IMG/VR virus record: IMGVR_UViG_3300030450_002556
Span: 1 to 49,756 of that record
DNA length: 49,756 nucleotides
Reading direction: 5' to 3' (one strand)
From: a virus
The notes below the pieces were generated by a model. It did not search any database, was not told the DNA's origin, and worked only from the letters and a program-made list of their open reading frames with translations. The position numbers and the translations under genes are program-made. Below, piece by piece: positions 1 through 49,756 of this stretch. Within the stretch, counting starts at the first letter, position 1; every line of letters starts with the position of its first letter.

Positions 1-1
1 T

Positions 2-52
2 TTGATTAATGTGTTAATGAAGAATCTCGTCGAAAAGATGCTTCCCAATTAA
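2..52 (+). CDS. C-terminal end of a gene that begins before the window
   Basis: An open frame enters from the left edge and ends at TAA 50-52, encoding the last 16 residues (ending MLPN). It is on the same strand as the small genes that follow and is probably the end of a plus-arm gene. It is too short to identify, and it could be a chance frame. Confidence 0.35.
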   Translation: MINVLMKNLVEKMLPN

Positions 53-56
53 ATTA

Positions 57-101
57 GTAAGTACAAGGTTGGGTCTATTAAAACCTAACTTTTGTACTTG
101 C
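57..101 (+). other. Stem-loop after the first partial gene
   Basis: GTAAGTACAA (57-66) pairs with TTGTACTTGC (92-101), ten pairs with one T-G wobble. An inner AGGTT/AACCT helix is also possible. The hairpin follows a stop codon directly, but no T-run follows it, so it is a weak terminator candidate or an mRNA-stabilising or processing hairpin. Confidence 0.4.
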
Positions 102-136
102 TATATATGATAAATAATTGTAAATTTAAAGTCCTT

Positions 137-232
137 ATGATAGAAACTAGAGAATGTTTTGGATGCGGACAATTAGTATATGTACAAGATTGTCATTATC
201 AGTGTATGCGATGTGGATATGCTGAGAACTGA
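137..232 (+). CDS. Tiny zinc-ribbon protein (31 aa)
   Basis: A 31-residue frame encodes two CxxC knuckles, CFGC (residues 7-10) and CMRC (23-26), with a further Cys19 and His20 between them. This is the pattern of a treble-clef or zinc-ribbon mini-protein common in phage early regions. The ATG at 137 has no strong ribosome-binding site. The paired knuckles in a frame this short argue for a real gene. The function is unknown; binding nucleic acid or a host protein would be typical of such proteins. Confidence 0.5.
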   Translation: MIETRECFGCGQLVYVQDCHYQCMRCGYAEN

Positions 233-281
233 CAAGACATATCAGGGCGGTTCGCTCTGAATAAGGAGAAAAAAGACAACG

Positions 282-452
282 TTGTCAAAAAAGAAAGAAG
301 CAAGAATAGCAGAAAAAAAGTTAAGGAATTACATACAGAAGAAGTATGGTAAGATAGACCTTGGTTTCGTCAGCGAAGGTGTATCTGAAGCTTGGATAAG
401 GAGGTTTTATGAAAGAAATGATATCAAAAGGCTTCGCAAAAAAAGATACTAA
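282..452 (+). CDS. Small basic protein, TTG start (56 aa)
   Basis: The frame has no ATG. It would start at TTG 282, downstream of an AAGGAG at 263-268 with a spacing of about 13 bases, which is long. The product is very rich in Lys and Arg at both ends (starts SKKKEARIAEKK, ends RLRKKRY). It overlaps the next gene by 44 bases. The charge pattern suggests a nucleic-acid-binding protein. The unusual start and the overlap lower confidence. Confidence 0.4.
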   Translation: MSKKKEARIAEKKLRNYIQKKYGKIDLGFVSEGVSEAWIRRFYERNDIKRLRKKRY

Positions 453-672
453 AGCATTTAAACCTGACCCAGATACTGGGAAATGGAGAGGTGCGGAAAC
501 TCAAAATGGTAACTTTGCAACAATTAAGCCAGGCTGGACAACCGAATTTAAAGTAAATGGTAAAAAACATACACTAGAGCTATGGGCATTTAACACAAGA
601 TGGGGTAGCACAAGTATGTTCTATAAGCTATATAAGGTTAAAGATGAAAAAAACATTGAAGACACCATGTAA
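409..672 (+). CDS. Small protein of unknown function (87 aa)
   Basis: A strong ribosome-binding site, AAGGAGG, sits about 5 bases before ATG 409. The 87-residue product is Lys-rich at its N-terminus. Its middle (about residues 20-75) alternates Gly, Trp and beta-forming residues, suggesting a small beta fold. No family was recognised. It overlaps the following gene by 29 bases and belongs to a tightly packed run of small plus-strand genes. Confidence 0.7.
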   Translation: MKEMISKGFAKKDTKAFKPDPDTGKWRGAETQNGNFATIKPGWTTEFKVNGKKHTLELWAFNTRWGSTSMFYKLYKVKDEKNIEDTM

Positions 673-928
673 ATTAAGTTTAGAAGAAGAGTACGCTTTT
701 GAGCATAAACAGCGAATAAAGGCCGAATCTTACGTTTCTGAGCTATGGGAAATGAATGAAGAGCTCACAAATGAGGTTATAAAGCTACAAAAGATAGTAA
801 GTAAGGGGGAGGTTGAGGTGGAAGAAAAACCCCCCTTAAAACCTAAAGCATTATTAGAGGTTAGATTAAAGCGTATATATGAGGACAGAGAAAAAGCTAT
901 AAAAAGGATGGAGAAATGGCTGACTTAG
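644..928 (+). CDS. Coiled-coil protein of unknown function (94 aa)
   Basis: The 94-residue product is highly charged and helical. Heptad-like stretches lie at about residues 12-52 and again at 68-92, separated by a Pro/Glu/Lys linker containing EEKPPLKPK. The start has an AAGG-type site a few bases upstream. It overlaps both neighbours, as expected in a compact phage early operon. No family was recognised; such proteins often act as small oligomeric adaptors or host inhibitors. Confidence 0.65.
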   Translation: MKKTLKTPCKLSLEEEYAFEHKQRIKAESYVSELWEMNEELTNEVIKLQKIVSKGEVEVEEKPPLKPKALLEVRLKRIYEDREKAIKRMEKWLT

Positions 929-1047
929 ACAGATTGAGAGGATTAGTTAGAAGATTTAACAATATAGCTTTCGGCTATAAAAAACCTACGGGAAGGAGAA
1001 AAAGTGAAAATAAATCCAAGAAAAATACAACAACAAAACATAAATGA
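916..1047 (+). CDS. Small Arg/Lys-rich protein (43 aa)
   Basis: ATG 916 follows a GGATGGAG stretch and overlaps the end of the upstream coiled-coil gene by 13 bases. The product starts MADLDRLRGLVRRF and ends in a Lys/Thr/Asn-rich basic tail. Its last 44 bases overlap the next gene, which starts at GTG 1004. It could be a DNA-binding peptide or a spurious frame; no family was recognised. Confidence 0.45.
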   Translation: MADLDRLRGLVRRFNNIAFGYKKPTGRRKSENKSKKNTTTKHK

Positions 1048-1312
1048 GTTGTATGAAAGAGTAAATCAAGTAGCTGGAGGAATGTCTTTAGTTATGCAGA
1101 AGATAGAACATATTGAAAAAAATATGGGAGGCTTAGAAGAGATTACTATGAAGTTAGCTGAGTTTCTAGAAAAAAGGGAAGAATTTAATAAATATCTTGA
1201 AAATTGGTTGAAAGTGGAAAGTGAAACTTCAAAAAGTGGAGAATCGGTAAATAACGGCGAATTACTCTCTGGTAGCGGCGTATCCGATAAGCCCAGCGCC
1301 AGCGACGGGTAG
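1004..1312 (+). CDS. Coiled-coil protein, GTG start (102 aa)
   Basis: A good GGAAGGAG site precedes GTG 1004. Residues 8-75 form a predicted coiled coil rich in Gln, Glu and Lys. The final ~25 residues are a low-complexity Ser/Gly/Asp tail. It is the last plus-strand gene before the convergent late arm, and its 3' end overlaps the opposite-strand virion gene by 51 bases. Function unknown. Confidence 0.6.
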   Translation: MKINPRKIQQQNINELYERVNQVAGGMSLVMQKIEHIEKNMGGLEEITMKLAEFLEKREEFNKYLENWLKVESETSKSGESVNNGELLSGSGVSDKPSASDG

Positions 1313-2692
1313 TCCTACTCTAGTACCATAGAAGTAAGGATTGTAGCCTCTATAGCCTTTAGTTATATCATCTACATCTCTCATCATATTGTTTATATAT
1401 CCAAGCTCTTTATTAGCTATAGGTACATTAGTTCTTAATTGAGGACTTGATAATATCTCATCTAGAGCTTGTCTTCCAGTAGTAGGGTCAGTTAATGTCT
1501 TCATATCTCTAGGCCTAGTAACTCTTTCAATAGCCTTAGAAGCTTCTTTTTCAGCAACAGACTTACCTTTGAAATAGCCTTTAACTTTATTATTCCCTTT
1601 AGCAACAGTCTTTCCTATCTCAGGGACCTTTATAGTTTTACTTTTCATCACATTAAGAAGCCTATAATCCATACCTCTTTCTGTAGCAAATTTTAAAGCT
1701 GGTCCACCTATATCAAACTCATCAGATATATTAAAGTTAACGGTACCTTTCTTAGTATTTAGTACAGCTCTTACGTTAAATCCTCCTTTATATAGGTCAC
1801 TTCTTCTGTCAGGAGAGTATTCAAACATAATATTATCTTTATCTATTTTCTTGACTTGCCCTATCCCAGTCTTCTTTCCTTTAAAAGCAGCTTTAAAATC
1901 ATCAACTGTTCTAGCTTTCTTCAAATGAAATGCGTTAGATATATTAACAAAAGACTTATTCATTTGTGCGTCATGATGAGAGGCTGTTAATTTAGTTGCT
2001 TTTTGATAAGCTACTTTAACAGGCATACCTGGCTTGTTCATTCCCCAGCGACTTTTAACATCGTCTATTACAGCCTTATCGCTTTTAAAAATCTTTTTAG
2101 ATATATTTTTAGAGCCTACCTTACCTACTCCATAAAAATGAGCACCTTCTAAATCAGACATAACACCTACTTTATTACCATATCTATGGTTTAATCCTAT
2201 TTGAGTGTTATTTTGTCCTTGGATTTGTTTTGACAGTTCTTTTACAGCTAATTTAGGTTTATGCTTAAGCATACCATATTTACCCTTCCTTAAATCCCAA
2301 TTTTTAGGGTCTTTTAAAATACTATGAATAGCTTTTACATTGTTATTATTAACATCATAAGTCATTTTAGATATACCACCAAACCTATTCACTTTAGAAG
2401 CATCTAGATTTAAGGCTTGTTTTGTAGTAGTTTTAACTCCTTCTAAAAGTCCTTTTGCTAAAGAAGCTCTTTTAGCAGCCTCTCCTCCAGCATAAAACCC
2501 TTCTAATTTATTAGGGACATTACCAGCTAATCTTGATAAGCCATGTTTAGCTCTATTGTGAGCTAATTTTCTTAAAGCATGTTTCATAATACCACCACCT
2601 AATGCTTTAACTCCTAAAGCAACTCTACCCATAGGAGCAAATGACAAAGCTAATAAAGCATAATCTAATAGATTTTTAGTATCTTTATTCAT
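1262..2692 (-). CDS. Internal virion / DNA-ejection-type protein (476 aa)
   Basis: The preferred start is ATG 2692, placed after GGAGAGG. This gives an 8-base ATGAATAA overlap with the stop of the giant upstream gene; an in-frame ATG at 2704 is the alternative. The protein is basic. It has an Ala/Gly-rich hydrophobic N-terminal segment (about residues 10-40) and a Gly/Ala-rich hydrophobic C-terminus (GLPVAGAGLIGYAA). Hydrophobic, glycine-rich ends in a basic protein located next to other internal virion proteins fit a component ejected with DNA. No conserved domain was recognised. It is the last gene of the late arm. Confidence 0.7.
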   Translation of the reverse strand: MNKDTKNLLDYALLALSFAPMGRVALGVKALGGGIMKHALRKLAHNRAKHGLSRLAGNVPNKLEGFYAGGEAAKRASLAKGLLEGVKTTTKQALNLDASKVNRFGGISKMTYDVNNNNVKAIHSILKDPKNWDLRKGKYGMLKHKPKLAVKELSKQIQGQNNTQIGLNHRYGNKVGVMSDLEGAHFYGVGKVGSKNISKKIFKSDKAVIDDVKSRWGMNKPGMPVKVAYQKATKLTASHHDAQMNKSFVNISNAFHLKKARTVDDFKAAFKGKKTGIGQVKKIDKDNIMFEYSPDRRSDLYKGGFNVRAVLNTKKGTVNFNISDEFDIGGPALKFATERGMDYRLLNVMKSKTIKVPEIGKTVAKGNNKVKGYFKGKSVAEKEASKAIERVTRPRDMKTLTDPTTGRQALDEILSSPQLRTNVPIANKELGYINNMMRDVDDITKGYRGYNPYFYGTRVGLPVAGAGLIGYAATRE

Positions 2693-5600
2693 CTTCCTCT
2701 CCATTAGCTACAGGAGACCAAGGATAATAAACACCTTCTTTCTTCAATCTTTTAGATTCTTTTTGCAATCCAGTCAATGGAAATCCTGTCCATTTGTCCA
2801 TTAATCTTAAAGGATTATCAACTAAATTACCTGGAGCATAAGGGCTAAAGTCTCTAACTATTCTTCCAAATGGAAGTGCTGTATATATATGGTAATCAGC
2901 CATTCTTCCATAATCATCGTTAAGATATGCTTGTAGTCCTGCTGCAGGGAATCTAGCTATAGGAGGAGTAATCATTTGAAGAGGAGCTACTGGAGCAGGC
3001 CATGTTCCAAAGAAAGCCCTATCTCTTTCCTGTTCATTTCCAAATAACCAGTCAGATGTATCTTGTAACCAGTTCCATGGAGCTGGCATAGCAGTTTCAA
3101 ATAATGAATAAGCAAATACATTACCCATAGCGAATACAAATAAATCTATCTGAGCAGTTCTTTTAAACTTCTCAAATTCTGCACTACCAGGGCTTATTCC
3201 TCTAGTTCTAGCTTCTCTTATAACATCATTTCTAAATCTAGCTGCATTCCATGACCATAACATAAAACGAGTCATAACTTTACCTAAAGCTGTTCTTGCA
3301 AATGCTGGTCTATAAGGTGCATTATATAAGAACTGAGTAGCTTTTACACCTTTTTTAGCCATCTCTATTAAGAAAGGATGGTCAGGATTTTTAAATGCTC
3401 CTCCAAATTTATCATAAGCTCTTAAATAACTAGCAACAAAAGCATCTCTTCTTAGCTTAGTCTCTGGTTTAGACATAAATAAAGCCGCTTTCTCCATTAT
3501 AGGCTTACTTATTTCATATTTTTTAGCCAATTCAATTAATCCTGGCCTGTCAACTTTATCACCAGTAAACTTACCAACAGCTTCTTGAATAAATTGCTTA
3601 GCATTAGCAGTTCTTAATTCAGGAGATAAACCCCACTCATACATTATAAATTCAGGAATAATTCCATGCTTTACTACCCATTTATCACGGGCTTCTGCAG
3701 AGTTAATCTCAGGATTTATCTTTTGTAATTCAGAGACTTTTTGAGCTCTTTTAAAATAATTCCATCCAGCATGCTGTATAGTATGCATACTACCACCAAA
3801 TATGTTAGCTACCATAGATTTAGGGTGAGCTAATAGTGAAGCTAGTTCAAATTTTGCCTCCATATTAGATAGTTTTAATACTGTATTATGGTCTAAGTCA
3901 GTATCTATGATTTTCTCTAACTTAGGATGTAGTTTTTGACCTTTAAATAGCGAATTCTTTATCTTATTAAGCCTGTCTCTAACCTTATTGTCAGACCACC
4001 AGCCATAAGGAGTGCCTTTTATTTTCATAGTAGGGTCTTCATATACCTTATTAGGTATGATATCAGGATTACCCATAGCTCCTTGAGCATATAGTTTTAA
4101 GTAATTCTCCCAAGCTTGACCTAAACTCATATTATCTTTATAGTCTTTTGCTTTATACCAACCTTTTCTAAAGGCTCTCTTTTTATATTTCTCTATAATA
4201 TCACGAGTCATTATCTGATTTAACTGTTTAAAGTAAGTGTCACCCACATTCCTTAAGTAGGATTCATAAGTAGACCTTTCTATGGAGTAACCTGGTATAT
4301 GAGCTCCTCTTTTATACATAGATTTAATCATTAAATCATTATCCCACCAATCAATCCTATCAGGTCTTTTTTTACCCTTAACATCCTTAACAGCTTCACC
4401 AAGTTGAGCTCTATCAATAGATTCCCATAAACCTTCATTAGGGTCAATCCAATCCCCTGTTAAAGACTTATGTTTAGCAACTAACTTTCTAATTTCTGCA
4501 TCTTTTTCAGCTGGTTCTAGGTCACTATTCATTATCTCAATAGTTCTTTTATTTATAGCCTTAACAACTTCTTTACCACTAAAGAATAAGTGTGGCCAAA
4601 AACCTCTAAAATGTTTCTGACCTGTTCTTGTAAGAGTAGCATTTATAAGCTTTTGTCTCAACTCTTTACCTTTAGCATCTTTAGAAAGCATATCTATCTG
4701 CATTGAGCGAGCTATTTGCCTTAAACCATCTATACCTAGCCATTTAGGAATAGATTCACCTTTATTATAAGTCTTACTTATATCTCTTAAAAATCTATTA
4801 TAGTCAAGTATAGGCTCTACTCTATGTTTATCCCACCAACCTATACCATATTCTTTTATAAGTCTATCTCTATCTCCTGTCAATAGTTTATGAGCTTCTT
4901 TATTAGAGGTTTCATAGACATCCATTATTCTTTCAACAATTTCCCATCCAGTTTTCTCTACTCTTTCACCTTTTCTATTGACGATTCTATGACTTTTATC
5001 TAACATATCTCCAGCTTCTTTTACTTTCCTATCATATCTTCTTAGTATCTCTCCAGACGCTGCATTTTTATGCTCAGGAGTCATTTTCTCATCTTTCATT
5101 ATAGAGGGAACTTCATAATCTTTTTCCATCTTCATAACAGCAACTTTTCTTAGAAGCTCATTATTGGGTACACCTTCCATAAATAATAAGTCGTTATTTA
5201 ACTTACCAGTAAGTTGCTCTGTTAACTCAATACCTTGTTGATTCATACGACCAATCCAATCAGTCATGCCTTGTAAATACCAAGAAGGTTTCTGAACCTT
5301 ACCTTCCTCCCATTTACCATCTTTAGTAAGGAATGCTCCTTTATTTCTTAGCCAAGTAATATCGTATTTCATTACCTCTCTAGACACAGTTTCAGGGAAT
5401 TGCATATAATATCTTTTCTTTAACTCAGGTATTCTTCCTTTAGGGTCATTGCCCATAAGGATATCAAGCTTTTGATTTAAGGTACCTGTTCTCATTTCTT
5501 TTAAGACATTGTTAAATATCATGAAATCTTCTCTATTCATAGCATTTAAATCTTTCTCCATTACACCACGAACGACTTCCCCAAGTCTCATACCTATCTC

Positions 5601-8600
5601 TGGGTAATGGTATTTAATATTAGCAGCTAATTCCTCTATTACTTTTGCATCTTTAGGGTTTAATTTCCCTTTAGACAGACCTTCAAACCCTCTTAAATCT
5701 GCTGTATATGTACCTTCAACTTTCTTGTCAATATTACTACCAAATATAGTACCATCTACTTCTGTACCATCTTCTAATTTAATTTTAGTATTTTCTTTTA
5801 AATTCTCTATATTCTTTTGTATATTTTCAACTTCTCTGCTAGACTCTTTAAATGCTTTTCCTGAGATATCCATAAAATCTTTCATAAAATCTCTAACAGA
5901 GTTATCAGAAACTGACTCTGAGCTATAGCCTAACTTTGATAAACTAGTTTTAGCTCCTGCTTGTTTAACTATATGTAGCAAATCGTGGAATATAGGGTCT
6001 GTTTCAGATAGGCCTTTTAATAGTTTCTCTGCTTTATGAGCTCTTCTCATATGCATCCTATCCCAAGTCCCTAACATAAAATAGTCAAATAACTTTTTAC
6101 CCCATGGAGTAAGTTTCTTTTTATAAGTAGCTATTTCAGCGTCTACCTTTACTTGGTCCATAGTAGCAGAACGCTCTTCTCCAGAAGGTAATTTAAAAGT
6201 AGGGTCTTTTTTTAGTTCTGGAATAATCCTAACTATATCTCTAAACATGTCTTGTATTACTTCAGGCTTAGTTTCCATATTATCATAGAAAGCATCAAGC
6301 TCTCTTCTTTGGTCTCTCATTAGATAGCTACTTTTCTTAAGCTCATCAGTCTTGTTAAATACTTCTAAAATCATTTTATCAAACTTCTTTAACTCTCTAC
6401 CAGTTAGCTTATCTCTTCTTTGTTTTATAAATGGAACAATTCTTTTCAAGCTAACCATATCATGAAGGTCTACAGTTAAAAACTCATCAGCCTGTCTAAC
6501 CATTTTCTTAAGTATTTCTAATCTTTTAGTATAACCAAATTCTTCACCATTATTAACTTTCTCTAGCAATACTTTATCTTTTCCATAACTAGTACCCTTT
6601 ATAGCATTTAAAAACTCTTCTTTGCTACTAGCATGGTAATCTAGTTTATCTGAATTATACAACTTTTTATTTAATACATTTTGTATGTTCTCTATATAAG
6701 GTACTTTAAATCCTGACTTTCCTAATATAGGAGCTAACCAGCTTTCTTTCTCGGCATATTCATTTACCTTATTATACAGCTCAATTGTTTTAGTTCTGTC
6801 TAATCTCTTAGCCATAGAATCACCAAAAGGCTCTGCCATTCCTATAGTGTCACCCATTTTAGCTAGCAATACAGGCATTTCTTCTGGAGTAAGCTCATGT
6901 AAAAATCTTAACTTATCTCTAATCTCACCTTCTTCCCACCTTTTATTATTAGCATAATCTTTTCCAAATAAAGCACTATTCATTTCGTTCACTTTGCCAA
7001 CTAGAGAAGGAGTTTTGAACCCTCCTTTTAATCCCCACATTTTAAAGTTCTTAACAAATGAATCTATATTATCTTTATAACCTTTTACTTCAACAGATTT
7101 CTTACCACTAATATCTTTAACTTTATTTATCTTAAAATAGGCATCATAAAGTTCTTTATACCAAGTCTCATAAGACTTTAACCCTACTTCATCCATAGGG
7201 TCAGAAGCAAAAGCAACCATAGATTGACTCAATTTTCTTTGGTATTGTTGCCATTCTTTCTCAGTTCTAGGTACAACCTCTATTTCATATGTCTTCCATT
7301 TACCCTTTTCCTTTCTCTGAATTTGAAAGACATCTTTACCATTCTGGCTTGACATCATCATAGAGTGAGCAGTCTTAAATATCTGAGGCATACTTACAGC
7401 TGGTCCTAATGTATTCCTACCATCAACAGCTTTTTCAGAAATATACTGCCTTGTTGATAAAGCATATTGAAGAACTTTAGAGTTCTTTAAAGCTTTGGCA
7501 TAAGATTTATCTGTACCTGTCAAGGTTAATAAGTCTCTAAAAGTATTTCCTTTATGCTTACCATCTGGTCTTACCACTTCTCCAGTTTTAGGGTCTGGAA
7601 TATATTTAACAAAATTCTTTCTTTGAAGCTTAGGTTTTTTAGTATATTCTTCAGGGGTTATGATTTTATTAGTAGTGACATTTCTATACATAACATATTC
7701 TTCTTTATTGGCTTCATAAACATCTTTCCATTCCTTTTTAAAGCCACCACCTTCCTTGCCTTTTCTACCGCCAAAATACATAAAAGCTTCATCTCCATCA
7801 AGGTCTGCACCACCTAACGAACGCATAGTTCTAGAGTGCATTAAAATACCATGACCATCCCTACCTGTAAATCCTCTAAATTTTAGTGCATGAGCACCAG
7901 AAATCGAATCCATCGGCACACGGAGTACCACAGCCCTTAAAACCTCCTCTATTTGCTCTTTAATCGTCTTAGAAGTGCTTTTATTTTCATACTTCTGGTA
8001 CAGTTTGTCCAAATTAGTGTTTTCAAGCCCTTTTATGAAGGTTTTTATAGGCATTTTTTTATACTCATTATCTAAGAAAAATATATCATCTCTCTTTTCA
8101 AGTTCTCTAAGTCTTGGGTTGGCATTATCAAGGTCCATTCTTAATGCTAAATCATACGGTCTTATCCTGGCATTACCAGAGTTCCCTATCTTAGGTCTAC
8201 TAACTGTATGTACTAAGAAGTTCCTCATCATTACTGCTCTATAAGGTCTAATCCATTTATGTAACATGACAGGCAAAGCGCCTTGTTTAGAAGTTTGAGC
8301 TACTCTTAAGGATTGTGTTATTATTCTATCTGTAGCTTGATTAAATTCAGACATTTCTTCTTGCATATTACTAGCCTGTTCTTTAGTAATCTCTCCTTCA
8401 TTCCTCATAGCCTCTATAGCTTCTGCATTTATTTTAAACAATCGTTTATAAGCAGCATCTGCAAATTTAGTCCCATGAGGAGAGTGTATACCTCTTAATA
8501 GTTCATTAACACCTATATCTTCTATATTCTTATTAAGATAAGCTAAGTCTGAATCGTTATGTTCTTTTAAATACCTAGAAAGTACCTCATTAGCTTCAGT

Positions 8601-11600
8601 TTTACCCCTAAACCTCTCCATAATAGTACCTTCGTATATATCATTTATCATATCTGGAGATACTGGAGAGTAAGCGTTTTGAGTTAAGTGAGCTAAAGCT
8701 TGCTTAGCTATAACGTGGTCACCTTTAAACATATGGTCATTTTGTTTTACAGAGTAATTATACTTTATTTCTGAAGGGTCTACACTATATTTTTCAGCAG
8801 CTATTTCCAACTTACCATCAGAAGTAATATTGTAATCACCTATTTGCCTTGTCCCTCTTTGCTTAGAGGATGACTCCATTACTATGTAGTGTAAACCTTC
8901 CTTTTCCATTAACTCGGATAATTTAGCACCAGCTTTATGTGACATATACTTACCATACATAGCTCCCATAGGATTTCCATTCTTATCATTCTGAGTGCTT
9001 AGCATAAATGATTTGTTTTGACCTGACCTAGGCATTCCTGCGTCTGCATTCATATAATCAACAACATCATTCCTTGTTATAATAGCACCATCTACATGCT
9101 CTACATACATACTGTTTCTAACAGCTTCTATGTTAAATTCAGAATTACCTAAATGACTCCAAATTTTAGGGGTTTCCTTTAAATCTTTTACAATAACATA
9201 GTTTAATCTACCCTCTGGATTTAAATCCTTTACCCAGGTCTTTGCCAATTCTTTACTTCCAGGCCAAGAAGGAGTCATTATAATTTGAAGTCTTTTGTTA
9301 AATCCTACAACTCCCTTGATAAACCCATCGCCCATCATAGTAGCAACATATTTATCTATAGTATTCCTTTTTGTAGACAATTTATCTTTCATAGTCCCAG
9401 AGCCTATTTGAACTCTTTTACCAGACACTTTAATATCAAATCCATTTAAGGATAAATCATATAGTATATTAGACTCAAATGCCCTGTCAAAAATCTTCTT
9501 AGCTTCAGCAGATTTTAGTATGCCTTTATTTCTATTTACAAATTCATTTCTTGCATTTATATATTCGTTATTATTTTTAGTACCACTTTTTATCTTAGAT
9601 AAGAATTTAGAGTTTAAACTTAAGCCTGTCTTTCCACTAGCTGGATGGTACTTAGCATAGTACAATCTATCGGCATCACCTCTACCTCCAAACAGATAAA
9701 AGTCTTTCTTATTCATACTCTTATTTATCTCACTTAGAGTTTTGTCGTATTCTTTAGGATTGCTTCTTCTAAAGTCAGATAGTGTGCCATCTTTAACCCC
9801 AGCATCTTTAGTTCTTGTAGATATATTATCCACAATAACAAGAGAACCCATATCTTTATCAAGCTTTCCTCCAGCTTCTACAAACATTCTTTCTATTATC
9901 TTTTCAGGTTCTCTTTGAAACTTTCTATTTCCAGCAGGAGTTCTTCTTCTAGCCTCAGTCATAGGCTCTACAGATATTTTGCCATCAGCTTCGTTAAAAG
10001 TGACATTTACATATCTATTAGGAACTGCATTATTCTTTATATTTAACCATTGTCTTAAACTTCCAACAGCTTCTTCTGGAAGAGATAAATTAAACTCTTT
10101 TTCTATTTCATTTATTAACCCTTTAGTATTAGGTTCGTCACCTCTAGAAGTATACTTAGTTAATATCTTTTCAACTTTAGATGCCATTTCAAATGTATGC
10201 ATCCTTTTAGTTAAATTCTCTGGAGTATCTACTATTTTAGATATATGTTGATTAACAAATTGTTCTGACTTCTTGCCTACATCTACGTCAATCTTCATGC
10301 CTACATCAGTATCATTTAAATCTTCTGGAACTGCTTTACCTTCCTTATCTAACGTCATATCAGAAGGAACTTCATACATCTTTTCAAGCTCTTTATTTAA
10401 GGTATTTAACTCATTAGTAGATAGTTTTAGGTCTTTCTTAAGCTGGATTAAATTAGCTTTATCTTCTCCAGTCTTCTTCTTTTTATTACCTATTTCTTTT
10501 ATAGCCTCTCTATATGCATCTATTTCTTCTTGAACATTATTACGTCTTGTTTCTTTCTCTATAATTTTAGGACGCATAGTAACACTAGGAGTAGACACTT
10601 CTTCTTCTGCAACAGCTCCTTTTACCTTCTTCTCTTTTACAGATTCTCCAAAAGTCTTAGCTATAGTATTTTCTACAGCCTCAATACCTTGTTTCCATAT
10701 ATTTCTAGTTCCAACAAGTGCTGGCTTCTTAGATAGTTTTGGAGCTTCAGATATAGCTTTAAATTGATTTAACCTGTAATCAAACTTAAACCATTTGTTC
10801 TTAGCTTGTTCAAAAGTATATATAGGTTTTTTTAGTTGCTTTGCAAATTCAACTGTCCATCCAGAACCACCTCTGACAGTTTTATTATCAGTATTTATAT
10901 GGCCTATAGCATAAACTCCATCAGAAAACTTTGCTTTAAACCAATTACTATATATATAGTTTCTAGCAGTAGGGTCTGAAGGTGCATTTTTACCTAAAGA
11001 CTTAGCAGCTCTAACAACTCTTGGTCCAGCTTCTTGCAATTCACCTTCACTTAACTCTCTTATAACACCAGGAATACCTTTCTTTTCTATCCTTCTTCCG
11101 CCACCTTCATATGTATATTGAACAGTTTCTACACCTCTTTCAGCTATCCTACTAGACCATATATTATCAGCTCCTTCTGAACCACCAGATACTGCAACTT
11201 TAACTTGACCTTTTCCAAGTTCTTTTGTAGTAGCTATCTCTTCTCCACCTATAACTTTCTTAAGACCTGCCCATCCTTCTTTAGTCGCCTCTCCATTTAC
11301 AACCTCACCTAATCCCATTTTCTCAATTAAGTAAAGCCCCATACCTTGGTTTTCTAAGGCATTGCCCCATCTATTTTCAGCATCTTTTATTAATTGCTCT
11401 TGAACCTCTGGTTCTAAATCTTCAAACCCTTTCATTTTTCTAGGGTCTCTAGTGACAGCTAGCTCTTCATTTCCAGCTTTTTCAGCTTGTTTTACCATTT
11501 CTTGCTGAGCTCTCATAGAACCATGTTTTTTCCAGCTCATTTCCTTACCACCAAAATACCCACCTAATAGATATTCATATATCTGTTCAGGAGTAGTAGC

Positions 11601-12335
11601 TCCTCTAGCAGTAGATGGAAGGCCCATAAACAAAGAGCCTGATAATCTTCTTAACCATACCTGGTCTTTACCAGGCATTATATTACCTATAGCTCTAAAA
11701 GCTCCACCTGCTATAGCGCCTCCAAAGAAAGATTCCATCATAGAGTCTATACCACCTTGCCAAGTAGATACTCCACTAGCTACACCTAAATGGAAAGCTC
11801 CTTCAGCCATGTGAGCTGGAGCACCTTTAGTCATAAACTTAGCAGCATCTGATACAGCTCCTGCTCTACCAGCTCTTGCAGCTTTAGTAGCTGGAGCAAC
11901 TAATGATTTAGCCCCTTTAGTTACTTTATCTGCTATAAGCATTGGAACTGACTTTATTTTAGCTACGTGAGAAGCAAGTCCTATACCTCTAAATAGAGGA
12001 GCAGCCATACCAGGCACAAAACCTATTAAATGTCCTAGATTCCTAGATATAGCTTCATATTCATTGTCTGGATGTTTACCTACATCAAATGTGGTAAATC
12101 CACCGATAAATCCCATTCCAAATTGCTTAAAGGCTTCACCAATACTAAACTCACCTTCATAAAATGGTTTATTGTAAAACGAGGCATGATTTTTTATCTG
12201 CTGAATAGCAGGAGGTTGAAACATCTGGGGTGATGTTTTATATAATTTTATAGTTTGATTCAGCTGGTCTTCTGTCCAAGATGGTTTCCATTCTTGTTCA
12301 GGGACCTCTGAATAACCCATAGACGCTTGAGCCAT
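2685..12335 (-). CDS. Giant virion protein with SLOG-like and two-barrel RNA polymerase domains (3216 aa)
   Basis: The likely role is a virion-packaged polymerase that enters the cell with the DNA and starts early transcription. An N-terminal Gly/Ala-rich hydrophobic region covers about residues 70-220. A SLOG-like Rossmann domain lies at about 375-525, with SGGSEGADNIW and GGSGWTVEFAKQLKKPIY. A polymerase region spans about 1050-1620. Its first barrel candidate includes HVDGAIITRND (~1080) and Lys-bearing strands (~1130-1160). Its second barrel holds RVPMDSISG (~1470) and GGADLDGDEAFMYF, with the metal-binding aspartates at 1511, 1513 and 1515. A helical segment after it resembles the bridge-helix/trigger-loop zone. 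Long charged helical stretches follow, then a hydrophobic C-terminal part at about 3060-3090. DxDGD is the hallmark of cellular, QDE-1/YonO and crAss-type polymerases. The domain boundaries are inferred by eye. Confidence 0.8.
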   Translation of the reverse strand: MAQASMGYSEVPEQEWKPSWTEDQLNQTIKLYKTSPQMFQPPAIQQIKNHASFYNKPFYEGEFSIGEAFKQFGMGFIGGFTTFDVGKHPDNEYEAISRNLGHLIGFVPGMAAPLFRGIGLASHVAKIKSVPMLIADKVTKGAKSLVAPATKAARAGRAGAVSDAAKFMTKGAPAHMAEGAFHLGVASGVSTWQGGIDSMMESFFGGAIAGGAFRAIGNIMPGKDQVWLRRLSGSLFMGLPSTARGATTPEQIYEYLLGGYFGGKEMSWKKHGSMRAQQEMVKQAEKAGNEELAVTRDPRKMKGFEDLEPEVQEQLIKDAENRWGNALENQGMGLYLIEKMGLGEVVNGEATKEGWAGLKKVIGGEEIATTKELGKGQVKVAVSGGSEGADNIWSSRIAERGVETVQYTYEGGGRRIEKKGIPGVIRELSEGELQEAGPRVVRAAKSLGKNAPSDPTARNYIYSNWFKAKFSDGVYAIGHINTDNKTVRGGSGWTVEFAKQLKKPIYTFEQAKNKWFKFDYRLNQFKAISEAPKLSKKPALVGTRNIWKQGIEAVENTIAKTFGESVKEKKVKGAVAEEEVSTPSVTMRPKIIEKETRRNNVQEEIDAYREAIKEIGNKKKKTGEDKANLIQLKKDLKLSTNELNTLNKELEKMYEVPSDMTLDKEGKAVPEDLNDTDVGMKIDVDVGKKSEQFVNQHISKIVDTPENLTKRMHTFEMASKVEKILTKYTSRGDEPNTKGLINEIEKEFNLSLPEEAVGSLRQWLNIKNNAVPNRYVNVTFNEADGKISVEPMTEARRRTPAGNRKFQREPEKIIERMFVEAGGKLDKDMGSLVIVDNISTRTKDAGVKDGTLSDFRRSNPKEYDKTLSEINKSMNKKDFYLFGGRGDADRLYYAKYHPASGKTGLSLNSKFLSKIKSGTKNNNEYINARNEFVNRNKGILKSAEAKKIFDRAFESNILYDLSLNGFDIKVSGKRVQIGSGTMKDKLSTKRNTIDKYVATMMGDGFIKGVVGFNKRLQIIMTPSWPGSKELAKTWVKDLNPEGRLNYVIVKDLKETPKIWSHLGNSEFNIEAVRNSMYVEHVDGAIITRNDVVDYMNADAGMPRSGQNKSFMLSTQNDKNGNPMGAMYGKYMSHKAGAKLSELMEKEGLHYIVMESSSKQRGTRQIGDYNITSDGKLEIAAEKYSVDPSEIKYNYSVKQNDHMFKGDHVIAKQALAHLTQNAYSPVSPDMINDIYEGTIMERFRGKTEANEVLSRYLKEHNDSDLAYLNKNIEDIGVNELLRGIHSPHGTKFADAAYKRLFKINAEAIEAMRNEGEITKEQASNMQEEMSEFNQATDRIITQSLRVAQTSKQGALPVMLHKWIRPYRAVMMRNFLVHTVSRPKIGNSGNARIRPYDLALRMDLDNANPRLRELEKRDDIFFLDNEYKKMPIKTFIKGLENTNLDKLYQKYENKSTSKTIKEQIEEVLRAVVLRVPMDSISGAHALKFRGFTGRDGHGILMHSRTMRSLGGADLDGDEAFMYFGGRKGKEGGGFKKEWKDVYEANKEEYVMYRNVTTNKIITPEEYTKKPKLQRKNFVKYIPDPKTGEVVRPDGKHKGNTFRDLLTLTGTDKSYAKALKNSKVLQYALSTRQYISEKAVDGRNTLGPAVSMPQIFKTAHSMMMSSQNGKDVFQIQRKEKGKWKTYEIEVVPRTEKEWQQYQRKLSQSMVAFASDPMDEVGLKSYETWYKELYDAYFKINKVKDISGKKSVEVKGYKDNIDSFVKNFKMWGLKGGFKTPSLVGKVNEMNSALFGKDYANNKRWEEGEIRDKLRFLHELTPEEMPVLLAKMGDTIGMAEPFGDSMAKRLDRTKTIELYNKVNEYAEKESWLAPILGKSGFKVPYIENIQNVLNKKLYNSDKLDYHASSKEEFLNAIKGTSYGKDKVLLEKVNNGEEFGYTKRLEILKKMVRQADEFLTVDLHDMVSLKRIVPFIKQRRDKLTGRELKKFDKMILEVFNKTDELKKSSYLMRDQRRELDAFYDNMETKPEVIQDMFRDIVRIIPELKKDPTFKLPSGEERSATMDQVKVDAEIATYKKKLTPWGKKLFDYFMLGTWDRMHMRRAHKAEKLLKGLSETDPIFHDLLHIVKQAGAKTSLSKLGYSSESVSDNSVRDFMKDFMDISGKAFKESSREVENIQKNIENLKENTKIKLEDGTEVDGTIFGSNIDKKVEGTYTADLRGFEGLSKGKLNPKDAKVIEELAANIKYHYPEIGMRLGEVVRGVMEKDLNAMNREDFMIFNNVLKEMRTGTLNQKLDILMGNDPKGRIPELKKRYYMQFPETVSREVMKYDITWLRNKGAFLTKDGKWEEGKVQKPSWYLQGMTDWIGRMNQQGIELTEQLTGKLNNDLLFMEGVPNNELLRKVAVMKMEKDYEVPSIMKDEKMTPEHKNAASGEILRRYDRKVKEAGDMLDKSHRIVNRKGERVEKTGWEIVERIMDVYETSNKEAHKLLTGDRDRLIKEYGIGWWDKHRVEPILDYNRFLRDISKTYNKGESIPKWLGIDGLRQIARSMQIDMLSKDAKGKELRQKLINATLTRTGQKHFRGFWPHLFFSGKEVVKAINKRTIEIMNSDLEPAEKDAEIRKLVAKHKSLTGDWIDPNEGLWESIDRAQLGEAVKDVKGKKRPDRIDWWDNDLMIKSMYKRGAHIPGYSIERSTYESYLRNVGDTYFKQLNQIMTRDIIEKYKKRAFRKGWYKAKDYKDNMSLGQAWENYLKLYAQGAMGNPDIIPNKVYEDPTMKIKGTPYGWWSDNKVRDRLNKIKNSLFKGQKLHPKLEKIIDTDLDHNTVLKLSNMEAKFELASLLAHPKSMVANIFGGSMHTIQHAGWNYFKRAQKVSELQKINPEINSAEARDKWVVKHGIIPEFIMYEWGLSPELRTANAKQFIQEAVGKFTGDKVDRPGLIELAKKYEISKPIMEKAALFMSKPETKLRRDAFVASYLRAYDKFGGAFKNPDHPFLIEMAKKGVKATQFLYNAPYRPAFARTALGKVMTRFMLWSWNAARFRNDVIREARTRGISPGSAEFEKFKRTAQIDLFVFAMGNVFAYSLFETAMPAPWNWLQDTSDWLFGNEQERDRAFFGTWPAPVAPLQMITPPIARFPAAGLQAYLNDDYGRMADYHIYTALPFGRIVRDFSPYAPGNLVDNPLRLMDKWTGFPLTGLQKESKRLKKEGVYYPWSPVANGEEDE

Positions 12336-12347
12336 ACTTCCCTTATA

Positions 12348-13847
12348 TTAAAACTTATATCGTTTTTTATCTACGATAGGGTTTACCATTAGTTCTTCTT
12401 CAACTGTTGGCTGTGTTCCTATTTGAGCTTGAGTAGCTTCAGCTTCTCCATATTCTTTCAATATTTCCTGAGATAGTGTATATAAATCATGCATTAACCA
12501 AGCATCCATTCCTAAGGAAACAACACCTGAAGCCCCAGCAGTAAAAGGAGTAGCAGATTTCAATATTCCACTTGCTACAATCTTAGAACCTAATTTAAGT
12601 CCAGCCTTTTTAAGGATACCAGTCCAACCTACTTTAGCAACAGCTCTATTTATAACTTTACCAGAATTTTGAACCAATCCTTTATTGACTAAGTTTTGCA
12701 TTGCTTTCTTTTTTATAACCTTCTTAGAGACTAGTTTATTAACTTCTTTCTTAGTATTTTTTAGCTCTTTAAGATATTTATCTTTATATACTTGACCTTT
12801 TTTGCCAAATTTTATACCTTCTACCTGCTTAATACCTTTATCTAATTTTCTCTTTACTGAATTCGCCCAAGCTTTTTTATCCTTAGCACTTTTCCAATTT
12901 AATTCTTTTCCTTTTATATTAAAAGCATTCTTTCCGCCAATCTTTGTTAAATCATTTCCAATATTTCTTGTGCTTTTAAACAAATCATTTCTAATAGTTC
13001 CTTTTTGATTTATAGCATTAGCCCAACCAACTTGTTTCATAGGTAATGGAGTTCCTGGTTTAAAAGCTCCTGTAGCAGACCACCCTTTATTAGCATAATG
13101 AGAAGCCATAACACCCTTGCCTGCCATACCTCTTGCATGTTGAATAGATGACCATCCAGGCAACATAGCATGTGCAGCTGCAGAACGAACTCCAGCTACA
13201 GCACCTTTTCCTGCTGCTTTTTGAGCCATATAAGCAGCTCTACTACCTGCTAGTCCTTTTACACCAGCTCTAGCTTGAGCTGTACCAAATGGAACTAAAG
13301 GGTTAACTCTGTCATCCATAAGCCCTTCCGCAATTGAACGCCCTAAAACAGTCTTAGGGTCAGCTGCTACATCTTGCAATCCTACCATTAAAGTACTAGC
13401 AAATGCATGTTGAGGATTAGCTCTTAATGACTTCATAATATCCATTCTTAATCCAGGATTGTTTCTATAAGTGTTTCTCAATGCTTTATTAAAATCATCG
13501 TTTTTGGCATACATAGTTTGTAATTGACCTATTCCGTCAAGTAATTTGGTCTGTTTGGAAGATTTTATAGTATTTACGGTATCCATAAATCTTTTATAGT
13601 CTGGTCGCATGCCTCTAGATTTAGCAGCTCTAGCATACTTATCCCATGCAGCAGTTCTGTCATTTACAGTCATAGGTTTATAGGCTATCACAGTATCTCC
13701 TGGTTTCCAAGAAAATCCAGGCTGTCCAAAGCCCTGATTAGACATTGTTGCAAAAAAGTCTTCATGCCAAGTATCGTTTTTTAACCTTTTTGCTTCCTTC
13801 ATTAATTCAAATGCTTGCCAATTTGCCGCCATCTTATATCTCTCCAC
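12348..13847 (-). CDS. Internal virion protein, basic and Ala/Gly-rich (499 aa)
   Basis: The protein is strongly basic. It has an Ala/Gly-rich middle section (about residues 185-260), a very Lys-rich zone (about 310-400) and a hydrophobic segment near the C-terminus (about 410-460). The tail is acidic. It lies between the giant polymerase-bearing protein and another internal-protein candidate, and overlaps the latter by 14 bases. Composition and position suggest an ejected core protein comparable in role, not in visible sequence, to the T7 gp14-gp16 set. In-frame ATG codons 5-6 residues in could also be the start. Confidence 0.65.
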   Translation of the reverse strand: MERYKMAANWQAFELMKEAKRLKNDTWHEDFFATMSNQGFGQPGFSWKPGDTVIAYKPMTVNDRTAAWDKYARAAKSRGMRPDYKRFMDTVNTIKSSKQTKLLDGIGQLQTMYAKNDDFNKALRNTYRNNPGLRMDIMKSLRANPQHAFASTLMVGLQDVAADPKTVLGRSIAEGLMDDRVNPLVPFGTAQARAGVKGLAGSRAAYMAQKAAGKGAVAGVRSAAAHAMLPGWSSIQHARGMAGKGVMASHYANKGWSATGAFKPGTPLPMKQVGWANAINQKGTIRNDLFKSTRNIGNDLTKIGGKNAFNIKGKELNWKSAKDKKAWANSVKRKLDKGIKQVEGIKFGKKGQVYKDKYLKELKNTKKEVNKLVSKKVIKKKAMQNLVNKGLVQNSGKVINRAVAKVGWTGILKKAGLKLGSKIVASGILKSATPFTAGASGVVSLGMDAWLMHDLYTLSQEILKEYGEAEATQAQIGTQPTVEEELMVNPIVDKKRYKF

Positions 13848-15231
13848 CTTTTATATTATACATTAAATTTGCGATAAATCTATTTACAAAGTTTGGGGCA
13901 TCTCCCCTAGCTTCTATATGCTTATCTATTGCCTTTTTCTTTAAATCTTTAACCCTACTTGCACCATGTTGTATACTTTTTGCCGTATCATAATCTTTTT
14001 CATAGCTAAAATCTATCCAATCTTTAGCTCCTTTAAATGAACCATCTACTAACTTCCCTGCCATATGTCGTTCAAACTCTTCAGGGTCGTCATAACCACC
14101 CTCGCTTAATTCTTTTAATTCTTTTAAATCATCTACAAGCTCTGGATTTAACTCCATTGCTTTATCCCAATTTACTTTCATATTAGTACTAGAAGCTATG
14201 TTCTCAGAGAATTCGTTTTGTTGAGATACTTTAGCATCATGCTCATCAGCACTACTATTCTCCCACCAGTTTTCAGATTCTTCGTAATCATCGATTTCCT
14301 TACCGTGATGCATAATAAGGTCTATCATGCTATGAGCGTATTTATCAGCAGATTTTCCTGTTTTTATTGCAGATATAGTAGGACTTAAAGCATCTCCTAT
14401 TTTTTTACCCATACCTTTAATACTTAATTCAGGCATATTAGGAAAGATACGTTCTAAACCAATATCTCCATAATCATAACCAAAACGAGCGCTATCCCCT
14501 CCATATTTAAATAAGTTTAAAGTTTCGGTAACTTTTTCTCCATCTATAACATTATCTTCTTTGCGCTCACCTGCTTCAAATCCTGGAAGGAATGCTTGTT
14601 GTGTATCTTTTGCATATTGAGATTTTTTATCACCTGGGCTAAAACTATAAACCCCTTCATAAGCTGCATTTGGAGAGTAGTCATAAAGACCTCCCTCAAA
14701 GTCAGCATTATAAGCAAGAGGAATCGACCCATCATCAGTAGGTATCATAAGCCCGTAATTATCATCCCAGTCAAGAGTGCCCTCTTTAGCCGCTTTTAAA
14801 ATACCATGTCCTTCAAGATATTTGTCAAATGTATCGTACATGCCACCTTCTAAAAAGGATTTTGCAAGCCCAGAAGGATTACCTCCTATCATGTACTTTT
14901 CATCTTTTTCTTCAGCCTTTTTTTTATGGTATTCGTAATTAGCTTTAGCTTTTTGGACTAAACTTTTCTCAAGCATATCTATATTATCAGCTGAGTACTC
15001 ATAGGACCGCTGTCCACCTCTTAACCTATTGCCTAAATCGGACTCAGAAGCAAGCATTCCCATTCCAGCCCACTTTTGAGTAGCTATGTCACCACTAGTA
15101 AGAGGATTTCCATAGTCATCATAATCTACTATGTCACTAGCTCTACTTCTATGCATTAAATCCTGCCAAGGACTGCTTTGTCCCCAATGCTTATCGTAAA
15201 TAGTGTCTTTGCCGTATATATCTAATGCCAT
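13834..15231 (-). CDS. Acidic internal virion protein candidate (465 aa)
   Basis: This is an Asp/Glu/Tyr-rich soluble protein with no clear membrane segment and several charged helices (for example around residues 80-115 and 345-400). It starts MALDIYGKDTIYDKHWGQ. It lies between two candidate ejection proteins and overlaps the next gene by 14 bases, so it is probably part of the internal core or tail-tip assembly. No domain was recognised. Confidence 0.6.
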   Translation of the reverse strand: MALDIYGKDTIYDKHWGQSSPWQDLMHRSRASDIVDYDDYGNPLTSGDIATQKWAGMGMLASESDLGNRLRGGQRSYEYSADNIDMLEKSLVQKAKANYEYHKKKAEEKDEKYMIGGNPSGLAKSFLEGGMYDTFDKYLEGHGILKAAKEGTLDWDDNYGLMIPTDDGSIPLAYNADFEGGLYDYSPNAAYEGVYSFSPGDKKSQYAKDTQQAFLPGFEAGERKEDNVIDGEKVTETLNLFKYGGDSARFGYDYGDIGLERIFPNMPELSIKGMGKKIGDALSPTISAIKTGKSADKYAHSMIDLIMHHGKEIDDYEESENWWENSSADEHDAKVSQQNEFSENIASSTNMKVNWDKAMELNPELVDDLKELKELSEGGYDDPEEFERHMAGKLVDGSFKGAKDWIDFSYEKDYDTAKSIQHGASRVKDLKKKAIDKHIEARGDAPNFVNRFIANLMYNIKGGEI

Positions 15232-15236
15232 ATTAT

Positions 15237-15779
15237 TTAATCTTCAGATATGAAATCGCCCCACATTGTATTACCATGGCTATCATAAGGAGATATCATC
15301 ATATTTAGACCTCCTTGCAAGTTATCATACCAACTCATATCTTGTTGATGTTGAGCACTTCTTATTCCTGTTAATGCTTGACTATATTGATTTTGTCCTT
15401 GCAGCCAATTACTATACATATCATCACTCTTTCCTTGAAGATTTATCCAAGCATCTTGTAATGTTTGACCAGTCCCTTGAACTGCTTTAGTCGTTCTATC
15501 TAAATTTTGTTGATTTGTAATACCACTATTGGCTCCATACATCATTCTATTGTTTAACATATTAGAGAAATCTGAAGAATTATATACTTGATTTAATAAA
15601 CTATCTCTATTTTCTGCCCAAAAATTGCTATTAGGGTTTCGATATTCATTTATTCTATCCATTTGGCCATCTAAACCTTGTTTAAAAGGTTGTAAATCTC
15701 TTTCCATTTCAGCCCTAGATGGACCGCTTCTGAATAAATTCATAGCCATACTAGCTAATCCAGGTACTAACTCTATCAT
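15237..15779 (-). CDS. Gln/Asn-rich small internal virion protein (180 aa)
   Basis: The 180-residue protein has a hydrophobic N-terminus (MIELVPGLASMAMNLF) followed by helical, Gln-, Asn- and Met-rich sequence. This resembles small podoviral internal proteins such as gp14-type proteins, which insert in the outer membrane during DNA ejection. A GGAGAA-type site (complement of 15780-15790) lies just upstream. A 59-base gap separates it from the preceding virion gene. The assignment is by character and position only. Confidence 0.55.
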   Translation of the reverse strand: MIELVPGLASMAMNLFRSGPSRAEMERDLQPFKQGLDGQMDRINEYRNPNSNFWAENRDSLLNQVYNSSDFSNMLNNRMMYGANSGITNQQNLDRTTKAVQGTGQTLQDAWINLQGKSDDMYSNWLQGQNQYSQALTGIRSAQHQQDMSWYDNLQGGLNMMISPYDSHGNTMWGDFISED

Positions 15780-15838
15780 ATCTTCTCCTTATAATACATC
15801 ATATTAATATACATTTCTTTTTATTAAAAACAAATACT

Positions 15839-16492
15839 TTATTTCCATAATCTTAGCTTTACATAACCGCTATTAATATCATAATCATCAGATAGACTTG
15901 TCTTCCCATGTGCAAATACACTATGGTTTTGAGTGCCAATCTCTATAACATTTTTAGTTTTAGCCCACATACAGAATCCTCTATTATCAGTATCGGAATC
16001 TTCCCACATCCAAACCCCAGGATACCAAATCCTATCACTACCATCTTTAAATACTGCTTGAATTAATGTAAATAGCTCAGTATTTAAATTGTGAGTAAAA
16101 GTATAAGCTGTATTTACTGTAATAGCTGTCCAATCACTCTCATAATCTGGTGGAGGCATTAAACTACCCACACTCTTAGGCAGTGTAGACTTACTTTGTT
16201 CTTGTGCTATATCAACATCACCTTTTAAACTAACATATTTAGCTGTTTTATCTTCAAGCCATCCTTCATCACCTCTTATTTGAAGCGTATAATTGCCTGT
16301 TCTAGGCGTTTTTACAACTCTTATGTCCCCCTCACTACCCTCTGCAGTATCCTCAGCCTCCTTGCCTTTAAAGTTATGAACACTTTCTTTTAAATCATTC
16401 AAATCTTTGTAGACTTTAGTTAAAGCTTTTAATAAATCAGGTTCAGTTACATGAGGTGGGGTAAGTTTTACATCTTTTTCTTGTAATTTCAT
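15839..16492 (-). CDS. Tail-associated protein with short coiled coil (217 aa)
   Basis: An N-terminal helical segment (about residues 15-45) is followed by a beta-rich region containing YTLQIRGDEGW. A C-terminal domain contains FTHNLNTELFTLIQAVFKDGS and ends KLRLWK. The pattern of a short coiled coil plus a beta-sandwich is typical of phage tail fibre or tail-tip appendages. It starts within the TAATG stop of the nozzle gene, so its translation is probably coupled to it. The exact role is unknown. Confidence 0.6.
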   Translation of the reverse strand: MKLQEKDVKLTPPHVTEPDLLKALTKVYKDLNDLKESVHNFKGKEAEDTAEGSEGDIRVVKTPRTGNYTLQIRGDEGWLEDKTAKYVSLKGDVDIAQEQSKSTLPKSVGSLMPPPDYESDWTAITVNTAYTFTHNLNTELFTLIQAVFKDGSDRIWYPGVWMWEDSDTDNRGFCMWAKTKNVIEIGTQNHSVFAHGKTSLSDDYDINSGYVKLRLWK

Positions 16493-19400
16493 TATTTTAA
16501 GCCTTTAGCTCTATATATAATAGCAACACTATCAACCATTCCTTTTTGACCATCAAGTTCAAATCTCATTTTATACCCTTTAGTGCCACTTGGGAATTTA
16601 TAAGAAGGGCCTAATACATAAAATGTCTTAGCTCCGCTATGAGCTGCATTAGTAGTTCCTAACTGCCCTCTTTGCAATGTTAGAGTTAAGAGGCCTGTAG
16701 AGTAATCCATACTCTCTGCTGATACATACATTATTTCATCTTCCAATTTAACATACATACCTTGCCTAATAGCGGCAGTATAAGTACCTTCATCGTCTGT
16801 ACATTTATATGTCCATGTAGCAGGATTTGTTGTATCAAGACTAGTTGGAGTTGCGTTAGCTTCATTCAAATTATGAGATGTAATAGAGGTGTTATAGTTT
16901 TTATTCTCTATAGTAAGTGTTTTCTCTTCTCCATCTACATAAGCTTTTATATTTGTATTTGCCAAACCACTAGGTCTTCCAGCTAGCTTTAATTTATTGA
17001 ATACTTTTAACTGAGTATCGCTTCCAAAAGACATATTCTTACTATACCATTCCCAATCTCTAGCCTCTTCTCTCAATCTTTTATGTTCAAATATGTTAAA
17101 TCCATCTGCAAGATATATTCTGTTTTTTGCTCCTTGAGCAAAAGCCAATACACTTGGAACTTCTATATAGTCCCATCTTTGTTTACTTATACTAAAAGAA
17201 AAAGCTCTTGCCCCTCTTTTTGCTTCATCGGTAGTACAAGCAGTTGCTTTACAAAAACCTTTAGTCGTTACTATAAAAGAATTATGTCTTCCATCATATA
17301 ACACTTTTATATCATAACCTTGAGATTCTGCTATATCAACAGCGTTTATATATCCTACTCTCCATCTTCTTTTTAAACTATTCCTAAGTATAGGTTCTCC
17401 TATAGGAGTAGCACTTACACCATTGTGAATATAGATATTATTAGCATCAGCAAAACACATACCAAAATCAGTAGCTACTACAGCATCTTTCCCTAATATC
17501 CCGATACCTTCTAAAACATCCTCAACATAAAAGCCTTCTTGGTTGATTATATAAGTATCATTCTTATCCCAAGCATATAATTTACCTTTAAAGCCTTGTA
17601 TTGCTATTGGCTTAGTTGGTAATATTAAAAAGTCATTTACCCAGTCTACAACATCAGGTCTTCCAGGTTTAGACCTATATAAGTAATTCTCTATATTATC
17701 ACTTATTTTTCTATGAGATACTTGTCCATATACAGTATAATTTGCCAATTTAGTAGATAAACCCCAATTGACCATTGTATGTCTTCTATTAGAAGATATT
17801 CCATTCATAGTTTCATATGTTGGCCCTGATGGAGTATGAGAAAATGAGTATTCCCATTTATTGTCAGTATTATTGTAGTTCCATTTTGTCTCAGAAGTAG
17901 TATCTAAATTTATACTTTCAGCAAATGTCCATGGCTTAGTTACCAAATCATCTGAGAAATAAAGGTTTATATGCGAAACTCTAGGGCTTAACATCATTGC
18001 TTTAGTATTAGTTACTTTAAAAGTTGCAGCTATATTTGATTTATCTTCAGATAATTGAGGACTTTTTATTGTAAAAGTAGATAAAGGACTCTCTTGAATC
18101 CCATCATAAAGTAGTGAAATTTTATAATTAATAATATCTCCAGAAGAAAATCCTGCACCAGCAGATGACCCTGTCATATCAAATTTAATTAGATTATCTA
18201 TAGTGTCTATAGAAGTTCCAAGGTCATTATTTGTAGATGTGACAACTGCTCCTAAAGTATCAAATGCTGTATGAGATTGGGTTAACTGAAATACATTAAT
18301 AGCATCTTTCACATGAGTTAAAATGCTAGTAGTTTTGTCTTCAGAAATTCCAACTATAGCTGGATTATATGTACCAGTTCCAAATATCCCATCATCAGTA
18401 GTAGAGGACTCTTCATATCCTTGAAGGTGTAGCGTTGTATTGCTAAATAATAATCTTGGATTCTCATAAGTTCTTGCTGCTAAACATTTAATACTATCAA
18501 TCTCTGCTTTATAAGAATTTTTCCAGACAGTAGGACTTGAGATTGAACCAAGTCCAAATCCCATGCTAGCTTTTGCTGCAGCGGTATTTACTAAATTAGT
18601 TCCTTTTAAGCTATTTTCAAATGCTCCAACAGTATTATTATAATCAAGTTCTCCTTGATTAGATACCGATACATTGCCTGGAATATGCGTCGTACTATTT
18701 TCAGTGCTATAAGTATGATGTTTATTTATATTATAGGTTCCTATAAAGGTTTTATCTGCTTCATCATCATGAGCTGGAAAAGCTTGCCCATAAATAACTA
18801 ATATTCTTTTAAATTGAGATTCTTGATTTGTAGCTCCATTTCCATCCCATATAAGCAAAGGTTCCATTCCATAAATTACTCCTAATGAATGAGTATCTGT
18901 GCCATTGCTAATAGTATTCATTGATATAAGAGGGTCTATTTGGTACATTGTATTATCTTGCACCATTCTATCTAAAGTACCGCTATTAACAGCAGTTAAT
19001 ACGCTACTAGAAGAAGTATAGTCTCCATTAGTTGCATCTCCTTCACCATTATACACTATAGAAGTAACTGAGTTTCCGCAATTATAACGGCGGTCAGTAT
19101 TCCCTGTTACTCCACGACTTGTTGCATAAGGATAAGGGTGAACATTATCGTTATGCCCAGCATGATAATCTACATTTTTCTCCAGTCTAAAAAGTCTATT
19201 AATGTAAATATAGTCACCATCTTCTCTTGTATGGTCACTTGAAGAATGTGAATTTTGAACATCTTGGCTTAATTGGTTTGCTGTAATAGTATGATTAGCT
19301 GCTCCAGAGCCTCCAAAACTCATAACACCTAATTCCCTTTCACCACCAGAACCATACATGTCCTCTGGATGTTCATAAGTTTTGCAACTAATTTCTTTTA

Positions 19401-22400
19401 TTGTAAAAAGTTCAAGAGAATCAGTATATGTCTTAGTAACTCCTTTATCAGCATCTCTAGTGCACCACCATTCATGGTCAGCGGAAAGCCAAAAAAGGCC
19501 ATTATAATAACCTTCAGCAGGTTTCAATCTTCCACCAGACTCGATAAAAGTGCCCGTTACATGCCCTGCAAACATAACTCTATGTCCTTGATTGTGAGCT
19601 ACTACAGGATTATCCCCAGGCTGACCTTGCCTTACAACTTCAAACCTAGGTTCGTATCTAGTTAGTGTACCTCTATTGACTTTAATTTGTCTAGTGGCTT
19701 GACTATACCATCCTATATTTTTTCCTAAATCAACATCATTTTCTGGACTAGTGTCATTATTCATTGAACTAGATAATACCCAAGAAGTCTCGTCATCTGC
19801 TCCACTAGTGTTTTTATTATGCCTCCAAGTTAACCATCTACCTCTACTTTTAGAGGTTTTTCCATTTGAATAAAAACCATAGTAACTTGGAAATCCATTA
19901 CCAGCAATGTTCGAAGAATCCAATGAAGATACTCCAAACCTTTCTCTATTATAATAAAAATCATTTGTAGATTCATATTTCTGGTCATTTCTTGAATGTT
20001 TATTACATTCTGTGTAAGGAGGCGTTCTGTCTTTAACATAGACATCACCAGTCCTATTAGGGTCAAGCCATACCTTTTCATCTGCATAAGTACTGCCAGA
20101 GGCTTCAAAGTTATATAAGAACATATCCCATCTATTATAGCTTGCAACATCTGAGTTTTTGCCGTACATAATCCATGTTAAATAACTTCCATTAGGCTCG
20201 TAAGAACCAACTATGTCTCCATCAGAAGTATTATCTCTATATAGAAATCCAGACCCATCTGCGTCTGCATCTCTTCTATTCCACGTATCCATTATATCAG
20301 TAATTACTGAATCTTTAGGCTCTCTTTCCCATTCATCCTGCCAATCTTCAGAATCCCAATAAGGAGGGTCTACAATCTTTTTCCCCTCAGTAGTAAGAGA
20401 ATTTGGGAATTTTCCAAAATTCAACCTAAACGAAGGAAACTCCTGGCTTTTCTTAGGAAATTGAGGTCCATGGTCTGTGGATGTATCGTTTAAAACATTA
20501 TGTAAATCGAATCTACGAAGAATTTTGTTACTTGAGTTTAACGCATATGTTATAGTTCCATACTTCTTATTTATCTTTCTTTTTATAGGAGTACCTTCTG
20601 TTGTTTCTGAATGAGTCATATAACTATGACACCAGTTTATAGCAGTTATCTCTCCATCCATTTCAGAGTCTAACATATCATTTATAGGTATGCTAAATGT
20701 TTTTAAAGAGCTATTTGCAGTACTAGCAGTACCTCCAGGGTTTGGCCATAAACTTACATAAGATAAAATCTTTTGACCATAACTCAAACCTATACCAAAG
20801 GCAGGGCCAGCCCCAATTCCGTCAGCAGCACCAGAACTTGTGCCTTGATTAACATTCCCCATATATAAAAAGTCTACACCACTACATGTATTATTTGTAG
20901 CATATGTCAACTTAGTAACCATATAAACATCGCCAATAGCTATTGTTGCATCTTCTTTCCAATATCTTCTTTTAGCATCTCTTAAAATTCCATCGAAATC
21001 ATTTACATGACTTAAAACAAATGTCAATCCAGTAAATGGTCTAACTAAAGAAGTTGCAGCTGAAGTTCCACCTGCGGCTACATTATTTAAAGCAGCTGTA
21101 ACTTGGTTAGCAGCTGACGAACTTGCACCAACATCAAAGCATGCTTTTAGTAATGTATCGTTATTAACACTACCAAAATTAACAGCTCCTAAATTATTCT
21201 CCTCTAAAGCACATTGATAAGCAGGTATATCATTTCCATCATCTGTACCAGTAGTAGTACCAGTACCTTGGGATACATTTTTCATATCTATAAGTTGGCT
21301 TTGATACCATCTTTTACCCATTTCATCTGCTGGAGGTAAATATGGTACTATGAATTTATCAAAGTTGTATCCTGTAAGTTCTTCAGCAGGCTTTACTAGC
21401 TCTTGAGGTTCTACAAAAAATCCATTATGGTCGTTTTCTAATTGTTTTCGCTCTATACTTCCACACCAATAAGGAATAGAAGCCTTACCTGGCCCTAATC
21501 CTAGCCTTACTTCTTTATTATGCCTTATAAACGAAGATGTGTTGTCATGAGATAATCCGCTTTTAACTAAGCCAACTCCATTATTAAAGTCTATATCATT
21601 ATCTATATCATCTAATTTATGAATAGAGTTAGTATTTTTATCAAATGTTATTAAATCTGTCTTATGACCATCGTAAATAAGGGATAAATCAGAAGCCTTA
21701 ACTTCAAGACCAGTACCTTCTACACCAGTCGATATACTAAAAGGGGGAGCGTGTTCAGCAATTTCAAGAGTACCTGCTCTTGTTATAGATACTCCAGAAA
21801 AATCCGCTGTAATAGTATCGCTACCAGAACTCCTGTCTTTTCTAGTTATTACAAAATTTGTTCCAGTAGCTTTAAAGAACCCAACCTTATCACCTGTTGA
21901 ATTGAATTTAACAAGATTACCATCTTCTCCCATTACAGGAGTGTCATTTACTGTTATCTCTGCATTATCAGTAGTTACAAACCATAGTTCTGCAGTATTA
22001 CCAGCATCAGAATCAGTCCAATCATCAATTTTTATAGTATACTTATACATAACATCTTTTTCCAAGACTCCTGTTTGAGCAATAGCACATAATGCATTAG
22101 TACCATTATCATACATTCTACATTGATTAGGATTGTCTCCTGTTTGTATTTTAAAATGATTATTAGTCGTATGGTGATTATTCCAGCTATCCCATCCCTC
22201 TAAACCATCTCCCTGACTACTATCTGTTTCTGCTACTTCTGAGAAGTCTCCATTACGTATTAAATTACTTGCCGCTACCGTACTATAAGTTGTACCATCA
22301 CTAGCATAGTCACCTCTTATATCGTAAATATCTCCACTATTTCCTGTTAAGAGATAATAGCCATCTGGAATAGTAGAATGATTTCTTATTCTAGCAGCTG

Positions 22401-23313
22401 TTCCTGTATATATAAGACCAGCAGCTGAATTTGTGCCTTCTAATTCAAAAGCTGTAAAACCATCACTTGTTCCACTAGACCATGTAGCTTGCCTTTTATC
22501 GTTTTTAACTTCTTTTATTTGGTCTATTTGTGGGCCAAATCCATCTCCACCTGCATTATCTCCAGTCGAAGGATTTCTAAAAGAGTTTCCATATTGATTA
22601 TAAATAACATTATTTACTTCGACTCCAGTTTGAGGGGTAAGAATAACCCTTCTATTACTACCACTAACATCAGCAGTTGCCAATATAATACCTGACATTG
22701 TCCTTACATCAGTTGCATCATTAGGATTTATTTTATATTGAAGAGCATTCCAGCTTGATACAAATTTATTTATAACGTTCGTTGTAAAATTAGCTCCATA
22801 ATTAGAGCCAGTATCCTCTATATACATATTCAATACCATAGCAGTAACAGCTGCCCCTCCTATATCAGGAGCTATATCTATTAAGGATACAAGGCCATCT
22901 TGCGTTTCTATAGTATGGTCACCTAAGTAATCTATACTAGCAGATACTCCAGATAATGTATCAGTATCTAACTGAACTACAAAACTTCTAATACCTTCCT
23001 GCATTTGAAATATAAAATAAGAGGCATTAGGATAACCCATAACTGAGTTATTGTAAGCTGTTTTTCTAGCAGCATCATCAGCTAAATCATCATACCCTGG
23101 AAGTATATCTAGGTATATTTGATTTGTAGTTGCTGAGACAAATCCAGAAGAGTCTAAAACTTTATCTTTAGGAATACCTCCTAAAGTTCCTCCTTCTGTT
23201 TCTGGGTTTATGTTTTCGGAATAAGCAGCAGCTTCATCAGGTATATCAAGAGTAGATGCATTACTAAACAATCCTTCTTTAAAAGTTTTTAACTCTTTTA
23301 TAGTCTTAGGCAT
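16492..23313 (-). CDS. Very large tail nozzle / stabilisation-type protein (2273 aa)
   Basis: The N-terminus carries the sequence style of podoviral nozzle and tail-stabilisation proteins: FKEGLFSNASTLDIPDEAAA followed by a Gly-rich 'gtlGGIP' turn. At about residues 1890-1960 come the typical repeated strands around AIQGFKGKLYAWDKN. The last ~35 residues (starting FPSGTKGYKMRFELDG and ending IIYRAKGLK) match the usual closing strands of that family. The usual length is roughly 600-900 residues. The large middle part (about 250-1750), rich in Gly, Ser, Thr, Asn and Tyr, is extra and may form exposed beta domains. Start overlap with the upstream coiled-coil gene is 8 bases. Confidence 0.72.
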   Translation of the reverse strand: MPKTIKELKTFKEGLFSNASTLDIPDEAAAYSENINPETEGGTLGGIPKDKVLDSSGFVSATTNQIYLDILPGYDDLADDAARKTAYNNSVMGYPNASYFIFQMQEGIRSFVVQLDTDTLSGVSASIDYLGDHTIETQDGLVSLIDIAPDIGGAAVTAMVLNMYIEDTGSNYGANFTTNVINKFVSSWNALQYKINPNDATDVRTMSGIILATADVSGSNRRVILTPQTGVEVNNVIYNQYGNSFRNPSTGDNAGGDGFGPQIDQIKEVKNDKRQATWSSGTSDGFTAFELEGTNSAAGLIYTGTAARIRNHSTIPDGYYLLTGNSGDIYDIRGDYASDGTTYSTVAASNLIRNGDFSEVAETDSSQGDGLEGWDSWNNHHTTNNHFKIQTGDNPNQCRMYDNGTNALCAIAQTGVLEKDVMYKYTIKIDDWTDSDAGNTAELWFVTTDNAEITVNDTPVMGEDGNLVKFNSTGDKVGFFKATGTNFVITRKDRSSGSDTITADFSGVSITRAGTLEIAEHAPPFSISTGVEGTGLEVKASDLSLIYDGHKTDLITFDKNTNSIHKLDDIDNDIDFNNGVGLVKSGLSHDNTSSFIRHNKEVRLGLGPGKASIPYWCGSIERKQLENDHNGFFVEPQELVKPAEELTGYNFDKFIVPYLPPADEMGKRWYQSQLIDMKNVSQGTGTTTGTDDGNDIPAYQCALEENNLGAVNFGSVNNDTLLKACFDVGASSSAANQVTAALNNVAAGGTSAATSLVRPFTGLTFVLSHVNDFDGILRDAKRRYWKEDATIAIGDVYMVTKLTYATNNTCSGVDFLYMGNVNQGTSSGAADGIGAGPAFGIGLSYGQKILSYVSLWPNPGGTASTANSSLKTFSIPINDMLDSEMDGEITAINWCHSYMTHSETTEGTPIKRKINKKYGTITYALNSSNKILRRFDLHNVLNDTSTDHGPQFPKKSQEFPSFRLNFGKFPNSLTTEGKKIVDPPYWDSEDWQDEWEREPKDSVITDIMDTWNRRDADADGSGFLYRDNTSDGDIVGSYEPNGSYLTWIMYGKNSDVASYNRWDMFLYNFEASGSTYADEKVWLDPNRTGDVYVKDRTPPYTECNKHSRNDQKYESTNDFYYNRERFGVSSLDSSNIAGNGFPSYYGFYSNGKTSKSRGRWLTWRHNKNTSGADDETSWVLSSSMNNDTSPENDVDLGKNIGWYSQATRQIKVNRGTLTRYEPRFEVVRQGQPGDNPVVAHNQGHRVMFAGHVTGTFIESGGRLKPAEGYYNGLFWLSADHEWWCTRDADKGVTKTYTDSLELFTIKEISCKTYEHPEDMYGSGGERELGVMSFGGSGAANHTITANQLSQDVQNSHSSSDHTREDGDYIYINRLFRLEKNVDYHAGHNDNVHPYPYATSRGVTGNTDRRYNCGNSVTSIVYNGEGDATNGDYTSSSSVLTAVNSGTLDRMVQDNTMYQIDPLISMNTISNGTDTHSLGVIYGMEPLLIWDGNGATNQESQFKRILVIYGQAFPAHDDEADKTFIGTYNINKHHTYSTENSTTHIPGNVSVSNQGELDYNNTVGAFENSLKGTNLVNTAAAKASMGFGLGSISSPTVWKNSYKAEIDSIKCLAARTYENPRLLFSNTTLHLQGYEESSTTDDGIFGTGTYNPAIVGISEDKTTSILTHVKDAINVFQLTQSHTAFDTLGAVVTSTNNDLGTSIDTIDNLIKFDMTGSSAGAGFSSGDIINYKISLLYDGIQESPLSTFTIKSPQLSEDKSNIAATFKVTNTKAMMLSPRVSHINLYFSDDLVTKPWTFAESINLDTTSETKWNYNNTDNKWEYSFSHTPSGPTYETMNGISSNRRHTMVNWGLSTKLANYTVYGQVSHRKISDNIENYLYRSKPGRPDVVDWVNDFLILPTKPIAIQGFKGKLYAWDKNDTYIINQEGFYVEDVLEGIGILGKDAVVATDFGMCFADANNIYIHNGVSATPIGEPILRNSLKRRWRVGYINAVDIAESQGYDIKVLYDGRHNSFIVTTKGFCKATACTTDEAKRGARAFSFSISKQRWDYIEVPSVLAFAQGAKNRIYLADGFNIFEHKRLREEARDWEWYSKNMSFGSDTQLKVFNKLKLAGRPSGLANTNIKAYVDGEEKTLTIENKNYNTSITSHNLNEANATPTSLDTTNPATWTYKCTDDEGTYTAAIRQGMYVKLEDEIMYVSAESMDYSTGLLTLTLQRGQLGTTNAAHSGAKTFYVLGPSYKFPSGTKGYKMRFELDGQKGMVDSVAIIYRAKGLK

Positions 23314-23464
23314 CGTCTTGTTTCCTCTTTATGTCATATACCATACTACGGAGAGTCCTAACTTCATTCTCAAGCCGTCTAAGTCTTTGAGCATCAGGAT
23401 TTAATCCTATTTTCTGCTTTATCATCCTCTCTATCTGATTCATTAATGCTTTTTTAACAATCAT
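23306..23464 (-). CDS. Short coiled-coil protein (52 aa)
   Basis: ATG 23464 overlaps the stop of the upstream MscS-like gene as ATGA, and the stop at 23306 lies inside the start of the nozzle gene. The 52-residue product is one charged helix (QIERMIKQKIG, then QRLRRLENEVRTLRSMV), long enough for a parallel coiled coil. Coupling on both sides supports a real gene. The function is unknown; an assembly factor or small tail component is possible. Confidence 0.6.
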   Translation of the reverse strand: MIVKKALMNQIERMIKQKIGLNPDAQRLRRLENEVRTLRSMVYDIKRKQDDA

Positions 23465-23826
23465 TGTTCCTTCCATTTAGATAAATCAAGCATAGGCAAT
23501 GGCTTTTCAATTATCTGGTCTTTCAGTTTATCATTCTGTATCTGTATCTTAGTACCACCTTTAACATATGGCTTGCCTTCAGCCATACCTATATCATAAG
23601 CAAAGAACGTTGTCTTCCACACACCCACTCGTACTACTCTGGCAGGTCGACCATTCAATATCACAACATCGTCCGTGTTCAGGTCTTTCCCCCAAAACAC
23701 TTTTATACTCTCTACTAGTGACTCTATAGTCGACTTGACTAGTAAAAGAGCCACACCAGATAGGACGAAGTATGCTATATAACCTAACATACTTTCTGCT
23801 TGTTGTTGCATCTGTTCTTCGTTCAT
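23461..23826 (-). CDS. Single-TM MscS-like (mechanosensitive channel beta-domain) mini-protein (121 aa)
   Basis: One hydrophobic helix (about residues 13-32) continues into an amphipathic helix, then a small beta domain. The latter reads LNTDDVVILNGRPARVVRVG, then KTTFF, then GGTKIQIQNDKLKDQII. This follows the order of MscS-family proteins: pore-lining TM3 helix, 'GD.V...G..G.V..I', 'T.......IPN..l....I.N'. MscS proper is about 286 residues with three membrane helices and a cytoplasmic cage; here only the last helix and beta domain remain. It could form a small pore in the host membrane late in infection, or be an adapted scaffold. The similarity is read by eye. Confidence 0.55.
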   Translation of the reverse strand: MNEEQMQQQAESMLGYIAYFVLSGVALLLVKSTIESLVESIKVFWGKDLNTDDVVILNGRPARVVRVGVWKTTFFAYDIGMAEGKPYVKGGTKIQIQNDKLKDQIIEKPLPMLDLSKWKEQ

Positions 23827-24614
23827 TACTTGTTACCATCTATCAGCTCTCCCCATAATGAGGTTCTGCCGTTTATTATTTGCACTATATGTACAGTAAA
23901 CAAACCTCCTTTAAAAAAGTCAATAACAGCAAATGCATGTGCCCAAGATATAGCTCGACCTTTTAGCCATTTATTCTTTTCATGGCTCATATCTTTTAAG
24001 CATCCAAGACTCCATGCAGATTTAGGCCCATCTATATGAGTAACAGATGCTTGTTGTAAACTATGATGATGACCATACATAACATTACCACCTAATTGCA
24101 AGTGAGCTTTAGCATGATGTAATCCTGATTTATGATGTCCGTGGTAAAAATGGAGTTTACCGACCTTTAACCATTCCTCTGGGGGTAACCCCGCAGGATA
24201 GTATTTATAGCCTCTATCGTCCAATTTAACGGCTTTTGGGAACATATACTGTGGAAGATAAGGGTGTTCACCTACAAACATGTCTAACCACTCATCATGA
24301 TTCCCTGCTATCATATACTTTTCAGTACATCCAACCTTGTCTAAAGGTTCATCTATTCTGTCAAGAAGCGCATTTACACTTTCTACATCTTTATCCACTT
24401 CAGGTATTATATACTCTAATGGCGGTTTCTTTTTTCTCTTCCACTGCCAATGAGATACGCTACCCCATTCACCTAAGTCACCTAAGTCTATATAGACATC
24501 AGGTTTTACTATTTCTATTGCTTGAGTAACTACATTTATTGCAGCTTCGTCATGCAAAGGAGCGTGCTTATCTGGAGTGACAAACGCACGCTTTACAACG
24601 CCTTTGTTTTTCAT
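23826..24614 (-). CDS. Calcineurin-like metallophosphoesterase (262 aa)
   Basis: The full metal-binding set of the family is visible in order: PDKH (D15, H17), GDLGEW (D43 region), GNHDEW, then FYHGHH and YGHHH. These place it in the calcineurin/Mre11-like metallophosphatase superfamily, in a compact single-domain form. The substrate could be nucleotides, phosphoproteins or nucleic acid ends. It lies inside the late structural operon between a zinc-ribbon protein and the MscS-like protein, and shares a one-base stop/start junction with the latter. It could be a virion-delivered or late-acting enzyme. Confidence 0.85.
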   Translation of the reverse strand: MKNKGVVKRAFVTPDKHAPLHDEAAINVVTQAIEIVKPDVYIDLGDLGEWGSVSHWQWKRKKKPPLEYIIPEVDKDVESVNALLDRIDEPLDKVGCTEKYMIAGNHDEWLDMFVGEHPYLPQYMFPKAVKLDDRGYKYYPAGLPPEEWLKVGKLHFYHGHHKSGLHHAKAHLQLGGNVMYGHHHSLQQASVTHIDGPKSAWSLGCLKDMSHEKNKWLKGRAISWAHAFAVIDFFKGGLFTVHIVQIINGRTSLWGELIDGNK

Positions 24615-24620
24615 ATTACC

Positions 24621-25004
24621 TCAACTAAACTTTTCAGGAGGTAAGTATCCCCAGTCTTCAGGAACAGTGTAGGAATCTTTTACCTCTTCAAGTAATTTGT
24701 TAGTGTAGGTTTTGCCAAATCGCAAATACCTTTCGCAGCAACTCATACATTGCCATAATAGTGCGCCTTTATAAGCCCCTAATACTTCTATACCCATAAT
24801 TGATTCTTCCTTACAGCAAGGGCATTTTCTAGGCTTCTTTTTAAAAGGCTTTGTTCCTAATATTCCTATCTTAGAAACGCTATCTTTACCATCCTCACAT
24901 ATAAGGTCGGTATAGATAGTAATAAGGGGGGAAGTGGCTGTCACCTCACTGTCCTCCCCTTCATACCCAATAAATCTTATATCTTGCTTTTTACTGAGTC
25001 CCAT
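24621..25004 (-). CDS. Zinc-ribbon protein (127 aa)
   Basis: Two Cys pairs, KCPCCKEE and WQCMSCCERY, lie about 30 residues apart in the middle of the protein and form a zinc-ribbon. The N-terminal half is beta-rich, and the C-terminus (TVPEDWGYLPPEKFS) is likely unstructured. It overlaps the small basic gene upstream by 28 bases. Zinc ribbons in this setting can bind nucleic acid or a virion partner; the precise function is unknown. Confidence 0.65.
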   Translation of the reverse strand: MGLSKKQDIRFIGYEGEDSEVTATSPLITIYTDLICEDGKDSVSKIGILGTKPFKKKPRKCPCCKEESIMGIEVLGAYKGALLWQCMSCCERYLRFGKTYTNKLLEEVKDSYTVPEDWGYLPPEKFS

Positions 25005-25126
25005 ATCTTATCGTCTAGTTTATTTTTAGTAGACTTTACTAAGTGGTCGCCTAAAGCAATAAACATTTGCTTTTTCATCTTAGGCGTAAATACCATCTTT
25101 AATAACTTAGATATCATTACTTTCAT
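24977..25126 (-). CDS. Small basic protein (49 aa)
   Basis: A clear TAGGAGAGCAT leader precedes ATG 25126. The 49-residue product is helical and basic (MKVMISKLLKMVFTPKMKKQ), with an amphipathic first half and a polar end (DDKIWDSVKSKI). It sits directly downstream of the XhlA-like gene. An amphipathic basic peptide beside a holin candidate could be a lysis accessory, but there is no direct evidence. Confidence 0.6.
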   Translation of the reverse strand: MKVMISKLLKMVFTPKMKKQMFIALGDHLVKSTKNKLDDKIWDSVKSKI

Positions 25127-25134
25127 ATGCTCTC

Positions 25135-25377
25135 CTATTTATTAAATAACCATGTTATAAGAGCACCAAATATGCCCATAACAACACTACCCATACCAAA
25201 TATTCTAGAGATAGACTTCTCATTTTTACGAACTCTACCATTTTGCTCTCTGAGCATTTCTTTTACTTCTACAATATCATCTCTCATAGTTTTACTATAA
25301 GCATTCAATTCAGATAAGGACTGTATAACTTCTTCTCTATGCTCGTTAATACTTTTTTTAGAACTCATGTGGTGCAA
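25135..25377 (-). CDS. XhlA-like holin candidate: coiled coil plus C-terminal TM (80 aa)
   Basis: A charged helical N-terminal region (about residues 8-55) is followed by a single hydrophobic segment (about 58-78, GMGSVVMGIFGALITWLF) and a short NK end. This is the layout of XhlA-type haemolysin/holin accessory proteins. The start is either TTG 25377, well spaced from CAGGAG, or the in-frame ATG 25368. It overlaps the preceding gene. A class III holin or holin-helper role is inferred from architecture only. Confidence 0.55.
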   Translation of the reverse strand: MHHMSSKKSINEHREEVIQSLSELNAYSKTMRDDIVEVKEMLREQNGRVRKNEKSISRIFGMGSVVMGIFGALITWLFNK

Positions 25378-25762
25378 TTGCTCCTGTTCTAGTAAAGTTA
25401 CTTCTTAGCCATTTTTTGCATAATTTCACAGCCGCTGCAAACTCTGTTGCAAACAACTGATTGCCTTCAACATTCATATTTCTAGGGTCTTTATATCCGT
25501 CCGCTATAACTTTAGATACTAATCCTTCGATAAATCTATCTGGAATATTAGAGTATGTAGTATTAGCTGAATCTGATTGAGCTATATCAGTGTCGGAAGC
25601 TTCTGCATATATAACTATGGATTTAGCTTCAGATATAGGCTGATAGTCTATTGTAACACCTTCTTTAGATTGAGCTTGTGTTACCTTCTCAACAAATCCT
25701 ATTCTATTCCCTTTACCTCTGTCAATAAACCAATATCTTTGTTTTGTATTAGAACTACTCAT
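25358..25762 (-). CDS. Head-tail or tail completion protein candidate (134 aa)
   Basis: This is a soluble alpha/beta protein with no recognised motif. Translation probably re-initiates at the TAATG junction with the adaptor gene upstream. Its place among the connector genes, between the portal-side adaptor and the holin-like gene, suggests a virion connector or completion role. The C-terminal helix contains a Cys/Lys stretch (KLCKKWLRSNF). Confidence 0.5.
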   Translation of the reverse strand: MSSSNTKQRYWFIDRGKGNRIGFVEKVTQAQSKEGVTIDYQPISEAKSIVIYAEASDTDIAQSDSANTTYSNIPDRFIEGLVSKVIADGYKDPRNMNVEGNQLFATEFAAAVKLCKKWLRSNFTRTGAIAPHEF

Positions 25763-26046
25763 TATGTCTCCGTTGTTGTATTTGCATCGTCAATTGGAGG
25801 TTTATTAACAAGTCTAGGTATTTTTACGTCATTTAACCAAACACTATCTATTTTTGTAATGTCCGAATCTAGCGTATAATATGTTTTATTCGCTGTAGTT
25901 GTAAAGGTATCTTGCCTTTTATATATACCTGTCACATCGCAGAATAAATCTTTAGCTTGATTTAGTCTTTGTAAAATTTCAGTTTCCCCTAAATGAGGAT
26001 GATGAATTTGAATTCTTTCTATCATTTTTTGTTTCGTCCAACCCAT
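25762..26046 (-). CDS. Small head-tail connector-type protein (94 aa)
   Basis: The N-terminal helices (MGWTKQKMIERIQIHHPHL, then LQRLNQAKDLFCDVTG) followed by a beta part with YYTLDSDITKIDSVWLNDVK resemble short connector proteins found next to adaptor genes in podoviruses. In those, 'yyLP.di..I..V.ln' strands are characteristic. One-base overlaps with both neighbours suggest translational coupling. The exact family is not certain. Confidence 0.55.
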   Translation of the reverse strand: MGWTKQKMIERIQIHHPHLGETEILQRLNQAKDLFCDVTGIYKRQDTFTTTANKTYYTLDSDITKIDSVWLNDVKIPRLVNKPPIDDANTTTET

Positions 26047-26687
26047 TATTGAGCTCCTCCTTTAACAAACCTATCTATCTCTGATTGGTAATTAGCTTTC
26101 AATGATTCTAATTGAGTATTTAACATTTGCTGCATTTCAACATCTTCATCATCCTGAACAGCATTACTAATATAACTTTGTAATATCATTAAAGATGCCC
26201 TAAGAAGAACTGACTGTTCTAATTCTGGAGGCATTCCAACAAAAGAAGTATCTGAAGAACCGCTCCATGCAGTAGTAGGATATGTAAAAGAGCAAACAAT
26301 TCCTCTGTCAGTATCATCAGGGGCTGGAAATATCTTTAAATTCGCTCCATCAAGATACCATACAGGTGTAAGAGGTGTAGCTTTAAAAGAGCTATTTGCA
26401 TCTGTATATTTAGATATTGCATCCATATGACTTACTCTCATACATTTTCTATTATATGTACTATCTTCTCTATGAACGTCTAATACTCTTTTTCCACTAA
26501 CAGATATAAATCCTGGACTAGCATCTACTATTTCTAAAGCACCACCATGTTGATATTTTTTTAAATATTCATCGGAAACTAAATCTGCGACTTCAGCTAC
26601 TGCTCCATTAATAAAGTCATCAGCTCCTGCACAATTTGTAAATACATCTGCCCCTACAATGTCTTTTATCTTGTTAGCTATAGTCAC
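26046..26687 (-). CDS. Head-to-tail adaptor protein (213 aa)
   Basis: The start is GTG 26687, forming a TAGTG junction with the tiny gene upstream. The product has short helices at the N-terminus, then a beta-rich part with TPVWYLDGANLKIFPAPDD, then a long helical end with LEQSVLLRASLMILQSYIS. This helix-beta-helix arrangement, with 'P.w...g..i.i.P.p' strands, is typical of adaptors that dock below the portal. Position and character support the role; no catalytic motif is expected. Confidence 0.62.
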   Translation of the reverse strand: MTIANKIKDIVGADVFTNCAGADDFINGAVAEVADLVSDEYLKKYQHGGALEIVDASPGFISVSGKRVLDVHREDSTYNRKCMRVSHMDAISKYTDANSSFKATPLTPVWYLDGANLKIFPAPDDTDRGIVCSFTYPTTAWSGSSDTSFVGMPPELEQSVLLRASLMILQSYISNAVQDDEDVEMQQMLNTQLESLKANYQSEIDRFVKGGAQ

Positions 26688-26797
26688 TATTTACCTTTCA
26701 TACCTTTTTTTCTTCTATTATCCAGAGGCACACTTGACTGAAGTGGGCTTCCTATTGAAGATGAATATACGACTTTTTTTGGTTTTTTCGTAGACAT
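26687..26797 (-). CDS. Tiny basic protein (36 aa)
   Basis: CAGGAGAATAAA precedes ATG 26797, and the TAG stop overlaps the GTG start of the adaptor gene. The 36-residue product is Lys/Ser-rich (begins MSTKKPKKVVYSSS, ends KKGMKGK). The strong leader and coupled stop make it a credible gene of unknown function, perhaps a minor virion or nucleic-acid-binding peptide. Confidence 0.6.
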   Translation of the reverse strand: MSTKKPKKVVYSSSIGSPLQSSVPLDNRRKKGMKGK

Positions 26798-26798
26798 T

Positions 26799-27176
26799 TT
26801 ATTCTCCTGTAAATACAGCACTACTAGCTAAAGTTTGTGCTTCTGATTTTGTCAATATACTAAAGTTAGGATACGCCTTACTAGCGCCTAAATCTGCTAA
26901 AGCTGACAGTTCTCCTTCCTTCATTGAAAATTCGCCCTTTATGATGCAAAATTTCTCGTCATTTGCTACTCCTGATTCATCCCAGTTAAACGAATATCTA
27001 GGAGAACCTAGTTTGCCCTGAAATACTGCTTCATGCCATGTAGGAGCAGACTTATAAGTTATAGTTCCATCTTCAGCTTCAGATTCGATTATCTTTAGCT
27101 TGTCTTTTATTTTTGTTGGTATTGCTGACTCCCAAACTGTCTTAGGAAAGCAATAATACATTTCATAATGTGCCAT
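26799..27176 (-). CDS. Virion-associated protein of unknown function (125 aa)
   Basis: This soluble alpha/beta protein starts MAHYEMYYCFPKTVWESAIP. It overlaps the stop of the large LamG protein by one base. It shows no recognised motif. The context, between LamG adhesins and adaptor genes, suggests a small structural component. Confidence 0.5.
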   Translation of the reverse strand: MAHYEMYYCFPKTVWESAIPTKIKDKLKIIESEAEDGTITYKSAPTWHEAVFQGKLGSPRYSFNWDESGVANDEKFCIIKGEFSMKEGELSALADLGASKAYPNFSILTKSEAQTLASSAVFTGE

Positions 27177-30100
27177 TATCTATGACTCCTTTTTCCTGCG
27201 TTATAATTTCTTTTTATTTCTGCTGCTGACATTTCCTTATTAGTATAAATCATCACATCATCTATTTCCCCATCAAAGTGATGGTCATCAAAATTAGCGT
27301 CTTCATTCCAGCCTATTGTAAGATTAGCTCCATTAGATAAGTTATCATCAGGGCTTTGAGAGCCTTGAGCTCCTAAACTTGTATCTGTGTCAACTAAACT
27401 TCCATTTATATACCATTTAAAAGAATTGCTTCTATTAGTAGTCAATCCAAAATGTATCCAGGTATCTAAACCGTTTGCATCCAAATCAAAAGCAGAATTA
27501 CTAATATTAATTGAGGTGTCAGCGCTTCCAGCTCTTGCATAAAATTGAAACCTTGGAGGATTTGCATTATTAGCTCTTAAATACCATCTTTTTGTATCGC
27601 TTACATATTGAGATAATATCCATTGCTCATGCCAATCTCTATATTTTTTCAACCACATAGTCATAGAGAAAGGTGTTGTTCCTAGCTCAATAGGGCCTTG
27701 AACGTCAACATGTGGACCATTATCAATACCTGAAGCTATTAAATTAGTGCATAAATTCAATGCATTAGTATCTTTCTGTCTATTCATTAAGAAACCTTGA
27801 CAATCTCTTTCAGCATCCACTCCTGCTTGTTGTAATATGGTTTCAGAGCAAGTAACAGTACCATTATTACTACCTTGTAAATCAGTCCAAGTAGCAAGAC
27901 CATTATTTTTCCAATATCCTGACAATCCTCCATTACCACTAGCTTCTCTTGCATCCTTAGCTTTTCCATCGTTATATAAATCATTTATTTCTGCTTGAGT
28001 TAAAAGGTCTGTATAATGAGATATTTCTGTAATAGCCCCTTGCATATTTGTTGTTGCAGCTTGAGCATTTCCAAAAGAGTCTATTTTTAATCTTGTTCCT
28101 TCTGCACTATCAGCTGTAGCTGAAGAACTTGCAAGTAGTTCTCCATTTTTATAAACACTTATAGTTCTGTCTGCATTCCAAAGCCATGTCCACATAACCC
28201 ATTCACCTTCAGGGATTACACCTGCATCACCTAAATCTATAAGCATTGGAGTATTATCATCTGCTTCAAATTGAAATTTTTCTGTAGGGTTAGATGAGTC
28301 TATTCTCATATAATTTTCTGTTCCACCAGATAGTCCAAAAAAGTCTCTAGACCCTGTGCTTGTATCATTAATAAGTGCCCACATATTAATAGAATGCCCG
28401 TCTTCAAAATTAAATTCTGTTACTGCCACTTTATCATTATATCCATCAAACCAAGCCAATTGATTATAAGATTGCAATGCTGTTTGTGGTATATCAAGTT
28501 GTTGGTCTGCATCTGTCCAACCTGTGGCTGTACCTTCTTCTTTTAAAGTAACATCATCTATATACCAAGTACCAGTACTTTCATCGCCACTATGAAAAGC
28601 CACATAAGCTCCTGCTCCACCAGACGAATCTACTATTGTTTTTGATATAGTGTTCCATCCATCTTGAGCCAACCCTGTTACAGCAAAATCATGAACAGTA
28701 CTTCCATTACCTTCTACATACTTTATACTTACTTTTTCAAAATCGTCAGGATAAACCTCACAAGTCAATTTGTATGTTCTTCCAGCAACAGTAGTCATTG
28801 TATCAGACTTAATTCCATCATTAGTGCTAGAAGGTATAAATTTCCTAGAATGTGAGCCACTATGGACCTGCGTAGAACTCCTTACATTAGTATTAGGGCT
28901 CGATTGGTCAGCCCAATTAGTAGTGGCTTCCATTGTTCCGTTTGTAATCAACTCATCACCATAAAATACAGTTGTTGCATGATTTTTATCATTGACAGGT
29001 TTGGCTGATATGCTACTTACAGTTCCTTCAAATGTACTATTTCCAATAAAATATATCCTTCCGTTTTGAGAGCCAGTACTTGTATCAGATGTTATATAAA
29101 AAGTATGTGTCCCAGAAGATGTCATAGAATAACTATCGTACCCCCCTACATTAACCTGAAGAGTACCTGCACTTCTTGTCATTTCTATAACAACCTTAAA
29201 TGATGTATTTATTGCTGCCCCAGCATTTTGATAGACTTCAACGTCTCCGCCTTGACTACCATCACAAGAAGCTACTCCATTTGAGAATGTCCAAGGAGAA
29301 TCTACTCTATCCCAATCACTTGCTGATAAAGAAGTTCCTCCTTCAACAAGCTCATCACCCAATCCTGTATTTGAAGCATCAAGAACATATGATTGTTGCC
29401 CTCTATGTCCATCATTCATTGGATACCAGAGTTTTAGATTAGACTCTGTTAAAGATGTGCCACCTCTATTTAAAGCTAATTGTTCAGGATTTGCATAATC
29501 AAAGGCTACATCATCAGATGTCCAAGTAGCATCCCAATATTGAAAATCAGACATTTTCCCTGCATAGTAATTAGCAGATGTCCCTGCTGTTAAAGCTCCT
29601 AAGAAAATTTCCTTTGCAGTAGAGTCAACAGTGCTTCCTATTGTAGCTGTTGAGGTTTCATTAGATACCCAAGTCGATATATTCACTCCATTTACATAGG
29701 CATAAGATTTAGCAGAAGAAAAATCAAATGTAACTACAACCCTATACCATGTGTTAATAGGAATATTAGAACTAGCTAATACAAAATATTCATAAGGGCC
29801 AGTTCCGCTCCCATCTGAAATATAACCTCTAATCGCGTCCGATGCTAACCAAAGAGACCATTGTCCTCCGCCATTTCCACTTCCAGTAGCTCTTCCAACA
29901 AGCCCTTTAGCAGAGCCATCAAATTCATCTCTATTCATCCAAAAAGCAACTGTCACATTATCAACTTTAGGGAATGTTGTCACAGAGTTAAGATAATCAC
30001 TAACCCCATCAAATTCTAAACCTCTACCTGAATATATTTGTCCATGGTTATTATTACTAAAGGTTTTTACCTCTTTTACAGATACATTGTCAAATGTAAG

Positions 30101-30553
30101 ATTTACTGATGCTCCAGTTTGATTAATAGTAAGCGATGTTCCTGTAGCAGTAAAAATATGGTCAATAGAGCCTGTTCCACTTAATGACGCTAAAACTCCC
30201 TCACCTTCATAATTATGCCATAAACCTACGCTACCAGCTGTATGTGCTGTGCAATCCATTTTAAATCTATAAGTTTTTCCAACCTGAAAAACATTGTTTT
30301 GAGTTATATATAAATCTGCTGAATCGTTAGAAACATATACAGCGGCTCCCCCACCTCCTGCTTCGTTAATATGATTATTTGCATCTTCATTATGCACTGT
30401 CCAATTGTCTGGATTTGGATTAACAGAAGATGAAGACCAATTGGCAAAGCCACCATTAGTGACTCTTTCTTGACCTATCTCTTGATATGAAGTAGAAGTA
30501 TCCCATGCTCTCCATCTTTTTGGTGTTTCTATTGTTTGTATTGTTGCAGCCAT
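27176..30553 (-). CDS. Multi-LamG adhesin / glycan-binding virion protein (1125 aa)
   Basis: Three laminin-G/concanavalin-like domains can be read at about residues 180-370 (GLEFDGVSDY, WYRVVVTFDF, YVNGVNIS), 700-860 (WFDGYNDKVAV, WVMWTWLWNADRTISVYKNG) and 950-1115 (FSMTMWLKKYRD, YINGSLVDT, GEIDDVMIY). Between them, at about 25-165 and 400-690, lie beta-sandwich segments resembling carbohydrate-binding modules (ELVEGGTS, DVTLKEEG, NVSVKEV). These folds bind sugars or cell-surface polymers, so this is probably a surface-exposed host-binding or capsid-decorating protein. It is translationally coupled to a smaller LamG protein upstream. Confidence 0.78.
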   Translation of the reverse strand: MAATIQTIETPKRWRAWDTSTSYQEIGQERVTNGGFANWSSSSVNPNPDNWTVHNEDANNHINEAGGGGAAVYVSNDSADLYITQNNVFQVGKTYRFKMDCTAHTAGSVGLWHNYEGEGVLASLSGTGSIDHIFTATGTSLTINQTGASVNLTFDNVSVKEVKTFSNNNHGQIYSGRGLEFDGVSDYLNSVTTFPKVDNVTVAFWMNRDEFDGSAKGLVGRATGSGNGGGQWSLWLASDAIRGYISDGSGTGPYEYFVLASSNIPINTWYRVVVTFDFSSAKSYAYVNGVNISTWVSNETSTATIGSTVDSTAKEIFLGALTAGTSANYYAGKMSDFQYWDATWTSDDVAFDYANPEQLALNRGGTSLTESNLKLWYPMNDGHRGQQSYVLDASNTGLGDELVEGGTSLSASDWDRVDSPWTFSNGVASCDGSQGGDVEVYQNAGAAINTSFKVVIEMTRSAGTLQVNVGGYDSYSMTSSGTHTFYITSDTSTGSQNGRIYFIGNSTFEGTVSSISAKPVNDKNHATTVFYGDELITNGTMEATTNWADQSSPNTNVRSSTQVHSGSHSRKFIPSSTNDGIKSDTMTTVAGRTYKLTCEVYPDDFEKVSIKYVEGNGSTVHDFAVTGLAQDGWNTISKTIVDSSGGAGAYVAFHSGDESTGTWYIDDVTLKEEGTATGWTDADQQLDIPQTALQSYNQLAWFDGYNDKVAVTEFNFEDGHSINMWALINDTSTGSRDFFGLSGGTENYMRIDSSNPTEKFQFEADDNTPMLIDLGDAGVIPEGEWVMWTWLWNADRTISVYKNGELLASSSATADSAEGTRLKIDSFGNAQAATTNMQGAITEISHYTDLLTQAEINDLYNDGKAKDAREASGNGGLSGYWKNNGLATWTDLQGSNNGTVTCSETILQQAGVDAERDCQGFLMNRQKDTNALNLCTNLIASGIDNGPHVDVQGPIELGTTPFSMTMWLKKYRDWHEQWILSQYVSDTKRWYLRANNANPPRFQFYARAGSADTSINISNSAFDLDANGLDTWIHFGLTTNRSNSFKWYINGSLVDTDTSLGAQGSQSPDDNLSNGANLTIGWNEDANFDDHHFDGEIDDVMIYTNKEMSAAEIKRNYNAGKRSHR

Positions 30554-31332
30554 TATGTTAAAGTCCCATTTAATGACCCATATGAATCATTGGCATCTGC
30601 GCTAAGATTCCACCATGACACTAATAGTCTTTTTTCGCTATCTACTAAACCATCAAGACTCTTCCACATAATTGATTTAACCTCTGGTTGGTCTAAAGCT
30701 CTTGTCCACATTCCAACATTACAAATATGACCATCCATATTAATTGCAGCATTATCATCACGACCTATTCTTAATGAAGAAAGAGAACTTGGTATATCTA
30801 TGAATGAACCACTCCAAGCCCCACTTCCTGAAGATAAGGTTTTTGAAACCCCATTTATATAAATTTTAATTAAATCGGATGTATTAGAGTATACTACAGC
30901 AACATGGGCCCACTTTCCAAGTACCTCCGTATCAAGTGCATTGACATATGCAAAGCCACCTTCACCATCACTTTCATCAGAGTCTCTTTCAACTGAAAAA
31001 CTTAATCGCCCATTAGAAGCGCCTTCTGGATAGTATTTTAAATTAAATGCTGCTCCGTTTACATTATACTGACCTTTAGCTATAAGAGGTAAACTTCCAG
31101 AAGAACCATTTCTTACTTTAATCCAAGCTGATATACTTAGTTCTGGTCCATTAAAGGCAGTTGTAGAGCCTATTTCAACATAATCATCAGACCCATCAAA
31201 AAACGCAGCACCATCACTTACAGGTACAACTGGACCTGTTTCATACTTATGAAGCATCTTTAGATTAGATGTAACTATCCCAGCTACGGGAAGGTTTCCC
31301 TTCCCAGTACTATTTCCTAAACCTAACTTCAT
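30553..31332 (-). CDS. Single-LamG virion protein (259 aa)
   Basis: A short N-terminal part (about residues 1-40) is followed by one LamG-type beta sandwich. The latter contains FFDGSDDYVEIGS, LSISAWIKV, WAHVAVVYSN, IKIYINGVSK and GHICNVGMWTRAL. It probably binds glycans or caps a head fibre. Its stop overlaps the ATG of the larger three-LamG protein as TAATG, so the two may be made together and act as a pair. The N-terminal 40 residues may be the virion anchor. Confidence 0.75.
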   Translation of the reverse strand: MKLGLGNSTGKGNLPVAGIVTSNLKMLHKYETGPVVPVSDGAAFFDGSDDYVEIGSTTAFNGPELSISAWIKVRNGSSGSLPLIAKGQYNVNGAAFNLKYYPEGASNGRLSFSVERDSDESDGEGGFAYVNALDTEVLGKWAHVAVVYSNTSDLIKIYINGVSKTLSSGSGAWSGSFIDIPSSLSSLRIGRDDNAAINMDGHICNVGMWTRALDQPEVKSIMWKSLDGLVDSEKRLLVSWWNLSADANDSYGSLNGTLT

Positions 31333-31713
31333 TTAACCTATATAAGCTATGCAAGACCCAGAAGTCAAATCAACTGCTGTCCATCTTCCGTGAATAGTCA
31401 TACCAGCTGTAAATGTTCCAGATACAACTTGCCCTGCAGAACCTTCTAAAGAAGTTTCAGAGCCTGCTGCTAAATTATGAGAAGCAGTACCAGTTCCGAT
31501 GTATTTATTTGTATCTTCTGCAGTTAAAGTGTTAAATACTGTGTCTGTTACAAATGTTATTGCAACAAATACTTTGTGCTTAGGTGGAGCTATTGCATCT
31601 GCATTAGCAGTAAATATACTACCATCTTGACCGAACTCAGAGGTTGAGTTCATAGGTCCTTGTCTACCTAAATCAACCTCTGTTCCAGCTCTTGTTAATT
31701 TCAAGTCACTCAT
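31333..31713 (-). CDS. Beta-rich capsid accessory protein candidate (126 aa)
   Basis: The product is a Thr/Ser/Gly-rich, beta-forming protein that starts MSDLKLTRAGTEVDLGRQ and ends with RWTAVDLTSGSCIAYIG. This style matches small proteins found beside capsid genes in many podoviruses, such as decoration or fibre-base proteins. It starts at a TAATG junction with the Gly-rich gene and lies directly upstream of the LamG gene. Confidence 0.5.
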   Translation of the reverse strand: MSDLKLTRAGTEVDLGRQGPMNSTSEFGQDGSIFTANADAIAPPKHKVFVAITFVTDTVFNTLTAEDTNKYIGTGTASHNLAAGSETSLEGSAGQVVSGTFTAGMTIHGRWTAVDLTSGSCIAYIG

Positions 31714-31907
31714 TACGGTTTGCCTCCACCGCCACCACGGCCACCACGACCACCACCACCAATTGGTTGAGCGCCGCCTCTAGCTCTTTGATATCCATGA
31801 CCTCTATGAGAGCCTAATGCCTCTCCTCCTCCTGTATTTCGATGCCCAGGACCGAAAATTGGAATTCCTTTCATTCCACCTATTACTTTTTCGTCTTTTT
31901 TTGCCAT
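31713..31907 (-). CDS. Gly/Arg-rich small protein (64 aa)
   Basis: An AGGAGAA leader precedes ATG 31907. The second half is a low-complexity glycine/arginine stretch ending GGGRGGRGGGGGKP, comparable in style to RGG repeats. The N-terminal half (DEKVIGGMKGIPIFGPG) is short and uncharged. It is coupled by TAATG to the next gene. RGG-like tails bind nucleic acids in other proteins; here the role is unknown. Confidence 0.6.
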   Translation of the reverse strand: MAKKDEKVIGGMKGIPIFGPGHRNTGGGEALGSHRGHGYQRARGGAQPIGGGGRGGRGGGGGKP

Positions 31908-31918
31908 TGTTCTTTCTC

Positions 31919-32338
31919 CTATTGAATTATTTCAAAACATAGAACGCCTTCATCTTGTGTTGAAGTCTCACATTCTACGTACTCAAAAGGGCCTGCTACT
32001 ATATCGCCCTCGTCTAAATATAAAGTTAAAATTTTTGTACTACCTGAAGTTGCCCATCCGTTACCTGCTATTCCAGAACTAGTCAATACTCCCACTTTAA
32101 CAACTAATCTTCCTGCATAATATGCATCAGAAGTTGCATCTTGGTCATATTGATTAGCTACAGCTTTTATATATGATATAGGATTGTCAAAAACTACTGT
32201 TGGAGTACCATCATACCCTGTACTTGTTGCATCAGTAAATCTTTGTGTAGCTCCAAATCTGGCACTTGTAGCAAACAAATGAATCTTATGATTCCTAAAT
32301 ATCTCATAACTTTTAAAATCTGGTGTTATTGCTGGCAT
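31919..32338 (-). CDS. Capsid-proximal beta-rich protein (139 aa)
   Basis: This is a beta-rich protein lacking membrane segments or catalytic motifs, starting MPAITPDFKSYEIFRNHK and ending DEGVLCFEIIQ. A GGAGATAAA-type site lies upstream. It follows the hairpin that ends the capsid cluster, so it is likely a less abundant capsid accessory or head-fibre component. Confidence 0.5.
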   Translation of the reverse strand: MPAITPDFKSYEIFRNHKIHLFATSARFGATQRFTDATSTGYDGTPTVVFDNPISYIKAVANQYDQDATSDAYYAGRLVVKVGVLTSSGIAGNGWATSGSTKILTLYLDEGDIVAGPFEYVECETSTQDEGVLCFEIIQ

Positions 32339-32355
32339 TTTATCTCCAAGTTAAT

Positions 32356-32379
32356 GTAAGGGGCCCGAAGACCCCTTAC
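32356..32379 (-). terminator. C(UUCG)G-capped hairpin after the capsid cluster
   Basis: Read on the minus strand this is GTAAGGGGTC, loop TTCG, GGCCCCTTAC: a ten-pair stem (one T-G wobble) closed by a C(UUCG)G tetraloop. It lies 17 bases after the stop of the gene following the major capsid gene. The downstream bases (ATTAACTT) are only partly T-rich, so it may terminate only part of the transcripts or protect the 3' end of abundant capsid mRNA. Confidence 0.65.
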
Positions 32380-32396
32380 GATTATTTTACCACTTA

Positions 32397-32933
32397 CTAC
32401 GATGGGTCAGGTCCTATACCATTAACACTAGCACCACCACCTAACTCAGTACCTACAAGTCCATCCTTTTTAGGGAATGCAATCGTAACTACAGCTCTAC
32501 CAGTATCATTTACGATATCAGTAGAAGCGGTTAGCCATAATGCAAGCCTAGCATACGGAGCATAAACATCCGTAGCATCAACTTGTCCACTATTACTAGT
32601 TGTTGCATTTACTAAGCAAGTTGCAGGCATATCTGTAGTAGAAGCGTCAGCCCATAAAGGAGTGACAGCAGCACCATTAGAAAATGCATCACCTGTAGTA
32701 GCGCTTGACATTGATGTCTGTAATTTAACATCAATAATTCCAGCACCGCCACCAGCAACTGTTACTTCTACTTTACAAGGCATCTTTCTATTTTCCCAAT
32801 TAGGGTATAATGCAGTTGAAATAACATCTGTAACAGCTATGTATTGATTAGCAACTCCTTCGTTATCTCCCAAAACGAGAGCGTCAGAGGTAAGAACTGT
32901 ATAGCCACCTTCAGTTGTTTCTGTCCAAGCCAT
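32397..32933 (-). CDS. Capsid decoration / head accessory protein candidate (178 aa)
   Basis: The 178-residue protein is rich in Ala, Thr, Val and Gly with predicted beta strands (YTVLTSDALVLGDNEG, CKVEVTVAGGGAGIIDVKLQ) and a flexible Gly-rich end (GGGASVNGIGPDPS). It directly follows the major capsid gene with a 14-base gap and a good AGGAGGTAG leader, and is followed by the strong hairpin. That placement is typical of an abundant decoration or head-stabilising protein. Confidence 0.6.
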   Translation of the reverse strand: MAWTETTEGGYTVLTSDALVLGDNEGVANQYIAVTDVISTALYPNWENRKMPCKVEVTVAGGGAGIIDVKLQTSMSSATTGDAFSNGAAVTPLWADASTTDMPATCLVNATTSNSGQVDATDVYAPYARLALWLTASTDIVNDTGRAVVTIAFPKKDGLVGTELGGGASVNGIGPDPS

Positions 32934-32947
32934 AATCTACCTCCTAC

Positions 32948-34366
32948 TTAAGAAAACTTAAGAATTGCATGAGTTTCAGGGAGACTAATTTCCAATCCAG
33001 CTTCAGTGATGATTTGGTCTTGTCTACCATCAACATCAGGAGATTGTACGTTAGTTTCAATGAAGGTATCTCGACTAATACCATTCCCACTTAATGGTCG
33101 ATATGCAATATTTTTCATATCAACACCAATACAGTAATCTTCCCATGGTCCCCTTAATAGAGGGTCAGCCACGAAATGTAGATTACCAAAGATAGTGTTA
33201 ACCTGAGTAACTGTATGCCCAAAAGCACCAGGTACGCTGTTTACATCTAATCTATATTGGTTAGAGCCAACTGAGTTGTTCAAGAAGCTACCAGAGCCTA
33301 ATTTATTTAGGTATGTAATAACTTTTCTTGAAGCAAGTACCAGTTTGTTTCCAGAATTACCACTTTCAGGAGCAAAGAAATCTTCCATTGCATCTAAGAA
33401 AGCGTCATAACCAGAAGAAGCATAAGACATACTATATACCTTACCATTTGCTTCTGTATAAGGAAGTATACCCCATGAATATCTAGTAGGTGAAGTAGAA
33501 GGTCCTATTTCATCCCCTGCTACCACTTTACCTTCACCAAATAGCATTGCATGCTCAATATCCATCTTATGTTCCATCAACTTTTCAGTCCATACTCTTT
33601 GCCATTCATTAGCAATACCTCTATAAGAAGTTGCCATAGAAGTGCCTGAGAAGATGTTCATTCCAGTTTTGAATATTTGACAATATCCTTCTCTGTCATA
33701 TAACTTATCTTCCCAACCGATTGGAGCTCCAGTTCCCTCAGCAAATGCAGAGCCAATTACTTGACCTTTGTTTGCTAATCCAAAAACTGTAGAAGTTGGA
33801 ATTGTTGTCCCTACAACAGTTAAGGCTTCACCGTTAATCGTAGTTACACCTGTATCTGTTTTATGGTAAATGACATAGTCATTACCACTACCATCTGTTG
33901 TATGAGATATGGTACCAGTACCGCTTAAAACTACTGCTGATGAGTTTATTTTAAGTCTATAAACTACACCGTCATCAGCTTTTAAAGCGATTACTTGATT
34001 TGGCAATAAGAAATTGCAATTTGAAGCTGATGAAATATTGCCATACTCATCATATTTGCATGTAATTGATAAATCTTCACCTGCACCTAGCGCACCTGCG
34101 TGGGCATCGCCACCAGATGTTGTAAGTGTCGCAGTGTTGACTTCAAAATTACGTCTTTGCCATTGATGTCTCTGCTCTAAGAATTTAAAGACAGGGTCAT
34201 CCGTGGCCTTTTTAGCTACTTTGTTAAGGTATACAAAAAATGGTGACTGTTGTGGAGCAAGCTCCGCAACTCTCTCTCCGAAGTTAAACTTACGTCTTGC
34301 ATCGTTGATAGAGACACCCTGAACTGTATTACCAAAACTAGAGCTATATACACTAGCGTTAGCCAT
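32948..34366 (-). CDS. Major capsid protein, HK97-fold type (472 aa)
   Basis: The N-terminal region (FNFGERVAELAPQQSPFFVY) and later stretches with a core helix around 265-290 and a region containing KLVLASRKVITYLNKLG match the style of podoviral HK97-fold coat proteins. Gene order scaffold, then this gene, then small beta-rich proteins supports the call. The length is normal for the family. Domain limits (E-loop, P-domain, A-domain) cannot be placed reliably by eye. Confidence 0.85.
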   Translation of the reverse strand: MANASVYSSSFGNTVQGVSINDARRKFNFGERVAELAPQQSPFFVYLNKVAKKATDDPVFKFLEQRHQWQRRNFEVNTATLTTSGGDAHAGALGAGEDLSITCKYDEYGNISSASNCNFLLPNQVIALKADDGVVYRLKINSSAVVLSGTGTISHTTDGSGNDYVIYHKTDTGVTTINGEALTVVGTTIPTSTVFGLANKGQVIGSAFAEGTGAPIGWEDKLYDREGYCQIFKTGMNIFSGTSMATSYRGIANEWQRVWTEKLMEHKMDIEHAMLFGEGKVVAGDEIGPSTSPTRYSWGILPYTEANGKVYSMSYASSGYDAFLDAMEDFFAPESGNSGNKLVLASRKVITYLNKLGSGSFLNNSVGSNQYRLDVNSVPGAFGHTVTQVNTIFGNLHFVADPLLRGPWEDYCIGVDMKNIAYRPLSGNGISRDTFIETNVQSPDVDGRQDQIITEAGLEISLPETHAILKFS

Positions 34367-34381
34367 TGTTTAATGTCCTAT

Positions 34382-35329
34382 CTACCCCCAAGGGTTATTT
34401 TTATTATAACTTGTTATCAAACTGTCCATAAGTTGGTCTTCTGCAGGCGCTTGAACATTACCGCTGGATGATTGAACACCCATTGGTTGAGGGACTTGTT
34501 GAGCCCTCTGTGTTTGTTGAAACGTTTCACTAGGTTGCCCTGTGTTCTGAGTGGGAGTAGTGTTCCCAGAACCTTGTTGCATCCTATACAGTTGTACCAA
34601 ATTATCCATAGATATTGAATTAGGGTCTGACATTTTTTGAACAAAATCATTAACTTCAGTTTCGTCCATACTATAGTTAGTAGCTACATGTTGTCTTAAT
34701 TGCGTCATCTGTCTTTGTTGTTGTACTCGAGCTTCTCTTACTCTTTGCTCTTGAACACGCCTTTCTTCCATCTGTTGCAATCTTTCTTGTGTAGCGACTT
34801 GAGTATAATTAAACTTAGCTTGGTTATATTCGTCCATATCATCACGCCAGTTCTCTAAGTTATCCATGTATTGTGCACTAGCACTTGAAGGGTCAGAATA
34901 GGCTTCTTCCCTATTATACCCTCCTGGTTTTTGGGGTCTCTCTGGAGGAGGTGGAAATTCCATTTCCTCTTGAACAGGCTGTTGAGCTGCTTGTTGCTGT
35001 TGACCAGCTATAGCGTTCATTTGCCCTTTCATTTGATTTAACTCATTTCTTAAATGGGTATTCTCATTCTTTTCTTTGTCAGCTTGAGATTGCCAATATT
35101 GATAACGAGTTTCATCATTACTTGCAGGTTGCACAGCAGGTTGCTGTGGCTGCCCTTGTGAGGGTTGCTCAGTTGCCTCTGAGGCCTCTATGTTTTTCAG
35201 TGTTTCCCCGAAAGCGTCAGCGGGACTTAATGATGATTCAGAGTTCTCTGATGCAAACGCAGTTTCTTCATTGAATACTGGGTTAGCGTTCTGTTGAGAA
35301 GTATCTTGTATTTCATTGTTGTCTACCAT
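34382..35329 (-). CDS. Capsid scaffolding protein (315 aa)
   Basis: Acidic, Gln-rich and largely disordered or helical, with a Gln/Pro-rich section (about residues 55-75 and 105-125) and a long charged helix (about 170-215, RLQQMEERRVQEQRVRE). It sits between the portal and the major capsid gene, the standard position for scaffolds. There is no protease motif, so it is probably a non-cleaved assembly scaffold. The last ~15 residues (MDSLITSYNKNN) may bind coat protein. Confidence 0.78.
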   Translation of the reverse strand: MVDNNEIQDTSQQNANPVFNEETAFASENSESSLSPADAFGETLKNIEASEATEQPSQGQPQQPAVQPASNDETRYQYWQSQADKEKNENTHLRNELNQMKGQMNAIAGQQQQAAQQPVQEEMEFPPPPERPQKPGGYNREEAYSDPSSASAQYMDNLENWRDDMDEYNQAKFNYTQVATQERLQQMEERRVQEQRVREARVQQQRQMTQLRQHVATNYSMDETEVNDFVQKMSDPNSISMDNLVQLYRMQQGSGNTTPTQNTGQPSETFQQTQRAQQVPQPMGVQSSSGNVQAPAEDQLMDSLITSYNKNNPWG

Positions 35330-35336
35330 TTACTTT

Positions 35337-37514
35337 TTACCTTTTTCCTTTGGACTGCTTCTTTCCACTAGAAGGTGAGCCCTTATCTTTTAGTCTATCA
35401 GCCAATTGGCCTTTTACTGTGGATATTGTATCATCTAATCGTTTTTCGAATATTGTTCCAGCTGCATCAGCTTTATTTTTGGTCTTATCTAATTTTGCCT
35501 CAAATTTAGCCATTTCAGCTTTCTTGCGTAAATTAACCGATTCTCTATCTCTAGTTTGCAGGTCACCTTTCAAGCCTTTGATATGCTCTTTAGCTTGTTC
35601 AAGTTGACTTTGCAACTGTTGTATCAAATCGATTCTTTGCATTACGCCTTCAGCATCGAAAACATCAGTTTTCTTGAGTACTTCCTGTCTGTCTATCAAT
35701 CCAATCTGATATGCTTCTTTATAGAACTCTAGTTCTGCATATCTATTAGTTGGTAGGGTTGAGCCAGCAACTACCACTACATCGTATCTTCCGATACCGA
35801 TGTTATTTACAATTTGTATTTCTCCAGATTTATCGTCAACCATTCTTTTGTTAACCATATATTCACTTATCGAATTATTAGGTTGAACAACTCTGAAGAT
35901 TTTTTGGGTCGTATATAGCTGTTGCATCAAGGGTATAGCCAACTGAGCTATTCTTGTTAAACCTGCTTCTATATCAGCCATTTTAGACCTAATTTTTCTT
36001 TGCCCAAATTCATCTAAACTAATTGTACCTTTATATGTCTGAGGTGCATTCTGAGCATTTCCCATCATCATTTCGTATAAACCAAGTTGATGGTCAATAT
36101 CATTCTTTGCAGTCATCTCATTAGAGTATAATTCATTCGGTAGTGGAAGGGGCTGAACAGGCATAGGTGCTCCATCCGTAGGGTCGTATTGAATCGCGAC
36201 TCCTGGCTGTGCCCATTTTTGCTCAAAGTCAGCCATATCTACACTACCTTCAGGTACTAATATCTTTACATTAGTACTAGTTGTTGCATGAGCTATTATC
36301 AAGGAACGAGTCTTATTGATATACTCTTGTAGTCCTTTAACTAACCTTACATCAGATACTGGGTAAGGTGTTCTAGTGTGAACGTTTATAAATGGAACTA
36401 CTGGATATTGCTCTATAGGCAATACTCTTTCATATAACAATGTTTCGCCTATTATAACACATTGCTTAATTCGTGGAACTTGGACTTGAACAACCTCTAT
36501 CTGCTTCATTTGTATTAAATCCATGTACTTAACTTCTTGGACTTTAACTGGCTGAGGAGGATTTGGCATCTCTGTTATAGCTGTATCAATACCATCTGCC
36601 TTCATTTGCTGCTCTTGCATTGCCTGCTCTTTCATTCTTTGCATTTCAATTTGCATTACAAGTTCTTGAGCCTTTCTTTGGTCAGTTATAACTTGACCTT
36701 CTATTATCCAAGCTGGTCTTTGAACATACTCTTTATACTTCTCATCAGTTAAAAGGTCTTCATTACCACTAAACTTTTCAAACACTCTAAATTCGTTGTC
36801 AAAAAACTTATGATATCTTTCGTACCCTCTTATATACTCTTGAGGGTCTATCTGTCCAACGTCTTCTTTAAACTGGACATTGCCGTCATAATAACTATTT
36901 GTCTCTGGAGCATTATAGTCATTCTCTCCATTGGCATTATCTATCTTCTTTTGATACATAGGCCATAACTTCTTAGCCTGCTCTTTTGTAAATAGTCTAG
37001 ATACTATTACATTTTCAGCATCATCAAAAAACCTGCTTTGTGAAGCAGGGTCTACATAAACGTCTAATGGGTCTAAGTCATGAATACACACCTCGCCTTT
37101 ACCCATATCCATCATAGGGTCTTGATATACATGCATATATCCAACACCCATAGTATAATAATCATCAACAACATTACGAACTACAGTTCGACCATCTGAT
37201 ATATCATACATATATGCCAATAAATTACTAACTACGTTAGCAACTTTAATGTCAGACTCTTCTCTTGGAGCTACTCTAAAAGAAGGTCTATTAGCAGTAA
37301 GCATGGCTTTTGCTGTCTCTACTGCTGGGTGAATTCTATTCACTACAATAGGAGCTTGACCACGAGCCTTTAAAGTATCTTCTTGCTCTTTAGTCCATTG
37401 CCTGCCTAATCTAAATTCTTTGTCCTGCTTTGCCTTCTCAGCCCAGGTATCTCTTTTCTTAGAATAATCTTTATAAAGCGTTAATGTCTCATCAACAATC
37501 TTATTTTTAGCCAT
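35337..37514 (-). CDS. Portal protein (725 aa)
   Basis: The N-terminus (KDYSKKRDTWAEKAKQDKEF, QWTKEQEDTLKARGQAPIVV) and the next stretch with NRIHPAVETAKAMLTANRP are characteristic of P22-type portals. The C-terminal half has the long helical stem/crown and a coiled-coil end (about residues 630-715). A Met/Gln-rich insertion lies at about 285-320. The length of 725 fits large podoviral portals. It lies directly after the terminase genes and before the scaffold, in canonical order. Confidence 0.9.
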   Translation of the reverse strand: MAKNKIVDETLTLYKDYSKKRDTWAEKAKQDKEFRLGRQWTKEQEDTLKARGQAPIVVNRIHPAVETAKAMLTANRPSFRVAPREESDIKVANVVSNLLAYMYDISDGRTVVRNVVDDYYTMGVGYMHVYQDPMMDMGKGEVCIHDLDPLDVYVDPASQSRFFDDAENVIVSRLFTKEQAKKLWPMYQKKIDNANGENDYNAPETNSYYDGNVQFKEDVGQIDPQEYIRGYERYHKFFDNEFRVFEKFSGNEDLLTDEKYKEYVQRPAWIIEGQVITDQRKAQELVMQIEMQRMKEQAMQEQQMKADGIDTAITEMPNPPQPVKVQEVKYMDLIQMKQIEVVQVQVPRIKQCVIIGETLLYERVLPIEQYPVVPFINVHTRTPYPVSDVRLVKGLQEYINKTRSLIIAHATTSTNVKILVPEGSVDMADFEQKWAQPGVAIQYDPTDGAPMPVQPLPLPNELYSNEMTAKNDIDHQLGLYEMMMGNAQNAPQTYKGTISLDEFGQRKIRSKMADIEAGLTRIAQLAIPLMQQLYTTQKIFRVVQPNNSISEYMVNKRMVDDKSGEIQIVNNIGIGRYDVVVVAGSTLPTNRYAELEFYKEAYQIGLIDRQEVLKKTDVFDAEGVMQRIDLIQQLQSQLEQAKEHIKGLKGDLQTRDRESVNLRKKAEMAKFEAKLDKTKNKADAAGTIFEKRLDDTISTVKGQLADRLKDKGSPSSGKKQSKGKR

Positions 37515-37547
37515 TAATAAATATCCTTTCCATCAAAGTAATATACA

Positions 37548-39041
37548 TTACATAGTTAACCAATCAAATACTTTTTTTACTTTTTTTAATTTTGAGTTGT
37601 CTGGGTCATATTCTTTCATCCTACAAGGCTTGTGACCTTCTAGTGCAGTCCATATTGCATCCATAACATCATCATGCTTTCCTTTAGGGTAAGAAAGAAA
37701 CTCTTGTTGAGCTTTTAAGTCCTCTGGCCTAAAGAAAACCTGCTTTTTTGCAAAGAATGGAACTAAAGACAATAATCTCTCGCTCTTACGCGTACGGGGT
37801 TTAACCCCTTTCTCCAAACCTGGGATGTAAATTCCCTCCCTTTGCATTATATCTCTTGTAGAAGCTCTTAAAGCCTCCTGATATCCAGTTGTTTCTATCT
37901 TCATTCGTCTAGGTTTAAACTTCTTGTACTTATCAATGATTAATTGTGGTTGTTCCGCAGGTGAGATTCTGTTTCTATAAACATCGATAATATACTTGTT
38001 GTTGTCGCTATCAATAGCAATTGTACAAATAACAAAATAATCAGCGGTAATAGACAAAGAACTAGCAGGGTCGACCCCACAGTAGACATCAACTGGTATA
38101 ATTTTCTTTTCATCTGCAACCTCTCTTGTTAGACAATTCTGTCCGTTTATTCTTTCATAGTCGTAGTGATGGAGTTGAATCCATTCTGGTTTGAACGGAG
38201 CTGAGTCAGGAGATTGAGCTATATTCATATACTCCTGATAAAACCCATTTATATTACCTACTGATTCAAATTCGGACTTTATAGCTAATATCCTCTCTCT
38301 TGGGAATCTCTCTGGCCATATACTGTTTTCATCATCGTCCCATATAGAATACCATAATACTTTCCAAGACGGAGAGCTTTTCGCCCAATAAAGGAAGCAA
38401 TCCTCTGATATTACCGTACCTATCATACATATCTTACCGTCATCTGATAATGAAGGTATAACTGCCTCTGTCATCCATTTTCTGTTTTTAGCTCTTGCCT
38501 CTACAGTAAATGCATTTAACTCAGATTCAAAGTCATCTACTATAATTAAGTTAGGACGGGTATCGCCTTCGATAAATCCCCTAACTCTTTGTCCAGTACC
38601 TACAGCTATGATACGAGTACCGTTAGCAAGTATGATATCGGTGTGAGTCCACCTTGATGCTGTATTGGGCCCCAAATCACCAAAAGTCTTTTTAAAATTA
38701 TCACTATGCTGTAAATGGTACTTTATCCTTGATAGAAAGTTAATTGACTGAGCTTGAGACTCAGATATAATAACAATAAATAAATCTTCGGTACTCTTTT
38801 TAAAAGCTGCCCTCCAGAGCGGGTATATAAGAGTGGTAACAGTGCTCTTAGCCGTTCCCCTAGGGGCAGCTATCATCACTCTTTTTGTCGCGTCGTCAGC
38901 TAAGGAAGAATACACCTCATGGTGGAACGGGGGTGTTTGTTTTTGGAGGGCCGTTGGGAAGCAGTGCCTTCCAAACAACGCCATATTGCCTCTCAGCTTC
39001 TGAAGAGCTTGTAACTCTTCATACCTAGCTTCATAGTCCAT
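37548..39041 (-). CDS. terL: Terminase large subunit (497 aa)
   Basis: The packaging motor ATPase/nuclease is recognisable throughout. The Walker A variant APRGTAKST is at 59-67. The Walker B LIIVDDFE is at 165-172. The RNase H-like nuclease begins at CGVDPASS (D324) and closes with HDDVMDA (456-462). The length is typical. The start overlaps the stop of the small terminase gene by one base. It powers DNA translocation into the prohead and makes the packaging cut. Confidence 0.95.
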   Translation of the reverse strand: MDYEARYEELQALQKLRGNMALFGRHCFPTALQKQTPPFHHEVYSSLADDATKRVMIAAPRGTAKSTVTTLIYPLWRAAFKKSTEDLFIVIISESQAQSINFLSRIKYHLQHSDNFKKTFGDLGPNTASRWTHTDIILANGTRIIAVGTGQRVRGFIEGDTRPNLIIVDDFESELNAFTVEARAKNRKWMTEAVIPSLSDDGKICMIGTVISEDCFLYWAKSSPSWKVLWYSIWDDDENSIWPERFPRERILAIKSEFESVGNINGFYQEYMNIAQSPDSAPFKPEWIQLHHYDYERINGQNCLTREVADEKKIIPVDVYCGVDPASSLSITADYFVICTIAIDSDNNKYIIDVYRNRISPAEQPQLIIDKYKKFKPRRMKIETTGYQEALRASTRDIMQREGIYIPGLEKGVKPRTRKSERLLSLVPFFAKKQVFFRPEDLKAQQEFLSYPKGKHDDVMDAIWTALEGHKPCRMKEYDPDNSKLKKVKKVFDWLTM

Positions 39042-39799
39042 TATTCTTCTTCAGAGACTGTAGTTCTTTGAGCCATTAATTTTTTCTCTTCTTCCCTAAG
39101 CTCATCTATAAGCTTAGTAGTAGAAGTAGCTTCAATCTTATCTGTCGTCTTAACAAGATGCTTATCTTTCATTCCGTGCATATCTTGAAGATTCTCAACC
39201 ACTCTTATAAGATTAGTAATATCTTTTTTGTCCTTTGCCATAACAATTGACTGTTCTAGCAAGTCGAGTGTATAATGCTCTGTGAGCCCATGCTCACTTA
39301 AAAGCTTTTGTAGTTCTTCTCTTACCATGTCTTTAAAGACCTCCGTGCGCATATAACGCTTTATTCTTCTTTCTTCCCCTGGTTTTACTTCGCCACATAC
39401 TTTCCCAATAGTTTCACCAGTGTTCATGGTCTGAGCGTAGACCATTGCTAAATTCTTCATTCTTTCTTGTTTCGATTTAACCTCAATTGGTCGCTTTCCA
39501 GATAGTGTTGTATTAGATTTGCGTCCTTTAACATTGAGCTCTTTCCCCTTATACTTAGGATTAAAAAAGTGATAACCCCACGCAAACCTAAGATAGATAT
39601 TATCCATTGCATTCTTTGTAGGGTAATTTTTCTTCGTAATAACTTTCGATACAAAATCGTCATCTGATAAGGCCCACTCGCCCTCTTTAGCATCTTTCCA
39701 ATGACTATAAGGTAAATTCTCTTTATCCGCTTCATCTTTTGTATATATAGTGTAGGTCTTTTTGCCTACATCTTTATGGTTTATTGTAATTTCGTACAT
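39041..39799 (-). CDS. terS: Terminase small subunit candidate (252 aa)
   Basis: A probable helix-turn-helix region (about residues 118-150, YAQTMNTGETIGKVCG, then RRIKRYMRTEVF) is followed by long helices with LTEHYTLDLLEQSIVMAK. These match the DNA-recognition and oligomerisation parts of small terminases. The N-terminal 110 residues are extra. It sits directly before the large terminase, sharing one base (TAATG). The family is inferred from layout and helix pattern rather than a diagnostic motif. Confidence 0.65.
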   Translation of the reverse strand: MYEITINHKDVGKKTYTIYTKDEADKENLPYSHWKDAKEGEWALSDDDFVSKVITKKNYPTKNAMDNIYLRFAWGYHFFNPKYKGKELNVKGRKSNTTLSGKRPIEVKSKQERMKNLAMVYAQTMNTGETIGKVCGEVKPGEERRIKRYMRTEVFKDMVREELQKLLSEHGLTEHYTLDLLEQSIVMAKDKKDITNLIRVVENLQDMHGMKDKHLVKTTDKIEATSTTKLIDELREEEKKLMAQRTTVSEEE

Positions 39800-39879
39800 T
39801 ATCTGTCAACGTCTATCATAAGAGCTATCGTCAAGCCTACTAGGATGACTGCCCAGAAAATCCCCATGCAGTAGTCCAT
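39799..39879 (-). CDS. Single-TM micropeptide (26 aa)
   Basis: A 26-residue frame, MDYCMGIFWAVILVGLTIAL plus a short MIDVDR end, is bracketed by TAATG junctions: its ATG shares a base with the stop of the membrane coiled-coil gene, and its TAA shares a base with the small terminase start. Almost the whole peptide is one membrane helix. Precise coupling on both sides makes a real gene likely. Its position next to lysozyme and a membrane coiled-coil protein suggests a lysis micropeptide, but this is not proven. Confidence 0.6.
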   Translation of the reverse strand: MDYCMGIFWAVILVGLTIALMIDVDR

Positions 39880-40193
39880 TAGTCTATTAAATCTCTTAAT
39901 TTAAGTTTTTTAAGGTCTTTCACTTTATCTTCAACTTTTTCGATATTGCTTTCAATTTTGTCTTCAACCTCTTTAACTTCCTTTTTAATAGAGTCCTTCT
40001 TCGCTTCAACGGCTTTTTCAATCTCTTCCTTCTTTTCCTCTATCTTTTGTTCAGTTTCTTCCTTAAACTTTTCTACCTTCTTTTTAACTTCTCCATTAAA
40101 TAAAGCTCTTAAATCTGTAGTATATAGAAGAATAGCTATTCCTCCACAAAGAGCTAGTATAACTGATAGTTTTTTTATAACTGTATCTAGCAT
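39879..40193 (-). CDS. Membrane-anchored coiled-coil protein, spanin-like (104 aa)
   Basis: An N-terminal hydrophobic helix (about residues 8-26, LSVILALCGGIAILLYTT) is followed by an almost continuous Lys/Glu coiled coil to the end. This N-in, coiled-coil-out architecture is that of an inner-membrane spanin (Rz-type) or a signal-anchor scaffold. It lies between the lysozyme gene and the membrane micropeptide, with one-base overlaps to both. No partner outer-membrane lipoprotein was recognised nearby. Confidence 0.55.
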   Translation of the reverse strand: MLDTVIKKLSVILALCGGIAILLYTTDLRALFNGEVKKKVEKFKEETEQKIEEKKEEIEKAVEAKKDSIKKEVKEVEDKIESNIEKVEDKVKDLKKLKLRDLID

Positions 40194-40813
40194 TATCTTC
40201 TCAATATTTCTTGATGTTTCCTTGCCCTAGTGCCAGTTTGAGTATAGTACTTAGACTTTCCTTTACTCTTATCATCAGGGTCTACCCATTCAAGTTCTTG
40301 AGCTGCTCTCTCATAGTCTTGATTATATAAAGATGCTAAAAATCCTTGAAAATTCTTGTTAACATTGGCTCCTCCCATATTAAATACCATATCTGTAACG
40401 ATATTTTGATAATTATTTGGAATGCCGCTCCATACTTCTTTTAACATATTTTTGGCATAATTCTGAGCAGTATTGTAGTCTTGATGAAACTGGTCCATTG
40501 ACGATTGTGAGTCCCAGTTATTATAATCTATATCGTCTCTGCGCTTGTGCCCCAATCCTATAGTCTGATTCCCTTCAGAGTCCTCGTACCATTCTTCTAT
40601 AGGCCTTCCTCCTGGAGCTTCAAAATTAGCAGTATATTCACGTCCATCTATAAAATCGTTAAATAAGGAGTTCATAAAGGCTTTTTGTTGTATGAACGGG
40701 TCACTTTCTACTGAAGGGCGCTTTGCCCCAAGGAAGTTGTCCATACTCTTATACATTTCTTTATCGACGTTTGTATATGCGTCAAATTGCTTTAATGTTT
40801 TTTTTTCTTTCAT
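40193..40813 (-). CDS. T4-type lysozyme / endolysin, GH24-like (206 aa)
   Basis: The catalytic signature reads FEAPGGRPIEEWYEDSEGNQ followed by TIGLGH. Likely residues are E65, D78 and T84. D-to-T spacing equals that of T4 lysozyme, while the E-to-D spacing is about four residues longer, so the general acid needs checking. Downstream helices (NMVFNMGG, near residue 130) match the family. An unusual ~60-residue N-terminal extension lacks a signal peptide, so release probably needs a holin; alternatively it could be a virion muralytic enzyme. It is coupled to both neighbours. Confidence 0.8.
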   Translation of the reverse strand: MKEKKTLKQFDAYTNVDKEMYKSMDNFLGAKRPSVESDPFIQQKAFMNSLFNDFIDGREYTANFEAPGGRPIEEWYEDSEGNQTIGLGHKRRDDIDYNNWDSQSSMDQFHQDYNTAQNYAKNMLKEVWSGIPNNYQNIVTDMVFNMGGANVNKNFQGFLASLYNQDYERAAQELEWVDPDDKSKGKSKYYTQTGTRARKHQEILRR

Positions 40814-41508
40814 TATCCAAACTTTTGAGTTTTCATTAACCCAGAATTAAGAGGGTTATAAGAATAGTCTTCAAAACTAGGGTAATCTGGCCCCATTACA
40901 TCTGTATCAAAATTTCCTGCATCCATAGGGCTATACCAACTAGGCATATCAATGCCATATCTATCTAAAGGATTCATCGCCCCAGAGTTTACATTGTTCT
41001 CATAATCCTCTAATTCAGCAGCTAAGTAATGTCTAGCTCTAGGGTCTAGAGGATTTCTATAACCACCAGGGCCTGCTTCTGGTTCAAAGCTAACTTCTCT
41101 ACGAGGGTCCATATATTGATAATCATCGCCTTGCATATATCTATCTAAAAGACCCATTGAAAATCTATTTCTATCTCCGATTGGATTTAAAGGAGTAAGT
41201 CTATCCTTACTAGTATCGCCGTATGCGCCAGGACTAAATACTCTCTGATAACCCCTTCCAGGGCTTCTTTTACCTCCACCGAATGCGTATTGTTCAGAAC
41301 CTCCTAAAACAGGATTCATTATATAATTTGCAGACATAGGGTCGTTTATATCTTCCCCATACAAAGGATTTATCATTTCTATATCATCAGAATCCGTTCG
41401 TTTATCTCTTCCATATGTTTCCAGAATAGGGTCATAGCTGGACATATTCCCATATTCGTCCATATATTCCATTCCTTCATGTGTTCCGTATATATTACCT
41501 TGCGCCAT
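40813..41508 (-). CDS. Tyr/Pro/Gly-rich protein of unknown function (231 aa)
   Basis: A low-complexity acidic protein full of Tyr, Asp, Pro, Gly and Met (for example YMDEYGNMSSYDPILETYG and RGYQRVFSPGAYGD). It has no membrane segment and little predicted core. AAGGAGAAG-like bases precede ATG 41508. The lysozyme gene follows with a one-base overlap. Such composition suggests a disordered virion or assembly protein; no family was recognised. Confidence 0.55.
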   Translation of the reverse strand: MAQGNIYGTHEGMEYMDEYGNMSSYDPILETYGRDKRTDSDDIEMINPLYGEDINDPMSANYIMNPVLGGSEQYAFGGGKRSPGRGYQRVFSPGAYGDTSKDRLTPLNPIGDRNRFSMGLLDRYMQGDDYQYMDPRREVSFEPEAGPGGYRNPLDPRARHYLAAELEDYENNVNSGAMNPLDRYGIDMPSWYSPMDAGNFDTDVMGPDYPSFEDYSYNPLNSGLMKTQKFG

Positions 41509-41517
41509 TACTTCTCC

Positions 41518-41793
41518 TTAAAATTTGTATGAACCACCAATGTTAATACCAGACGATTTACCATGTTTTATGCTATCTGGTCGTATATAAAAGTCTATAT
41601 TCTTAGTTGGGCTCCAGTTTAACTGTGCATTCGGAAAATCAAACTGAAGATTATCATTAAATTGCATTCTATCCTTTAACATAAATCCGAGTAAACCTAA
41701 GCCTCCCCAGGTATCGACAGATTTTCTTGCTGTTTTAAGCTCTTTTAGGTCTTTATTACTTAAAACAGGGAAATCTAAAGGATATTCGCTCAT
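41518..41793 (-). CDS. Small protein with outer-membrane-like C-terminus (91 aa)
   Basis: The last ~50 residues alternate polar and hydrophobic residues in strand-like runs (LQFDFPNAQLNWSPT, IDFYIRPDS, GINIGGSYKF) and end in Phe, as outer-membrane beta proteins do. The N-terminal half holds a short hydrophobic patch (WGGLGLLGFML). No signal peptide is seen. It could be a small outer-membrane-active virion or lysis protein, or simply a beta-rich virion part. Confidence 0.5.
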   Translation of the reverse strand: MSEYPLDFPVLSNKDLKELKTARKSVDTWGGLGLLGFMLKDRMQFNDNLQFDFPNAQLNWSPTKNIDFYIRPDSIKHGKSSGINIGGSYKF

Positions 41794-41906
41794 TAATATT
41801 TACCTTGCTTTTTCTTCAATTTCTTCTTTTTCTTCTTAAACGCCTTAATAGATGCAATCTTCTTCTTTCTCTCGTGTTTTCGTTCTTTTGCAGCTTTATT
41901 AGGCAT
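41793..41906 (-). CDS. Extremely basic small protein, first gene of late arm (37 aa)
   Basis: MPNKAAKERKHERKKKIASI is followed by a run of lysines (KKKKKK, then KKK) to GKY. An in-frame ATG three bases upstream (41909) is an alternative start. The stop overlaps the next ATG as TAATG. No Shine-Dalgarno is visible. It resembles tiny Lys-rich nucleic-acid-binding proteins, but low-complexity A-rich DNA can also generate such frames. Confidence 0.45.
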   Translation of the reverse strand: MPNKAAKERKHERKKKIASIKAFKKKKKKLKKKQGKY

Positions 41907-41916
41907 CATAAAGAGT

Positions 41917-41944
41917 AATATACAAATAAAAAAGGAGATTACAA
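41917..41944 (-). promoter_or_regulatory. Possible sigma-70-like promoter for the late arm
   Basis: On the minus strand TTGTAA (41944-41939) and TATATT (41922-41917) are separated by 16 bases, an acceptable -35/-10 pair. Transcription would begin almost at the first ATG (41909/41906), giving a nearly leaderless message. The region is very AT-rich, so chance matches are common. A phage- or virion-polymerase promoter could lie elsewhere in this gap. Confidence 0.25.
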
Positions 41945-41971
41945 AAATTTTTTTAAAAAAAAATACAAAGC

Positions 41972-42049
41972 CTAGACTAACGCTGTTGTTTATCTAAATA
42001 ATTCTGTAAGAGCTTAGTCTAATACCTAGCCTTATACCTAGTCTAAGCT
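41972..42049. repeat. Cluster of CTAGWCTAA-type repeats between the divergent arms
   Basis: Related 9-mers occur at 41972-41980 (CTAGACTAA), 42014-42022 (TTAGTCTAA) and 42038-42046 (CTAGTCTAA). ATACCTAG is directly repeated (42022-42029 and 42034-42041). AGCTTAG (42011-42017) and CTAAGCT (42043-42049) form an outer inverted repeat. Such clusters between divergent arms often serve as operators or replication-origin iterons. Confidence 0.5.
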
Positions 42050-42135
42050 TTTAAAAATAATCAAAAAAATGAATTATGCAAGAACTTTCTGAATAAATAG
42101 ACAAATACAGGACATTTGAAAAAAATATCACGAGA

Positions 42136-42268
42136 ATGGGTGTGAGAGAAATACCCACTGTGTTACCCCGCCGATTCTATCGCCTTGGGGGGTCGGACTC
42201 GTTGAGTCCTCTATATATAGAGCCGATAGCCTCAGGTTGGGGCAACACGAGGTTCTCCCACTCACACT
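42136..42268 (+). ncRNA. Highly structured RNA candidate upstream of the first plus-arm gene
   Basis: Nested helices can be drawn: GTGTGAG 42140-42146 with CTCACAC 42261-42267; GTGTTACCCC 42160-42169 with GGGGCAACAC 42239-42248 (one mismatch); and CTATCG 42177-42182 with CGATAG 42224-42229. Inside them are a GGACTC-GTT-GAGTCC hairpin (195-209) and a CTCTATATATAGAG palindrome (209-222). The composition is clearly GC-richer than the flanks. An open frame runs through it from 42136, but the real start of that frame is ATG 42340. It matches no RNA class I can name. It could be a leader, a regulatory RNA or a packaging/replication RNA. Confidence 0.6.
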
Positions 42269-42282
42269 TTGCAAGCAAAGTC
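42263..42282 (+). other. Short hairpin at the end of the structured segment
   Basis: ACTTTGC and GCAAAGT flank an AA centre around 42265-42281, giving a small symmetric hairpin. No T-run follows. It may be part of the structured leader or processing site before the 98-residue gene. Confidence 0.3.
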
Positions 42283-42339
42283 TTGCATTCATTAATACAA
42301 TTAATCAATTACAATAACATTTATAGGAGACTAAATATT

Positions 42340-42636
42340 ATGGATAAGTTAATCAATTATATCAAATCATGCATTCGCGACAAGTACCTTGTGCCAAACC
42401 AATTTGTTGGTCGAGATAAGGGATGTTCCATCCTTAACATCGACACTGCCAAATTTGATTTGAACAAGGCATTGTCACTCGTGCCTAAAGCCAAAGCTGA
42501 CGCTGGCGTTACGGTCTTATTCTTTGAAGCAGGCTTCAATGAAAAGACTCGTAAGCCTTACAACGCGTCTATCTTTGTAGGCACTCCGAATGCTAAAGAT
42601 GATAAACATATCGAAGCAAGCTTCGGTAATGTGTAA
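42340..42636 (+). CDS. Small protein of unknown function (98 aa)
   Basis: ATG 42340 is chosen because ATAGGAGAC lies just upstream; an in-frame ATG at 42136 would run the frame through the structured segment and is rejected. The product begins MDKLINYIKSCIRDKYL and has a predicted alpha/beta fold with GVTVLFFEAGFNEKTRKPYN. Its DNA is noticeably less AT-biased than its neighbours, suggesting a different origin or selection for high expression. No family was recognised. Confidence 0.65.
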   Translation: MDKLINYIKSCIRDKYLVPNQFVGRDKGCSILNIDTAKFDLNKALSLVPKAKADAGVTVLFFEAGFNEKTRKPYNASIFVGTPNAKDDKHIEASFGNV

Positions 42637-42658
42637 TCATCACGCATTCTTTCGCACT

Positions 42659-42706
42659 AGCTCCGCACACTATGTGTGGGGCTATGTGCTCTATGCTTTT
42701 TATTTT
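42659..42706 (+). terminator. Weak terminator candidate
   Basis: A bulged hairpin (AGCTCC..CACAC with GTGTGGGGCT, 42659-42683) is followed about 14 bases later by CTTTTTATTTT (42696-42706). The gap between stem and T-run is longer than in a classical terminator. It would separate the 98-residue gene from the downstream block. Confidence 0.3.
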
Positions 42707-42805
42707 AATAGGTAAGGTAAATAGCGTGTGTGAGCCTATATTACACGCGTATCATACACATAAGACAAAATGTATTAACATTAACACAGATAAGGAAACC
42801 AAGCA

Positions 42806-42943
42806 ATGAAAGTTAAAAAGAAACAGTATTTAGGTGGTTTAGTAGTAACAGTATCTTCTCATCGTAAACCTAAGCAGGTAAGAGAAGTATTTACAGTTAA
42901 TAGCTTCAAAGAGGCTATTGACTTAGCTATAGCTAAAGCCTGA
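42806..42943 (+). CDS. Small basic protein (45 aa)
   Basis: The 45-residue frame begins MKVKKKQYLGGLVVTVSSHR and ends SFKEAIDLAIAKA, which could be a beta-hairpin plus helix. AAGGAAACC lies about 8 bases upstream. The TGA overlaps the next ATG as TGATG, supporting a two-gene unit. Such small folds occur among phage host-takeover proteins; no family was recognised. Confidence 0.55.
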   Translation: MKVKKKQYLGGLVVTVSSHRKPKQVREVFTVNSFKEAIDLAIAKA

Positions 42944-43086
42944 TGTTTAGGCGACAAGCATTTACACCTGCTTGGAGAAGGCAACAATGGGTTCGTTGGG
43001 CTAGCAAACGCTGGCCTAATGAGCCTGTTGCTAAGTTCAAGCAGAAAAAGACTAGCGAGCTTATAGCGATGTATCATAGTTTATAA
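42943..43086 (+). CDS. Small Arg/Trp-rich protein (47 aa)
   Basis: The gene starts in the TGATG junction with the preceding small gene. The product is basic and aromatic (MFRRQAFTPAWRRQQWVRWA) and ends KTSELIAMYHSL. The Trp/Arg pattern could bind nucleic acid or membranes. No independent ribosome-binding site is needed if it is translationally coupled. Function unknown. Confidence 0.5.
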   Translation: MFRRQAFTPAWRRQQWVRWASKRWPNEPVAKFKQKKTSELIAMYHSL

Positions 43087-43558
43087 AAATAACGGTGTTG
43101 TATTAATGTATTATTTAGGCGACGGTTTAGATAATATAATTAATACTTAATTGGTAATGATGTGAATGGCTCTTTAACTAAAGACCTACATCAGCATACT
43201 TTCAGTGTTGACTGACAGTTCTATCAAATGATAGGAATGCAAGAGTTGTAACTGACTTAAGTATGGCAAGTGTTGAAACTAACTATATAGAATAGCGAAA
43301 GCTAAGAGATTTAGTTACGGTACTAACTTATACTATAGCTTGTTCAGGCTAGTATGAGATATGATAGGAGCGTTGTGCTCTTTGTTGATGTATTGGCGAG
43401 CGCAAGTCAATATAAGACAAATGACGACAGTCATTGTTGTATGTATCGTGAGGAGAAATCCCATTATGAACTAGACACTTTGAAGGTAATCTCAAATCCT
43501 TCACCAAGCACCTTTATAATTAACATTCTTTTAAATTTATAATAATGAGGTAAATAAT
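43087..43558 (+). other. 472-base segment without a convincing gene
   Basis: No frame here has a good start and coding character; the longest (43354-43542) lacks a ribosome-binding site. Short perfect hairpins are present: CTATCA-AA-TGATAG at 43221-43234, GAGC-GTTGT-GCTC at 43368-43380, and AATGAC-GACA-GTCATT at 43420-43435. Composition is more balanced than in the flanking genes. It may hold promoters or one or more small RNAs. Confidence 0.4.
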
Positions 43559-43678
43559 ATGGGAACAATGATAATAACACTAGCTGTATTTATACTATTA
43601 TGGCTAATAATTAAACCATTCATTCTATTGATGATAGAAAGGGAGAACAAAAAGTATGACGATAATACTGACAGATAA
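43559..43678 (+). CDS. Small membrane protein (39 aa)
   Basis: ATG 43559 follows GAGGTAAATAAT. The product is a hydrophobic helix (ITLAVFILLWLIIKPFILLM) with a short charged tail (ERENKKYDDNTDR). It overlaps the next gene by 23 bases. Single-helix membrane peptides are common among phage early genes and may act on host membrane complexes. Confidence 0.6.
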   Translation: MGTMIITLAVFILLWLIIKPFILLMIERENKKYDDNTDR

Positions 43679-43991
43679 GCAAAAACAGTTATTTCAAGAA
43701 GATAAGTATGTATTAGTTGATACTATTATTATCCTTGAAAGTAAGCTAAAAAAGGCTCAAGAAGAGCTAAGATTTACTAAAAATGAGCTATTATTAGAAG
43801 GTGAAGCTCATATTAAAGCACAAGAGGAATTAGATGATAAAGAAGATACCCAAACAGTAAATAAAGCGATGCAAGACATCGAAAAACAACTAGATAAAGC
43901 TTGGGAAGGCGAAATATCATCTCAAAACTTCGTAGACACGGTAACTAAGATATTTACAGGAGATTATTATGTTAAAGAATCAAAAGAGTGA
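43656..43991 (+). CDS. Coiled-coil protein (111 aa)
   Basis: AAAGGGAGAAC precedes ATG 43656. Residues 20-90 form a charged coiled coil (LESKLKKAQEELRFTKNELL, then QDIEKQLDKAWEGE). The C-terminus (TKIFTGDYYVKESKE) is polar. It overlaps the next gene by 23 bases. No family was recognised; a small oligomeric regulator or adaptor is possible. Confidence 0.65.
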   Translation: MTIILTDKQKQLFQEDKYVLVDTIIILESKLKKAQEELRFTKNELLLEGEAHIKAQEELDDKEDTQTVNKAMQDIEKQLDKAWEGEISSQNFVDTVTKIFTGDYYVKESKE

Positions 43992-44157
43992 ATATCAAAT
44001 GACTGATGAAGAATATCATGCATGGCTAGGTTATATGTATTACACAGCAATAGTAGCAAAAGTTGATACAAGCTGTTATGCTTGTGCTACAGGAAGACAT
44101 AGCTGTAGCCATGATGCATCAGATGATGCTCCTAGAAGTGAAGAGTTTGAACAATGA
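43969..44157 (+). CDS. Small Cys/His-containing protein (62 aa)
   Basis: The start at 43969 follows AGGAGATTATT. The central segment DTSCYACATGRHSCSHDASD provides two or three Cys and two His that could form a metal site. The N-terminal part (TDEEYHAWLGYMYYTAIV) is an aromatic helix. It overlaps the next gene by 4 bases (ATGA). It may be a mini zinc-binding protein. Function unknown. Confidence 0.6.
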   Translation: MLKNQKSEYQMTDEEYHAWLGYMYYTAIVAKVDTSCYACATGRHSCSHDASDDAPRSEEFEQ

Positions 44158-44354
44158 AGACAATATTAGTTAAATATCATATAGAGATAACAGAAGATAA
44201 TATTGACAAATTGTGCTTTAAAACAAAGTCTAGCAAGAGAGACTTAGAGAAAGATATAAAACATATGGCTGAAATATCGGGAAGACATAGAGTTCACGAG
44301 TTTATTCAGCCTTTCATCCAATTAAATACAGGAGAAAAGAAAGATGAAAAATAA
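44154..44354 (+). CDS. Small alpha/beta protein (66 aa)
   Basis: The ATG at 44154 overlaps the previous stop as ATGA. The product starts MKTILVKYHIEITEDNIDKL and has a charged helix with SSKRDLEKDIKHMAEISG. The pattern (beta strand, then helix) suggests a compact domain. The last 11 bases overlap the next gene, whose AGGAGAAAAG site lies inside this one. Confidence 0.6.
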   Translation: MKTILVKYHIEITEDNIDKLCFKTKSSKRDLEKDIKHMAEISGRHRVHEFIQPFIQLNTGEKKDEK

Positions 44355-44679
44355 CCTATCAATGATACTCTTTGGAGTATTTATAATAGTGGTAATTACA
44401 GCAATGTTCTGGGGTAGACAGCATGATAATACAACAGAGGTAGAAGTATTGTCATTTCCTAACCCTGAAGAAGTTAAAGCTGAAGTAGAAGCTAAAGTAG
44501 GGGAAGTAATAGAAGCTGTAGAAGAAGTTAAAGAAGTAATCGAAGACAAGATAGAAGTAATAATACCTGTTGAAGAGCCAACTGTAGAGCCAGTTGAAGA
44601 ACCAGTAGCTCCAGTTGAAGTACCTGAACCTAGTGATAGTACGAAGGTAGAAGGAGAGCCTAATGCCGAAGACAAGTAA
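44344..44679 (+). CDS. TM-anchored acidic Val/Glu/Pro-repeat protein (111 aa)
   Basis: A signal-anchor helix (about residues 5-22, SMILFGVFIIVVITAMFW) is followed by a low-complexity acidic region. This is first a Glu/Val/Lys helical section, then a Pro/Val/Glu repeat section (VEEPTVEPVEEPVAPVEVPE). The layout is like TonB-style periplasm-spanning stalks, though no TonB signature is visible. It may extend from the inner membrane across the periplasm. An AGGAGAAAAG site precedes ATG 44344. Confidence 0.6.
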   Translation: MKNNLSMILFGVFIIVVITAMFWGRQHDNTTEVEVLSFPNPEEVKAEVEAKVGEVIEAVEEVKEVIEDKIEVIIPVEEPTVEPVEEPVAPVEVPEPSDSTKVEGEPNAEDK

Positions 44680-44818
44680 AATAGATGCTAAGAAGTTTAG
44701 GCCAAGAAGAAGAAAGTTCAAAGGTATAAGAATACCATATTATGCACTAAAACAAGGCTTTTTAGCTTTATGTATAGTAGCAGTAATTGGTTGGTTGTAC
44801 CTAAAGTTATTCATTTAA
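44663..44818 (+). CDS. Small basic membrane protein (51 aa)
   Basis: AAGGAGAGCCTA lies directly before ATG 44663, inside the end of the preceding gene. The product has a strongly basic N-terminus (DAKKFRPRRRKFKG) and one membrane helix at the C-terminus (FLALCIVAVIGWLYLKLF). By the positive-inside rule the basic end should be cytoplasmic. It is the last small gene before the ubiquitin-like cassette. Function unknown. Confidence 0.65.
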   Translation: MPKTSKIDAKKFRPRRRKFKGIRIPYYALKQGFLALCIVAVIGWLYLKLFI

Positions 44819-44837
44819 AAATAAGGAGACCATAGCT

Positions 44838-45083
44838 ATGGCAAATTCAAACCCTGAGATTAACCTCTCATCATATAAAAACGGTAACACGTTAACAAAG
44901 ACTTCATCATATGCAACAGTAGGCGATATTTTAGAAGCTGAAAGCATTGCATTGACTGAAGCATCTATTGACATCTATGATGTTAATGGACAAGACAAAC
45001 CTGCTAGACCTGGAACAGTATTAGCACAAGGTGATACTGTACAGATAGTTAGGAAGTCTAATAAGTCTGGTATTGTAGCATAA
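44838..45083 (+). CDS. Ubiquitin-like beta-grasp modifier (81 aa)
   Basis: A strong AAGGAGACC site precedes ATG 44838. The layout reads as a beta-grasp: early strands, TVGDILEAESIAL (helix), ASIDIYDVNGQD (strand-turn), TVLAQGDTVQIVRKSNKSG (closing strand). 'L..GDtV.i..K...G' is the signature of MoaD/ThiS-like and prokaryotic Ubl proteins, including PRTRC protein C. It ends KSG-IVA rather than GG. The JAB protease encoded downstream could remove IVA to expose Gly78. Its neighbours are E2, JAB and E1 homologues in order, which strongly supports a modifier role. It is followed by a terminator-like hairpin. Confidence 0.75.
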   Translation: MANSNPEINLSSYKNGNTLTKTSSYATVGDILEAESIALTEASIDIYDVNGQDKPARPGTVLAQGDTVQIVRKSNKSGIVA

Positions 45084-45217
45084 CCACTAACGACCCAAGC
45101 GCCAAAGCTACATAGTAGCAGAGCACAGCGGCAATGTGATGTTAAGTGAGCAATTGAAGAAGGGTGGTGGTCCAGCGATGGAGAATCCACCCTTTTTCTT
45201 AAGATAAGGAAAAGAAA
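45084..45217 (+). promoter_or_regulatory. Leader between the Ubl and E2 genes, with attenuator
   Basis: This 134-base non-coding gap stands out among otherwise overlapping genes. It contains CGACCCAAGCGCCAAAGC and other GC-rich segments and ends with the terminator-like hairpin at 45157-45200. It may set the ratio of modifier to conjugating enzymes, or hold a small RNA or promoter for the downstream genes. I could not identify a clear promoter. Confidence 0.45.
45157..45200 (+). terminator. Intrinsic terminator / attenuator between modifier and enzymes
   Basis: AAGGGTGG (45160-45167) pairs perfectly with CCACCCTT (45187-45194), and the right arm runs directly into TTTTTCTT (45193-45200). The 19-base loop is large, with a possible small inner helix. 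This is the best plus-strand terminator in the window. Read-through is needed for the E2, JAB and E1 genes unless a promoter lies in the gap. Confidence 0.7.
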
Positions 45218-46714
45218 ATGGACTATATATTTAATAACATACCAAATATGACTGAATTAACAGGTTATAGTTGTGTTGTAGATGAAGAACCATTACCTAC
45301 TCTTCAATTTGTATTTGATGAAATAAAGAAAAGTTATGTAAATGACAGAAATATAAGAACAAATCTATTTATTGAAGATTATGGTGATGAGCAAGGAAAG
45401 AAAATGATGGATGAAAGATGGCCTATGCCTGTTAATGTTAATGAATTAGCAAGTCAGGCTAAAATAATAGCAAATAAGTATGAAATATGTGGAACAACTC
45501 TAATAAATAAAAGACCAGGATTTATTGTAAAAATTCCTAATGTAAGAGTGCGTGTTCGGACATATTGTAACTTAGGAGACTATTATTGCTGGATACAGAA
45601 ATGGAATATTGATAAGTTTGTATTAAAGATTTATCAAGCTATGCCAAATGAAGAAGGTTACATGGTATTTGGTGGGGCAAGTTATCCCCACCCTCACATA
45701 TCAGGTTCTTCTCCCTGTCTAGGTGGCTTTGAAGCACCTATAAGAAACGCTGCTGGTCATTTTAATATGGTTGGGATATTGAGCAATATTAATAAATATC
45801 TCAATTCATACTATGGTAGAAGTGTATTCTTGAGACATACTGAATTCAGACCAATAAAAAGAGAAATATTGCCTATTGATATGCTAAAAGAGTATAATGG
45901 GACTAGTTTAAGATTCGATGATTGGTTCATGTTTCAAAAGCACTATTCTAAAGATATTAAATATGGAACTGAAGAGTATTATGATATTTATGATAATTGG
46001 AAAGAAAAGTATCACAGTAAGCGTGATACAATCGAAATAAAACCCCATGAATCTACTTATTATACAGTTAAGTATCGTAATAGTGATGCAGATGTAAGAG
46101 CTACAAATAGAAAGCACATACTAAAAACACTATTAGTCCAAGATAAGTTTAAAATAGATACATTTTGGCAAGCATACGCAATATTTATAGAGGCTGGAGT
46201 AAGTAATAATAAAGTACCCATAACTTTCGGTAAAAACTATGTTGAGCATGAAGAAGCATTTCATTATATGAATGATACAATTATGAAGATGAAAGATACA
46301 GTGTATTATTATGGATTTAGCAGTGCTAAAGAAATAAGACCTGATGACTCACCTGATGAATTTGGATTATTTCAAAAAGTTAATGAAATATACAACTTAA
46401 TAGTTCCCAGAAGTGGTGGATTAGTATATACATATGAACAAATGACATGTAAAGACTTTTGGGATTTACTATCTAAATTTGAAAGCTATGAAGATTTCTT
46501 GAATCAACCGTCAGACCATGATGAAAGAAAAGATAAAGCTATTCAATTAATAGATAAAGTATTGCCAGAAGTATATGAGTGGCATGATGCATATAAAAGA
46601 AAAGTTATAATTAACCTAGATAAACAGAGAAGGAGAATCGCAAATGGACTTAAACATACCATACCAACTCCAGATGCACATCAATTATCTTTTGAAACGC
46701 TTCCCAAAGACTGA
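45218..46714 (+). CDS. E2-like ubiquitin-conjugating protein (498 aa)
   Basis: An AAGGAAAAG leader precedes ATG 45218. The active-site region reads SYPHPHISGSSPCLGG: HPH at 158-160 takes the place of the HPN motif of E2 enzymes, and C167 is the candidate thioester cysteine seven residues later, followed by LGG as in PRTRC-B/bacterial E2-like proteins. The upstream strands (PGFIVKIPNVRVRVRTYCNL, about 105-125) fit the E2 beta meander. After the domain, about 280 residues of charged helical sequence have no recognised match and may bind the substrate or E1. The 3' end overlaps the JAB gene by 71 bases. Confidence 0.75.
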   Translation: MDYIFNNIPNMTELTGYSCVVDEEPLPTLQFVFDEIKKSYVNDRNIRTNLFIEDYGDEQGKKMMDERWPMPVNVNELASQAKIIANKYEICGTTLINKRPGFIVKIPNVRVRVRTYCNLGDYYCWIQKWNIDKFVLKIYQAMPNEEGYMVFGGASYPHPHISGSSPCLGGFEAPIRNAAGHFNMVGILSNINKYLNSYYGRSVFLRHTEFRPIKREILPIDMLKEYNGTSLRFDDWFMFQKHYSKDIKYGTEEYYDIYDNWKEKYHSKRDTIEIKPHESTYYTVKYRNSDADVRATNRKHILKTLLVQDKFKIDTFWQAYAIFIEAGVSNNKVPITFGKNYVEHEEAFHYMNDTIMKMKDTVYYYGFSSAKEIRPDDSPDEFGLFQKVNEIYNLIVPRSGGLVYTYEQMTCKDFWDLLSKFESYEDFLNQPSDHDERKDKAIQLIDKVLPEVYEWHDAYKRKVIINLDKQRRRIANGLKHTIPTPDAHQLSFETLPKD

Positions 46715-47378
46715 ATGGTCAGGACCAGCGTGGTATAAGTTAGAAGAAGATAAGTGGAATTTAGTGCATTTTATACCAATAGATTTAGGTAGCCATAGTG
46801 CTACAGAATTTAAAGGTAAAGATTTACTTAAAATAATGAAAGAAGTGCAGAAAACAGTTGATGTAAAAGACTGTTTTCAAGGTATTATCCATTCCCACCA
46901 TGGGATGGGAGCGTTTCATAGTGGGACGGATGATACTGAATTAGAAGAAGGAGCTAACAGAGTTGGTTATCCTTCATTAGTAGTAGCTCATACAAAAGCA
47001 ACACATGCATTTAAATATTCTTATGAAGACCAATTTGGTGAAGTGCATTTAGTAGATGGTGAAGTAGTTATTCAAATGCCTGCTTATAAAGCTAAAGATA
47101 CATGGATAACTCAGGCAGATAAAATAGAGAAGGCTGCTAAAAAGAAGCCTAAAGTCATTACATATAGTGGAGCCAATCAAACTAGTCTTTGGAATGGTAA
47201 AAAATATAATGGCTGGGGTGGTTATATTGACCAAGAAGAGGTTAAATATAATGAAAAGTATGAGAAGATGCAAGAAGCAGAACTACAATATGCATCAGGT
47301 ACTATGAGTAGAACTAAGTATAAAAAAGCTAAAAAGGAATGGGAAACATTTGAATCAGACCATTTCGGGATTATATAA
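46644..47378 (+). CDS. JAB/JAMM-type (iso)peptidase (244 aa)
   Basis: An AAGGAGAATCG site inside the E2 gene precedes ATG 46644. The complete metalloprotease set is visible: E24 in TEWSG, then H83-S-H85, S93 and D96 in HSHHGMGAFHSGTDD, which fits HxHx7SxxD exactly. Such enzymes trim ubiquitin-like precursors and remove them from targets. The C-terminal ~80 residues (about 165-244) form a charged helical extension. It lies between the E2 and E1 genes and shares a TAATG junction with the latter. The activity is strongly implied by motif; the substrate is inferred from context. Confidence 0.88.
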   Translation: MDLNIPYQLQMHINYLLKRFPKTEWSGPAWYKLEEDKWNLVHFIPIDLGSHSATEFKGKDLLKIMKEVQKTVDVKDCFQGIIHSHHGMGAFHSGTDDTELEEGANRVGYPSLVVAHTKATHAFKYSYEDQFGEVHLVDGEVVIQMPAYKAKDTWITQADKIEKAAKKKPKVITYSGANQTSLWNGKKYNGWGGYIDQEEVKYNEKYEKMQEAELQYASGTMSRTKYKKAKKEWETFESDHFGII

Positions 47379-48148
47379 TGCTTAGGTATCTTAGAAATAA
47401 AGACCTCATTAATCAATCTTTACTTAATGAAGTAACTATAATAGGGGCTGGTGGAATAGCATCAGCCCTTGTTACTATATTAGCTCAAATGGGATTTAAG
47501 AAGTTTCACATTTGGGATGATGATAAACTGGAAGAACATAATTTAAGTACAACAGCTTATCCTGAAGATTACATAGGATACACTAAAGTTGAATGTGCTG
47601 CTAAAATGATACATATGTACGATAAAAGTATTGACGTAACTATGTGTATTAAAAGATGGGAACCAGGAGATTATCTATCTGATATAGTATTATTAACTCC
47701 AGATAACATGGAAACACGCCTAGATGTACATATGGATTGGAAGCGGAATAAAAATAGAAGAGCTCTAATAGATATGCGTATGGGTGCGTTAACAATGGAA
47801 GTTATTTCAGTAGAAAAAGATAATGATAATTTTGGAAAAACTTGGCAAGCAAGTGACCAAATATCAGATGAGGCATGCACAGCAAAGCATACAATCTTTA
47901 CTGCAAACATAGTTGCTGGGCTAGGTGCAAGTCAATTATTTAATGTCTTGCATAATAGGTCCTATTGGCAGTATATTAGGCAGTCGTTGGCACCTCTATC
48001 CTTCGGTAGAGAGTATCCAATTAATAAAATAAATAACGAGGTAAAAGATGGCTTTAAAAAAGACAAAGAGAAAGATAGTGTCTCTAAATCCCTCAATAAT
48101 GCTCTTGTACGGACCACCCAAGGTCGGCAAGACAACTATGTTGAGTAA
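47378..48148 (+). CDS. E1/ThiF-like Ubl-activating enzyme (256 aa)
   Basis: The N-terminus (LRYLRNKDLINQSLLNE) matches the RY.RQ helix of ThiF/MoeB. The ATP-binding GAGGIAS is at 23-29 and the acidic strand WDDDKLEEHNL at 46-56. VVLL-type core strands are followed by NMETRLDV. C167 (SDEACTAKH) is a plausible catalytic cysteine. CxxC zinc pairs seen in MoeB/ThiF are absent. The family adenylates the C-terminal glycine of ubiquitin-like proteins. Its start shares a base with the JAB stop. Its last 101 bases overlap the ATPase gene. Confidence 0.85.
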   Translation: MLRYLRNKDLINQSLLNEVTIIGAGGIASALVTILAQMGFKKFHIWDDDKLEEHNLSTTAYPEDYIGYTKVECAAKMIHMYDKSIDVTMCIKRWEPGDYLSDIVLLTPDNMETRLDVHMDWKRNKNRRALIDMRMGALTMEVISVEKDNDNFGKTWQASDQISDEACTAKHTIFTANIVAGLGASQLFNVLHNRSYWQYIRQSLAPLSFGREYPINKINNEVKDGFKKDKEKDSVSKSLNNALVRTTQGRQDNYVE

Positions 48149-48743
48149 ATTGGAAGACTGTCTTATTATTGACACTGAACAAGGGTCAAAAATGGTTGAA
48201 GCGTATGTCGCAGATGTTAAAAGTAGAGCTGAATTGATAAATTTAGTTAAAGAGGCTAAAGAAGGGCACGAATATACTTATTTTGCTATAGATACTATTG
48301 ATAAAGTAGTAGAATGGGCAGAAAGAGCAGTGTGTCAAGAATATGAAGTAGCTTCTATTGCAGATTTATCATTTGGTAAAGGATATGCTTTAACTAGAGA
48401 AAAGGTAATGAATACAATCAAGGCTTTTGCTGATTGTGTAGACCATTTAATACTAATAGGGCATCGTAAAGTTGCTAGAGCTATTTTAGATGGTAAACCA
48501 ATAGTAGAACCTGAGAGTTTAGATATTACAGGTAAATTAAAATCTATGATTATGTCAGATTGTGATGCAATAGGATATGTACATAGAGACGAAGAAGAAA
48601 ATCTTATGGTTTCATTCAAAGCAAGTGAGGCAGTCGAAGCTGGGAGTAGATGTACTCACTTAAAAGGTGAAATTATGGATTTTGATTGGAATAAAATATA
48701 CAAGAAGGAGAAAAGCAATGTCGTTAATAAGACCAAAAAGTAG
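48048..48743 (+). CDS. RecA-fold ATPase, Sak4 / AAA_24-like (231 aa)
   Basis: GAGGTAAAAG precedes ATG 48048 inside the end of the E1 gene. Walker A is GPPKVGKT (22-29) and the Walker B-like strand is YFAIDTIDKVVEW (about 80-93). The family includes phage Sak4-type single-strand annealing/recombination ATPases, usually about 200-250 residues, as here. The next gene looks like an ssDNA-binding partner, a pairing commonly seen with Sak4. The 101-base overlap ties its translation to the ubiquitin-like cassette. Confidence 0.82.
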   Translation: MALKKTKRKIVSLNPSIMLLYGPPKVGKTTMLSKLEDCLIIDTEQGSKMVEAYVADVKSRAELINLVKEAKEGHEYTYFAIDTIDKVVEWAERAVCQEYEVASIADLSFGKGYALTREKVMNTIKAFADCVDHLILIGHRKVARAILDGKPIVEPESLDITGKLKSMIMSDCDAIGYVHRDEEENLMVSFKASEAVEAGSRCTHLKGEIMDFDWNKIYKKEKSNVVNKTKK

Positions 48744-49353
48744 TAATGGAGACAAGTCAAACTTTTATGGAGTTTGTGAAATAGCGCTACAAGGAGCTCA
48801 AGATAAAAGTGATAAGTTTGATTGGGCAGATATTTACCTTGATGTAGAAATTAAACAAAAGGGTAGTGATTATACTAAATCATTCCGAATATGTGGCTCA
48901 TTTGAAAAAGACCCTGATGGGACTGTATCAGGCGGTTCTGTGCTGAATCGTTTGTATAACTTTTTAGATTGTATCGGCTGTAAAGCTGGTATCAATGCTA
49001 AAGGAGAATGGGAACAGGAAGATGGGAAACCTATCGACAATATCTCTAAGTTTATAACTGACGGATATTGTAATGGCTTTGGCTCTGAACCGAAAAGCTT
49101 TCCGTATATAGCATATGTATATAAGGAAAAACCTAAGAAGCTTGGAGACAAAGTATATGCTAGGGTTCATCATAAAATCTACCCTAATGCCGAAGGAAAT
49201 AGCCAGAAACTTTTAGACGATGTAAATTGGCTAAAAGGTAGAGGTTATTTAAAAGAGGCTAGTCCTGAAGAGTTGGATGCTACGCGTCCAATTACATCAA
49301 ATGGCATGGACATGGAGAAAAACCTGCCCGCAGATGCATTTGATAACTTATAA
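48718..49353 (+). CDS. Putative ssDNA-binding / recombination partner protein (211 aa)
   Basis: The start is placed at ATG 48718 because AAGGAGAAAAGCA lies directly upstream; an in-frame ATG at 48667 lacks a site. Residues 5-60 alternate strands (FYGVCEIALQGAQD, IYLDVEIKQ), consistent with an OB-like fold. A Lys-rich middle part follows (YVYKEKPKKLGDKVYARVHH). The C-terminus is acidic to polar (PADAFDNL), as in many SSB-type proteins. It is similar in context to DUF669-type partners of Sak4. It overlaps the ATPase gene by 26 bases and the primase gene by one. Confidence 0.6.
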   Translation: MSLIRPKSSNGDKSNFYGVCEIALQGAQDKSDKFDWADIYLDVEIKQKGSDYTKSFRICGSFEKDPDGTVSGGSVLNRLYNFLDCIGCKAGINAKGEWEQEDGKPIDNISKFITDGYCNGFGSEPKSFPYIAYVYKEKPKKLGDKVYARVHHKIYPNAEGNSQKLLDDVNWLKGRGYLKEASPEELDATRPITSNGMDMEKNLPADAFDNL

Positions 49354-49756
49354 TGGACTATATTGAGATAGCACAAGGGAGTCCGAGAAATCGAGGCTCC
49401 CTTATTCTCAAAAAGGATTTAATTAAGTATATTAATCCTGAAGAGCCCTTATATCGCTCTGTTTATCTTTATGATAAAGAAGCTGTAGAGTATGCTAAAA
49501 GTGGTGGTTTAAAGAACTATTTTGGCAAAAGAGGAATCGATAATATAATATTAGATATTGATAAATCCAACAATACAGATGAATTTACTAGAGATAAAGC
49601 AATATCAATAGTGTTTGAACTAGAATCGTATGGCTTAGATGACAATGCCATACAATGTTTCTTTTCTGGTAGTGGATATCACATAGCTATACCTAATACT
49701 GCATTTGGATTTGTTCCATCTGACAATATATGGTATCAAGTTAAAAACACTTTGTT
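49353..49756 (+). CDS. Archaeo-eukaryotic-type primase, N-terminal part (partial, 134+ aa)
   Basis: The frame starts in a TAATG junction at 49353 and runs off the right edge. IILDIDKS carries the DxD metal-binding motif and FFSGSGYHIAIP matches the sGxxgxHi motif II of the archaeo-eukaryotic primase (PriS) superfamily. These phage enzymes prime or synthesise DNA for replication, often fused to a helicase domain. Motif III and the C-terminus are outside the window. It sits with the Sak4-like ATPase and ssDNA-binding gene, consistent with a replication module. Confidence 0.82.
   Translation, partial: MDYIEIAQGSPRNRGSLILKKDLIKYINPEEPLYRSVYLYDKEAVEYAKSGGLKNYFGKRGIDNIILDIDKSNNTDEFTRDKAISIVFELESYGLDDNAIQCFFSGSGYHIAIPNTAFGFVPSDNIWYQVKNTL

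Follow-up and report, generated by a model that had tools for sequence, protein, structure and literature searches.

The window analysed here, a stretch of 49,756 nucleotides, comes from a tailed-phage genome record of about 52 kb whose late genes form a minus-strand cluster running from TerL, the portal and the MCP to tail-type genes. The next-to-last gene of this structural cluster codes for a giant protein; the ORF list of the window places it at 2685..12335 on the minus strand, with the 3,216 residues that an earlier note on this DNA had claimed. Three genes upstream of it (12348..15779, minus strand) encode proteins of 180, 465 and 499 aa, which may be ejection or other internal virion proteins. 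By sequence the 180-aa protein was matched in 3 relatives, the 465-aa protein in none and the 499-aa protein in 10, and the upstream ORFs of the relatives form a similar size series. The last gene of the cluster encodes 480 aa (1262..2704, minus strand) and had no family match, and an ORF of about 460-500 aa lies at the same place in several relatives. No long-tail genes were recognised in the phage. The early operon includes a candidate primase-helicase ORF, proposed from motifs read by eye, and a repeat search together with a sigma-70 scan found no early promoter motif that was convincing or above chance. The earlier note saw no crAss-like gene order around the giant gene, and this holds, as in the relatives the replication genes and the late genes converge around that gene, the record is only about 52 kb and the portal and TerL are not crAss-like, their nearest counterparts being those of non-crAss phages at 23-27% identity.

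The giant protein can be divided into several regions, all encoded on the minus strand. The conservation profile marks an N-terminal conserved region (residues 1-370; 11226..12335) that contains one short hydrophobic peak. It is followed by a SLOG/DprA-like domain (residues 380-512; 10800..11198) recognised by PHROG and Pfam profiles, with phrog_768 matching the 3,216-aa protein at E 0.0024 and the relatives at up to 1.7e-11, and the Pfam cpYpsA SLOG model matching one relative at E 1.9e-14. This stretch is among the least conserved parts of the protein and is missing from several relatives, where BLAST alignments show gaps. A link through this domain to crAss RNAP polyproteins was considered, since the RNAP CDS is labelled 'DprA-like' in two crAss records, and was dropped when the stretches of cr130_1 (read with TAG=Q) showed no such domain. 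At the other end, the alignment and an AlphaFold model define a well conserved, helical C-terminal region (residues 2560-3214; 2694..4658). The model is nearly all helix, in agreement with the long helical flank described before, but its confidence is low (pLDDT 61, pTM 0.38) and it was too poor for a fold search. The hydrophobic flanks described with it proved only mildly so, as Kyte-Doolittle analysis gave two short peaks at residues ~100-122 and ~3061-3083. The PLxRFG 'tail-700' family (NCBIfam NF032893) is weakly similar to residues 2941-3031 (E 3e-5, below the cut-off), and neither terminal region showed firm homology to known ejection proteins.

Between these regions lies a domain (residues ~806-1836; 6828..9920, minus strand) that AlphaFold2, in a model of residues 806-1960, predicts confidently as a single-chain two-barrel RNA polymerase (pLDDT 83, pTM 0.82). 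The earlier note had proposed comparing such a model with QDE-1 and crAss-type polymerases, and both were recovered: Foldseek against the PDB ranked the crAss-type 6vr4 best (E 7.5e-10), followed by QDE-1 (E ~1e-5), and the three matches with E <= 0.001 were 6vr4 and two QDE-1 entries. VIA aligned 6vr4 over 713 residues at 4.0 A and gave Z scores of 11-13 to RDR2, QDE-1 and P23-45 gp64, so that the best-matching solved structures from both programs were all two-barrel RNAPs. VIA also aligned the largest subunits of Pol II and Pol IV to model residues ~565-1025 (Z 9-10). The first barrel (beta-like, DPBB-B; residues ~1045-1190; 8766..9203, minus strand) was placed from conserved residues and an HMM match to a crAss RNAP, and the second (beta'-like, DPBB-A; residues ~1380-1530; 7746..8198, minus strand) from the secondary structure of the model and the Pol II/Pol IV alignment. 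Positions 7500-9200, where the polymerase had been located before, correspond to residues 1046-1612 and contain both barrels, and the first-barrel candidate at residues 1080-1160 is a strand-rich domain in the model. A long helix pair at residues 1626-1662 (7350..7460, minus strand) is a candidate bridge helix; its R1629 and R1640 are arginine in 117/117 members.

The predicted active site lies in the second barrel, where GGADLDGDEAFMYF begins at residue 1508 and the GGADLDGDE stretch carries the three aspartates of the predicted catalytic metal-binding motif D1511-L-D1513-G-D1515 (7791..7805, minus strand). As DxDxD, the motif is present in all 119 members aligned. It is preceded by RVPMDSISG (residues 1472-1480; 7896..7922, minus strand), and both elements stand exactly as first noted. 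R1472 is invariant and lies 39 residues before D1511, a spacing kept in 119/119 members and in 10/10 crAss RNAPs. Around the motif, the window and a relative of 76% overall identity share a block of 60 residues without a single difference. In the first barrel, D1082-G1083, K1108, K1129, K1158 and R1163 are invariant in 109/109 members, and K1108, K1129 and K1158 may be equivalent to lysines of cellular polymerases. No other DxDGD-type polymerase was found in the 52 kb record. Fold, invariant residues of the active site and the spacing of the motifs thus give strong support to the two-barrel claim of the earlier note, and at the level of predicted fold and active site the identity as a polymerase is established. 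It is very likely that the domain is catalytic.

Relatives of the C-terminus of the giant protein are encoded by at least 352 IMG/VR contigs, and the 67 complete, intact relatives are 2,824-3,525 aa long. Two viral proteins in BFVD, A0A516LW39 and A0A516LAI4, are members or close cousins of the polymerase family (24-27% identity over 850-1,110 columns; Foldseek E 3e-52 and 2e-43). The polymerase domain is covered by no model in Pfam, PHROG or NCBIfam; phmmer of the whole giant protein against the PDB returned nothing for the polymerase, a profile search of the PDB returned only a chance match (0.06) and tblastn of the polymerase core against INPHARED phages, which include many crAss genomes, returned no match. 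A search of GTDB genomes gave 593 pattern matches, none of which was a relative, and therefore no host link. A literature search turned up no account of the family. This is a new and widespread family of two-barrel phage RNAPs fused to giant proteins, a kind of enzyme already known, and it lies outside the crAss-like phages.

The phi14:2 vRNAP (gp077 in KC821624; PDB 6VR4) is likewise a single-chain two-barrel polymerase inside a giant protein. However, the two proteins share only about 10-11% identity, the phi14:2 motif reads DFDID instead of DLDGD, and phi14:2 belongs to Crassvirales and has a 100 kb genome with different structural genes. When hhalign was run against phi14:2 and a set of 11 crAss sequences, the motif fell in register but the alignment over the domain did not reach significance. 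The first-barrel HMM matched crAss cr50_1 in register at the K1158 motif with 11.9 bits, whereas the highest-scoring of 78 decoys reached 4.1. Genome size, the nearest portal and TerL and the empty INPHARED search all indicate that the carrier is not a Crassvirales genome. The vRNAP of N4 is a giant protein of ~3,500 aa with a central polymerase that is packaged and injected, but that polymerase is T7-like and has a different fold. It resembles the giant protein only in layout and in the function proposed here, as the modelled region is two-barrel rather than palm, fingers and thumb and has no Pfam RNA polymerase match. QDE-1 and RDR2 share the fold (461-561 residues aligned at ~4-5.5 A, Z 11-13) but are eukaryotic RNAi polymerases with an RNA-templated role, ~10-13% identity and no giant phage protein. 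The structure of P23-45 gp64 (nvRNAP) aligns over 456 residues (4.8 A, Z 12.2). P23-45 gp96 is a further two-barrel enzyme joined to a giant protein of the virion, a location that is probable for the protein described here as well; in gp96 the polymerase is clamp-less and occupies the N-terminus of a tape measure of 5,002 aa in a long-tailed phage (PMC10770324), whereas here the polymerase is central. More generally, vRNAPs fused to giant proteins occur in crAss-like and N4-related phages (PMC10770324). YonO of SPbeta is a phage single-chain DNA-dependent RNAP with the msRNAP aspartate triad (PMC5467207), but it differs in being a non-virion enzyme of ~100 kDa that transcribes late genes.

One caveat of a motif-based identification is that in so long a protein DxDGD can occur by chance, and it did so in 144 of 3,000 shuffles of the giant protein (about 5%). 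However, RxP-x(33-39)-GxDxDGD was found in only 1 of 3,000 shuffles, and the fold, the spacing and the family-wide invariance refute the idea that an unrelated structural protein matches the motif by chance, which we regard as having a negligible probability. A two-barrel fold without catalytic activity, retained in an ejected polyvalent protein for structural purposes or to grip DNA, would fit the multidomain organization, the accessory SLOG domain and the weak similarity to PLxRFG, features known from giant phage proteins. This was addressed with relatives fetched by the C-terminus alone, a set not selected on the polymerase motif, scored on HMM alignment columns. D1511, D1513, D1515 and R1472 were kept in 59/59 relatives whose ORF reaches the polymerase, and K1108 (56/56), K1129 (57/57) and K1158 (57/57) in those that could be aligned, while the residues between the three aspartates vary. 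This makes a dead enzyme very improbable.

The remaining alternatives concern how an active enzyme is used. It could be made in the infected cell and merely be sited in the late cluster; YonO and gp64 are precedents for phage enzymes of the two-barrel kind that are not part of the virion and serve late or early/middle transcription (PMC5467207, PMC10770324). However, those enzymes are far smaller (595 aa for the gp64 chain, ~100 kDa for YonO) than any of the complete members, and the gene itself follows tail-type genes within the cluster, which makes this explanation unlikely. An RNA-templated, QDE-1-like enzyme or a primase making RNA primers, injected or not, would be in line with QDE-1 and RDR2 being among the nearest folds, both of which use RNA or ssDNA templates. 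The closest Foldseek match, however, is the DNA-dependent phi14:2 vRNAP, and the early operon appears to have its own primase-helicase, so this use is quite improbable.

We therefore favor, as the likely interpretation, a virion-borne, single-chain, two-barrel DNA-dependent RNA polymerase that is ejected with the DNA and transcribes early genes. Packaging and ejection are plausible and the best explanation of the late-gene position and giant-protein architecture, given the precedents. The polymerase sits in the middle of the chain, flanked by the N-terminal region with its dispensable SLOG domain and by the long helical C-terminal region. In the second barrel, Mg2+ would be held by D1511, D1513 and D1515, and the invariant first-barrel lysines together with R1472 would contact the incoming NTP and the RNA end. 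The protein would be made late, packaged alongside the neighbouring 180-, 465- and 499-aa proteins and ejected via a short tail before or with the DNA, and it would then transcribe the first genes in the divergent early/replication operon at a stage when the host polymerase is not yet needed.

Structures or tests of virion-packaged two-barrel RNAPs exist for only a handful of phages (phi14:2, P23-45 and jumbo phages), and the family adds hundreds of diverse sequences from small genomes, in which a polymerase of cellular-type fold is placed midway in a protein of ~3,000 aa as in the N4 layout. It offers a compact and deep set for studying passage through a narrow tail, promoter finding without sigma factors, and how these enzymes are related to the ancestral form of cellular RNAPs and RNAi polymerases. 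It would also give a name to the largest protein of a phage group that is abundant but unannotated. The data suggest, with reasonable though not high confidence, a separate and very widespread lineage of two-barrel virion RNAPs outside crAss-like phages and P23-45, in which uncultivated phages of ~50 kb inject their own cellular-type polymerase and thereby begin transcription without depending on the host enzyme.

The open reading frame at 2685-12335 (-) encodes a giant protein of 3,216 residues, and nucleotides 7500-9200 correspond to residues 1046-1612 of that protein. The motifs described in an earlier note do lie where it placed them, with GGADLDGDEAFMYF starting at residue 1508 and RVPMDSISG at residue 1472. 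Because the giant protein is so long, a bare DxDGD is weak evidence by itself, as it arose by chance in 144 of 3,000 shuffles. However, the longer pattern RxP...GxDxDGD arose in only 1 of 3,000 shuffles and is not weak evidence.

A search of IMG/VR with the whole giant protein found one relative, L001, with 76% identity over the full length; a stretch of 60 residues surrounding the motif is the same in both. About 40 further giant ORFs came from a DNA pattern for GxDLDGDEA. Profile searches went further, with 171 contigs for the polymerase core and 352 for the C-terminal 655 residues. The ORF was complete (2,824-3,525 aa) at 67 loci of the core set. No relatives were found in INPHARED phages or in GTDB searched with one genome per species, and BFVD held two unnamed viral proteins with 24-27% identity to the family. 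Among L017, L034, L085 and L126, some relatives carry ~100-160 additional residues directly after the DxDGD barrel, for which insertions or inteins are candidates, and there are other large insertions, the totals reaching 3,525 aa in L085 and 3,364 aa in L126.

The three aspartates, R1472, P1474 and G1480 were unvarying in 119 aligned members, as were K1014, R1015, D1082, G1083, K1108, K1129, K1158, G1161, R1163, K1211 and Q1212 in the ~110 members covering them. One caveat is that the first member sets were fetched with patterns that included the aspartate motif or RVPMDSxSG, so conservation in those sets could be circular. This circularity was removed by using 80 relatives selected by their C-terminus with no filter on the aspartate motif, though many of these contigs were shared with the earlier sets and the two are non-independent samples. 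In 59 of the 80 the ORF reached the polymerase; the remaining 21 ORFs were no longer than 1,518 aa, a size that fits contig fragments. Each of the 59 kept the three aspartates and R1472, and the lysines were kept wherever covered (K1108 in 56/56, K1129 in 57/57, K1158 in 57/57), while the residues between the aspartates varied (DLDGD, DLDAD, DLDID, DHDID, DKDGD). In these alignments, fixed aspartates, R1472 and lysines with variable residues between is the pattern that selection for catalysis predicts.

An AlphaFold2 model of residues 806-1960, built from a 39-sequence alignment (A4), had a mean pLDDT of 83 and a pTM of 0.82. When the model was compared with the PDB, only three matches had E <= 0.001: 6vr4, the virion RNA polymerase of the crAss-like phage phi14:2 (7.5e-10), and two structures of the RNAi polymerase QDE-1 (about 1e-5). 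In a VIA comparison RDR2, P23-45 gp64 (a non-virion polymerase), P74-26 gp62, QDE-1 and 6vr4 all scored Z 11-13. Each of these matches covered model residues ~1-1030 (806-1835 of the protein), and the alignments took in 451-713 residues at 3.8-5.5 A. Next, at Z 9-10, came the largest subunits of Pol I, II, III and IV, for the most part matching the half with the second barrel. Taken together, the E-values, Z scores and aligned lengths of the top matches to this predicted structure stand clear of chance. This fold comparison, which took in crAss and QDE-1 polymerases as the earlier note proposed, supports its suggestion of a cellular-type two-barrel RNA polymerase, with phi14:2, QDE-1, RDR2 and P23-45 gp64 among the modelled core's matches.

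The spacing from the arginine to the first aspartate was 39 residues in 119/119 family members and in 10/10 crAss RNA polymerases. Profile comparison of the whole domain with crAss polymerases gave no significant match, which agrees with the statement that two-barrel families often have little in common beyond the DxDxD region (PMC10770324). The first-barrel HMM matched the crAss polymerase cr50_1 with the K1158 motif in register (SAAKQxGxR versus SAVKVGQR) at 11.9 bits, compared to 4.1 for the best of 78 decoys. Separately, a "structural protein" of Flavobacterium phage Fpv1 (KU599877) matches the phi14:2 polymerase and carries RTP...DYDID; its record has no Crassvirales placement, making it a crAss-type virion polymerase outside the named order.

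Elsewhere in the giant protein, residues 380-512 (10800-11198 (-)) resemble the DprA/SLOG group (E 0.0024 in the window, 1.7e-11 in a relative), and one relative has a Pfam cpYpsA match there (E 1.9e-14). This region is poorly conserved and is absent from some relatives. Binding of nucleotides or nucleotide signals is typical of SLOG domains, so this one may act as an effector that is injected, or in counter-defence. The C-terminus is one of the most conserved parts of the protein. A low-confidence model shows it as almost entirely helical, and it has weak, sub-threshold likeness to the NCBIfam PLxRFG "tail-700" domain; the same name is used for a giant protein found in Lastavirus podoviruses (PMC9505181).

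The IMG/VR virus record has 52,397 bases, in which no further DxDGD-type polymerase was seen. Its late minus-strand cluster contains lysozyme, TerL (phrog_38), portal (phrog_156), a scaffold-like gene and MCP (phrog_1328), then tail-type genes, a metallophosphoesterase and a 2,273-aa protein, and ends with proteins of 217, 180, 465 and 499 aa, followed by the giant protein and lastly one of 480 aa. The closest portals, at about 23% identity, are KPP25-like and P22-like records. Adjoining genes at 27176-31332 (-), of 1,125 and 259 aa, look LamG/concanavalin-like by eye and are possibly capsid decorations or receptor-binding proteins. Same-strand homologs ahead of the giant gene were found for the 2,273-aa protein in 36 relatives, the 217-aa in 19, the 499-aa in 10 and the 180-aa in 3, and relatives without upstream sequence similarity have a comparable size series (about 180-300, 330-520 and 430-540 aa, then the giant gene). 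Beyond the giant gene, relatives carry early genes on the opposite strand (Sak4-like, its neighbour and ThiF). In the window, overlapping early genes at 46644-48148 (+) encode a Prok-JAB-like protein, whose Pfam match (E 3e-5) narrowly misses the cut-off, and a ThiF/E1-like one (E 2e-18). Such a pair among the early genes of a phage could work as a module for counter-defence or protein modification. A 581-aa ORF in the same record (49353-51098; 7654-9399 of stretch L130), which includes a short N run, has on visual inspection the look of a primase of archaeo-eukaryotic type (DID, SGxGxH motifs) fused to a RecA-like helicase.

The fold, residues, family and gene position come directly from computation, and catalysis is very likely. 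The main rival to a virion role is an active polymerase that is not packaged. P22 gp7, gp20 and gp16 form a podovirus ejection-protein set, and the genes upstream of the giant gene resemble such sets by order and sizes alone. By analogy with phi14:2, P23-45 gp96 and N4 (PMC10770324, PMC7886860), we infer the template, packaging, ejection and early role.

Two-barrel phage polymerases fused to giant virion proteins are a known kind (PMC10770324). Pfam, PHROGs and NCBIfam did not recognize this family at the polymerase, and no description was found in the open-access literature searched. As far as checked, the layout of a central polymerase, variable SLOG domain and conserved helical C-terminus is new among them, as is the ~52 kb non-crAss genome. 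On the best reading, the giant protein would be a virion-borne RNA polymerase: produced late in infection, it would go into the particle, leave it together with the DNA and then transcribe the first phage genes.

Follow-up and report, generated by a model that had tools for sequence, protein, structure and literature searches.

Ubiquitin-like systems of bacteria and phages

Ubiquitin-like (Ubl) conjugation in bacteria is known chiefly as an anti-phage weapon, as in the Bil and CBASS systems. The hallmark of CBASS Cap2/Cap3 is an E1-E2 fusion adjoining a CD-NTase. In Bil, one of the bacterial Ubl systems that can be antiviral (PMC13373217, PMC11354881), BilA contains two Ubl domains, BilB carries a CEHH motif, in which the His follows the Cys, and BilD has two adenylation domains, one inactive and one active (PMC11354881). 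Iyer 2006 (PMC1779556) described bacterial Ubl/JAB/E1/E2 operons (row 6d) whose E2s have no His before the Cys and one after it, as well as JAB-ThiS-E1 sulfur clusters and the TAPI-TAPK pair of phages lambda and T1, a Ubl plus a JAB in tail assembly.

We analyzed a phage genome, IMG/VR record IMGVR_UViG_3300030450_002556 (the window, the whole stretch of 49,756 nucleotides), that apparently encodes a complete and intact four-gene ubiquitin-type pathway, comprising a tag, an activating enzyme, a conjugating enzyme, and a tag-removing protease. Open reading frames for a Ubl, an E2-like protein, a JAB peptidase, and an E1 are consecutive at 44838–48148, as a first-pass annotation of the sequence had placed them, and lie, like all features given below, on the + strand. 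In 39/39 related contigs with enough upstream sequence, the genes run Ubl, E2-like, JAB, E1, and then a Sak4-like gene, in agreement with the earlier claim of a complete phage-borne Ubl-E2-JAB-E1 set. Alignments of distinct sequences (29 Ubl, 40 E2-like, 62 JAB, and 61 E1) revealed that the catalytic residues of the three enzymes and the Ser-Gly (SG) tail of the Ubl are invariant or nearly so, being kept at 98–100%. Because ThiF, Prok-JAB, and Ubl profiles match, and the order and residues are kept in dozens of distinct phage contigs, a chance origin of the gene set is ruled out.

The constant downstream neighbor, directly 3' of E1 in the relatives, is a gene for a Sak4-like ssDNA-annealing ATPase (48048–48743; phrog_124, E 8e-34), the true start of which is probably downstream of 48048. 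Farther downstream, a gene for a 581-aa protein with a P-loop looks like a primase-helicase, and the two genes bear out the phage DNA-replication setting proposed in the first-pass annotation. Scans of the whole window for tRNA and Rfam families found none.

The phage set has four component kinds in common with PRTRC-type operons, and Iyer 2006 row 6d resembles it, but the kinship with PRTRC suggested by the first-pass annotation did not hold up. No PRTRC profile reached its threshold: E1 scored 25.5 bits against PRTRC_ThiF, where the cut-off is 144.75, JAB matched PRTRC_A at E 0.09, and PRTRC_B and PRTRC_C had no match among E2-like or Ubl members. Moreover, the His of the phage E2-like protein precedes the Cys, whereas that of the row 6d E2s follows it. 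In line with the remark that no ParB-like gene is nearby, PRTRC_parB was not found in the record, which may be a fragment, in a search whose controls matched below the cut-off. Bil likewise consists of four genes (Ubl, E2, JAB, and E1) with a role in phage-bacteria conflict, but here the carrier is the phage, and a single-domain 81-aa Ubl, an HPH before the Cys, and a one-domain 256-aa E1 speak against membership in Bil. CBASS Cap2/Cap3 and 6A-MBL operons share E1, E2, and JAB activities with the phage set, and the E2-like core has a weak structural match to Cap2; by contrast, the phage set has its own Ubl and unfused E1 and E2. Being separate genes, with no E1-E2 fusion, these do not fit CBASS Cap2/Cap3; the ten genes scanned against Pfam had no match to nucleotidyltransferase families, and the PADLOC matches listed are all E1-E2 models, weakly hit by the E1 domain alone. 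Lambda and T1 TAPI-TAPK are also a phage-carried Ubl and JAB, but without a reported E1 or E2 and among tail-assembly rather than replication genes. By the tests possible, the phage set is thus not PRTRC, Bil, or CBASS.

Components of the cassette

The Ubl (44838–45083; 81 aa) is a ThiS/ubiquitin-like protein ending in NKSG-IVA. A beta-grasp fold, on which the first-pass annotation had staked its reading, is what the AF2 model gives (pLDDT 86.6), with structural matches in the PDB to ThiS, TtuB, SAMP, SUMO, and ubiquitin. In Pfam, the protein matched Ub-Mut7C with an E of 2.7e-4, just under the cut-off, and the family as a profile matched ThiS 2cu3 at E 3e-4. Ser and Gly of the tail (S77-G78, codons at 45066–45071) were present in 29/29 distinct Ubls, and this Gly is the predicted mature C-terminus; several relatives have genes that stop right after it and others continue a few residues on, the window copy by three.

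The nearest sequence relatives of the Ubl are ThiS-type sulfur carriers, and TtuB and ThiS are among its best structural matches. These observations favor an alternative that we consider unlikely, namely a sulfur relay, in which the Ubl would be a ThiS/MoaD-type carrier adenylated by E1 for thiocarboxylation, the JAB would trim its tail, and the HPH...C protein would accept sulfur by means of a cysteine and modify nucleotides, tRNA, or phage DNA. The relay has precedent in the known JAB-ThiS-E1 clusters (PMC1779556), and the cassette neighbors act on DNA. Against it, no rhodanese, sulfurtransferase, cysteine desulfurase, or ThiG is among the neighbors scanned or annotated, although a host donor could serve.

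The E1/ThiF-like adenylating enzyme (47378–48148; 256 aa) consists of one ThiF domain (PF00899, E 2.3e-18), and its profile matches UBA5 (best), MccB, MoeB, and ThiF, with a weak match to Citrobacter BubCD (E 1e-5). The nucleotide-binding GAGGIAS (residues 23–29; 47444–47464) is conserved among 61 distinct sequences (G23, G25, and S29 100%, G26 98%), as are D47, D49, N55, K70, and D109 (each 100%). A candidate thioester cysteine, C167 (47876–47878), is kept in 98% of the 61 and aligns with the cysteine of the C[ST].K[QH]T motif that crassviruses and Flavobacterium phage Fpv1 have; we infer that it is the catalytic Cys.

The reading frame of the JAB/JAMM peptidase (46644–47378; 244 aa) overlaps the end of the E2-like gene by 71 nt. 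The window protein matches Prok-JAB with an E of 3.4e-5, just under the cut-off, and 23/25 family members match. The JAMM motif HSHx7SxxD (46890–46931) comprises H83, S84, H85, S93, and D96, all 100% conserved in 62 distinct sequences, with E24 upstream at 98%. The residues and motifs that the first-pass annotation had picked out in the E2-like protein (HPH..C), JAB (E24, H83, H85, S93, and D96), and E1 (GAGGIAS and C167) are all correct in the translations.

The E2-like protein (45218–46714; 498 aa; AF2 pLDDT 85.7) contains the stretch HPHISGSSPCLG, in which H158, P159, H160, and C167 form an HPH...C motif (45689–45718) that is 100% conserved in 40 distinct sequences. The motif was aligned by hhalign onto the HPN...C of human UBE2D2, and in some members its position and spacing equal those of E2s, as in HPHINDNGKPCLGEF of member L037 compared with HPNINSNGSICLDIL of UBE2D2. 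Residues 70–205 (45425–45832) are predicted to form a UBC-like catalytic core, in which the AF2 model shows an E2-like element order (a1-b1-b2-b3-b4-HPH-C-a2). VIA matches of the core are weak, to Ubc13 (6zht_B; Z 5.3, rmsd 3.5, 127/153 aligned), with a Z within the range of common arrangements, and to the E2 part of Cap2 (Z 4.5). Searches of Pfam, NCBIfam, and PHROG gave the members no meaningful match, and no E2 family profile matched any of them; the window protein alone had no sequence match in the viral_contigs or phage searches, and a core-only profile had none among PDB sequences. With Foldseek, the whole 498-aa model had no significant match in the PDB and one in BFVD, an unnamed protein (A0A516LW79, E 2e-12).

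That neither the family searches nor the fold search with the whole model linked it significantly to E2s would be expected if the 498-aa protein were not an E2, with E1 handing the Ubl over directly and the HPH...C protein being a substrate, a scaffold, or another enzyme; we regard this as most improbable, as H, P, H, and C are invariant in 40/40, the motif is placed and spaced as in E2s in some members, and Ubc13 and the Cap2 E2 are among the structural matches. An E2-type HPH...C that never varies, set among elements in UBC-like order, also speaks against a sulfur relay, as does the fact that the protein matches no sulfur-acceptor family.

The C-terminal half (residues 206–498; 45833–46711) evolves fast, with 30–38% identity among relatives compared with 58–82% for the core and 82–92% for E1, and a dN/dS of 0.29–0.86 compared with 0.09–0.48 for the core. 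As the core stays conserved, at about 80%, while this half falls to about 37%, we suggest that it is a changing target-recognition part; in a sulfur relay, where the enzyme would act on a small molecule or tRNA, such a half would not be expected. Fast evolution would also suit counter-defence, in which the Ubl, E1, and E2 would decoy or jam, and the JAB would strip, the Ubl tags of a host system such as Bil or CBASS, without tagging new targets, and antiviral bacterial Ubl systems such as Bil do exist (PMC13373217, PMC11354881). We consider this very unlikely, since a decoy has no need of E1, E2, and JAB catalytic residues kept at 98–100%, and the cassette is present in all testable relatives near replication genes, unlike scattered accessory anti-defence genes.

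Related cassettes in crassviruses and Fpv1

Many other phages have the gene set, among them crAss001, a gut crassphage available in culture. Relatives of E1 and JAB occur in Fpv1 and in crassviruses, and crAss001 gp79-gp76 is the same four-gene set, unlabelled; HSH...C[LT]G, JAMM, GxGGIGS, and CSYKQT are all present in crAss001 gp79-76 and DAC15, and the neighbors in both include Sak4 and primase. The cassettes of crAss001 (gp79-gp76), DAC15 (gp48-gp51), and Fpv1 are annotated merely as hypothetical, metalloprotease domain, or ThiF. Crassvirus and Fpv1 cassettes share with the window the gene order, an H.H...C protein, the JAMM motif, a CSYKQT-type E1, a Ubl domain with an SG tail, and replication neighbors, but differ in that the Ubl forms the N-terminal domain within a protein of 211–289 aa, HSH and C lie farther apart, and E1 is followed by a fifth gene. 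Profile alignments between the marine-type and crassvirus families were weak for the E2-like proteins (hhalign E 0.029 whole, 0.009 core) and the Ubls (E 0.0035). The crassvirus Ubl profile gave no Ubl match in the PDB, so this assignment rests on position, SG tail, and alignments. The kinship with the crassvirus and Flavobacterium phage sets is not visible from the window sequence alone.

A scan of 84,980 bacterial and archaeal genomes with one E1 motif and one JAB motif, single short motifs that may miss distant relatives, found no relative, and the sole match in a plasmid search was one partial ThiF. Apart from the lambda/T1 Ubl/JAB pairs of Iyer 2006, nothing found in the open-licence literature, preprints excluded, appeared to describe a Ubl conjugation set carried by a phage, and the word ubiquitin is absent from the crAss001 genome paper and the 2021 crAss-like genome paper.

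Proposed pathway and its significance

Taken together, the four genes probably constitute a phage-encoded ubiquitin-like conjugation pathway, in which the JAB trims or removes the tag and the C-terminal half of the E2-like protein picks a target at the replication/recombination fork; conjugation itself and its target we infer. The JAB would trim the Ubl to its Ser-Gly end, a step needless in relatives whose gene stops at the Gly. Judging from its invariant ThiF/E1 residues, E1 would adenylate the Ubl C-terminus and then hold the Ubl on C167 as a thioester. C167 of the E2-like protein would accept it, with H158/H160 replacing the HPN motif of E2s, as the motif, model, and weak fold matches suggest. 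The C-terminal half may select the target, standing in for an E3, and the JAB may also strip the tag.

In unrelated phage lineages the cassette has Sak4 and primase genes next to it, which makes a protein at the replication/recombination fork of the phage the likeliest target. We slightly favor a host protein that acts on the DNA of the phage, given how fast the presumed targeting half changes, but the replisome of the phage itself is almost as probable. More tentatively, unrelated phage lineages, gut crassviruses included, may each run their own complete Ubl pathway, and its E2 would belong to a family not described before, in which the fast-changing C-terminal half serves as a built-in ligase aiming the tag at host proteins that meet phage DNA. 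As cultured phages (crAss001, DAC15, and Fpv1) carry the cassette, targets can be sought directly during infection by mass spectrometry.

Bacterial viruses thus appear to have a protein-tagging system of their own. If true, a conserved phage-borne pathway would turn around the anti-phage picture of bacterial Ubl conjugation and add a new E2 lineage. For crassviruses, which rank with the most abundant viruses of the human gut, it would mean a specific function, open to testing, for four genes that at present bear the labels hypothetical, metalloprotease, and ThiF.

Gene order and conservation of the cassette

The window lies within an IMG/VR virus record of 52,397 bases. Its minus strand forms a structural arm with terminase, portal and major head protein genes, and its plus strand a replication arm. 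The first-pass annotation had placed four consecutive genes in the replication arm (44838-48148). All four were found there, on the plus strand, with the motifs claimed: they encode a Ubl (44838-45083), an E2-like protein (45218-46714), a JAB peptidase (46644-47378) and an E1 (47378-48148). Pfam assigned E1 clearly to ThiF, the JAB and Ubl gave profile matches near threshold, and profile searches with the E2-like protein gave no meaningful match. Reading frames overlap by 71 nt between E2 and JAB (46644-46714) and by 101 nt (48048-48148) between E1 and the Sak4-like ssDNA-annealing ATPase gene (48048-48743); an E2/JAB overlap is also present in most relatives and in crassviruses, which suggests translational coupling or true starts further downstream. 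The minus-strand virion arm also holds very large ORFs of 3216 aa (2685-12335) and 2273 aa (16492-23313).

Scanning IMG/VR with E1 gave 14 close contigs, and E1 alignment placed relatives in 244 contigs, the best 80 of which were analyzed. Wherever the sequence upstream of E1 exceeded 3.6 kb (39 loci), the four genes occurred together without exception; 36 of these loci were recognised by HMM, and three (L074, L079, and L091) carry a diverged HPH...C protein at the expected position. Some of the 39 are near-identical copies of one another, and conservation was counted in de-duplicated sets. The E2-like H158, P159, H160, and C167 were kept in 40/40 distinct sequences; JAB H83, S84, H85, S93, and D96 in 62/62 (E24 in 98%); and E1 G23, G25, S29, D47, D49, N55, K70, D109, R114, D132, and R134 in 61/61 (C167 in 98%). 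Ubl S77 and G78 were invariant in 29 distinct sequences; the protein ends on this Gly in five relatives (L028, L029, L033, L036, and L044), one residue past it in many others, and three past it in the window copy. Gene ends clustering at a Ser-Gly tail, beside a JAMM protease gene, are the pattern expected if the Ubl were trimmed from a precursor. E1 is followed by the Sak4-like gene in nearly all loci. After Sak4, relatives encode a protein of unknown family (about 200-228 aa; window 48667-49353), which might, as a guess, bind ssDNA.

Structure and divergence of the E2-like protein

The Ubl was modelled as a beta-grasp (pLDDT 86.6); its structural matches include ThiS, TtuB, SAMP1, SUMO, and ubiquitin. 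The E2-like model (pLDDT 85.7) comprises a helix (74-87), four strands (89-96, 99-112, 116-128, and 134-143), HPH (158-160), C167, and helices, which we take to be the element order of E2 enzymes (UBC fold). Against the PDB, Foldseek alone gave this model no significant match; the weak matches listed by VIA-align include Ubc13 (6zht_B, Z 5.3, rmsd 3.5, 127/153 residues) and Cap2 (Z 4.5). With hhalign, the core alignment placed HPH...C onto HPN...C of human UBE2D2 (E 0.0017, 24 columns). The protein is probably an E2. An unnamed predicted viral protein, BFVD A0A516LW79, resembles it over its whole length (Foldseek E 2e-12, 474 aa).

When the window was compared with its nearest relatives, identity was 82-92% for E1, 80-88% for the catalytic and 50-59% for the C-terminal part of JAB, and 58-82% for the core (residues 70-205) and 30-38% for the C-terminal half (206-498) of E2. 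In the nine close pairs that showed differences, this half had an NG86 dN/dS of 0.29-0.86; the core gave 0.09-0.48, E1 0.05-0.24, and Sak4 no more than 0.08. Being nowhere above 1, dN/dS indicates relaxed or episodically diversifying change, with positive selection not proven.

Cassettes in Fpv1-group phages and crassviruses

By tblastn, E1 and JAB relatives were found in crassviruses and in Fpv1-group phages of Flavobacterium psychrophilum. The genes there likewise stand in the order Ubl-domain protein, H.H...C protein, JAB, and ThiF, adjoining primase and uracil-DNA glycosylase genes. In cultured crAss001 the cassette is gp79-gp76, with primase gp80 and Sak4 gp84; DAC15 carries the same gene set. 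The window phage's portal (KPP25-like and P22-like) and terminase weakly resemble those of other phages, and by sequence it does not look like a crassvirus, so distant phages have the module and its replication neighbors in common. Hosts of the cultured carriers found are Bacteroidota.

The Fpv1 JAB gene (L017, NC_031914) is split immediately upstream of the JAMM motif by a group I intron (4033-4278; RF00028, 43.4 bits, just below the gathering score, E 2.5e-9) and an opposite-strand endonuclease gene, its halves being annotated as two hypothetical proteins. An unannotated fifth gene (191-362 aa in the loci examined) lies directly 3' of E1 in crassviruses (L095:7330-8142, L018:5645-6289, and L019:5642-6316) and Fpv1 (L017:6672-7760) and is absent from window-type contigs; the one copy searched had no Pfam match. 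In the crassvirus Ubl-domain proteins (L018:1933-2589, L019:1770-2405, and L095:2920-3597), about 120-130 conserved residues follow SG (GLQD...FGKNFTQ); this extension may be a precursor tail cut off by JAB or a second domain.

A putative phage conjugation pathway

The components are individually of known kinds, and phage-borne Ubl and JAB were already noted for lambda/T1 tails (PMC1779556). For a phage-borne Ubl conjugation set, no earlier report was found in the open-licence papers searched. Membership in PRTRC, Bil, or Cap2 was rejected, as the cassette fails tests on their defining features. Presence, order, and intact active sites of the pathway genes are supported at the sequence level; thioester relay, trimming, conjugation, and a target are inferred. 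Most simply, the cassette may be read as a functional pathway that attaches and removes the Ubl and has no separate E3; the C-terminal half of E2 would direct the tag to its target. The replication and recombination neighbors point to a candidate target in those processes, and the fast change of the E2 half to a host partner.
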